Positions 1 to 36,436 of a DNA stretch of 36,436 nt are shown piece after piece. The position numbers and the translations under genes were made by a program. The stretch's first letter is position 1. Every line of letters begins with the position of its first letter. The DNA is taken from NCBI GenBank assembly GCA_947449535.1, contig CANFRP010000012.1, positions 1 to 36,436 of the forward strand. The letters run 5' to 3'. Under the pieces are notes generated by a model, which was given only the letters and a program-made list of their open reading frames with translations, ran no database searches and was not told the DNA's origin. This DNA is from Actinomycetota bacterium. GTDB taxonomy: Bacteria; Actinomycetota; Actinomycetes; Nanopelagicales; Nanopelagicaceae.

Positions 1-165
1 ATGCAATCTGCAGTATCCATTCGCCTTAACTACTTTCAGGCAATCTTGGATCTTACAAATATTGGGCATGGTCGCAGAATACTCTCCAACTATCTTTTTC
101 TGATGGAATGGGAAGCAGTTAATTCGATGATGAAGCGAGCGCAAATTGGGTTTTTACCTTGTTAA
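1..165 (+). CDS. Possible 3' end of an unrecognised ORF at the window edge
   Basis: Frame 1 is open from the first base to a TAA at 163-165, giving 54 residues ending in FLPC. The frame may continue upstream of the window, so the ATG at base 1 need not be the start. The peptide mixes aromatic, Arg and Leu residues (for example GHGRRILSNYLF), which is compatible with the C-terminus of a real protein, but I recognise no family and there is no visible ribosome binding site. It would point toward rnpB on the other strand. It could equally be a chance ORF. Confidence 0.25.
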   Translation: MQSAVSIRLNYFQAILDLTNIGHGRRILSNYLFLMEWEAVNSMMKRAQIGFLPC

Positions 166-326
166 AGTATTAATTGTTGATTAAAGAGACATAGTGATGT
201 TTGGAATCAAGAAAATTTCTTGTCCCAATATTTGCCCTTTTGCCCTTTAGGTTTCCCCAAAAATCGTGCAATTTTTTTATAGGTTTTGGAAAAATTTATA
301 AATTTGTTTTGCGTATAAAGGAGCAA
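166..326. other. AT-rich intergenic stretch, no gene seen
   Basis: About 160 bases rich in A and T runs lie between the edge ORF and the rnpB terminator hairpin. A short 8-bp tandem (TTTGCCCT twice, 231-246) is visible. The only ORF here runs on into the antisense of rnpB and is not credible. I see no RNA gene, promoter pair or attachment site that I could defend. Confidence 0.4.
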
Positions 327-350
327 GCCCCGCACATTTCTATGCGGGGC
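327..350 (-). terminator. Hairpin downstream of rnpB, likely terminator
   Basis: GCCCCGCA (327-334) pairs with TGCGGGGC (343-350) around an 8-nt loop, 14 nt past the 3' end of rnpB. On the minus strand it is followed by TTGCTCCTTTAT, a weak T-tract. The position directly after the P1 helix fits termination of the RNase P RNA precursor. Confidence 0.6.
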
Positions 351-364
351 CTACACGATTTAAA

Positions 365-713
365 GAAGAGTCGCCCTATAAGCCGGATTTTGTCTCCTTG
401 CGGAGGATCACCATCCATCTAGATCTGCAATTGCTTACAGATTCAAGCAACCTACCTGATGACTTGAGCGAGCAGCTCTTAAGCGCCATCTTTTTGGTCT
501 TGCTCCAAGTGGGGTTTACCTAGCCAACTACATCACTGCAATTGCTGGTGGTCTCTTACACCACCGTTTCACCCTTACCGGTATTACTACCGGCGGTTTA
601 TTTTCTGTGGCACTGTCCTGCGGATTTCTCCGAGTGGCCGTTAGCCACCACTTTGCTCTTTGGAGTCCGGACTTTCCTCGGCATTACTGACGCGGTGATC
701 CGGGCGACTCTTC
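365..713 (-). ncRNA. rnpB: RNase P RNA, bacterial type A
   Basis: This is the catalytic RNA of RNase P, which trims 5' leaders from tRNA precursors. On the minus strand the conserved CR-I block GAGGAAAGTCCGGACTCC is present near the 5' end. The P15 loop GGTAAACCCC, which contacts the tRNA CCA end, is in the middle. The CR-V block with AAATCCGGCTTATAG is close to the 3' end. The ends are set by helix P1: GAAGAGTCGCCC (713-702) pairs perfectly with GGGCGACTCTTC (376-365). This gives about 349 nt, at the short end for type A RNAs, with a small P3 region. The first 30 nt overlap the end of the upstream kinase reading frame. Mature ends are inferred from P1, not measured. Confidence 0.95.
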
Positions 714-2498
714 ATCGACAAGGATACTTGAATCAATTGCGATTCTGACAGTCGTCATTCCTGTCTTATCTGATTTCTCGGTGTACCAGGCTCCCCCAGA
801 TAGGTAATCAAAGAGGTGGAAACCAAGGCCAGGCGAGGCCGATTCGATGCCCAATCCATTATCCGTGGAGCTAACGATGATCTTCAAATCAGAACCACGG
901 CTTACATCGATGGTCAGCTCAGAGGCACGTCCGTGTCGAACAGAATTTGCGATCAATTCTTCTACGCACTCACCAATCGCCTTTACCTCTGAGGGCCTTA
1001 ATTCGGAGTCCGCAATTTTCTGATTGAGTGAAACTTTTACTAGGGCTGACCACAAATTTCTCCGCTTGGCGAGTTCCTCACTTAATGGAGAAGTAGCAGT
1101 TTCAAGTCCGATTTCAGGATTTCGCAAGATTCCCATGATCTGGAGAATTGAGGCTTGTATTGCATCAGCATCCTGAGACTCTTGAGCATTTTGAAGAATC
1201 TTTGCTTGAACAATGAGGTTGGATTGCAATTGGCCATGAATATGTTTCGCCCAAATCTGAGAGATATCAATAATCTCTTTACTGAGGACTTGTTCCTCTG
1301 CAGCTTGTTTTTGAATTTTTGATTTAAGGGCATCACGTATTTGACGATTTGAAATCAAAGTCGCTTGCCCAATATTTAACGCAATCGCAGTAACTAAAAC
1401 AAGAGTAGCAAAGAGCCATGGATACCTTTTGTAACCGTTATCGAATGATTGAATTCCCAGCAAATTCATGAGCAGGCTCGAAATCGGGGGCGTGGCAAAC
1501 ATAATGAAAATAATTCCGACTTGAACTACAGAAGTTCGTAGAGATTCATAACGAGCAAAGACCCATTGGCAGAGTCGAAGAACAATATAGGCGGAGACGA
1601 AATCGAATATTGCGATTGCAAAGGAAGCGATAATCGATTCGTGGCGAAGGAGGATTCCCAAGGTAAAGAAACTTGTTAGGAATGCGAAAACTAAGGGATT
1701 GAGAACTTCATTCCTGCCACTGAGTGCAGCCAAGCTGATGAAACTGCCAACTTTGCCACGCTGAGTGCGTGAGCTACTGGAGCCTTCCTTATTTTGGAGA
1801 GATTGCGATTTCTCAATTAGTTCGTGGGACAAGTTACGGAAAGTACCTGATGCCAAATCTCGGACGATTTCCGGAAGGCGCTCATCCTCCTTTCCGTCAG
1901 CCATGTACTTTTGAAGCATTAACTGCGATTCCAATGCGGTTACTCGAAGTCGCTCTTGGATAGATTCTTGAGCTTTAGCCCTCACTAGATAGAAGAATGA
2001 GGATTGCTTAAATCTAATTTGCTCTTGGCGATCAAGATCGGCAAGAAGTTCCTCCTCAATCTGCCGATAAGAACCGAAGTTCTGAATAACCAACGAATAG
2101 ATCGGTAGCCAAAGGCCACCCACGATAATTGCTCCCAGAATTCGCTTTTGGATAGAGATGAAGTCGTTGAGACCAAAGAGAAGTGCAAGTCGATGGACAA
2201 GCGCACCTGAGATTCCTGCACCTATGGCGCCAATCGCTGAGAGCCAAACGAATGTTGTCTCTATTTCAATTTTCCTAAAAAGCTCCTTAGCCAGGCGCCA
2301 TAAGAAAAAGGTGAAGAGGAGCGAAAACGACTTTATAAATAACCACTGCATGAGAATGCCGAGAGTGGCTGTGCTGGACTTCTCTAAGAAAATTGAAGGA
2401 AATAAAGCCACTATAAAAAGAATCGGAAAATACTGAAGACCGATTTCCAACCGTCGAGAAGAGAGAGTGGAAACGCTCTCCTTAATGAATTGCTTCAC
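684..2498 (-). CDS. Polytopic sensor histidine kinase, partner of the adjacent regulator
   Basis: This is a membrane sensor kinase of 604 residues. Hydrophobic segments come in two groups of about four: roughly residues 21-38, 44-68, 82-110 and 118-140, then 265-285, 288-312, 322-348 and 358-378. A charged, probably helical cytoplasmic stretch (about 143-255) separates them. A coiled-coil-like segment then carries KHIHGQLQS (His419/His421; His421 is the likelier phosphoacceptor). The C-terminal HATPase domain shows an N-box (ECVEELIANSVRHG, about 510-523), DNGLG (546-550) and PGLGF (556-560). The start is GTG, overlapping the regulator stop by 4 nt (GTGA), with GGGAAAG upstream. The last roughly 15 residues lie beyond the ATPase fold and are encoded by sequence shared with rnpB. 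The ligand cannot be read from sequence. Kinase identity is firm, but the non-classical H-box makes the subfamily uncertain. Confidence 0.85.
   Translation of the reverse strand: MKQFIKESVSTLSSRRLEIGLQYFPILFIVALFPSIFLEKSSTATLGILMQWLFIKSFSLLFTFFLWRLAKELFRKIEIETTFVWLSAIGAIGAGISGALVHRLALLFGLNDFISIQKRILGAIIVGGLWLPIYSLVIQNFGSYRQIEEELLADLDRQEQIRFKQSSFFYLVRAKAQESIQERLRVTALESQLMLQKYMADGKEDERLPEIVRDLASGTFRNLSHELIEKSQSLQNKEGSSSSRTQRGKVGSFISLAALSGRNEVLNPLVFAFLTSFFTLGILLRHESIIASFAIAIFDFVSAYIVLRLCQWVFARYESLRTSVVQVGIIFIMFATPPISSLLMNLLGIQSFDNGYKRYPWLFATLVLVTAIALNIGQATLISNRQIRDALKSKIQKQAAEEQVLSKEIIDISQIWAKHIHGQLQSNLIVQAKILQNAQESQDADAIQASILQIMGILRNPEIGLETATSPLSEELAKRRNLWSALVKVSLNQKIADSELRPSEVKAIGECVEELIANSVRHGRASELTIDVSRGSDLKIIVSSTDNGLGIESASPGLGFHLFDYLSGGAWYTEKSDKTGMTTVRIAIDSSILVDEESPGSPRQ
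721..726 (-). promoter_or_regulatory. Candidate -10 box of rnpB inside the kinase gene
   Basis: On the minus strand TATCCT sits 7 nt upstream of the inferred 5' end of rnpB, within the last codons of the kinase gene. No convincing -35 is seen (CTGTCA lies about 19 nt further upstream). If this is not a promoter, rnpB must be processed from the kinase transcript. Confidence 0.3.
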
Positions 2499-3175
2499 GT
2501 AGTCTTTCCCGTTAGTTCTTGATAGAACTTAGCAAGCAGAATTCGTTGATTTACATCGCTCGAATACTTGATTCCACATTTTTTGGCGACTCGGGAGATG
2601 GAAGTCTCCGCCGATTTGATTGTCACATTTCGAATTCGACTGATCTCTGAGTTACTAAGGCCTTGCCAGAGAAACTTAAGAATTTCAATATCGGAGTCAT
2701 TAAGCGAGAGTTCGCTCATTCGGGATGGTGATGGCTTATCAATTCCACTTGTCGCAATACTTTCGACAATCGCCTGAACTAAAGACTCCGCAGAATCAAC
2801 TTTGGCTTTATCTAAATAAATTCCACCCACAGGCAATTCAGGGAGCTTGCGGCCAGTCAATCGCGGATCGCGATATGAGGAGAGAATTACGATTCCGATA
2901 TTGGCATTCTCGCGACGCAATCCCCAAGCGAGGTCAATTCCAGTTGGACCATCGCCTAAATCCAAATCGAGAAGAGCTACCGAAGGATTGGTTGACTTTG
3001 CAATTTCCATTGCCGATCTTGCGTTATTTGTTGTACCAACAACTTCAATATTGTGAAGAAGTAAAGTTGATTCCAATGTAGTGCGCATCAAATTATTGTC
3101 TTCGACAATCAACGCGCGTGTGCGTTTGGTAGATGGGTCAACAGTCATGGCCCAAGTATTCACTCTCCCTCTCAT
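2495..3175 (-). CDS. NarL/FixJ-like response regulator
   Basis: This 226-residue two-component regulator has an N-terminal receiver domain (about 20-140) with acidic residues Glu25-Asp26, the probable phosphoacceptor Asp70 (ALLDLDL) and Lys123. A C-terminal LuxR-type helix-turn-helix follows (about 157-215: LSNSEISRIRNVTIKSAE), but its recognition helix departs from the usual KTVxxHxxxI pattern, so its DNA target is probably unusual. The ATG at 3175 is chosen because TAGGTT lies exactly 6 nt upstream, fitting a leaderless transcript. ATG at 3148 (residue 10) is the alternative, since no good Shine-Dalgarno supports either. It is cotranscribed with the kinase (4-nt overlap) and diverges from the large secreted protein gene, which is an obvious candidate target. 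Confidence 0.88.
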   Translation of the reverse strand: MRGRVNTWAMTVDPSTKRTRALIVEDNNLMRTTLESTLLLHNIEVVGTTNNARSAMEIAKSTNPSVALLDLDLGDGPTGIDLAWGLRRENANIGIVILSSYRDPRLTGRKLPELPVGGIYLDKAKVDSAESLVQAIVESIATSGIDKPSPSRMSELSLNDSDIEILKFLWQGLSNSEISRIRNVTIKSAETSISRVAKKCGIKYSSDVNQRILLAKFYQELTGKTT

Positions 3176-3181
3176 TAGGGA

Positions 3182-3187
3182 AACCTA
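3182..3187 (-). promoter_or_regulatory. -10 box for the regulator-kinase operon
   Basis: TAGGTT on the minus strand ends 6 nt before the ATG at 3175. This spacing puts transcription start at or beside the A of the start codon. No clear -35 is seen. Confidence 0.45.
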
Positions 3188-3269
3188 GGAAGTCTCAAGA
3201 GCTCGAGGGCTACCCCCTCAATTTAGCCAGAAATCTCAAATCCGCTAGCCCTTAAAATCCCCCTCAAAA

Positions 3270-3275
3270 TAGAAT
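3270..3275 (+). promoter_or_regulatory. -10 box for the large secreted protein gene
   Basis: TAGAAT ends 5 nt before the ATG at 3281, so the mRNA is probably leaderless. The divergent regulator promoter (3182-3187) lies about 80 nt away. The shared 105-nt intergenic region is where an operator for the regulator would be expected, but I found no convincing inverted repeat in it. Confidence 0.5.
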
Positions 3276-3280
3276 TTCAT

Positions 3281-6200
3281 ATGCGTAAATATCGCTCGCT
3301 TAGACGTCTAGGACACCTTCTTCTTGTCTCTTTTCTCGCTTCCACAATGCTCTCGGTTTTAATTCCCCCAGCTGCGAAAGCTGCCGTTCCAATTACGACT
3401 TATCCAGCAACCAAGGTTCGTAATATTCTTGAAACTCACAATATTTCCGCCGGAAGTTATACCGCAACAAACATAACAACTTTCACAACTGCAGATAAGA
3501 ATCTTTTTAAGTTTTCACCTACACAAGTTGCCTATAGCCCATTTGTCCAAGTCACTGGATTGGTGAATGACCCGACAACTTGCAACATCACACCTTCAGG
3601 AACTTACGGCGCTAACTTACCTGATGGCTACAACTCTCCATATGATGGAATCCAAATTACTTCGATATCGACAAGTAATGGAATTGTGACTTATAACGCG
3701 CCATCAATCCATAGCGTGCAACCTTCGGAACAAGTAACTATTTCTGGAGCTAGCACTGCGGGTTTCAACGGTACTTTTACTGTTAATTCCGTAGCAAATG
3801 GAACTTCTTTCACTGTAATAAATCCTGCGACTGGTTCTTCTTCCACAGCATTCGGTAAACACACAACTTGGGAGCGCATCTATGGCGCCACTGATACTAC
3901 GTTTACTGTTTCTCGAAACCCAAACGCATCAGGTCAAACATGTACGATCACAACAAATATCGGTTCGAGAGTTGTCTCACGCGATACCGACAACATCCCG
4001 CAGCTTCGCACATCAAACATGGCGACAGATGCAACGGGAGCTACGATTTTTATGGCCACCGGAAGCAGATGGCCAACTCAGCAACTAGGCGAGGGTGAAC
4101 TCTATATATCTAGAAACTCAGGTTCCACATTTACCAAAGTCGACTTAATTGATTCAAATGGAATCTCTCTAGGAAATACCACGATCGCTAATCCCAAAAC
4201 AACCGCGGGATACAACACGCTCTATGGATGTCAACATCGAACCTGTCTGTGGAGCTCGGTCAGCATGTCAGCAGATGGCCAAGTTATTGCAGCAACAAGT
4301 TTAGGCGGGGAGTTTGTCTATTCCACAGATGGTGGTTATCACTGGACCGAAGTTTTGCGTGAACAGTATTTTCGCTGCCAGGCGGATGGAGGCGGTCACA
4401 AATGGCAACAAGTCGCAGTATCAAAAGCTGGTAACAAAATTGTTGCTGGCACAGGTACTGGAATTATTTTCGTTCTGGATCTGACCAAATCCAATAATTT
4501 AACGCTCACTCCTATTATGCCGTCGGGCACTTCGGGTTGCGGGCAGACCCCTTATTACACAAATACTAACCCGGCTGTTTACCACAAGAGCTCCAGTGAT
4601 GTTGGAAGCGTTCCGGCCGTAATGAATACCGCTGGCTCGCTACAAGCACTTGGGATTGATCAATACGCAAAAACTCTGGTATTGGCATATGGGGCGACTG
4701 GAATTTTAATTTGTAAATTAACAAGTTCCCAGATTACTTCATGTAATTTGGCTCCAAATATGACCTTTGACAACGCCACTTCAATCGCCTGGTCTTCTAA
4801 CGGTATACAGTCACAATCGAGCGTTTTCGTTTCTAATTCTGGCCAATATATAACAATCGGTACTTTCTCAAACCTACAGGCTCGTTCCGAAGATTACGGC
4901 GCTACCTTTCAGATGTTTGGAACATCCTATGCCCGAGCACCAGGAGGCAGCTCCACAAATTATTCTGACTGCAACAACCCCGAGGGAATTATCTCAATTG
5001 CGGGTTCTGATAACGGTCAAGTTCAAGTATTTGTCACTCAAAACAGCACAAACTCCTACAACTCCTACGCCATAACTCCGGGTGTATGTAAATCTACAAA
5101 CTTTGGCCGAAAGAATTCCTGGGTCTCAGTCCCGGTTTCCATGTATGCCGGGGATTCGACAGACATTTCTCGACAACAAGTCTGGTCGAGCGTCGTGTTG
5201 GGTTCGACCGGTGCTCCGATGTACTTGGGTTCATATGGCGTTAGTCAGTACTACAACACAACTACTCCATGTAACGCCACATACGTTCTATATTGTTCGC
5301 CATTCTTCTGGTCTAGCTTTGGCGTCACCGGACCGGCATCTTTGGCAACTCCCGTCGGAACCACGATCTCTGGTCAATTTTATTCAACAGTTAACCCGCC
5401 TTCAGGTCAAGTGGCAACAATTTCGTGGGCATTAGGTAAAACTTCGGATGGTTCTTCTGTCTCGGGAATAACAATTACATCAAGTGGAACTTTATTTGTT
5501 GCTAATACCGTTCCGGAGGGTGTTTATGGAATGACGATTAGCGGCACGGATGCTGGAACGACTGCCTCCATTGACATGACGATTTATGTTTACGATCCCA
5601 ATAGAGCTCCGCCAACATTTGATACGCCAGTCTCCACCAGTGATGGCTATACAGTGAACGTAACTAATTACGATTCGAGATATAACTACAACTCTTTTAG
5701 TGATACCGGAACTGTCACGCCTGGAACACCATCGGGCTCCACCTTGCCCTTAACGCTCACGGGTATAGCTCCATCCTCTCCGGCGATAATTACCACCCAA
5801 AGTTTTATGGGAACTGTTGTCACCACTCAGTATTCGATTATTTCGAGTACGGTCACTGGATATTCGACGGGCCCGCAAACTCCCCTTTACATAACATCTG
5901 ATCCGACGATTGCCGCTGGGGGCAGTCGAACTTTGACTACATCTGGTGGCAGTGGTGCAGGCGCCGTTACTTACGCGATAACGACTACCGGAAATGCTGG
6001 GTGTTCTATTTCTGGCGCAGTCCTCTCGGTTACTTCTGTGACCGCGGGAAATACATGTGGAGTTACGGCCACGAAAGCTGCAAATGGAAATTTTCTTTCG
6101 GTTTCGAGTTCGGAACAAACGATTACTGTGAAAACAGCTGGATTGATTCCAACGTTTGACACTCCCATTAGAACTTCAGGTGGGTATACCGTTCACATCA

Positions 6201-6970
6201 CAAATTACAGCGCTTCATACACTTGGACTGTCACTACTTCGGCAGGTTCAATTTCAGTCTCCTCTCCTTCGGGGTCGATTGAGACAATTACAATTACGAG
6301 TTTGACGGGCGGGGCTTCAGCAACAGTCACAGCCTCCACAAGTCGAACAAACTATTCAAACGAAACATCCACTGTGTCAGCTGCAGCGCTAAAGTCGCTT
6401 TCCATCCAAGCAGCTTCACCGACTTTCTATACTGGCTCGGTTGGTAATGAAACTTTTACCGCTTCTGCTCTCTTGGCTGGTGACACGATTACCTCAGTAA
6501 CATTTACCTATTTTGGGACTGGATCCACTTCTTATGGTCCTAGCACAAACATGCCAAGCTCCGCGGGCACATATAGTGCAACTCCCTCCGCTGCCGTCTT
6601 TGGAGTTGGTTCTGCAAGTAATTACATCATCACCTACTCCTACGGAATCATCACAATTATGGCTGACCCAGCATTTGCAGATGGACCAATAATTGTTACG
6701 CTCCCCAGCAATATTGATTTCCGCAAAGCAACATATGTCACTGTCACAATACGTTCGGCTTATCCTGGTCGAGTGGCACTTCTTGCCAACAATCGAAAGG
6801 TTGCTGGCTGCACATCCCTTCCCATCGTGTCTACGACAACGTGTCGTTGGCGACCGAGTACACATGGCCAGATAATTCTCACGGGTGTACTCACTCCTAC
6901 AGATAACGCGATTCCTGTAGCCAAGTTCCCAGTCACTGTGAGCGGTGGCCGTCGAGTGGTCTCCCGCTAA
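3281..6970 (+). CDS. Large secreted beta-rich surface protein with Asp-box and Ig/MBG-like repeats
   Basis: This is a 1229-residue exported protein. A signal peptide is clear: basic MRKYRSLRR, a hydrophobic core and an A-x-A end near residue 34. Residues about 270-545 hold three Asp-box motifs (SxDxGxxW/F): a degenerate SRNSGSTF at 277, STDGGYHW at 348 and SEDYGATF at 536, suggesting a BNR-type beta-propeller. The C-terminal half is Ser/Thr/Gly-rich with repeated Ig-like units: FDTPVSTSDGYTVNVTNY (about 776) and FDTPIRTSGGYTVHITNY (about 955). An MBG-like unit follows near 1040 and a final domain at about 1130-1229. There is no LPXTG motif or C-terminal membrane anchor, so attachment is unexplained. 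A role in adhesion or as an exoprotein is inference; no catalytic residues are evident. Its stop overlaps the next start (TAATG). Confidence 0.85.
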   Translation: MRKYRSLRRLGHLLLVSFLASTMLSVLIPPAAKAAVPITTYPATKVRNILETHNISAGSYTATNITTFTTADKNLFKFSPTQVAYSPFVQVTGLVNDPTTCNITPSGTYGANLPDGYNSPYDGIQITSISTSNGIVTYNAPSIHSVQPSEQVTISGASTAGFNGTFTVNSVANGTSFTVINPATGSSSTAFGKHTTWERIYGATDTTFTVSRNPNASGQTCTITTNIGSRVVSRDTDNIPQLRTSNMATDATGATIFMATGSRWPTQQLGEGELYISRNSGSTFTKVDLIDSNGISLGNTTIANPKTTAGYNTLYGCQHRTCLWSSVSMSADGQVIAATSLGGEFVYSTDGGYHWTEVLREQYFRCQADGGGHKWQQVAVSKAGNKIVAGTGTGIIFVLDLTKSNNLTLTPIMPSGTSGCGQTPYYTNTNPAVYHKSSSDVGSVPAVMNTAGSLQALGIDQYAKTLVLAYGATGILICKLTSSQITSCNLAPNMTFDNATSIAWSSNGIQSQSSVFVSNSGQYITIGTFSNLQARSEDYGATFQMFGTSYARAPGGSSTNYSDCNNPEGIISIAGSDNGQVQVFVTQNSTNSYNSYAITPGVCKSTNFGRKNSWVSVPVSMYAGDSTDISRQQVWSSVVLGSTGAPMYLGSYGVSQYYNTTTPCNATYVLYCSPFFWSSFGVTGPASLATPVGTTISGQFYSTVNPPSGQVATISWALGKTSDGSSVSGITITSSGTLFVANTVPEGVYGMTISGTDAGTTASIDMTIYVYDPNRAPPTFDTPVSTSDGYTVNVTNYDSRYNYNSFSDTGTVTPGTPSGSTLPLTLTGIAPSSPAIITTQSFMGTVVTTQYSIISSTVTGYSTGPQTPLYITSDPTIAAGGSRTLTTSGGSGAGAVTYAITTTGNAGCSISGAVLSVTSVTAGNTCGVTATKAANGNFLSVSSSEQTITVKTAGLIPTFDTPIRTSGGYTVHITNYSASYTWTVTTSAGSISVSSPSGSIETITITSLTGGASATVTASTSRTNYSNETSTVSAAALKSLSIQAASPTFYTGSVGNETFTASALLAGDTITSVTFTYFGTGSTSYGPSTNMPSSAGTYSATPSAAVFGVGSASNYIITYSYGIITIMADPAFADGPIIVTLPSNIDFRKATYVTVTIRSAYPGRVALLANNRKVAGCTSLPIVSTTTCRWRPSTHGQIILTGVLTPTDNAIPVAKFPVTVSGGRRVVSR

Positions 6971-7629
6971 TGGCTAAATACAACGCTTTAAGCCACTCCC
7001 TGGGTGATGGCGATGATTCACTTGAAGAGTTTGAATATTACGATGATGAGTTTGTGGCTGAGGATGGCTCGACTGCCAAACCACGAGTACTCACTAAGGC
7101 ACGTAGATTCTCGATGCTTTTCGCTCTCGGAATGCTGACATCCGCTGTTGCCGCAAACATCACGCTTTCCTTCACTTCAGGTTCTGAATTTGGGCAGGGA
7201 GTAAAGCAACTTAAGGCGTGTACGCCAACACTCTCCATAACGCCAGTTTCAGGTTACGAGAATTCAGGAAGCGGAACATTCACTATGGATGCCGTAGATA
7301 TTTCAGGTATTCCAGATACATGTATTGGATATGACTTTGTCATTAAAGTTTGGGATGACACAACGCAATCGCCACTCAAAGTGACAGATACGAGCGGTAA
7401 TGACACGATTCTTTTAGATTATGTCCGCGTATCCATGCTTCCAGGAAAAGATTTTGCGATGGTCGGCTCACCTAACGCATACGTTGATATTCTCGATACC
7501 TCAACCACTACCGACAATCAAATTTCATTGGTATATGACGCCGGCGCACTGCAAGGAAATATCTCGCACTACGCCGACGCCAAGAATGTTTATAAAGTAA
7601 CGGTTGAAACTTTCGCTACAGGTAGCTAA
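6970..7629 (+). CDS. Single-span exported protein coupled to the large surface protein
   Basis: This 219-residue protein is of no family I can name. The first 45 residues are hydrophilic and very acidic (LEEFEYYDDEF) and end in KARR. One hydrophobic segment follows (about 47-66), then an extracytoplasmic domain beginning FTSGSEFGQGVKQLKACTP, with Cys residues near 84 and 118 that could form a disulfide. The rest is beta-prone and Thr/Asp/Ser-rich. The EFGQG...C-T motif just after the membrane segment looks like a conserved head, and I have the impression of similar proteins in freshwater actinobacteria without a known role. Its ATG overlaps the stop of the 1229-residue gene by 1 nt, so the two are translationally coupled. 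It could be a membrane partner, anchor or pilin-like subunit; this is inference. The segment could be a signal anchor or a cleaved, late-starting signal peptide (AVAA at 59-62). Confidence 0.75.
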   Translation: MAKYNALSHSLGDGDDSLEEFEYYDDEFVAEDGSTAKPRVLTKARRFSMLFALGMLTSAVAANITLSFTSGSEFGQGVKQLKACTPTLSITPVSGYENSGSGTFTMDAVDISGIPDTCIGYDFVIKVWDDTTQSPLKVTDTSGNDTILLDYVRVSMLPGKDFAMVGSPNAYVDILDTSTTTDNQISLVYDAGALQGNISHYADAKNVYKVTVETFATGS

Positions 7630-7636
7630 GTCCCAC

Positions 7637-8611
7637 TTATTCTGGGAAGTGGCAAGCTGCTTGTGATCCACCGATTTGAACCAAAGCTGGCTCAGTCGTT
7701 GAACAGATATCTTGCGCCTTCCAGCAACGAGTACGGAAGCGGCAACCTGATGGTGGGTTAGCGGGGCTTGGAACATCTCCCGTAAGAACGATTCGAGTCT
7801 CCTTGCGGATCTTCTCTTGTCTTGGGTTAGCGAGTGGAACGGCAGAAATAAGAGCCTTTGTGTAAGGGTGGTGTGGATGATTGAAAATCTCATCGCGGGT
7901 ACCGATTTCGACAATTTTACCGAGATACATGACTGCTACTCGAGTAGAGATATGTGAAACGACAGAGAGATCGTGGGCAACAAAGAGGTAGGAGAAACCG
8001 AACTTCTCACGTAGATCATCGAGCAAGTTAAGGATCTGTGCTTGCACAGATACATCAAGGGCCGATACTGGCTCGTCCAATACAACAAGCTTTGGACGGG
8101 TCACTAATGCGCGAGCGATACCTACACGCTGGCGCTGTCCGCCAGAGAATTCATGTGGGTAGCGATTGCCGAACTCACGGGAAAGACCGCAGAGCTCGAT
8201 CATCTCATCGACCCGCGGATCAGTATCGTCTTTCGCCATTCCATGAACGATCAATGGTTCCGCCACAATCTGACGAATTGTCATACGTGGATTGAGTGAT
8301 GCGTATGGATCTTGGAAAACAATCTGGGTGTTCCGGCGCTCTTGCCGCATCTCTTCCCGGGAAAGCGAGCTAATCTCTTTACCGGCGATGGATATCTCGC
8401 CACTTGTTGGCTCAAGTAAACGAAGAATTAATCGAGCGGTAGTGGATTTACCGCAACCTGATTCTCCTACCAGTCCAAGGGTCTCTCCCTCTGCAAGTTC
8501 AAATGAAATGCCATCAACAGCATGGATATGACCGACGGTTCGCTTGAGAAGTCCGCGTTGAATCGGAAACTTCTTTTCTAAGTTAGTGACTTTAAGGAGT
8601 GGCTTGGACAT
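7637..8611 (-). CDS. Oligopeptide/dipeptide ABC importer ATPase (OppF/DppF type)
   Basis: This is the second ATPase (324 residues) of a peptide/nickel-type importer and is the last gene of the operon. It has Walker [10 protein letters not shown], signature [14 protein letters not shown] and Walker [12 protein letters not shown]. The C-terminal oligopeptide-transporter extension ends in a Cys-rich block ([15 protein letters not shown] plus a later Cys). Four such Cys match the pattern that holds an iron-sulfur cluster in some DppD/DppF proteins. The start at 8611 ([13 protein letters not shown]) is chosen because it overlaps the upstream stop (TAATG) and has AGAAGG 7 nt before it. A longer in-frame start at 8716 would overlap the preceding gene by 106 nt and adds no conserved sequence. 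The gene ends 7 nt from the convergent exported-protein gene. Confidence 0.95.
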
Positions 8612-9615
8612 TAGAGCACCTTCTGAGAGAGAGCAAAATTTGGTTCGCCGACGCGATGACAGCGCACAGTGCGCCCATTGGAGATCTGACGAATTTCTGG
8701 AAGATCGGTCTTGCACTTATCGATCGCAAACTCGCAACGAGAAGCAAAAGCACAACCTTTAGGTGGCCGCGACATAACAGGTGGAGATCCTGGGATTGTG
8801 TAGAGGCGCTCCCCCTTCACTGAATCCATCTGCGGAATCGAACGCATGAGGCCCCATGTGTATGGCATCAATGGGTTTTCAAAGAGATCATTTACGGGAG
8901 CTTCTTCCACGATCCGCCCCGCATACATCACTGCCACGCGATCGCAGATACCTGCAACAACGCCGAGATCGTGGGTAATCAGCAGAACTGCAACGTTGAG
9001 CTCGCGCGCAGATTTCTCAATGATCTCAAGGATCTGTGCCTGGATGGTTACATCCAATGCAGTTGTTGGCTCATCCGCAATCAAAAGCTCTGGTTCGCAT
9101 GACAACGCCATGGCGATCATTGCGCGCTGACGCATTCCACCCGAGAACTGGTGTGGGTAATCATCAAAGCGTTGGCGAGGATTAGGGACACCAACAAGAT
9201 CTAACATCTCAATTGACTTCTCTTTTGCTTGTTTGGCAGATACCCGTGAGTGCACGCGAATCATCTCTGAAATCTGATGACCAATGGTGTAAACCGGATT
9301 GAGCGAAGTCATGGGATCTTGGAAAATCATGGAGATCTCTCCGCCGCGGATCTCGCGAAGTTCGCGATCCGGAGTGGTGAGTAGATCAGTGCCCTTCCAC
9401 AGAATCTTGCCCGCTGGATAAATAGCAGGTGGTTGTGGAACAAGTCCGAGAACTGACATCGCAGTAACCGACTTACCAGAACCTGACTCGCCTACTAGAC
9501 CTAGTACTTCTCCAGCACTGATCGATAGCGTCGCGCCATTAATGGCCTCAACCACGCCATCTGATGTATTGAAGTGAACGTGGAGATCTTGAATCTCAAG
9601 AAGTGGCTTACTCAC
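8611..9615 (-). CDS. Oligopeptide/dipeptide ABC importer ATPase (OppD/DppD type)
   Basis: This is the first ATPase (334 residues) of the importer. Walker A is [13 protein letters not shown], the signature is [15 protein letters not shown] and Walker B is [12 protein letters not shown], followed by [15 protein letters not shown]. The C-terminal extension carries [14 protein letters not shown] and a fourth Cys (TVRCHR), again consistent with a possible iron-sulfur site. The start is GTG at 9615, sharing GTGA with the stop of the upstream permease, and its stop shares TAATG with the next ATPase. It would pair with the OppF-type subunit as a heterodimer under the two permeases. Confidence 0.95.
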
Positions 9616-10505
9616 TTTAGTCCTCGCAATTTTGGATCAAGTGCATCGCGCAAGCCATCGCCGATGAGGACGATAGAGAGCGTCAATACAACGAGGATGG
9701 AACCTGGGATGAAGAATACAAATGGGTGATCAGTAAGGAAGTTACGAGAACTAGAGATCATTACACCGAGTGATGGGGTTGGCTCGCGGAATCCCACACC
9801 CAAGAAGGCATAGATTGATTCGGAGAGGATCGATCCTGCGATTGTGAATGCCAAGACCACGATGATTGGTGGGATTGCATTTGGGCCAATGTGACGCAAA
9901 ATTATTCGGGAGGTCTTGGCACCAGATGCGCGTGCCGCTTCCACGTATTCCAGTGACTTCACTTGCATAACCGATGCACGGAACAAACGAGTTGTGGAGT
10001 ACCAACCGGTGAAAACCAAGGCTGCAACAATCACCCAAAATGATGATCCAAAGACGGTGATGATGGCGAAACCAATCAATACGAATGGGATTACCTGCCA
10101 AGTATCGATGAAACGACTGATGATGGTGTCGATGATGCCGCCGAAGTAGCCAGCTATTCCACCCAGAGTCACACCCACAAACACTGAGATAGTCGTTACG
10201 ACAATAGCGACTGTAAGTGAAAGGCGAATACCGGTGGTTACACGAGCAAAAATATCGCGACCAAGATCATCGGTACCAAGCCAGTGACCGAATGTAAATG
10301 GGCTTGTGAGGATATGAGAATCCATACCATCAGTACTCCACTTGGAAATAATTGGGCCAACGATTGCAATGAGTACGAGGAAAGAGAGCATGCTCAGGCC
10401 AACGATGGAAAGTTTGTTGGAGAAGAATCGCTTGCGTACATCTTGCCAATACGAGAGTGACTGAGGAAGGTCGCCTTCAACGTTGAGAGCTGGATCTAGT
10501 GACAT
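9612..10505 (-). CDS. Oligopeptide/dipeptide ABC importer permease (OppC/DppC type)
   Basis: This 297-residue inner permease begins with a cytoplasmic N-terminal segment (SYWQDVRKRFFSNKLSIVGL) typical of OppC_N, then about six membrane spans. The EAA loop that docks on the ATPase is visible as EAARASGAKTSRIILRHIGPNAI. The length is normal for the family. The ATG overlaps the upstream DppB-type stop by 1 nt and the 3' end overlaps the OppD start by 4 nt, so the four genes B-C-D-F are translationally coupled. Confidence 0.95.
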   Translation of the reverse strand: MSLDPALNVEGDLPQSLSYWQDVRKRFFSNKLSIVGLSMLSFLVLIAIVGPIISKWSTDGMDSHILTSPFTFGHWLGTDDLGRDIFARVTTGIRLSLTVAIVVTTISVFVGVTLGGIAGYFGGIIDTIISRFIDTWQVIPFVLIGFAIITVFGSSFWVIVAALVFTGWYSTTRLFRASVMQVKSLEYVEAARASGAKTSRIILRHIGPNAIPPIIVVLAFTIAGSILSESIYAFLGVGFREPTPSLGVMISSSRNFLTDHPFVFFIPGSILVVLTLSIVLIGDGLRDALDPKLRGLK

Positions 10506-11500
10506 TAGTGGTTTGCCTTTCCATCAACTTTGATGCGCGGATCAATGAGGGCGTAGCTCAAATCCACGATGAGGTTAACGATCGCACCAAATGCAATAAC
10601 TACGATCGCAAGACCTAATACGACTGGTGAATCTTGTGAGAGGGCCGAATCCGCGATAGTCGAACCCATTCCTGGGAGTGAGAAGACTTTCTCAGTTTGA
10701 ACTGCAACACCAAAAATGGCAATGAGTGAAGTTCCATAAACAGTAACAACTGGGATTAGCGCATTTCGAAGTGCATGGTGGAACCAGACGCGACGGGCAG
10801 AAAGCCCCTTTGCGAAAGCGGTTCGAATGTAATCGGCGCGGAGAACTTCAAGTAAGGATGAACGCAACATGCGTGCGATGTAGGCCGCGTCTACGACTGC
10901 AACTACCAGCGCCGGAAGTACGAGTCCTTTCCAACCTTCAGTTGGTATCACGCCCCACCATTGGGTTGGCCAGGGCTTATAGAAGTTTGCCCAATCCCAA
11001 TGCATCGAAAATGGAAGAACGCCAAAGAGATATTGAGCGAGAAGTCCAGAGACGAATACTGGAATTCCTTGAATGCCCACAGAGAAAACGGTGCCGAGCT
11101 TGTCCCCAATTGAGCCGCGTTTGATCGCGCTGGTGAGACCGACAGTGAGAGCAATAATTAATTGGAAGAGCGCGCCCCAGAAGAGAAGGCGACCAGAAGT
11201 GGCAAGACCATCATGCAAAATTGTGTTTACAGATTTCTCGTTCTTGTAGGAATAACCAAGGTCACCATGAAATAGGTGGGACCAGAAGCGACCGTATTGA
11301 ACGATGGTGGGTTGATCTAGGCCGTACTTAACGGTGATGTTGTGGAGAATCTCCGGAGGCAATGATTTCTCGCCGCTTTTAAGTGAGATGGGATCTCCGG
11401 GAATAATGAAAAAGAGCGTGAACATCAAAGTCACAGCCGCCCAGACCACGATCAACATCTGACCGAGTCTCTTAATCGTGTAGGTAAACATCGTTCCCAT
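10505..11500 (-). CDS. Oligopeptide/dipeptide ABC importer permease (OppB/DppB type)
   Basis: This 331-residue permease has the DppB hallmark N-terminus (FTYTIKRLGQMLIVVWAAVTLMF), with a first span followed by the conserved external region beginning IPGDPI. The EAA-like loop reads RTAFAKGLSARRVWFHHALRNAL. It lies 99 nt downstream of the binding-protein gene, with a strong hairpin in the gap, so it is probably expressed at a lower level. ATG 11500 is used; ATG 11491 (residue 4) is an alternative, and neither has a well-placed Shine-Dalgarno. Confidence 0.94.
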   Translation of the reverse strand: MGTMFTYTIKRLGQMLIVVWAAVTLMFTLFFIIPGDPISLKSGEKSLPPEILHNITVKYGLDQPTIVQYGRFWSHLFHGDLGYSYKNEKSVNTILHDGLATSGRLLFWGALFQLIIALTVGLTSAIKRGSIGDKLGTVFSVGIQGIPVFVSGLLAQYLFGVLPFSMHWDWANFYKPWPTQWWGVIPTEGWKGLVLPALVVAVVDAAYIARMLRSSLLEVLRADYIRTAFAKGLSARRVWFHHALRNALIPVVTVYGTSLIAIFGVAVQTEKVFSLPGMGSTIADSALSQDSPVVLGLAIVVIAFGAIVNLIVDLSYALIDPRIKVDGKANH

Positions 11501-11518
11501 TCTATGGTTTATTTAATC

Positions 11519-11554
11519 GAAAAGTGGAGAACTCTCGATAGAGAGCCCTCCACT
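11519..11554 (-). terminator. Intercistronic hairpin between binding protein and permease genes
   Basis: On the minus strand AGTGGAG (554-548) pairs with CTCCACT (529-523), and inside it CTCTC/GAGAG form a second 5-bp stem separated by a 2x2 internal loop. TTTT follows. Such structures after the binding-protein gene commonly act as partial terminators or 3' stabilisers that raise the binding protein to permease ratio. That role is inference here. Confidence 0.55.
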
Positions 11555-11599
11555 ATTCGTTACTGCTATAACCGGTATTAACCGATCACTCTTATTGGA

Positions 11600-13222
11600 T
11601 TAGTTCTTTACGATCTGGTCGTAAACAATCATTCCAAGTGGAGAGATTGGGAATGTTGATGTGCTTGGTGCAAGCACAGTTGCGATTCCACGGTTAACTG
11701 TCTGTGTGATTACAGCGTCAGTCACAAGAGCTTGCTTCTCAGCAAGACGGTACTGGCTCTGTGCAAACGCAGGGTTTGTGGTTGCGCGAGCTGATGCGAC
11801 CAATGCATCGAACTTCGATGAGCTGTAACGCTCAAGGTTGTCGCCATCGATTGACTTTGAGTCAAGAAGTGGGAACAAGAAGTTGTCAGCGATTGGGTAA
11901 TCAGCGAACCAGCCTGCGCGGATGATCTGACCCTTACCTTGGCGCATCTTTGTGAAGTATGTGCCATCAGCTGGGAATGGATCGAGCTTTGCAGGAATGC
12001 CAACATCCTTGAGGTTAGCGATGATGATTGAAGCAACCTTGTCCCAACCAGCGCCATCGTTATATGAAAGGCGGATTGGTGTTGTGATCTTGTTGCCTGC
12101 TGCTGTCCAGCGCTTGAAGTCTGCCTTAGCACCTTCGAGATCGCGAGTTGAGGTAAGTCCTTGACCTGCCTTGTAACCAGGAAGTCCTGGTGGAAGGAGA
12201 CCTGACGCTGGCTTACGAACGCCCTGGTAGATCACTGTTGAGATCTGGTTGCGATCGATTGCCTTTGAAATTGCAGAGCGTAGGTCGCGGTTCTTTGTTC
12301 CGCCAACAACTGGATCTTCCCAGTTGAAGCCCCAGTAGTCAGTACCGAGTGTTGTCTTAACACCCTTTGTACCCCACTTGCCGAGAAGCTCGGTGTAGCG
12401 GCCTGCTGGAATTGGACCGTTATCGCACTGACCTGATGCAAATGCGTTGTATGCAGCGTTTACATCTGATGAGATCTTGAATGTGATCTTTGAAAGTGTT
12501 GGCTTTGTTCCACCGTAGTTAGGGTTTGGAACCAAAACAACTTCGCCACCAGCGCGCTTTGTGATTGCTGAAGCGAGCATGTAAGGACCGTTTCCGATCA
12601 ACTTGGTGCCATCTTCTTCAACCTTGCCATCAGCAGAGTTCATTGATGATGGAATTGGTGAGAACACTGAGTGACCAGCGATTGATGGGAAGTCAGTTGT
12701 GACGTCAACCATCTTTACAGTCAATGTGTTTGCATCGTTAGCAACAACTGATGAAGCAGGGAATGCACCCTTACCTGTGTTGTATGCCTCCATGCCGTCG
12801 ATGAAGTAGTTGTGGTAAGCAACTTCTGATGCCATCTTCTCAGCAGCAGCGCGCTTCCAACCGTTAACGAATGATGATGCTGTTACAGCTTCACCGTTTG
12901 AGAACTTGAGGCCAGACTTGATCTTGAAGACCCATGTCTTTCCGCCATCTTTTGTTGACCATGATGAAGCAGCAGCTGGAATCAACTTGCCGTTTGCATC
13001 TGTGTCTGTAAGACCGTCGTAAAGCATTGTTGCAACGTTTGCTCCGACCAATGTTGAGGTAAGCGCTGGATCGATATGATCAGGCTCGCCTGCAGCAAAG
13101 AGCTGGCAGTCAACGTAGGTAGGTGCTGTAGCTGCGTGAGCAGTCATGACAGATCCACCTGCAATTAGAGCGACCGCAGCAGCAAGAGCTGTAGCGCGTA
13201 CGCTTAGTTTCTGTACCTTCAT
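11600..13222 (-). CDS. Extracellular solute-binding protein, family 5 (peptide/nickel type)
   Basis: This 540-residue binding protein feeds the downstream importer. Family-5 features include FAAGEPDHIDPALTS near the mature N-terminus, GLTDTDANGKLIPAAASSWS, WVFKIKSGLKFSNGEAVTA, an AISKAIDRNQI segment and a C-terminal FLFPLLDSKS region. The signal peptide (MKVQKLSVRATALAAA to AHA near residue 30) ends in an A-x-A site and has no lipobox Cys, so a signal peptidase I-processed, unlipidated protein is predicted; that is unusual for a monoderm. The start at 13222 is chosen for AAAGGATGG about 8 nt upstream; the in-frame ATGs at 13231 and 13261 are less well placed. Substrate is not readable. Probably a highly expressed gene of the operon. 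Confidence 0.93.
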   Translation of the reverse strand: MKVQKLSVRATALAAAVALIAGGSVMTAHAATAPTYVDCQLFAAGEPDHIDPALTSTLVGANVATMLYDGLTDTDANGKLIPAAASSWSTKDGGKTWVFKIKSGLKFSNGEAVTASSFVNGWKRAAAEKMASEVAYHNYFIDGMEAYNTGKGAFPASSVVANDANTLTVKMVDVTTDFPSIAGHSVFSPIPSSMNSADGKVEEDGTKLIGNGPYMLASAITKRAGGEVVLVPNPNYGGTKPTLSKITFKISSDVNAAYNAFASGQCDNGPIPAGRYTELLGKWGTKGVKTTLGTDYWGFNWEDPVVGGTKNRDLRSAISKAIDRNQISTVIYQGVRKPASGLLPPGLPGYKAGQGLTSTRDLEGAKADFKRWTAAGNKITTPIRLSYNDGAGWDKVASIIIANLKDVGIPAKLDPFPADGTYFTKMRQGKGQIIRAGWFADYPIADNFLFPLLDSKSIDGDNLERYSSSKFDALVASARATTNPAFAQSQYRLAEKQALVTDAVITQTVNRGIATVLAPSTSTFPISPLGMIVYDQIVKN

Positions 13223-13243
13223 GTAGACCATCCTTTTATTTAC

Positions 13244-13334
13244 CGCGACGGCGAGCGCCACCGCGTGAGGGATTTGGAGCCAAAGGTGACTCCGAGGTGG
13301 GCTTACTTTAGGTCTAATTGAGGGTCTAAGCCAA
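13244..13334 (-). promoter_or_regulatory. Candidate promoter and 5' UTR hairpin of the importer operon
   Basis: The 211-nt gap between the divergent binding-protein and yaaA genes holds a possible minus-strand promoter: TTGGCT (334-329), an 18-nt spacer and TAAAGT (310-305). A GC-rich hairpin (13244-13265) follows in the leader: GCGGTGGC pairs with GCCGTCGC around GCTC, with two G-U pairs. It ends about 20 nt upstream of the start codon, next to the Shine-Dalgarno. It could set mRNA stability or translation. The promoter match is weak. Confidence 0.3.
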
Positions 13335-13433
13335 GCCGCTATCAGCGAAAATAAGGTGATTTTGAGCGTGGCAGTTATTACATTCTCGTAACTATCGCAC
13401 CAGACCCTAGATTGACCGAGTGAAGGTGAAGCC

Positions 13434-14084
13434 GTGCTGATATTGCTCCCTCCGAGTGAGGCTAAGAATCAACCGACGAAATCCTTGAAAATTAAACTCT
13501 CCGAACTCTCATTTTTCGAAGAGCTCACACCCACTAGATCTCTTCTTCTGGCAAGACATAAGGAAATCGATCTCTCGGCAATTGCCCCAGCCTTTAACGT
13601 CTACTCCGGAGTCCTCTATCGCGCGCTCGACTACACATCACTCACCAAGGAGGCGAGAAAGAGGGCGAATAAAGATCTACTTATCATTTCAGCTGCCTTT
13701 GGTCTGCTTCGCCTGGGCGATGAGATTCCGTTTTATAAATTTAAAATCGAGCCAATACTTTGGAAGAAAGATATCGAACGAGCGCTGAAAGGTTATGACG
13801 AGCGATTAGTGGTCGATGCCCGCTCTTCGACTTATTCCACCGTCTGGACTCCCAATCCTTTTAACTCGGTCGGGATTCGCGTCTTCACAAAAGTAAAAGG
13901 CCAACTCAAAGTCATTACCCATATGTCGAAGAAAACTCGTGGCGAAGTGGTCCGATATTTATTGGAATCCGAGAAGGAGCCTCGCACTCCTCGCGAATTA
14001 CATCAACTCATCAATAAGAAATTTACTTGCAAACTCGTCGAGCCAGAAGGAAAGAAGAGTTGGTTTATTGATGTGATTGCGTAA
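13434..14084 (+). CDS. yaaA: YaaA (DUF328) family protein, peroxide stress-associated
   Basis: This 216-residue protein opens with LILLPPSEAKN, the actinobacterial form of the YaaA N-terminus. It also contains FNVYSGVLYRALDY, ISAAFGLLRLGDEIPFYKFKI and VVDARSSTYSTVW, all typical of the family. YaaA in E. coli lowers free iron and limits damage during peroxide stress and binds DNA in vitro; transfer of that role here is by family only. The start is GTG at 13434 with AAGGTG 5 nt upstream. The last 20 nt overlap the convergent RNase H-phosphatase gene. It is somewhat shorter than the E. coli protein (about 258 residues). Confidence 0.88.
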   Translation: MLILLPPSEAKNQPTKSLKIKLSELSFFEELTPTRSLLLARHKEIDLSAIAPAFNVYSGVLYRALDYTSLTKEARKRANKDLLIISAAFGLLRLGDEIPFYKFKIEPILWKKDIERALKGYDERLVVDARSSTYSTVWTPNPFNSVGIRVFTKVKGQLKVITHMSKKTRGEVVRYLLESEKEPRTPRELHQLINKKFTCKLVEPEGKKSWFIDVIA

Positions 14085-15162
14085 GTCCGATATGGCTTCG
14101 CTCGCTCAATGATTTGAGAGCGCGCAATCCATCGGATGGCCAGATATTGGCGGTGGTAATGCTGCACGGCGCAATATCGATATGGAAGAAAGTATCGATG
14201 GGAACGCCCATGATGAGACAAGCGACTGCTTTCACAACTACGTTATGGGTGACCACAACAATTTTCTTGCCAGGGTGTTCTAACGCAAGATCTTGAAGCG
14301 CAACTTCAATTCGCTCGGCAACTTCGTCATAGGACTCTCCGCCGGTTGGAGCAAAATCGGTTGTGGAAACCCATGCATCCCATTCATTGGGAAATAACTC
14401 TTGGACTTGTGCGACAGTCAATCCATCCCATTCACCAAATCCACATTCCACCCAGGCCTCATCAAAGTGAATATCCAATCCGACTTCACCTTGAATTGCC
14501 TCTGCTGTCTGACGAGTACGCACCATTGGGGATGAAATAATTAAATCAGGTTTGCGGGCAGCTATTTCTTTGGCAACTGCCTCCGCTTGTTTCAATCCAA
14601 TGTCGCTGAGTTCTGGATCTGATCCACCGACGCCGGAGAAGCGACGCTCTGGAGTAAGAATTGTTTCGCCGTGGCGAATGAAATAGATAGTTGTGGGAGT
14701 CTCGTTTGCGACCAATCGCTCAGTGAGAAAATTCCTTTGGCGCGCCGCAGATGGCGTCGACACATCTCCATCCAAAGCCTTATTCGCTAAACGATCAGCG
14801 TGTGAGTTCTCATCCCGCGGAATCCACTTATAAGTAACTAAGTCGCCGGGGTGCGCAGCTTTCGCTTCCTTGGCTAGTACTTTCATATCAGGATGCTTCA
14901 CTTGCCAGCGCCCAGACATCTGTTCGACTACCAATTTAGAATCCATACGTACTTCAACAGTTGCGTTGGGATCTAATTCATTTACTTTGCGAAGAGCAGC
15001 TAGAAGTCCGCTGTATTCGGCAACGTTATTGGTGGCAATTCCAATAGTTTCATAGAGCTCATGCAGAATCTTTCCACCCTCAGAGACCACTGCGCCATAA
15101 GCGGCGGGGCCGGGATTGCCGCGAGATCCCCCGTCGGCGCTACAAATAAAGTGGCGAGCCAT
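14065..15162 (-). CDS. Bifunctional RNase H / histidine phosphatase
   Basis: This 365-residue fusion matches the actinobacterial type represented by Rv2228c. The N-terminal RNase HI domain (about 1-135) shows the acidic active-site residues in SADGGSRGNPGP, NNVAEYSGLL, VRMDSKLVVEQ and DENSHADRLANKA. It would cut RNA in RNA-DNA hybrids. The C-terminal histidine phosphatase domain (about 155-355) has the phosphoacceptor motif IRHGETILTPERRFSG and a later catalytic VVTHNVVVKA. In mycobacteria this half is linked to CobC-like alpha-ribazole phosphatase or acid phosphatase activity. The start at 15162 shares TAATG with the zinc-ribbon gene stop; the upstream in-frame ATG at 15189 would add nine unconserved residues. 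The 3' end overlaps yaaA by 20 nt. Confidence 0.94.
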   Translation of the reverse strand: MARHFICSADGGSRGNPGPAAYGAVVSEGGKILHELYETIGIATNNVAEYSGLLAALRKVNELDPNATVEVRMDSKLVVEQMSGRWQVKHPDMKVLAKEAKAAHPGDLVTYKWIPRDENSHADRLANKALDGDVSTPSAARQRNFLTERLVANETPTTIYFIRHGETILTPERRFSGVGGSDPELSDIGLKQAEAVAKEIAARKPDLIISSPMVRTRQTAEAIQGEVGLDIHFDEAWVECGFGEWDGLTVAQVQELFPNEWDAWVSTTDFAPTGGESYDEVAERIEVALQDLALEHPGKKIVVVTHNVVVKAVACLIMGVPIDTFFHIDIAPCSITTANIWPSDGLRALKSLSERSHIGLTQSHQ

Positions 15163-15887
15163 TAGATGCGCACCAAAATTCGACGGCACTCCTCGCAGCG
15201 CACAATCTCATCTGTGGGCAGGTTCTTAATCCGCTCCATCTCAATCGCGTTAACAGCTAAGTTGCAGCCTTCGCACTTATTGCCAATTAAAAGTGCTGCG
15301 CCAACACCATATTCCTTGGCTCGAATTTTTTCGTATAAATCAATCAGAGCTTGATCAATCTTGGGCGCAACTAAGGTCCGTTCTGAATTCTTCAGCGCGA
15401 TCTCTTTATTAATTTCGGTAATGGAATTCTCTAGGCGGATGTTGAGCTCGAGCTCAAGCTGTGCCAATCCTTCAGCATCAGTCTTCAAGGTATCGACGCG
15501 AGCTTGCGCTGCATCTACCCGCATCATGATTTCAAGTTCGCCATCTTCAAGTTCTGCTTTGCGCTTCGCAAGGGTGCCTAGCTCGTGTTGGAGTTGCTCT
15601 AATTCTTTAGGCGATGCGCTGCCGGCGCTGAGGCGAGCCTCATCTTTGGCCATGCGATCGGTTACGGCTTCGACATCGACTTCGCTTCGGCGTAAATCGA
15701 TCTTCACATCGGCGAGTTCGGCTTCGGCGCCTGCCATCTCATCGACTGTGGTTTGGATGCGGGCTTTAATTGCAGAGATCTGTTCTCGCTCGGGAAGAGC
15801 AGCTAGGCGGGCTTGCGCCGATTGAATTGTTGAATCGATGCGCTGAAGTTCGATTAAGAAATTTTGGTGCTCAACGGAAGCATTCAT
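15162..15887 (-). CDS. Coiled-coil protein with C4 zinc ribbon
   Basis: This 241-residue protein is mostly a long helical coiled coil (about 10-180: ELQRIDSTIQSAQARLAAL onward, rich in E, K, L and A). It ends in a C4 zinc ribbon (CEGC...CEEC, about 208-235). This is the family that sits beside the RNase H-phosphatase in mycobacteria (Rv2229c), where NIF3 also neighbours it; NIF3 is absent here. Its molecular role is not established. A clear AAGGAG lies 8 nt before the ATG. The gene is the first of a two-gene unit with the RNase H-phosphatase. Confidence 0.92.
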   Translation of the reverse strand: MNASVEHQNFLIELQRIDSTIQSAQARLAALPEREQISAIKARIQTTVDEMAGAEAELADVKIDLRRSEVDVEAVTDRMAKDEARLSAGSASPKELEQLQHELGTLAKRKAELEDGELEIMMRVDAAQARVDTLKTDAEGLAQLELELNIRLENSITEINKEIALKNSERTLVAPKIDQALIDLYEKIRAKEYGVGAALLIGNKCEGCNLAVNAIEMERIKNLPTDEIVRCEECRRILVRI

Positions 15888-16000
15888 GGATATTTCTCCT
15901 TATTTCCGTGGGCCAGCAGATATGTAGTTCGCGGTAAATCTAAGTCTTATTTTAGGCGCATAATCTTTTATTTCCAAGCGCGCTCTGCTTTCATCGTTTC

Positions 16001-16363
16001 GTGGCCACAAAACTACCCTCAACGGTGAAGAAGTTCTATGAAAGCGCGCCCTCCCCTCATCGCGAGACGATGCTGGAGATGAGAAAGCGGATTTTAGAGA
16101 TTGTGCCAAGCGCGCAAGAAGTCGTTAGTTATGGGATGCCAGCATTTAAAGTTGAGGACGGCGTGGTCTGCGGATTGCTCTCCAATAAGAACCATGTCGG
16201 CTACTACCCATTTAGCGGGTCAATTCTGAATTTGTTCCCCGACGAGCTCTCTCGTTATAAAGTTACAAAGAGTGCAATACACGTGCCGGTCGATAAACCA
16301 ATGACCAAGGCTCTTTTAAGCAAACTTATTAGAGCTCGAATGAAAGAAATTAAAGCGAAGTAG
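16001..16363 (+). CDS. DUF1801 family protein
   Basis: This 120-residue small cytoplasmic protein has the DUF1801/YdhG-like pattern: VKKFYESAPSPHRETMLEMRKRILEIVPSAQE, then SYGMPAFK, NKNHVGYYPFSGS and a C-terminal KALLSKLIRARMKEI helix. Relatives resemble frataxin-fold or iron-chaperone-like proteins, but the function is unproven. The start is GTG at 16001. There is no strong Shine-Dalgarno and no TANNNT box at the leaderless position, so the start is moderately sure. It stands alone, divergent from the zinc-ribbon gene, with tRNA-Val convergent downstream. Confidence 0.85.
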   Translation: MATKLPSTVKKFYESAPSPHRETMLEMRKRILEIVPSAQEVVSYGMPAFKVEDGVVCGLLSNKNHVGYYPFSGSILNLFPDELSRYKVTKSAIHVPVDKPMTKALLSKLIRARMKEIKAK

Positions 16364-16395
16364 TTACTTCTGGAAAAAGAAAGGAAATGTGTAGC

Positions 16396-16470
16396 TGGTG
16401 CGCGGTGAGGGTTTCGAACCCCCGACATCCTCGGTGTAAACGAGGCGCTCTACCACTGAGCTAACCACGC
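16396..16470 (-). tRNA. tRNA-Val (anticodon TAC)
   Basis: On the minus strand GCGTGGT pairs with ACCGCGC to form a complete 7-bp acceptor stem (one G-U pair), with discriminator A and an encoded CCA. The D-arm is AGCTCAGTGGTAGAGC, the anticodon arm is CCTCG-TTTACAC-CGAGG, and the T-arm contains GGTTCGAAACC. Anticodon TAC decodes GUA and, by wobble, other Val codons. A GATAAAT stretch lies just upstream and may belong to its promoter. Confidence 0.97.
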
Positions 16471-16502
16471 AAGATTTATCAGTTCCCCGATAAAAATTGA
16501 AC

Positions 16503-16530
16503 AGCCCGAACTCTATCGCGAGTTCGGGCT
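16503..16530 (-). terminator. Rho-independent terminator of the peroxiredoxin gene
   Basis: AGCCCGAACTC (503-513) and GAGTTCGGGCT (520-530) form a perfect 11-bp stem with a 6-nt loop, 23 nt past the peroxiredoxin stop. On the minus strand GTTCAATTTTTATC follows. The plus-strand side has a shorter A-rich tail (ATCTAAAAAT). It separates the peroxiredoxin transcript from tRNA-Val. Confidence 0.85.
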
Positions 16531-16553
16531 ATCTAAAAATCCGCATACTGGCC

Positions 16554-17012
16554 TTACAAAGCCGCGAGCGCCGCCTTGTAATCCACGTTATTACGCGCAT
16601 CTCCTGGACCATTAACTACCTGCCAGCGCAGATTTCCCTCAGTATCAACAATGAATGTTCCGCGAATAGCCATTCCCCGCTCTTCGGCAAATACGCCATA
16701 TGCCTTGGCAACTTCGCCATGTGGCCAGAAATCGGCGAGCAAATTAAAGGTGTAATTCTCAGCTTCGCCAAATGCTTTGAGTGAATACATCGGATCACAA
16801 GAGATTGCGAGAAGTTCTGTCTTATCGTTTTGGAAAGAGGCAAGGTCATCGCGCATGGCACAAAGCTCGCCGGTACATATACCGGAAAATGCGAAAGGGT
16901 AGAAAACGATGACTACATTCTTCTTTCCCTTGAATGATGCAAGCTCTACTGGCTGACCAAATTGATTTGTCAGTGTGAAATTAGGAGCCGCCTGGCCGAT
17001 AGTTAAAGTCAT
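16554..17012 (-). CDS. Peroxiredoxin, AhpE/Bcp type
   Basis: This 152-residue thiol peroxidase reduces hydroperoxides. The thioredoxin fold carries the active-site segment FYPFAFSGICTGELCAMRD. The peroxidatic Cys is Cys46, with Pro39 and Ser43 in the P-x3-T/S-x2-C pattern. A second Cys at 51 matches the C-x4-C spacing of Bcp, whereas mycobacterial AhpE has Asp there. Arg in RGTFIVD is the conserved active-site Arg. The start at 17012 is chosen for GGAGAG 3-5 nt upstream and because family members begin at MTLTIGQAAPNF; the longer frame to 17093 would overlap the DUF3052 gene. Position next to DUF3052 and aceE matches the ahpE locus of M. tuberculosis as I recall it. Confidence 0.93.
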   Translation of the reverse strand: MTLTIGQAAPNFTLTNQFGQPVELASFKGKKNVVIVFYPFAFSGICTGELCAMRDDLASFQNDKTELLAISCDPMYSLKAFGEAENYTFNLLADFWPHGEVAKAYGVFAEERGMAIRGTFIVDTEGNLRWQVVNGPGDARNNVDYKAALAAL

Positions 17013-17047
17013 GTTCTCTCCGTTGATTGTGTTAATGAGTTGTGGAA

Positions 17048-17455
17048 TTACTTGCGGGCAGATTTGCGAGCAACTAATCGAGTAGCCACCCAATCTACCC
17101 CAGCAGCGAATGAAACTGTTTGTGAGAGTCCTGCAGTTGGCGCCGCATCTTGAATATCACTCGCCTCGATATATCCGTCTCGGCCCATCTTGGGAGTCAT
17201 CAACCAGATATCACCATCCTCCGATAGGAAAGTGAGGGCATCTACCAATTCATCCACCAGGTCACCATCATCTTCGCGAAACCAAATCAAAACCCCATCG
17301 ACAACTTCTTCGGCATCACTGGCAAGCAGTGGACTGCCGACTTTGGAAACGACGGCTGTTCGAAGATCTTCATCGCAATCGGCCCCATGGCCAAATTCGA
17401 GAATGAGGTCGCCGCTCTCAAAGCCAAAACGATCGACTACTGCCTCAGAGCCCAT
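17048..17455 (-). CDS. DUF3052 family protein
   Basis: This 135-residue cytoplasmic acidic protein belongs to a family confined, as far as I know, to actinobacteria (Rv2239c type). Visible family segments are GFESGDLILEFGHGADCDEDLR, VDGVLIWFREDDGDLVDELVDAL, GDIWLMTPKMGRDGYIEASDI and GLSQTV. No catalytic motif is apparent. It lies 35 nt upstream of the peroxiredoxin gene on the same strand and diverges from aceE, a neighbourhood conserved in mycobacteria. ATG 17455 is used. An AAGGGAG lies about 14 nt upstream, too far to be decisive. Confidence 0.9.
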   Translation of the reverse strand: MGSEAVVDRFGFESGDLILEFGHGADCDEDLRTAVVSKVGSPLLASDAEEVVDGVLIWFREDDGDLVDELVDALTFLSEDGDIWLMTPKMGRDGYIEASDIQDAAPTAGLSQTVSFAAGVDWVATRLVARKSARK

Positions 17456-17547
17456 GGGCCAAGTCCACTCCCTTGTGAGCCGGATCGCAAGGGGTATCGC
17501 CTGAAATCAGGTGAATTTTCCCCGTCAGATCGTGGAAAGATACAGCC

Positions 17548-20268
17548 ATGACCAATAGCTCGGAGACTCCAGACCAGTTCATCGATCAGCTCGTAGATAC
17601 TGATCCGCAAGAAACTAAAGAGTGGTCGGATTCCCTGGAAGCCGTTCTTAAAAATGCTGGTCCAGTGCGAGCGCGCTACTTAATGCTCTCCATGATTCAA
17701 AAGGCGCAAGAAGAAAATTTGGGCATTACAGGACTTCGCGGAACTGATTACATCAACTCAATTCCACCTCTGATGGAGCCGGCCTTCCCTGGCGATGAAG
17801 ATATCGAGCGCCGCATTCGTGCTTTTAATCGTTGGAACGCAGCAGTCATGGTGCACCGCGCACAGCGCCCAGGAGTTGGCGTTGGCGGACACATCTCTAC
17901 TTATGCATCTTCTGCATCTTTATATGAAGTTGGCTTTAACCACTTCTTCCGCGGCAAAGATCATGCAGGTGGTGGAGATCAGATTTTCTTCCAGGGCCAT
18001 GCAAGTCCGGGAATGTATGCACGCGCTTTTCTTGAAGGTCGCCTCACCGAGCAACAGATGGATGGCTTCCGCCAAGAACTATCACACGAAGGTGGCGGAC
18101 TCTCCTCTTATCCACACCCACGATTGATGCCAGAGTTCTGGGAGTTCCCAACTGTTTCGATGGGCCTCGGTCCGATCAACGCGATCTACCAAGCTCGCTA
18201 CAACCGTTATCTCCATGGCCGTGGCCTAAAGGACACCAGCGATCAACGCGTCTGGGCATTTCTGGGTGATGGCGAAACCGATGAACCAGAATCATTGGGG
18301 GCACTCTCTCTTGCTGCGCGCGAAGGTTTAGATAATCTGATCTTTGTTATTAACTGTAATTTGCAGCGCTTGGATGGACCTGTTCGTGGCAACGGAAAAA
18401 TCATTCAGGAATTGGAATCGATCTTCAACGGTGCTGGCTGGAACGTCATCAAAGTTGTGTGGGGCCGTGAGTGGGATGAGCTTCTCGCTAAGGATCGCGA
18501 TGGCGCACTTCTAGATTTAATGAATCGCACAACCGATGGTGATTACCAGACCTTTAAGGCCGAATCTGGTGCATATGTTCGCGAGAACTTCTTTGGTCGC
18601 GATCCGCGCACCGCAGCAATGGTTGCCGATTGGTCAGATGAAAAGATTTGGGCACTCAAGCGTGGTGGCCACGACTATCGCAAGTTGTATGCCGCATATA
18701 AAGCAGCAACCGAACATAAGGGTCGTCCAACAGTAATTTTGGCAAAAACAATTAAGGGCTGGACGCTTGGTTCGCACTTTGAAGCTAGAAATGCAACCCA
18801 CCAGATGAAGAAGATGACTCTGGAAGATCTCAAAGCGTTCCGTGACACATTACATATTCCAATTAGCGATGAGCAGATCGATGCCTACTTGCCTCCGTAT
18901 TACCGCCCGGCCGAAGATTCGCCTGAGCACAAATATATGATGGAGCGCCGTGGCGTACTCGGTGGATCAATCCCTTCTCGCCGCCCTAATTCAAAGCCAA
19001 TCGCACAACCTCCAATCACGACCTATGACTCGGTCATGCGCGGCTCTGGCAATCAAGAAGTTGCTACCACGATGGCATTTGTTCGCTTGTTAAAAGATCT
19101 GCTCAAGGATAAAGAGATGGGCAAGCACTTCGTGCCGATCATTCCTGATGAAGCGCGCACCTTTGGTATGGATTCGCTCTTCTCCTCGCTCAAGATCTAC
19201 TCCCCGCATGGCCAGCAATACGCTTCGGTCGACCGCGAATTGATGTTGTCCTATAAGGAGTCGACATCTGGTGTGATCTTGCATGAAGGAATTAACGAAG
19301 CAGGATCTGTCGCATCATTTACTGCAGTCGGTTCTTCCTATTCCACGCATGGTGTTCCGATGATTCCGATCTATATTTTCTACTCCATGTTTGGCTTCCA
19401 ACGCACGGGAGATGCATTCTGGGCAGCTTCCGATCAGATGGTTCGTGGCTTTGTTCTCGGTGCAACCGCTGGTCGCACCACTCTTAACGGTGAAGGCCTT
19501 CAGCACGAAGATGGTCACTCACATCTACTGGCATCTACTAATCCCGCAGTCGTTTGCTATGACCCAGCGTTTGCATTTGAAGTTGGGCACATTGTTCGCG
19601 ATGGTCTCAACCGCATGTATGGCGAGAACAGCGAGAATATTTATTACTACATGACTATTTATAACGAGCCATACGTACAGCCAGCAGCCCCGGCAAATCT
19701 TGATGTTGAGGGTTTGCTCAAAGGTATATATCTCTTCGGTCCCGCTAATGCGCGCAGCAAGAAGAAAGTTCAGATCTTGGCTTCGGGAGTTGCTATGAAC
19801 TGGGCGCTAAAGGCGCAGAAGTTGCTTGAAGAGGATTGGGGCGTAGCTGCCAACATCTGGTCTGTCACTTCATGGAATGAGCTTCGACGTGATGGTCTTG
19901 CAGTAGATCGCCACAACTTACTTAATCCCGATGATCGCAAATCGGCTTATGTCACCACGGCCCTTAAAGGTTACGAAGGACCCGTTGTTGCAGTCTCTGA
20001 TTTCATGCGCTCTGTTCAAGATCAAATCGCACCTTGGGTCCCACAAGAGTTTTACTCACTCGGTACTGATGGGTTTGGCCTCTCAGATACTCGCGGTGCA
20101 CTACGTCGCCACTTCAAGGTTGATGCTGAATCAATCGTTGTTGCCACACTTGCCCAACTCGCACAATCGGGGGAAGTGAAGGCGAAAGTTCTTCGGGAAG
20201 CGATGGAGAAATATCAGATCCACGATGTAACAGCCGCGGAAGCAGGAAATACCGAAGGTTCGGGATGA
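17548..20268 (+). CDS. aceE: Pyruvate dehydrogenase E1 component, homodimeric type
   Basis: This 906-residue thiamine diphosphate enzyme decarboxylates pyruvate and acetylates the lipoyl group of E2, feeding acetyl-CoA synthesis. The ThDP/Mg motif is [10 protein letters not shown] followed by [20 protein letters not shown]. The substrate-pocket region [16 protein letters not shown] and the transketolase-type second half ([29 protein letters not shown]) are intact. Length is normal (E. coli AceE is 886-887). The ATG has GGAAAG 8 nt upstream. The gene diverges from DUF3052. Its stop shares ATGA with glgE, so glucan synthesis genes sit in the same transcript. E2 and E3 are not in the window. Confidence 0.98.
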
Positions 20269-22019
20269 TCGGCCGCTTTCCCATCGTTGATATCTCACCG
20301 GTTGTTAATTTCGGTGAGGAATATGTCGGTGTGAAGGCAATCCCCCATGAGTTAATTGAAGTAAGTGCGACCATCGTTCGAGAAGGTCACGATGCACTAC
20401 ATGCAGAGGTAATTCTCTTTAATCCGGCAGGCAAAGAAGTGTCGCGTTCGCCTATGAAAGAGCTACATCAAGGCACCGATCGCTTCATCGGTGAAGTTCG
20501 CCCTACCTCCATTGGTCATTGGGCCTATGCCATAGAAGCATTTGATAACCAAGAGAAAACTCGTAACCGAGATGCGAAGCGAATTTCAGCAACCAGTGAG
20601 AAATTCCCAATCTATGTCGAGCCAGAGCGCGCTCTTGTCGGTGCGTGGTATGAATTCTTTCCTCGCTCAGAAGGCGCTATCAAAAATAAAGATGGATCAA
20701 TTACATCTGGCACATTTAAGAGTGCAATAGCGAGCCTGCAACGCGTTGCGGATATGAACTTTGATGTTCTCTATATCCCGCCCATTCATCCGATTGGTGT
20801 GGCATTTCGTAAAGGCAAAAACAACTCGTTAGAAGCACTGCCTACTGACCCAGGAGTCCCTTGGGGAATCGGTGGCGCTGCCGGTGGCCACGATGCAGTA
20901 AACCCAGAACTCGGCACTCTCCAAGATTTCGATGCCTTTGTCGCAGCGGCCAAGAAGTTAAAGATTGATGTTGCGCTGGATTTAGCTTTGCAGACATCTC
21001 CCGATCATCCTTGGGTGAAATCTAATCCCGAATGGTTTACCACTCGACCTGATGGCGCCATCGCATACGCGGAGAATCCGCCAAAGAAATATCAGGACAT
21101 TTATCCCATTAATTTCGATAATGATTACGCCGGAATTCTTAAGGAAGTAAAGCGGGTGGTTGATTTTTGGATTGCTCGTGGGATCACTATTTTTCGGGTC
21201 GATAATCCCCACACCAAGCCAGTGCGCTTCTGGCAAGAGTTGATTGGCTTGGTTAATGCCGAGCACCCAGAGATCGTTTTCTTAGCTGAAGCTTTTACTC
21301 GCCCGGCCATGATGCACGCACTTGGTAAAGCCGGTTTTCAACAGTCATACACCTACTTCACCTGGCGCACATCAAAGAATGAATTGATGGAATACGGCCG
21401 CGAGATCTCCAAAGCGACTTCCGCATTCTTCCGCCCCAACTTCTGGGTCAATACACCCGATATTTTGCCCTTCCACTTACAAAGTGGAAATCCTGCAATC
21501 TTTGCTCAACGAGCAGTACTCGCATCCACAATGGCGCCTTCGTGGGGAATGTATTCGGGATATGAGTTATATGAGCATCTTCCTTTTAAGGAAGGCGGAG
21601 AGGAATATCGCGACTCTGAAAAATATGAGATTAAAGTGCGCGATTGGGCAGGTGCCACGAAAGCTGGGCTGAGCCTTGCTCCATTTGTCGCTAAATTAAA
21701 TGAGATTCGCAGAAAGCATCCAGCACTATTGCGCCTTCGCAATTTGGAATTCCATCACTCAGAAAATGATCAAGTGATTGCCTATTCCAAGCGAGAGGGT
21801 AGCGACCTTATTCTTATCGTCGTAAACCTCGACCCGATTCGAGCTCAGGAGACAACGGTGCATTGGAACATGGAGCTCTTGGGATTGCCAGCTTCCCAGT
21901 TTGCAGCGCGCGATGAACTTTATGGCGAGACCTACACCTGGTCAGCACAGACCTTTGTTCGCCTAGATCCCACTCGACCAGTTGGTCGAGTTGCTCATAT
22001 CGCACATGTAAAGATCTAG
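20265..22019 (+). CDS. glgE: Alpha-1,4-glucan:maltose-1-phosphate maltosyltransferase, compact form
   Basis: This 584-residue GH13_3 enzyme transfers maltosyl units from maltose-1-phosphate to linear alpha-1,4-glucan. An N-terminal beta-sandwich domain (about 1-110: [20 protein letters not shown]) leads into the barrel at [15 protein letters not shown]. Catalytic residues are present: nucleophile Asp313 in RVDNPHTKP and acid/base Glu342 in LAEAFTRP, with [28 protein letters not shown] and [11 protein letters not shown]. Canonical GlgE proteins are about 660-700 residues. The active-site numbers are 81 lower than in Streptomyces GlgE (394, 423) because the helical insert (domain S) between the N-domain and the barrel is missing; only about 20 residues link them. 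The start overlaps aceE (ATGA); glgB follows 3 nt later. No treS or maltokinase gene is in the cluster. Confidence 0.96.
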
Positions 22020-22022
22020 TTC

Positions 22023-23972
22023 ATGTCCTTATTTGCACGAATATTTAAATCCAAGCAGAGCGCTAAAGCGGTTGAGCCACAATTCCCACCTGTCGGATAT
22101 CTCAATCCGCAATCCACCTTAGGCGAGATGGATTTATATCTCATCGGCGAAGGGCGTCACGAACGTCTCTGGGAGGCGCTCGGTGCGCACACTCGTCGCA
22201 CACCCGAAGGCGAACTTCTGGGAACTGCTTTCTCGGTATGGGCGCCTAATGCTCGCTCTGTCTCGCTAACTGGCGATCACAACTACTGGGATAAATCCGC
22301 GCATCCGATGATTCCCTTGGGCGGAAATGGAATTTGGGAAATCTTTATTCCCTCGATTGGCGCCGGTACAAAATATAAATTTGCGATTCTTCAACAAGAT
22401 GGTCGGTGGGTTGATCATGCCGATCCCATGGCGCGCGCTACCGAAGTTCCACCGTTGACTGCTTCGATCGTAGATGAGAGCACATTTGCGTGGAGTGATA
22501 GCTCATGGATGGAGCAGCGGAAGAGTTTTCAACCTTGGAAATCTGCACTATCGGTCTATGAAGTTCACTTGGGCTCGTGGAGACCCGGCCTTACTTATCG
22601 CGAGCTGGCAGCTGAATTAACTCAATACATACTGGAACAAGGATTTACGCACGTTGAATTTTTACCAGTAATGGAGCATCCCTTTGGTGGTTCGTGGGGC
22701 TACCAAGTCACCTCGCTCTTCGCTCCCACCTCACGTTTTGGCTCGCCCGATGATTTCCGCTATTTAATTGATCAACTCCATGCTGCAGGTATCGGAACCA
22801 TCATCGATTGGGTGCCAGCACACTTTCCTAAAGATGAATGGGCACTCGCTCGCTTTGATGGAACAGCGTTATATGAGCATGAGGATCCGCGTTTAGGCGA
22901 GCACCCTGATTGGGGCACTCTCATTTTCAATTATGGCCGCAATGAAGTCCGCAATTTTCTTGTAGCCAGCGCGCTCTATTGGTTATTGGAGTTTCATATC
23001 GATGGCATTCGGGTAGATGCCGTGGCTTCGATGTTGTATTTAGATTATTCACGAAAAGAAGGTCAGTGGCTTCCTAATAAATTTGGTGGACGTGAGAATC
23101 TGGAAGCGGTTGCCTTCTTACAAGAAGCCACCGCAACTGCTTATCGACAGGCTCCGGGCATCATGATGATTGCCGAGGAATCGACTGCATGGGGTGGGGT
23201 CACAAAGCCAACATCGGAGAATGGCCTTGGCTTTGGATTTAAGTGGAATATGGGTTGGATGCACGACACTTTGGAATACATCAAACACGAACCGGTTCAC
23301 CGGGCGCATCACCACAACGAACTCACATTTGCGATCTTGTATGCCTATTCCGAGAACTTCTTGCTCCCCCTCTCCCATGATGAAGTGGTGCATGGCAAAG
23401 GTTCGCTCTTGGCAAAAATTCCGGGTGATCGTTGGCAGAAGTTAGCCACACTGCGTGCCCTCTATGGATTTATGTGGGCGCACCCAGGAAAGAAACTTCT
23501 CTTTATGGGATGCGAGTTCGCTCAGAATGATGAATGGAGTGAATCCCGATCACTTGATTGGCACCTCTGCGAATTTGATGAGCACCGCGGTATTCAATCA
23601 GCTCTTCGTTCCATGAATAAGACCTATGTTGGCCTTCCCGCAATGTGGGAGCAAGATATTTCTCCAGCAGGATTCCAATGGCTTGTGGGCGCAGATGCCG
23701 CAGGCAATACCGTCGCATTCGTTCGTTGGGCAAGCGACGGCTCGTGCGTGGTCGCAATTTCAAACTTCTCACCTGTACCGCATGAGAGTTATTCATTACC
23801 AATGCCAAAGGCGGGAATGTGGCGAGAAATACTCAATACTGATGCGCTCGAATTTGGCGGAAGCGGTATCGCCAATTCAGTCATTGAAGCAAAAGCACAG
23901 GAGCGAGATGGGTTTGCTGCTACCGCGACGTTACGAGTTCCACCTCTTGCAACAATCTGGCTTTCGCTTTAA
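22023..23972 (+). CDS. glgB: 1,4-alpha-glucan branching enzyme
   Basis: This 649-residue GH13_9 enzyme makes alpha-1,6 branches in the glucan extended by GlgE. After a short N-terminal leader (about 1-40) there is one CBM48 domain (about 60-150: [23 protein letters not shown]), then the barrel. Active-site residues are nucleophile Asp332 ([15 protein letters not shown]), acid/base Glu385 (MIAEESTAW) and the [14 protein letters not shown] motif. The Asp-Glu spacing of 53 equals that of E. coli GlgB (405, 458). At this length it lacks the extra N-terminal domain of the roughly 730-residue enzymes. Its stop codon is shared with the convergent MFS gene (TTAA, 23969-23972). Confidence 0.97.
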
Positions 23973-25171
23973 GCCCGAACCTGCTTTTCGCTACTTCCCA
24001 AGAATGCAGTTGCAGCGGTCAAAATCAGCATCACGCCAGGAATAATAAATGCGGCAGTAACTGACTTTGCCGCAACAGATGAGATAACAAGCTTTACCAA
24101 GAGGACCAGCACAGTATTTACCAAGCCCAATCGAGCCACAACTACTCCGCCCGGAAGATTGCTTCGTCTAGCCGCAATTCCAAAGAACCCGGGAAGAATA
24201 AATGAACATCCGATGCCAGCAAAAATAAATGCAAAAAGGGTGATGATAAATCCAAAGGTTTGATGTGAATGGGAAACTTTGGCTCCTGTGAGAAGAAGGG
24301 TAAGGAATCCCACACCTCCGACTATGGGATTCCAGAACATCCAGAAACGCTCCGGGCGAATAGTGAAGAGCCTATTAATGCTGAAGCGAATGGAGATCAT
24401 GGAGATTACAAAGACAAAGTAAATAAGGATGCTAATTGATGCCCCCATGTGAAGCGTCTTCTTCGCATAAATTGTGGCCCAATCGTTGACCATAAACTCA
24501 ATTTGAATCGCCATCAGCATTCCAAAATTAACGAGTGGTTCAAAAGTAAAGGAAGCGAGAATGCTTTTTAGCGAAGTTGCTGGATGCTCATCATCTGCGG
24601 GAGCGGGGCCCATCAAAATTGGATTTAATTTGTAGATGGCATACATCGAAATGGTCCAACACATAAGCAATAGACCATCTACATGCCAAGTTAAAGGCGT
24701 GAAATCGGTGATCACTAATGCAATCGCAGCGCTTGTTACCGCACCGCTACTCCACAACCCATGGAAGCGGGGCAGCAAAAGCTCGCCCGTCTCTTCCTGT
24801 CGATGAATGGCTTGAGCATTAACCGAGATATGAAATGCCGAGATGCAGAAACCAATTCCAATATTTACCCAGAACCATAAAGTCGCGCTATGCATATGGG
24901 GAACCCAGGCAATGAGTCCATACATGAAGCTGGCACTACCAATAAGAACTGTGCGAACGCCAATCTTATGTACGACATCGCCGATAATGATCAGTGCAAT
25001 CATGGAACCAATTGCACCGAGGGCTAAATAAGTACCGAATTTTCCATTAGAGAGATGCAAGTTATCTTGGATTTCTGGAATGCGAGGCGCAATACACATC
25101 GTTCCGATTCCAAAGAAAAAGAAGAGAGATCTATGAGCCCACTTCTCAACAACGCTGATGGATGATTTCAA
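23969..25171 (-). CDS. MFS transporter, YbjJ-like
   Basis: This 400-residue major facilitator protein has about 12 membrane spans. A first-half pattern ([30 protein letters not shown] and [20 protein letters not shown]) resembles the YbjJ/fucose-permease-like group, with [11 protein letters not shown] and [11 protein letters not shown] in spans 4-5. The substrate is unknown. The start is TTG at 25171, overlapping the stop of the thioredoxin-fold gene (TTGA). No Shine-Dalgarno is visible, so translation probably depends on coupling. It is the last gene of a three-gene minus-strand unit, and its stop is reciprocally shared with glgB. Confidence 0.88.
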
Positions 25172-26067
25172 TAGAGTGCACTCGCAAGCATTCCGCGGGC
25201 TTTGATCAAATCAGGATCGGATGGGTCTACTAAATCGAAGAGTTGAATAAGGTGATCGCGCAGTTCCTTACGTTGATCCCCAGAAGTCGCCTTAATGCTC
25301 CCGATCAGGCGAACAAAAGCTGATTGATTAAGCCCCTGTGAAATTTCAATATCGGCAGCTTTCTTAGCGGCTTCAATATCCAAAGGATTGGCATTGGCTG
25401 CCTGGAGCGTGTGGATGGGATCTAGTCCCTTAATGCGAATCAGTAACTCTGTTTGGGCTAGGCCAATTTTCGCAATTTGTTCGGTGGGTTTGCGAGCTAC
25501 CCACTTTTTAAATGCATCGCGCGCAGCTTCGAAGTTACCGGCCTCCATCGCAGCCATTGCTTCTTCTTCTTCTGGCTCAATAATTTCTTCCGGAAGTACA
25601 CCTTCTACTGGACCGTTCCCCACTCCACGCTCTTTGGCAATATCCAAGACTTTATCGATGACAAGTCGAATTTGATCCACGGGTGGAACAGATTCAAAGA
25701 GAGGAACAACTTGCTCTTGAATAATTGCAATCACCACAGGTACTGATTGCACTTGAAGTGCCTTAGCTAGTTGAGGCTCGGCATCAACATTTAGGGTCGC
25801 AATATCCCATGCGCTCTCCCCTTCGGCGCTGGTATCGGCTTTATGAAAAGCCGCCATCGTGTCCATCAAAACACTGAACTGTTCGCTGCGCGGTGACCAG
25901 CAGAGGACAAGGACAACTTTCTTATGTGAAGCTGGAATTATTTCGCCAATAAGTGTTTGTTGGGATATCACTGTTCCAACGAGGTTATCGGGCGTTATCG
26001 CTGGCTTGGCAAGCGCCCCAAGATCGATGACTCCCCCGAAATTTCCAGGAAGTGATGGGTTGCTCAT
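25168..26067 (-). CDS. Thioredoxin-fold protein with TPR-like C-terminus (CnoX/YbbN-like)
   Basis: This 299-residue cytoplasmic protein has an N-terminal thioredoxin-like domain (about 25-140) with VVLVLCWSPRSEQF at the place of the active site. Only Cys56 is present and the CxxC pair is lost, so it is unlikely to be an oxidoreductase. The cis-Pro region QSVPVVIAI follows. The C-terminal half (about 165-299) is helical with TPR-like repeats (AMAAMEAGNFEAARDAF). This order matches CnoX/YbbN, a redox-regulated holdase/co-chaperone in proteobacteria, and actinobacterial relatives. A chaperone role is inference. AGGA lies about 7 nt before the ATG; DUF4032 is 32 nt upstream. Confidence 0.85.
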   Translation of the reverse strand: MSNPSLPGNFGGVIDLGALAKPAITPDNLVGTVISQQTLIGEIIPASHKKVVLVLCWSPRSEQFSVLMDTMAAFHKADTSAEGESAWDIATLNVDAEPQLAKALQVQSVPVVIAIIQEQVVPLFESVPPVDQIRLVIDKVLDIAKERGVGNGPVEGVLPEEIIEPEEEEAMAAMEAGNFEAARDAFKKWVARKPTEQIAKIGLAQTELLIRIKGLDPIHTLQAANANPLDIEAAKKAADIEISQGLNQSAFVRLIGSIKATSGDQRKELRDHLIQLFDLVDPSDPDLIKARGMLASALY

Positions 26068-26099
26068 GGGGCTATCCTGCCAAATAATTGCAAGAAGTG

Positions 26100-27329
26100 T
26101 TAAACGGTGACTTCGCTAACTCCTGAGTCTGTGCGATACGGCAAAATATTGGTGATGTATTCCTGTGTCGCAAAGTCAAGGCCAAGATCTTTACCGGCCT
26201 GCTCTCCCAAATACCAGCGGTGTTCAAGTATCTCGTGGAACATCTGTGCGGGCTCCACGCGTCCACGAAGATTTTCGGGAATCTGATTGAGAACATGATC
26301 AAATACGTCGACCATCCATCGTCGGGCGCTATCTTCAATAGGAGGAAGTGGTTTCTTCTCGCGACCGCGGAATCGATCAAAGGATGCGAGCAATCTCTTC
26401 GCTTGTAACTCTTCGCAGTGAATTCCCATTAAATTGGCAAGGCGGTTTTGGTGATATCCCGCTGCAACAAGTTTGGGAACGAATTTCAATGCCCCGGCGC
26501 CACCATCCATTGAAACTTCTACTTCTTCTACTGCGAATCCAAGATCTTGCAGAGTTCGCATCGCTTTTTCTACAGCGTGCCGATCATCAGGATCCAAAGT
26601 TTGCGGTTCTTTTAACATCTTCCACAAGCGGCGATAACGACGAATGACTCCTTCGCTGGCACGAATGGGATCCATTCCTGGATGCAAGACGCCGGCAATA
26701 GCCAAATCTTCCAACTCTGCGGCGACGTTAAAGAGCGCAATTTCTAGATCGTGTTCGCGTTGTCCATCACTCAAAACTGTTTGGAACTCTCCGGTCTCGG
26801 CATCGACAAGATAGGCCGCGAATTGATCTGCATCACGACGAAATAGTGTGTTGGATAGGGAGCAATCGCCCCACCAGAATCCCAGAAGATGAAGGCGAAC
26901 TAAAAGTAGGGCGAGCGCGTTAGCCATATTAGTGATTTCATGCGGGGTAATAGAACCACTAAGAATTACGCGATACGGCAGTGAGAATGGCAGGTAATGA
27001 GTGGCAAGTGCGACCGGAAGATCTTCGCCATTTACATCAGTACGACCTTCAACGACTGCCACGGGGGTGACGCATGGCGCAAGTCGAGCATTCAATTCGC
27101 GCAGGATTGCATACTCGCGATTAGCGAATTCTTCTACAGTCTCTTTGACTGCATAAATCTCGCTCTCGGCCGAATCACTTGCACGAACCAATCGCACGAT
27201 ATGCCGGGAGATACCGCGCATCTGAGTCAGGGATTCATCCTCCGGCCACTCTTCCACCGGCTTGTTCCATGGCATTCGAGCGAGAGAGGTGATCTCTTCC
27301 GCTAGACCAGTAATTCGCAAGCCAGACAT
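26100..27329 (-). CDS. DUF4032 protein with kinase-like (Kdo/WaaP-type) fold
   Basis: This 409-residue actinobacterial protein has an N-terminal half that reads as a protein-kinase-like fold: Lys62 in AVKET, Glu72 in NREYAIL, catalytic-loop Asp155 with Asn160 in WWGDCSLSNTLF, and metal-binding Asp176 in LVDAETGE. The C-terminal half (about 220-400) is the DUF4032 region (VPKLVAAGYHQNRLANLMGI, MFHEILEHRWYLGEQAGKDL). The substrate is unknown, and nothing in sequence identifies it as a maltokinase. The start at 27329 is preferred because GGGAGA sits 8 nt upstream; ATGs at 27335 and 27347 are alternatives. It is the first gene of the unit with the thioredoxin-fold and MFS genes. Confidence 0.88.
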   Translation of the reverse strand: MSGLRITGLAEEITSLARMPWNKPVEEWPEDESLTQMRGISRHIVRLVRASDSAESEIYAVKETVEEFANREYAILRELNARLAPCVTPVAVVEGRTDVNGEDLPVALATHYLPFSLPYRVILSGSITPHEITNMANALALLLVRLHLLGFWWGDCSLSNTLFRRDADQFAAYLVDAETGEFQTVLSDGQREHDLEIALFNVAAELEDLAIAGVLHPGMDPIRASEGVIRRYRRLWKMLKEPQTLDPDDRHAVEKAMRTLQDLGFAVEEVEVSMDGGAGALKFVPKLVAAGYHQNRLANLMGIHCEELQAKRLLASFDRFRGREKKPLPPIEDSARRWMVDVFDHVLNQIPENLRGRVEPAQMFHEILEHRWYLGEQAGKDLGLDFATQEYITNILPYRTDSGVSEVTV

Positions 27330-27419
27330 AGCCATATTCTCCCGCATCTAGATGAATATCTTCGGTGAATAGCCTGCATACGCGGGTGAGGTTTCCCTCA
27401 TCTTTCGTTAATTTCAGAT

Positions 27420-27425
27420 TAACAT
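27420..27425 (+). promoter_or_regulatory. -10 box for the AI-2E family gene
   Basis: TAACAT lies 6 nt before the ATG at 27432, at the distance expected for a leaderless transcript. No clear -35 is seen. Confidence 0.4.
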
Positions 27426-27431
27426 TTGCAT

Positions 27432-28586
27432 ATGGCCACTAAAAAAAGCGCTTCAGTTAAGAAATCGGCAGGAAAAGCAATAAAGAAGATTGCTGGTGAA
27501 AGAAAGGTCACGGGCAGTACTCCAGGCTTTGGTAAGTCTGGCGCGCCTTTAGATCGAGGCCACCCGTTCTACTTTGGATTTCTCGCAGCTCTTGGAGCAG
27601 TGCTTGCAATCACGATGATGCGCGCATTTGCATCTGCAAGCCAAGTATTTATTCTCATTCTTATCTCACTATTCCTAGCTGCCGGACTAAATCCTGCGGT
27701 TCTCTTCTTTCAACGCCGTGGTTTATCACGCGCTAGCGCGGTGGCTGTAATTGTTGGATGCGTATTGGCCTTTGTGGGACTCTTTGGCTGGCTCGCCATT
27801 CCACCGATTGTCGATCAACTCAATGCCCTCTTCCATAATGCCCCACGCCTTATTAGTGAATTAAAGAACAACCCCACCTTGAATAATCTCAACGATCACT
27901 TTGGAATTATTGATTCGATTTCTACCAAAGTGAATGAAGGCGTTCACAATGGTCAATTTGCCATGAGCGCTTTTGGCGGAATCGTCGGAGTAGGAAAAGC
28001 AGTTGTTTCCGGAGCGATCGCTGGCCTCACGATTTTGGTTCTCACCCTGTACTTCCTCGCCTCTCTTCCCAACGTCACAAAAACCGTTTATCGCTTAGTT
28101 CCAGCTACTCGCCGCGAGCGAGTCGCAGGACTCTCTGATGCCATCATCTTCCGTATTGGCGTCTTTGTCGGAGGCCAAGCCACAGTTGCACTTATTGCTT
28201 CTATTTATATTCTGATTGTTGGTGCAATTCTTCATCTTCCTTATGTGACTGCCCTCTCAGTCCTGGTCTTTATTTGCGGACTTATTCCACTGGTAGGACA
28301 CCTGCTTGGAGTTTCCGTTGTCACCCTTGTTGCTTTGACCAAATCACCAAGTAGCGCAGCAATTGCATTCATTGCATATGTGGTTTATGTGCAGATCGAG
28401 AATTATGTGATCATGCCCAAGATTATGAAGAAATCGCTAGCCATGCCGGGACTTGTCACAATTCTTGCAGCGCTCTTAGGAACAAGCCTCCTGGGACTTG
28501 TTGGCGGCCTGCTCTGCGTTCCGATCGCTGCCGCAATTATGTTAATTGTTGATGAAGTGATTTATCCGAAAGCGGAAAAGTCTTAA
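27432..28586 (+). CDS. AI-2E family transporter/permease
   Basis: This 384-residue membrane protein of the AI-2E/PerM family has a Lys-rich cytoplasmic tail (ATKKSASVKKSAGKAIKKIAG, about 1-40). About eight membrane segments follow, with the family pattern LFLAAGLNPAVLFFQRRGLSRASAVAV and a later GLIPLVGHLLGVSVVTLVAL and YVQIENYVIMPKIM. Despite the family name, members move varied substrates or ions and this sequence does not identify one. The ATG at 27432 is chosen over an in-frame TTG six bases upstream, which falls in the promoter spacer. The stop is shared with the convergent hydrolase gene (TTAA). Confidence 0.92.
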   Translation: MATKKSASVKKSAGKAIKKIAGERKVTGSTPGFGKSGAPLDRGHPFYFGFLAALGAVLAITMMRAFASASQVFILILISLFLAAGLNPAVLFFQRRGLSRASAVAVIVGCVLAFVGLFGWLAIPPIVDQLNALFHNAPRLISELKNNPTLNNLNDHFGIIDSISTKVNEGVHNGQFAMSAFGGIVGVGKAVVSGAIAGLTILVLTLYFLASLPNVTKTVYRLVPATRRERVAGLSDAIIFRIGVFVGGQATVALIASIYILIVGAILHLPYVTALSVLVFICGLIPLVGHLLGVSVVTLVALTKSPSSAAIAFIAYVVYVQIENYVIMPKIMKKSLAMPGLVTILAALLGTSLLGLVGGLLCVPIAAAIMLIVDEVIYPKAEKS

Positions 28587-29293
28587 TACTCTTTCGGCAG
28601 CGGTAATCGATCTGGCGCAACTACCTGTGTAATCTCACTGAGCACGCGATAAACAGCGGGCTCTCCAACCCATAAATGTTTCGCTTCGGCTACGGCAATT
28701 AATTCGATCTGAGGAATAACGCTAAAACGCTGACGAGCTGCTTCGGGCTTGAGGTAATCATCGTGTTCGGGAATTAGCGCCACAATGCGTCGGCCATCCA
28801 CCGCCCAGAAAGCTAACTCCTCATCGCTTACTTTCATTAGTGGCGGGCTAAGAAGGATCAACCCTCTGATGCGAGCATCTTTGGCATATTTGAGAGCAAT
28901 CTCGGTGCCAAAGCTCCAGCCCATAATCCATAAATTCCTAACGCCAAGATCTTCAAAGCAGTAATTAATTGATGCGATCACGTCCAGCGCCTCGGAAATA
29001 CCATCTCCATATTCGCCCTCACTGGTGCCGCGATCACTTGTAGTTCCACGGGTGTTAAAGCGAATGATTTCAATTCCAGCCATTTCGGGAAGTCGATTGG
29101 CTGCCTTCTTATAAATATGAGAATCCATCATTCCCCCGCCGGTGGGGTTGGGGTGGAGGCAAAGTATCGATGCACTCACGGGCCCGATCGGAGAAGCGAC
29201 TTCGCCAACCAGTGTGAGGCCATCCTCGGTCTGGAAAGTAAATTCCTTACGATTGGAGGGCAAAATTGTGCTGGGGCGTATTAACTCTGACAC
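28583..29293 (-). CDS. Alpha/beta hydrolase
   Basis: This 236-residue serine hydrolase-fold protein has a nucleophile elbow GWSFG (Ser127), a probable acid Asp178 or Asp179 in PEHDDY and His206 in EAKHLW. The HPNPTGGG segment after beta strand 3 is the usual oxyanion-region HP-GG motif of this subfamily (COG2945-like). No signal peptide is visible, so it is cytoplasmic. Substrate is unknown. The start is GTG at 29293, only 22 nt from the divergent aldehyde dehydrogenase, whose promoter lies partly in this gene. The 3' end shares TTAA with the AI-2E gene. Confidence 0.87.
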   Translation of the reverse strand: MSELIRPSTILPSNRKEFTFQTEDGLTLVGEVASPIGPVSASILCLHPNPTGGGMMDSHIYKKAANRLPEMAGIEIIRFNTRGTTSDRGTSEGEYGDGISEALDVIASINYCFEDLGVRNLWIMGWSFGTEIALKYAKDARIRGLILLSPPLMKVSDEELAFWAVDGRRIVALIPEHDDYLKPEAARQRFSVIPQIELIAVAEAKHLWVGEPAVYRVLSEITQVVAPDRLPLPKEY

Positions 29294-29309
29294 AAGATGA
29301 GTTTAACCT
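29281..29309 (+). promoter_or_regulatory. Promoter of the aldehyde dehydrogenase gene
   Basis: TTAACT (281-286), a 17-nt spacer and TAACCT (304-309) precede the ATG at 29316 by 6 nt. This is one of the best -35/-10 pairs seen in the window and implies a leaderless mRNA. The -35 element lies inside the first codons of the divergent hydrolase gene. Confidence 0.5.
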
Positions 29310-29315
29310 TAGGCC

Positions 29316-30767
29316 ATGAGCCCAACTAACACTTTTGCCAGCCACAACCCACTTACCGGGGAAGAGATTGCCCACTATCCCGACACTTCTCGGGAAGAAG
29401 TCTTTGCAGCAGTCGACAGAGCAAAGATCGCTTCCATCCAATGGCAAATGTTCTCAGAGCGCGAACGACGTCGTGTTTTATTGAAATGGAATGGTCTCCT
29501 GAGTGATCGCATTGAAGAGATCACTGCGATTATCGTTTCAGAGACAGGTAAACCGGCAAGTGATGCCACTCTTGAAGCCACTCTTGCGATCGGACATTTA
29601 GCATGGGCAGCCAAGAGCGCCGCAAAAGTATTAGCTGACCGAAATCGTCCCGCCGGATTGCTGATGTTCAACATGTCTGCTCGAGTACAGCGCGTACCAG
29701 TGGGAGTAGTTGGAGTTATCGGGCCTTGGAATTATCCGATCTTTACTCCAATGGGTTCTATCTCTTACGCACTGGCCGCAGGTAATGCAGTTGTCTTTAA
29801 GCCGAGTGAATACACCCCTGGTGTTGGCGCCTGGCTTGCACAAACTTTCGATGAAGTGAGCCCTATTCCTCATCTCTTTACCTGCGTTACTGGCCTTCCT
29901 GATACTGGCAGAGCACTGACCGAATCGCCCGTCAATAAAGTTTCATTCACCGGATCAACGAGAACTGCCAAGAAAGTTGCCGCATCCTGCGCCGAGCGAA
30001 TGGTTCCAGTTGTTTTAGAATGTGGCGGAAAAGATCCAGTCATTATCGCCCACGATGCAGATGTGAAGCGCGCGGCGGAATATGCCCTCTGGTCTGCGAT
30101 GTCCAATGCGGGACAGACATGTATTGGCGCAGAGCGCGTCTATGTTGTTGATCTGGTCGCCGATCGCTTTATTGAAGAGATAAAGAGCGCTGCGCTGGAA
30201 ATTCATGCCGGCAAAAATTATGGTCCTGCGACCATGCCCTCCCAATTGGGAGTTATTCAACGACATATTGATGATGCTGCAAATGCTGGTGGCAAATTCC
30301 TGATCGGCGGCCGCGATTCAGTAAAAGCTCCTTATGTTGAGCCAACCATCATTCTTGATGTGCCCGAAAATTCGACCGCAATCACGGAAGAGACTTTTGG
30401 CCCGACGCTTGTAATTAATCGTGTGAAAAGCGTCGATGAAGCGATCGCCCGCTCCAATGCCAGTGCCTATGGATTGGGTGCCTCTGTGTGGTCGCGTCGT
30501 GATGGTCGCAAAATAGCTGCGCAACTCGATTGTGGAATGGTATCCATCAATTCAGTCATTGCATTCGCGGCAATCGCTACTGTTCCCTTTGGCGGAGTTA
30601 AGGACAGCGGATACGGCCGCATTCATGGCCCAGAAGGACTTATTGAATTCACTTATCCTCGAACAGTTGTGAAGGAACTATTTAGAATTCCGATTGCCTT
30701 TACTACTTTCAAGCGGAGTAAGTTTGCAGATACTTTTATTAAGAAAGTAACGCAGCTTCTTAATTAA
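29316..30767 (+). CDS. NAD(P)-dependent aldehyde dehydrogenase family protein
   Basis: This 483-residue enzyme oxidises an aldehyde to its acid with NAD(P). The cofactor-binding regions include GVIGPWNYPIFTPMG and FTGSTRTAKKV. General base Glu235 lies in LECGGKDP and catalytic Cys269 in NAGQTCIGAERVY; EETFGPTL and the C-terminal PFGGVKDSGYGRIHG are also conserved. The overall pattern resembles succinate-semialdehyde or broad-range aldehyde dehydrogenases; the aldehyde cannot be named from sequence. ATG 29316 follows a good leaderless-type promoter. Its TAA is shared with the convergent CxxC protein gene (TTAA, 30764-30767). Confidence 0.95.
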   Translation: MSPTNTFASHNPLTGEEIAHYPDTSREEVFAAVDRAKIASIQWQMFSERERRRVLLKWNGLLSDRIEEITAIIVSETGKPASDATLEATLAIGHLAWAAKSAAKVLADRNRPAGLLMFNMSARVQRVPVGVVGVIGPWNYPIFTPMGSISYALAAGNAVVFKPSEYTPGVGAWLAQTFDEVSPIPHLFTCVTGLPDTGRALTESPVNKVSFTGSTRTAKKVAASCAERMVPVVLECGGKDPVIIAHDADVKRAAEYALWSAMSNAGQTCIGAERVYVVDLVADRFIEEIKSAALEIHAGKNYGPATMPSQLGVIQRHIDDAANAGGKFLIGGRDSVKAPYVEPTIILDVPENSTAITEETFGPTLVINRVKSVDEAIARSNASAYGLGASVWSRRDGRKIAAQLDCGMVSINSVIAFAAIATVPFGGVKDSGYGRIHGPEGLIEFTYPRTVVKELFRIPIAFTTFKRSKFADTFIKKVTQLLN

Positions 30768-31093
30768 TATCGAGGTGCGTTTCGGGTGCGCTCGGTACGC
30801 GGTCCACGATTATTGCGCTTTGCCCAACACGCGTTATGCCAGTGCCGGCGACTCTCCACATCATGCTCTAGCCATGCGACAGTGTGCGGAGTAGCCGTAG
30901 GAATTACTTGGTCACATCCTGGGCAACGATAAGGCTTGTTGGAGCTCGAGCCAGTTATTTTTCGAACAACAAAAATTCCATCGGGATGATCTTCGACAAT
31001 GTCACCTGATCCGCCAGAAAAAGTGAAATCTCCTCCGCGCTCTGGACCTTGCGAACCAGAACGAGATTTGGGGTGATTTCTACGCGGACTCAC
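30764..31093 (-). CDS. Small CxxC/His-rich actinobacterial protein ('ATP/GTP-binding protein' in name only)
   Basis: This 109-residue protein opens with SPRRNHPKSRSGSQ, a basic low-complexity N-terminus. A short folded region follows (GIFVVRKITGSSSNKPYRCPGCDQVIP) and a tail with HTVAWLEHDVESRRHWHNACW. The CPGC pair plus the later HWHNAC looks like a zinc site. Homologues in actinobacteria are often labelled ATP/GTP-binding, but no P-loop is present here. GTG at 31093 is chosen because family members begin at SPRRN and GGAGAATAAGG lies just upstream; the longer frame to 31132 has no support. Its first codons face the ABC exporter genes, leaving 57 nt between the divergent starts. Confidence 0.8.
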   Translation of the reverse strand: MSPRRNHPKSRSGSQGPERGGDFTFSGGSGDIVEDHPDGIFVVRKITGSSSNKPYRCPGCDQVIPTATPHTVAWLEHDVESRRHWHNACWAKRNNRGPRTERTRNAPRY

Positions 31094-31150
31094 AGCCTTA
31101 TTCTCCACTATTACTTGGCGATGCTTGATCACCTACGGCAAGATGCAGCC

Positions 31151-32023
31151 ATGAGCGATGCAATTTCTATCACGGCCTTGCGCAAGCAATACCCAGATAA
31201 GAGCGCTCCCGCCGGGGTGAAATCGGCAGTGGATGGCATTGATCTCACAGTGGCTTCGGGAGAGATCTTCGCTCTGCTCGGCCCTAATGGCGCCGGCAAG
31301 ACCACCACTGTGGAGATTCTGGAGGGTTACCGCGAACCCACTTCAGGTGAGGTTCGAGTTCTAGGTTTTAATCCTGCCGACCTGGGCAATAGCGCATCTG
31401 AGTTTCGCAATCGCATTGGAATAGTCCTGCAATCGACAAATGATGCCGCCGATCTCTCGGTCCAAGAGAGTGTCAGACATTTTTCTAAGTATTACACCAA
31501 TCCCAAAGACCCAGAAGAAGTTATAGATGCTGTTGGTCTTCGCGAGAAAGCAAAATCCAAAGTTCGTTCGCTTTCCGGCGGACAGCGTCGTCGGCTCGAT
31601 GTTGCTCTCGGAATTATCGGCACACCAGAGCTTCTCTTTCTCGACGAGCCCACCACTGGCTTTGATCCAGAGGCACGCCGTGCATTTTGGGGCCTGATCC
31701 GCACTTTGCGCGATGCCGGCACAACAATTCTTCTCACTACGCACTATCTCGATGAAGCCGAGGCGCTTGCTGATCGCGTGGGTGTGATTGCCAACGGAAA
31801 GATTCTTGAGATCTCCACCCCCGCTAATCTCGGGGGTCGCAATAGCGCCAAAGCAATCGTTACCTGGAACGAAGATGGAGCCAGACGCGAAGTGCATACC
31901 GATGACCCCACCAAAGAAGTTCTTCGACTCTCCTCTCGATTCGATGGAAATATCCCCGAACTCACCGTCACCCGTCCCACTCTTGAAGATATTTATCTTC
32001 GGATGATTGGAGGAGGTGTCTAA
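31151..32023 (+). CDS. ABC-2 type exporter, ATP-binding protein
   Basis: This 290-residue ATPase of the drug/daunorubicin-type exporter class has Walker A GPNGAGKTTT, signature SLSGGQRRRLDVALGI, Walker B LLFLDEPTTGFD and H-loop TTHYLDEAEALADRV. A C-terminal accessory region follows (about 225-290). ATG 31151 (MSDAISITALRKQYPD) is used; ATG 31121 would add ten residues and has a TATTAC box 6-7 nt before it, so a leaderless start there is possible. The stop overlaps the permease start (TAATG). Cargo is unknown. Confidence 0.93.
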   Translation: MSDAISITALRKQYPDKSAPAGVKSAVDGIDLTVASGEIFALLGPNGAGKTTTVEILEGYREPTSGEVRVLGFNPADLGNSASEFRNRIGIVLQSTNDAADLSVQESVRHFSKYYTNPKDPEEVIDAVGLREKAKSKVRSLSGGQRRRLDVALGIIGTPELLFLDEPTTGFDPEARRAFWGLIRTLRDAGTTILLTTHYLDEAEALADRVGVIANGKILEISTPANLGGRNSAKAIVTWNEDGARREVHTDDPTKEVLRLSSRFDGNIPELTVTRPTLEDIYLRMIGGGV

Positions 32024-32808
32024 TGAGAGAGATCATTCGAATCGGACTTCTTCGAGGCGCCTTGGAAACAAAACAATTTATGCGCCAGCGGGAATCTGTA
32101 GTTTTTACACTGGCCTTCCCTGTCATCTTGCTCTTTATCTTTGGTTCAGTATTCAAAGATAATTTGGCACCTGGCGTTACATTCTCACAATATTTTGTAG
32201 CGGGCATGATCGCATCCGGTCTAGTAAATACCGGATTCCAACAACTCGCCATCATGATTCCAATGGAGCGCGATTTTGGAACTATCAAACGCTTGCGCGG
32301 AACACCCATGTCCCCGGTTTCTTACTTCATTGGTAAATCAATCGTTGTGACCGTAACGATGCTTGCCCAAACTGTGATTCTGCTCGCCGTGGGTGCAATC
32401 TTCTTCAAGCTCAATATGCCAAGCAGTAGTAGCAAGTGGCTCACCTTCCTGTGGCTAATTGTTTTGGGAAGCATTTGTTCCACAGTTCTTGGAATCGCTT
32501 TTTCTTCAGTTCCCAAGAGTGGGCGCGGAGCATCTGCCGTCGTCTCCCCTATTGTGATTATTTTGCAATTCTTCTCTGGTGTTTTCTTTGTCTTCTCATC
32601 TCTTCCCCATTGGATGCAGCAATTTGCCGCGATATTCCCATTGAAATGGTTGACCCAAGGCATGCGATCTGTTTTTCTGCCAGATACTTTTGCAGTGAAA
32701 GAAGTGGCGAAATCATGGGAGGGTGGACGCACGCTCGCTATTTTGAGCGCCTGGATTATTGCTGGAACTCTGATCTCGCTCCGCACTTTTAAGTGGTCCG
32801 AAAAGTGA
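32023..32808 (+). CDS. ABC-2 type exporter, permease
   Basis: This 261-residue membrane partner of the upstream ATPase has about six spans, starting VVFTLAFPVILLFIFGSVF. Between them lies the ABC-2 pattern MERDFGTIKRLRGTPMSPVSYFIGK, and a later FFSGVFFVFSSLPHWMQQFAAIFPLKWLTQGMRSV is typical of the family. A strong GGAGGAGGT precedes the ATG, and the 1-nt overlap with the ATPase gene supports coupled translation. The 3' end overlaps the start of the secreted Lys-rich protein gene by 4 nt (GTGA), so that protein may be linked to the exporter. Confidence 0.93.
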   Translation: MREIIRIGLLRGALETKQFMRQRESVVFTLAFPVILLFIFGSVFKDNLAPGVTFSQYFVAGMIASGLVNTGFQQLAIMIPMERDFGTIKRLRGTPMSPVSYFIGKSIVVTVTMLAQTVILLAVGAIFFKLNMPSSSSKWLTFLWLIVLGSICSTVLGIAFSSVPKSGRGASAVVSPIVIILQFFSGVFFVFSSLPHWMQQFAAIFPLKWLTQGMRSVFLPDTFAVKEVAKSWEGGRTLAILSAWIIAGTLISLRTFKWSEK

Positions 32809-33434
32809 TTCGCAAAGTACTTATCGCAGTTCTTGCGCTCACATTTATCCCTTCATCCTCGAGCGCAGCAACGAAGAAACCTGTTCCAAAGGTCACTGCG
32901 ACCAAAAAAGCAGTTACGACGGCGACCACAACAAAGAAGCCGCTCGCAAAGAAGGTGGTTGCCAAGAAAAAGCCGGTTTATCGAAAGCGAGTTAAAGTTA
33001 GCGTTTCTCCTTCGCCTCCTCCCAAATGGCCACCAGTTAATTTCACCTCTGCTGGCGATATTTACGCCAAGATACCAACTGCCGTTGAATTAAAGGGCCT
33101 GGCATCTGCAAGCCCAACGCTCACTACAAATCTTCGCAATTGCGAAAAATCGATTTGTGGTGCGGTATTAGTCGCAGCAGAACAGGGCTGTTCGTGGTGG
33201 GAAGTTAACTCTGTCGTTATGGGTCCTGATAGTGAAGATGCGACGAAGAAAATAAATTATGGAACGCTACGAACTCTTGATTTGGGAACGCGAGCGCGAG
33301 TGATAAAACCTATTATGTTGATATCCGGCTTAGATTTAGCAGATGGTTATTCGGTGGGAAGTATCACTGCTAAGTGCTGGACGTCGGCAAAGCCTGATGG
33401 CGTTCCTAGCAATACCTATACCGCTCTCAAATAA
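32805..33434 (+). CDS. Secreted protein with Lys/Ala/Thr-rich linker, unknown family
   Basis: This 209-residue protein has a signal peptide (MIRKVLIAVLALTFIPSSSSA). About 50 residues of low-complexity linker follow, rich in Lys, Thr, Ala, Val and Pro (TKKPLAKKVVAKKKPVYRK), then a compact C-terminal domain (about 80-209) with four Cys (NCEKSICGAV, EQGCSWWEV, TAKCWTS), possibly two disulfides. I do not recognise the domain. The basic linker would bind cell-wall polymers or nucleic acid; that is inference. GTG 32805 is chosen because it shares GTGA with the permease stop; GTG 32793 is an alternative. Its stop abuts, without overlap, the stop of the convergent adenosyltransferase gene. Confidence 0.78.
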   Translation: MIRKVLIAVLALTFIPSSSSAATKKPVPKVTATKKAVTTATTTKKPLAKKVVAKKKPVYRKRVKVSVSPSPPPKWPPVNFTSAGDIYAKIPTAVELKGLASASPTLTTNLRNCEKSICGAVLVAAEQGCSWWEVNSVVMGPDSEDATKKINYGTLRTLDLGTRARVIKPIMLISGLDLADGYSVGSITAKCWTSAKPDGVPSNTYTALK

Positions 33435-34010
33435 TTAGCGATTAGCTCCAGGAACCCATAGCTCGTCACCTTGGTCTTTATTGGCAACTCGGGCAAGTAC
33501 AAAGAGTAAGTCAGATAATCTGTTGAGGTACTTTGCAGTAAGCGGGTTTACGCCTCCACCAAATTGGTGAATCGCATGCCATGTATTTCGCTCCGCGCGT
33601 CGGGTCACTGTGCGAGCCACATGAAATAAAGATGCAGCTGCGGTACCAGAAGGGAGAACAAAACTCCGAAGCGGTTCGAGGGTTCCGTTATAGAAATCAA
33701 TTTTAGATTCAAGGTACTCGACCTGTGATTCCAGAACGCGCAGCGGCTCAATTTTTGGCTCATCTACAACAGGTGTACACAAATCTGCTCCAACATCGAA
33801 GAGATCATTTTGGATACGTACTAGAAGTTTGCGGCTCTCCTCATCCTCGATTGCACCCAGTGCGAGAACTACACCAATCGCAGAGTTTGCCTCATCCACT
33901 GTGGCATAGGCCTCAATTCGTGGATCATTCTTTGATGTACGACTCATATCTCCAAGAGCTGTCGTGCCGTCATCACCTGTTTTTGTATAAATACGCGTGA
34001 GATTAACCAT
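33435..34010 (-). CDS. Cob(I)alamin adenosyltransferase, PduO type
   Basis: This 191-residue enzyme transfers the adenosyl group of ATP to cob(I)alamin, making coenzyme B12. The N-terminal ATP-binding motif TRIYTKTGDDGTTALGD, DEANSAIGVVLAL, the helix motif RTVTRRAERNTWHAI and the C-terminal YLNRLSDLLFVLAR are all characteristic. Length is normal. No cobalamin riboswitch is seen in the 70-nt divergent gap with murA. A TAGGCT box 6 nt before the ATG suggests a leaderless transcript. B12-dependent enzymes are not in the window. Confidence 0.96.
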   Translation of the reverse strand: MVNLTRIYTKTGDDGTTALGDMSRTSKNDPRIEAYATVDEANSAIGVVLALGAIEDEESRKLLVRIQNDLFDVGADLCTPVVDEPKIEPLRVLESQVEYLESKIDFYNGTLEPLRSFVLPSGTAAASLFHVARTVTRRAERNTWHAIHQFGGGVNPLTAKYLNRLSDLLFVLARVANKDQGDELWVPGANR

Positions 34011-34016
34011 AGGGTA

Positions 34017-34022
34017 AGCCTA
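34017..34022 (-). promoter_or_regulatory. -10 box for the adenosyltransferase gene
   Basis: TAGGCT on the minus strand is 6 nt upstream of the ATG at 34010, the spacing seen at other leaderless-type starts in this window. No convincing -35. Confidence 0.4.
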
Positions 34023-34080
34023 ATTGACCGCGTAAGATTCAACCACCACTTCAGTGAATGTCAGATGTATGGGAGGCAAA

Positions 34081-35334
34081 ATGAGCGAACGTTTTCGCGT
34101 CATTGGTGGCTCTCGTCTTCATGGCCAAGTCCATGTGGGTGGAGCTAAGAACTCAGTATTGAAATTGATGGCCTCATCACTGCTAGCGCCTGGAATGACG
34201 ACCATCACTAATGTTCCTGACATTCTCGATGTGGAGATCATGTCTGATCTGCTCACACGCCTTGGCTGCACGGTCATCCACAATGGCAGCGAACTTTCGA
34301 TATCCGTGCCACAAACGCTCCTGCATCGAGCTGATTACGATCTCGTACGCAAAATGCGGGCATCGATCAATGTACTCGGTCCACTTGTCGCTCGAGTCGG
34401 GGAAGCTGAAGTCGCCTTGCCAGGTGGGGATGCTATTGGGCCGCGCCCATTGGATATGCATATTCGCGGGCTGGAATCTCTCGGTGCTACTGCCACCATC
34501 GAACATGGCTATGTCGTTGCCCGCGCCCCTCATGGTCTTACTGGCGCCGCAATAGTTCTCGATTTTCCATCGGTTGGTGCAACCGAAAATATTATGACTG
34601 CAGCTGTTTTGGCTCGAGGCACTACGACAATCGATAACGCCGCCCGCGAACCTGACATTGTCGATCTCGGTGACTTCCTTAACTCCATGGGCGCAAAAAT
34701 CTCAGGACTAGGAACACCGCTCATCACCATCGAGGGAGTACCAACGCTTTCCCCCACAACGCATGCAACCGTTCCGGATCGAATCCTTGCGGGAACTTGG
34801 GCATTTGCCGCTGTTATCACTCAAGGCGATATAACTATTTTGGGATCTAATCCTGATCACTTAGAACTTCCATTAGAGAAACTCACTTCCGCTGGTGCAG
34901 TTATCACAAGTGTTGACGGTGGATTTAGAGTGCGTATGGATAAGCGTGCAAAAGCCATCGATATCTCTACGCTTCCCTATCCAGGATTCCCCACCGATTT
35001 ACAACCAATGGCAATCACAATGAATGCAATTGCAGGTGGAAACTCTATTGTGACGGAAAATGTTTTTGAAGGACGATTCATGTTCGTCAATGAACTCGGT
35101 CGCCTCGGTGCTGAGATTCACGTGGATGGACACCACGCATCTATCGTGGGCGTAGATCAGCTGTCGGGTGCACCCGTTGTCGCAACAGATATTCGTGCTG
35201 GCGTGGGCTTGGTATTGGCTGGATTAGTCGCAGAGGGTGAAACTATTGTGGAAGATGCTTTTCATATCGATCGCGGCTTCCCTGGTTTTGCAGAAGCGCT
35301 TCAAAGCCTTGGAGCAGATGTAACGCGTATTTAG
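34081..35334 (+). CDS. murA: UDP-N-acetylglucosamine 1-carboxyvinyltransferase with Asp at the fosfomycin site
   Basis: This 417-residue enzyme performs the first committed step of peptidoglycan synthesis, adding enolpyruvate from PEP to UDP-GlcNAc. Visible features are the Lys-Asn pair in GGAKNSVLK, the catalytic-loop region [24 protein letters not shown], the C-terminal [10 protein letters not shown] and [14 protein letters not shown]. The residue that is Cys115 in E. coli is Asp117 here (GGDAIGPRP). This substitution is known to keep activity and give natural fosfomycin resistance in mycobacteria and chlamydiae. ATG 34081 is chosen for GGGAGG 5 nt upstream; the longer frame from 34054 is unsupported. 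The 3' end shares TTAG with atpC (35331-35334). Confidence 0.97.
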
Positions 35335-35594
35335 GCAGACGCGTTCGTTGTTGCCCCAAGGATTGAAACACGATTATTTGAAACTGAGATAAAGCCACCA
35401 TTAATTGTGAATTCATTAACTGAACCATCAACAGCTTTTACTACAACCTGACCGTCGGCGAGCACTCCGAGAAGCGGGGCGTGATTTGGCAGTACGCCAA
35501 TATCGCCTTCGAGTGTGCGGGCAGAAACCATGGTGGCTTCGCCCGACCAGACGCGCTTTTCTGGTGAAACTACTTCGACGGTGAGGTTAGACAT
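35331..35594 (-). CDS. atpC: ATP synthase epsilon subunit, short form
   Basis: This 87-residue epsilon subunit of the F1 part links the gamma shaft to the c-ring. The N-terminal beta-sandwich is complete ([50 protein letters not shown]). The C-terminal two-helix domain that inhibits ATP hydrolysis in many bacteria (total about 130-140 residues) is absent. The frame ends cleanly in a stop shared with murA, and no remnant of the helices is seen in the other frames, which encode murA. It lies 8 nt after atpD with AAGG before the ATG. Confidence 0.95.
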
Positions 35595-35602
35595 CTTTTA
35601 CC

Positions 35603-36436
35603 TTACTTCGCAATAGAAGCTGCGAGTTCGGCAGCCTTCTTCTCTACATCTTCGAGTCCGCCGCACATAAAGAATGCTTGCTCTGGAACATGGTCATACT
35701 TTCCATCTGCAAGTGCCTCGAATGCTGCGATTGTCTCTGACAATGGAACGAATGAGCCATCGATACCAGTAAAGACCTTTGCAACGAATGTGTTCTGTGA
35801 CAAGAAGCGCTGGATACGACGAGCACGTCCTACGAGGATTCGGTCTTCTTCAGAGAGTTCATCGATACCCAAGATAGCGATGATGTCTTGAAGATCCTTA
35901 TAACGCTGGAGGATCTGCTTGATTCGGTTAGCAACACGGAAGTGGTGCTCGCCGATGTAGCGAGGATCCAAAATACGTGATGTTGAGTCAAGTGGATCTA
36001 CCGCAGGATAGATACCGAGCTCAGAGATCGGACGAGACAACACTGTTGTTGCATCCAAGTGAGCGAAGGTGGTGTGCGGAGCTGGGTCGGTGATGTCATC
36101 GGCAGGAACGTAGATTGCCTGCATTGATGTAATCGAGTGACCACGGGTAGATGTAATGCGCTCCTGGAGCTGACCCATTTCATCAGCAAGTGTTGGCTGG
36201 TAGCCCACAGCTGATGGCATACGTCCGAGAAGTGTTGATACCTCTGAACCTGCTTGAGTAAAGCGGAAGATGTTGTCGATGAAGAGGAGCACATCTTGCT
36301 TCTGCACATCGCGGAAGTACTCCGCCATGGTGAGAGCGGAAAGTGCAACACGTAGACGCGTGCCAGGTGGCTCATCCATCTGACCGAAGACCAATGCGGT
36401 CTTGTTGATAACGCCAGTCTCTGTCATTTCAAGGAA
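35603..36436 (-). CDS. atpD: ATP synthase beta subunit, C-terminal part (runs off the window)
   Basis: This is the C-terminal 277 residues of the catalytic beta subunit of F1. The frame continues past the internal Met at 36427 to the window edge (FLEMTETGV), so the true start and the P-loop lie outside. Conserved segments are [28 protein letters not shown] in pieces, [45 protein letters not shown] and the DELSEED-type motif ([12 protein letters not shown]) that couples to gamma. It is followed by atpC, the usual order at the end of the atp operon. Confidence 0.97.

Follow-up and report, generated by a model that had tools for sequence, protein, structure and literature searches.

The rnpB locus and its two-component operon

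The window, by which is meant the whole stretch of 36,436 nt that was analysed, carries the gene for a class A RNase P RNA (rnpB) and, on the same strand, a two-component operon whose sensor kinase frame terminates inside it (Table 1). A full-length match to Rfam RF00010 (model positions 1-367) was obtained at 711-363 (-) with 322.6 bits against a cut-off of 100, the second highest score among all rnpB loci scored, and this was the only copy found in its own genome. Helix P1 was paired by eye, and the predicted fold of the RNA opens with P1 extended to 713.

Table 1. Coordinates of features at the rnpB locus of the window
Feature	Position	Strand	Remarks
Terminator-like hairpin	323..354	-	Closely follows rnpB; lies in the path of rnpB transcripts and of read-through from the kinase
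rnpB, RNase P RNA class A	363..713	-	Rfam RF00010 at 363-711; P1 pairing reaches 713
rnpB P1 3' strand, GGGCGACUCUUC	365..376	-	Pairs with 713-702
Kinase stop UAA	684..686	-	Inside GUAA loop of rnpB helix P3
Kinase frame/rnpB overlap	684..713	-	Encodes EESPGSPRQ and stop
Sensor histidine kinase frame	684..2498	-	604 aa, GTG start, TAA stop 684-686; sub-threshold HATPase_c match, distant homologs
Kinase residues 590-604, rnpB-locus sequence	687..731	-	Promoter and 5' end of rnpB; no counterpart in other kinases
rnpB P1 5' strand, GAAGAGUCGCCC	702..713	-	By-eye pairing, two bases beyond Rfam model
Predicted -10 box TATCCT, rnpB promoter	721..726	-	Within kinase codons
Response regulator (receiver and LuxR-type HTH)	2495..3175	-	Overlaps kinase start; two-component operon
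Insert gene pair, 1229-aa repeat/surface-like and 219-aa protein	3281..7629	+	Divergent
Oligopeptide ABC transporter operon (OppF, D, C, B, A)	7637..13261	-	Within 12.7-kb insert
yaaA (+) and RNase H/CobC (-)	13434..15189	both	Conserved neighbours, adjoin rnpB in related genomes

The kinase frame is judged to be genuine because its 604 codons are open, it aligns near full length with distant kinases of the family (22-27% identity) and it has the sole positive codon score among the six frames, albeit of a low value (0.058), which would fit acquired DNA. HATPase_c was matched at residues 507-564 with an E value of 1.8e-4 and 22.4 bits, under the Pfam cut-off of 26.4, and the homolog alignment shows an N-box-like (EELIANSVRHG) and a G-box-like (DNGLG) motif. 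No close relative of this kinase was found among the genome contigs searched, nor at any rnpB locus. The response regulator, with a receiver domain at 45.5 bits (E 9.3e-12), overlaps the start of the kinase gene at 2495-2498, and a response regulator adjoins the kinase gene in most of the homologous kinase loci too.

The GC content of the window is 48%, the genome is 1.46 Mb and the named assemblies with close relatives of its RNase H/CobC include those of 'Candidatus Planktophila'; by inference these traits are in keeping with acI freshwater actinobacteria (compare PMC5301498).

Extent of the overlap and origin of the kinase tail

The kinase frame and rnpB, which runs from 713 to 363, share 30 nt, or 28 nt if measured from the start of the Rfam model (711). 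The sequence-only reading, in which the kinase stop lies 30 nt inside rnpB and the P1 5' strand region also encodes the kinase tail, was borne out by the P1 pairing, which puts the rnpB start at 713: the codons for EESPGSPRQ occupy 713-687 (-) and the UAA supplies the final three bases of the P3 loop. The overlap as an observation is confirmed.

That reading had also placed the end of the HATPase domain before the tail and proposed that the frame reads into rnpB to find a stop, and both points hold. In the aligned homologs between 0 and 6 residues follow the column of kinase residue 590, compared with 14 in this kinase. When the window was compared with other rnpB loci by blastn, the DNA match started at position 731, which is codon 590, and ran on into rnpB; the junction region matches that of genome G026 at 88.6% over 44 nt. 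Two separate comparisons, one of protein homologs and the other of rnpB-locus DNA, therefore put the border of the kinase at the same codon, and as the homology to kinases ends (~590) where that to rnpB loci begins (731), the tail can be assigned to rnpB-locus sequence. The true C-terminus is judged from distant relatives alone, to which the kinase is ~25% identical, and with this in mind the tail SSILVDEESPGSPRQ is read as the rnpB promoter and P1 strand translated in the kinase frame.

Over its first 23 nt rnpB has the consensus sequence of the 97 family loci, which is found unchanged in 56 of them, the window included. No base in this block has therefore been altered for coding; the RNA dictates the bases and the tail follows. 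Together with the promoter, the constrained bases of P1 account for all of the tail's codons, and in its sequence rnpB gives no sign of any cost from the overlap.

Transcription of rnpB

In 87 of the 97 family loci a TANNNT box precedes the Rfam start by 14-18 nt, most frequently as TATCCT (37 loci), and the TATCCT at 726-721 would set the start of rnpB at ~713. This box is attributed to rnpB since the upstream genes vary widely among the loci that have it. The promoter call is based on position and conservation; its -35 element is weak and the site is absent from the consensus-scan list. Most likely, on this evidence, rnpB keeps its own promoter inside the coding sequence of the kinase.

No terminator-like hairpin was found between the kinase and rnpB on their strand and there is one just after rnpB, so some read-through from the operon into rnpB, halting at that hairpin, is also likely. 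The sequence-only reading had offered either an rnpB promoter within the coding region or a supply of RNase P RNA that is coupled to the kinase operon; the conserved -10 box favours the former, and the latter is disfavoured as the overlap is unique and the kinase is elsewhere not found at rnpB.

History of the locus

The gene order in relatives is AceE, peroxiredoxin, CT398, RNase H/CobC, (yaaA) and rnpB. In the closest kin, G005 (RNase H/CobC 80% identical) and G026, yaaA is divergent and adjoins rnpB and this kinase is missing there; none of the other genomes examined has it beside rnpB either. In the window 12.7 kb separates yaaA from rnpB, and this block contains the opp transporter operon, the 1229-aa repeat protein, the 219-aa protein, the regulator and the kinase, the last at the rnpB edge. 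A search for an rnpB remnant beside yaaA (13200-13460) found none. Different inserts lie upstream of rnpB in other genomes of the genus (G001, G008 and G010).

The 1229-aa protein of the insert (3281-6970, +) looks secreted, has no Pfam match and has only patchy relatives in the family. Its gene is divergent from the two-component operon, which may control it.

Survey of rnpB loci in the family

The survey covered the loci of the family, and codon scoring rather than plain open frames was needed to find the upstream genes. A same-strand coding frame ends within about 210 nt of rnpB in 46 of the 97 loci, a count that is approximate as the gene calls use a codon score trained on the window. In 45 of these the upstream gene stops at a point from -214 to -11, counted from the Rfam start, mostly in the promoter region, and only that of the window enters rnpB. 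Genes crowding the rnpB promoter are thus the rule in the family, and only the missing stop is exceptional. The expectation that a same-strand overlap of a protein gene with rnpB would be unusual is upheld by these numbers (1 of 46 comparable loci), and the overlap is kept at none of the 45 others.

Among the high-GC class relatives there are long open frames that extend into rnpB, such as one at L019 (+76 nt); they were not counted, as their translations look wrong-frame and Arg/Gly-rich by eye. No published case of a same-strand protein gene running into rnpB was found in a literature search of incomplete coverage, and the exact 23-nt junction pattern had no match in viral contigs.

Repeats of the rnpB 3' end

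The last bases of rnpB (CCGGCTTATAGGGCGACTC) were found in 87 of 121 family genomes, with at least two copies in about 55, and never in the reversed control. In the complete genomes G077, G105, G120 and G035 the extra copies lie mostly after rnpB, on the same strand and at intervals of roughly 0.4-5 kb, and the window's own genome has two copies near contig starts (C42:125-146 and C45:215-236). Many of the family's contigs end within rnpB, and some genomes carry the gene twice, in full or shortened form. The 3' ends of tRNA and tmRNA genes are well-known attachment sites for islands, and from the distribution of these repeats the 3' end of rnpB is apparently an attachment site for genomic islands as well. 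The repeat had no match in viral contigs, and a literature search on rnpB as an integration site returned nothing to the point.

Several further arrangements were observed. The 3' end in the form CCGGCTTATAGGGCGACTCTTC (window 365-386, -) recurs downstream of rnpB in about 55 of the 121 family genomes, often as tandem copies 0.4-5 kb apart, and such repeats are present at L064, L068, L072, L079 and others. Locus L090 (G000:C42), on a contig of the window's own genome that begins with the repeat, encodes a tyrosine integrase at 5696-6856 (PF00589, 71 bits), and the next gene is an EamA transporter fragment (6913-7350) that resembles one downstream of rnpB in G010 (L064, 8661-9128). G010 itself has two full-length, diverged rnpB copies ~8 kb apart on one strand (L064 1178-1529 and 9350-9705), between which lie a sugar transporter island and an RNase H/CobC fragment. 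In G033 (L083) an rnpB 5' fragment with its promoter (17176-17250) is followed by a glycoside hydrolase gene, which that promoter may now drive, and then by a complete rnpB (19050-19396). Short rnpB-like copies of ~245-270 nt occur at G113:C96:5495-5739, G119:C18:13043-13289 and G071:C103:4115-4383; they match both ends of the model and are ~100 nt too short, and could be either pseudogenes or mobile-element versions.

Origin of the overlap

The overlap seems to be a single accident at a site that has been much rearranged, and not a regulatory device. We give a probability of about 80% to the reading that the kinase lost its stop at the edge of the insert, that the next stop happened to lie in rnpB and that rnpB kept its own promoter. 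The two-component operon would have arrived, within the 12.7-kb block, beside rnpB on its upstream side, the edge lying no more than a few bases from the -10 box, and the stop would have been lost at that edge, presumably by the joining event itself or by a one-base deletion. Ribosomes would then cross the rnpB promoter and the P1 5' strand and halt in the P3 loop, where they meet the first in-frame UAA, so that ~14 probably functionless residues are added to the kinase. The RNA would be transcribed from its own putative promoter (-10 TATCCT, 726-721) with a start at ~713 and would fold normally, and read-through from the operon would add little RNase P RNA.

The overlap is read from one assembly, near a contig end, and no second genome of the species was found. 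An assembly or sequencing error, with one base missing near 738-762, a true kinase end at about residue 588 and hence no overlap, is nonetheless unlikely. A one-base insertion at each of the tested positions from 762 to 738 does bring a TGA (735-733) into frame to give a protein of 588 residues, which is where the kinase homologs end, and the site lies ~0.7 kb from the end of the contig. However, the last beta strand (GMTTVRIAI) is correct up to that TGA, so that the missing base would be confined to a few codons, the site has no long homopolymer, and a genuine one-base deletion in the organism would look identical.

That the tail EESPGSPRQ is a useful extension of the kinase under selection is extremely improbable; the sole point for it is that the tail is encoded, but the rnpB promoter and P1 explain its every base and it is missing from the kinase homologs. 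Functional coupling, in which the operon transcript partly supplies RNase P RNA or ribosomes ending in P3 regulate its folding, is very unlikely. The shared strand and the placing of the terminator-like hairpin past rnpB and not before it would suit such an arrangement, and a ribosome sitting at the UAA would cover both P1 and P3; against it, no other genome shares the overlap, the relatives examined do not have the kinase at their rnpB loci and a conserved -10 box immediately precedes rnpB. The specific form in which kinase translation ending in RNase P RNA sets the amount of operon transcript that folds into active RNase P is highly improbable, although if true such translation-controlled folding would tie a sensor system directly to the processing of tRNA in this species.

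With accidental loss of the stop, this would be one further example in a compact genome of a gene overrunning its lost stop; the gene that it enters encodes an essential RNA and is unchanged in response. Such a loss would also mean that an rnpB promoter can lie wholly within coding sequence, and that the end of this kinase would be misplaced by gene finders which bar any overlap with an RNA gene. In this family of freshwater actinobacteria both flanks of rnpB are a hotspot of rearrangement, and the apparent attachment site for islands at the rnpB 3' end is a better lead than the overlap.

Comparison with known systems

The operon resembles those of NarQ/MctS-like kinases with NarL-type regulators in having the response regulator gene first, then the kinase with an overlapping start, and in the C-terminal position of the kinase's HATPase_c match, here a sub-threshold one; it differs in that this kinase is very divergent and reaches no curated cut-off. 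Within the family one close parallel is RNase H/CobC of G018, which ends 23 nt before rnpB and likewise has its same-strand 3' end over the rnpB promoter region. The family's upstream genes are alike in that the rnpB -10 box lies inside or adjoins the gene, but their stops fall 11-214 nt before rnpB, whereas that of the window's kinase falls 30 nt inside. When bacterial genes lose their stop, the frame continues to the next chance stop and a short C-terminal tail is added. The kinase of the window would differ from such extensions generally in that the sequence it enters is neither spacer nor a coding gene but a structured, essential RNA gene.

Follow-up and report, generated by a model that had tools for sequence, protein, structure and literature searches.

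Compact GlgE proteins without domain S in Ca. Nanopelagicaceae, with probable repeated loss of the domain from one orthologous locus

In GlgE (maltose-1-phosphate maltosyltransferase), the four-helix domain S sits within domain N as part of a five-domain architecture. A reading frame in a draft actinomycete genome of 60 contigs raises the question of whether a GlgE can do without this domain and, if so, how often the domain has been lost. The window, by which we mean the whole stretch of 36,436 nucleotides analysed (contig CANFRP010000012.1), encodes on its forward strand, as do all features given here, a protein of 584 residues (20265..22019), which the reading frame and its profile and structure matches identify as a compact GlgE, that is, one without domain S. 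Its start overlaps by 4 bases the end of aceE (pyruvate dehydrogenase E1, 17548..20268), which marks the shared syntenic place, and the next gene on the same strand is glgB (branching enzyme, 22023..23972; NF003811, 962.9 bits against a cut-off of 741). The first part of domain N, a beta-sandwich (residues 1-94, 20265..20546), is recognised by the Pfam model GlgE_dom_N_S, truncated to positions 1-100 of 179, and by strands in a predicted structure. A short linker follows (residues 95-107, 20547..20585) at the site where other GlgEs carry a 70-72-residue part of domain S, and leads into the closing strands of domain N (residues 108-120, 20586..20624; model strands 108-110 and 114-118). Domain C is matched by Pfam GLGE_C (PF21702, 21750..22007), which scores 88 bits where the cut-off is 27. 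The TreS profile TIGR02456 scores 47.6 bits, below its curated cut-off of 678.35.

Streptomyces coelicolor GlgE (3zss) matches the window protein at an E-value of 5.7e-201 in two pieces that flank the missing stretch, in agreement with the first-pass annotation, which had described a GlgE lacking domain S. The gap is 72 residues against that enzyme and exactly 70 against the nearest full-length relatives (L084 and L086), with which the remaining compared segments (93, 24, 14 and 163 residues) are equal in length. It had also been noted that the catalytic Asp and Glu are shifted by 81 positions. The offset itself holds (D394/E423/D480 against D313/E342/D399), yet it does not measure the gap and is a coincidence of indels (16-2+72-5): the S. 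coelicolor protein has 16 additional N-terminal residues, and the window protein is longer by 2 residues within domain N and, near residues 137-150, by 5. Among the 148 measurable sequences of 150 distinct GlgE reading frames fetched, linker length is bimodal, at 26-36 residues in 65 and 104-115 in 83, with no intermediates. Alignment and survey thus agree on a clean, domain-sized gap common to many relatives. RNA structure at the deletion junction was nothing beyond that of shuffled sequences.

The predicted model (pLDDT 82.4, pTM 0.84) has the linker joining the N-domain strands, and its closest structural matches are GlgEs. It superposes on 3zss with a Z-score of 44.9 and an rmsd of 2.1 over 549 residues, although mean confidence is lower at the linker (67-68), in insert 1 (50-63) and over part of domain B (50-59); prediction from the single sequence (pLDDT 34.5) was of no use. 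The model aligns end to end, and domain S, whose presence elsewhere in the chain would have undone the first-pass reading, was not found there. Nor was it found elsewhere in the genome in any of the eight compact genomes searched, three of which gave only matches at E ~0.1; the same search was positive in 4/4 full-length genomes at 6.2e-20 or better. Relocation of S to another gene is set aside on this basis.

The active site is intact, as the first-pass annotation had claimed of all its motifs. The nucleophile Asp313 (S. coelicolor D394, 21201..21203), the acid/base Glu342 (E423, 21288..21290) and the third catalytic Asp399 (D480, numbered through the alignment offset, 21459..21461) were placed by alignment. 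These residues, together with R311, N314, K183, N187, Q243, N271, Y276, D278, K453 and Y454, are identical in 63/63 compact proteins. The ten residues from R311 to Y454 in this list are the equivalents of the donor and phosphate-contact residues listed for Mycobacterium thermoresistibile GlgE (K283, N287, Q343, N371, Y376, D378, R411, N414, K552 and Y553; PMC4663749). Likewise kept in all 63 are the acceptor residues H316, T345, P347, Y364, W367 and R368. All of the latter except T345 correspond to acceptor subsites +1 to +4 as listed for S. coelicolor (H397, P428, Y445, W448 and R449; PMC5076824). Positions K185 and R346 vary, and do so in both compact and full-length forms. The dN/dS ratio is 0.02-0.09 in compact pairs (11 of 12 pairs with computable dS) and 0.04-0.05 in three full-length pairs. 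A GlgE under strong purifying selection can thus do without S, and the compact protein would be expected to have maltosyltransferase activity.

The surroundings of the gene are in keeping with such a role. The order aceE-glgE-glgB is found in 43 of the 48 f1 loci listed, and glgB adjoins glgE in all 48 (two genes appear twice in this list). GlgM scores above its cut-off in 25/25 glgE-bearing genomes and in none of five without glgE; in the window's own genome it does so as a gene split across two contigs. Neither maltokinase nor TreS exceeds its cut-off in any of these 30 genomes. GlgM would thus supply maltose 1-phosphate, GlgE would extend an alpha-glucan by maltosyl units, and GlgB would then branch the product.

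A glgE gene is present in 101 of 201 genomes, which a hand tally divides into 72 compact, 27 full-length and 2 undetermined. In these surveys, the compact form occurs only in Ca. Nanopelagicaceae (acI), and the seven loci measured outside Actinomycetota are all full-length. Both forms are present in isolates: among records not labelled as metagenome-assembled genomes (MAGs), the LanE43 chromosome (OX376642.1) encodes the compact form and IMCC25003 (CP015603.1) the full-length form. G004 encodes exactly the LanE43 protein and is, like G006 and G015, a single-contig genome with the compact form. The glgE of G075 (g5) contains two in-frame TAA codons.

The compact and full-length genes are orthologous and occupy one position, flanked by aceE and glgB. 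Many relatives share the gap, but they do not make up a single clade, since the two forms are intermingled both in glgE trees and in trees of the neighbouring genes. Approximately unbiased (AU) tests reject one compact clade both for domain N plus the catalytic region (p 0.0004, dlnL 74, 57 rows) and for aceE plus glgB (p 1.9e-5, dlnL 345, 37 rows), and with it a single origin of the compact form. From the interleaving and these rejections, S appears to have been lost at least twice in Ca. Nanopelagicaceae. For the compacts of clade B, the locus tree rejects a single clade (p 5e-63), whereas the glgE tree does not (p 0.078). For those of clade A, the locus tree again rejects one clade (p 2e-4), and in the joined-column glgE tree they come together at 80/78. 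When only losses are allowed, the midpoint-rooted locus tree, which has no outgroup and a single g9 row, counts six. A QYRT linker motif is common to L120, L123 and the g2 compacts, between which the locus tree places full-length forms, so that some transfer of glgE or an older shared loss is possible. No swap of whole N-terminal halves between full-length lineages was seen in the N-domain tree. Overall, we assign a probability of roughly 0.84 to the reading that the window protein is a working GlgE and that domain S disappeared from one orthologous locus on two occasions or more, probably three to six.

A different history would have S lost once in an ancestor and regained in g9, part of g2 and part of g3 when full-length alleles recombined or were transferred. 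With gain and loss left free, unordered parsimony on the catalytic trees would also allow this history (one loss and three regains, or 4 changes, fewer than the 6 losses counted on the locus tree), and the likeness of the L120 and L123 linkers to those of g2 compacts across the locus tree points the same way. We nevertheless hold it to be rather unlikely, because full-length g9 groups with the clade-A compacts, apart from full-length g2 and g3, in both the N-domain and catalytic trees, and because the f1 S domains, which differ between groups to much the same degree as the N domains, or slightly more, form one group (89/88) with L101 basal, as in vertical descent. Regain would presumably also need two crossovers within ~75 codons between diverged flanks. 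Very improbable is the reverse polarity, in which GlgE originally lacked S and acquired it by several separate insertions. Lack of S is usual in GH13, four of the five GlgE domains being typical of the amylase family (PMC5076824), but all 53 tree sequences from outside the family (46 from Actinomycetota, 7 from Pseudomonas and Flavobacteriales), as well as L101, the deepest family member, carry S at the same place, and the tree of S domains fits a single origin.

Compared with these histories, we give practically no credence to an assembly deletion, a binning error or a decaying pseudogene, even with a draft genome for the window and the interrupted gene of G075. The compact form recurs across the 72 genomes of the order, including independent MAGs, the three single-contig genomes and an isolate chromosome, so that an assembly deletion, the objection foreseen in the first-pass annotation, is excluded although full-length relatives do exist. 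The deletion is in frame, the linkers are lineage-specific, and intact catalytic residues and dN/dS far below 1 argue against a pseudogene. A shifted function for the compact protein, such as hydrolysis or use of another donor, is a distant prospect. In its favour are the low model confidence of insert 1 and of lid residues and the behaviour of position 244, which adjoins donor-site Q243 and is the most divergent between forms; against it stand the sameness of the checked donor, phosphate-contact and acceptor residues, bar the two that vary in both forms, the adjacent glgB, and the co-occurrence of GlgM with glgE. More room, though still not much, is left for altered quaternary structure, with the compact protein a monomer or a rearranged dimer. 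S is part of the dimer interface in solved GlgEs, that of M. tuberculosis being formed by domains A, N and S (PMC4526890), and residues 38-46 of domain N (20376..20402) diverge in compact forms. In the M. thermoresistibile dimer, however, most contacts are made by domain N and fewer by S and B (PMC4663749), domain N is retained in the modelled compact chain, and the acceptor subsites in domain A are unaltered. The different oligomeric state proposed in the first-pass annotation is therefore unsupported, and we infer that the dimer, head-to-tail in solved GlgEs, is retained through domain N.

Two candidate causes of the losses were rejected. One was loss of Ser/Thr kinases, since domain S of M. 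tuberculosis GlgE contains two PknB sites (PMC4663749); however, 26 of 27 genomes of both forms have two Ser/Thr kinase matches at E 1e-20, and the remaining genome, which is full-length, has one. Genome streamlining is an inconsistent explanation: with sizes rounded and entered by hand for genomes of 90% completeness or more, g10 excluded and relatedness ignored, the compact form is associated with smaller genomes in clade A (p 0.01), perhaps also in g3 (p 0.09), and the trend in g2 is the opposite (p 0.12).

Returning to the preferred reading of repeated loss, the surfaces that faced S are of interest. After correction by shuffling, positions 44, 46, 260 and 262 are four of the top five form-specific positions among 565, in contrasts that comprise three lineage pairs, for which a sign test cannot reach significance, and shuffles that ignore relatedness. 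In solved dimers, 44 and 46 (S. coelicolor A58 and G60) line a linear cleft formed by S and the neighbour's domain N, S being one wall next to A58/G60 (PMC5076824), and 260 and 262 lie beside a domain-B loop touched by S. The lid of domain B (residues 241-286, 20985..21122) was mapped from M. thermoresistibile 341-386 (PMC4663749) with an offset of 100 anchored by Q243 and D278; residues 258-266 (21036..21062) surround its loop 2, whose borders are approximate (M. thermoresistibile S365 is residue 265). Compact lineages show parallel changes at positions 260 and 262. The window protein retains A44, T260 and P262, and a stricter scan, which required a residue to reach 60% or more in every compact lineage and no more than 20% in any full-length one, returned no gained residue. 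Domain S is a peripheral module in domain N; in other GlgEs it supplies one wall of the linear cleft and contacts the domain-B lid of the other subunit. Each loss would have left only a short linker to join two strands of domain N, after which the S-facing surfaces altered, and the lid of the compact form would open without a push from S. As a tentative extension, in which we have less than even confidence, S could be a trans-acting gate that couples the subunits by holding the partner's lid and walls a cleft possibly receiving branched glucan. The acI bacteria would then have repeatedly removed the gate and altered the same two surfaces (44-46 and 260-262), leaving uncoupled dimers with a free lid, an open cleft and an alpha-glucan of different fine structure.

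The compact protein is a real and recurrent S-less version of an enzyme that is already known. Neither the portions of the review PMC11046441 available to us nor the literature searched yielded an account of a GlgE without S, and S has been called 'unusual in this family' (PMC5076824). One orthologous gene, with and without S by repeated loss, in the tiny-genome freshwater acI bacteria, offers natural matched pairs for testing the role of S, and its dispensability matters for any idea of acting on the enzyme through S. Among known systems, S. coelicolor GlgE isoform 1 (3zss, 4cn1, 4cn4; GH13_3) has in common with the window protein domains N, A, B and C, the inserts, the catalytic and acceptor residues and the valine at the variable donor-site position (V279, here Val198), and differs in having S and in the small length differences given above; the maltose 1-phosphate of the window protein apparently comes from GlgM. 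M. thermoresistibile GlgE (5cgm, 5cim) has the same domains, inserts and catalytic and acceptor residues, but Ser at the variable position (S298), a serine conserved in almost all other GlgEs (PMC4663749). It also has the S whose conformations were proposed, from crystal structures, to gate the partner subunit's lid (PMC4663749), a part that the window protein lacks. The closest comparison is with the full-length GlgEs of Ca. Nanopelagicaceae itself (L084 and L086 of genus g9, and L148 of IMCC25003), which lie at the same aceE-glgB place and carry S, those of g9 being 73-75% identical to the window protein in the catalytic region.

The compact glgE (that is, without domain S) of the window lies at 20265-22019 on the forward strand and encodes a 584-residue GlgE, the maltose-1-phosphate maltosyltransferase. 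Its best solved relative is S. coelicolor GlgE isoform 1 (E 5.7e-201), and mycobacterial GlgEs match at E 3.2e-185 and 1.1e-174. Pfam matches include GLGE_C and, over positions 1-100 of 179 only, GlgE_dom_N_S; no GlgE-named model occurs among the NCBIfam matches, and the TreS model scores far below its cut-off. Upstream aceE overlaps glgE by 4 bases and glgB follows directly, so that the three genes run head to tail over 17548-23972. Elsewhere in the window, forward-strand ORFs of 1229 (3281-6970) and 219 residues (6970-7629), neither with a Pfam match at E 0.001, adjoin a response regulator and a weakly histidine-kinase-like ORF at 684-3175 on the other strand.

The linker is 19 residues long in the window protein and 89 in its nearest full-length relatives (L084 and L086, both of genus g9). 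This in-frame gap of 70 residues bears out the domain-sized gap described in the first-pass annotation; the other segments compared have equal lengths (93, 24, 14, and 163 residues). The 81-position shift noted there stands as a net displacement of the catalytic residues, which combines 16 additional N-terminal residues in Streptomyces, window insertions of 2 and 5, and the gap itself, but not as the size of the gap, which is 72 residues against a Streptomyces-type locus (L049). Domain S of the M. thermoresistibile enzyme is given as residues 123-204 in the available text of PMC4663749. In an AlphaFold2 model of the window protein built with 33 aligned sequences (pLDDT 82.4, pTM 0.84), a short loop (pLDDT 67-68) is predicted to connect strand 84-94 to strands 108-110 and 114-118, and the model superimposes on the S. 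coelicolor structure 3zss with an rmsd of 2.1 over 549 residues (Z 44.9). Linker sequences are lineage-specific. Genus g1, which includes the window, still has a stretch of 13 residues corresponding to the beginning of S (compared with AFDDPFHTWVHDA); the linkers of g5, g7, g10, g2, and g3 are different and shorter.

Among 201 genomes of the order, 105 matched the glgE query and 96 did not. Classed by hand from the match rows, 72 are compact (8 of these truncated or split) and 27 full-length, the rest being two unclassable fragments (G093 and G102) and four weak matches to other enzymes; no genome among these rows carries both forms. The gap is common to relatives, in line with the first-pass annotation. 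Within g1, glgE is patchy, being found in 3 of the 18 genomes listed and absent from 15, some of them 98-99% complete. In a relative from g5, glgE is spread over two overlapping frames and contains two in-frame TAA codons (G075:C127:9414-11067), so that either the gene is broken or the assembly is wrong there. In samples that overlap with the order survey or each other, matches occurred in 322 of 394 genomes at class level and in 112 of 296 at phylum level. Outside family f1 (Ca. Nanopelagicaceae, acI), the matches listed begin at about residue 84 or later with six exceptions (G354, G334, G239, G352, G491, and G775), which start at 48-79 in frames of at least 631 residues; the two of these that were measured (L046 and L083) contain domain S. 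Frames outside f1 shorter than 640 residues, among the matches listed, are partial, most having coordinates that place them at a contig end or close to one and one (G658) being split within its contig, and none shows a short linker between the N and catalytic parts.

Linker length is bimodal, at 26-36 residues in 65 ORFs and 104-115 in 83 (148 measured of 150 distinct fetched ORFs, the other two being fragments missing the region). The compact ORFs measured come from f1 or are named loci grouping with f1 in the tree; two truncated ones left out of the trees, L142 and L147, have coordinates matching f1 genomes G194 and G145. The named loci identify f1 as Ca. Nanopelagicaceae/Nanopelagicales. 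Among them are the compact gene of isolate LanE43 and the full-length one of IMCC25003, so that an assembly effect explains neither form. In genus g14, the beginning of a domain S is also present in a partial locus (L102).

Both forms occupy one locus. Compact and full-length genes alike lie between aceE and glgB, with further neighbours mostly the same, in 43 of the 48 f1 loci printed, a set in which two genes appear under two names each (L118/L133 and L086/L137). The other five, all compact members of subgroup g5b (L133, L136, L138, L118, and L119), keep only glgB; aceE and the other neighbours tested were not found around their glgE-glgB pair. Compact and full-length glgE are orthologues. 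From the conserved arrangement, the pyruvate dehydrogenase E1 gene may be operonic with the glycogen synthesis genes. Two records titled Bifidobacterium breve (L143) and Streptomycetaceae bacterium (L141) have glgE loci of acI type, which the locus tree places within Ca. Nanopelagicaceae, and these MAG names look wrong.

Catalytic-region trees (145 rows, five truncated or fragmentary sequences left out, then a chosen 87) recover f1 as a single clade with full-length L101 as its deepest member and the two forms interleaved, at four changes, two of them forced by starred branches. The N-domain tree agrees, grouping full-length g9 with compact sequences of g1, g5, g7, and g10 (100/95). When N and catalytic columns are joined (57 rows: 32 compact, 16 full-length, and 9 outside), starred branches force three changes and a single compact clade is rejected by 74 log units (AU p 0.0004); uniting the compact members of clade B within f1 costs 19 log units and is not rejected (p 0.078). 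The tree of aceE+glgB excludes glgE itself and has no outgroup; its 37 rows are the fetched loci plus the window with both genes nearly full length, one duplicate removed. On it a single compact clade is rejected by 345 units (p 1.9e-5), as are single compact groups in clade A (p 2e-4) and clade B (p 5e-63). When only losses are counted, the aceE+glgB tree with its midpoint root needs six and the joined glgE tree three; the AU test on glgE alone requires two.

Parsimony with gain and loss both free would accept one loss of S followed by three regains, at four changes. The S domains of f1, however, form a single cluster (89/88) in which L101 branches first, and their between-group divergence is about that of the N domains or somewhat more, as would fit S being inherited vertically wherever it is retained. 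A QYRT linker motif is common to L120/L123 and the g2 compacts, which is at odds with where the locus tree places L120/L123; glgE may have been transferred in some cases, or an older loss may be shared. Repeated loss of S at one orthologous locus is a stronger finding than the single compact enzyme first described.

In the available text of PMC4663749, most dimer contacts of solved GlgEs are made by domain N, and S contacts loop 2 of the opposite subunit's domain B, with a proposed role in moving this active-site lid; chromatography likewise shows a chlamydial GlgE to be a dimer (PMC7935935, in part). The accessible sections of PMC5076824 describe a linear cleft adjoining the donor site and formed mainly by domains S and N of the subunit next to it, where changing any of the lining S. 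coelicolor residues A58, G60, and A186 to Arg hardly alters kinetics. We compared the forms in three lineage pairs, using 48 compact and 22 full-length rows from f1 together with 16 more from L101 and outgroups and correcting for variability by shuffling labels within pairs. Of 565 positions outside the linker, the most form-different were 244, 44, 262, 260, and 46 (uncorrected ranks 1, 2, 7, 3, and 8). Positions 44 and 46 are A58 and G60 of S. coelicolor; 260 and 262 adjoin residue 265, equivalent to M. thermoresistibile S365, which is placed in loop 2 (PMC4663749, in part). An earlier scan by loss of the full-length consensus ranked 46, 38, 28, 43, and 44 highest. The A58/G60/A186 list became known only after the earlier scans, yet before the shuffle-corrected scoring; the S365 placement was known before the residue scans and scoring, after a first scan listing 260 and 262. 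Over 567 positions, K260 is the sole residue reaching at least 40% in each compact lineage while absent from the paired full-length one, tolerating 10% in the latter adds A262, and reverse scans for full-length-specific residues at the 40% limits returned nothing. Limits of 60%/20% give no gained residue and A44 as the only full-length-specific one. The window protein itself retains A44, T260, and P262. With three contrasts, and shuffles that ignore relatedness, these sites are a pointer rather than a test. The simplest reading would be that surfaces formerly under S are now exposed and changed, that the dimer persists through domain N, and that the lid functions without S. The different oligomeric state suggested in the first-pass annotation is not supported.

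The available portions of PMC4663749, PMC4526890, PMC5076824, PMC11046441, and PMC7935935 contain no report of an S-less GlgE, and a search of literature open without subscription suggested none. Within the literature searched, we file it as a previously unreported form of a known enzyme.

GlgM, whose product is maltose 1-phosphate, exceeds its cut-off in all 25 of the 25 genomes that have glgE but in none of the 5 that do not. No maltokinase or TreS match over cut-off occurs in these 30 genomes; the maltokinase absence is less secure because its model is also over cut-off in none of 14 control genomes (TreS, 3 of 14). Judged from these gene matches, GlgM co-occurrence and the two absences make GlgM, GlgE, and GlgB the likely pathway. 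In the window genome, GlgM matches in two pieces lying on separate contigs (C20:26199-27044 and C31:12972-13412), probably an assembly break.

The active-site motifs are intact, as the first-pass annotation states: with donor and acceptor residues taken from the available parts of PMC4663749 and PMC5076824, 13 of 14 catalytic and donor positions and 6 of 7 acceptor positions are identical in 63 of 63 compact sequences, the remaining K185 and R346 being variable in both forms. dN/dS, computable for 11 of the 12 compact pairs, lies at 0.02-0.09. The donor-site serine of almost all other GlgEs is Val198 in the window protein; S. coelicolor GlgE likewise has Val at this variable position.
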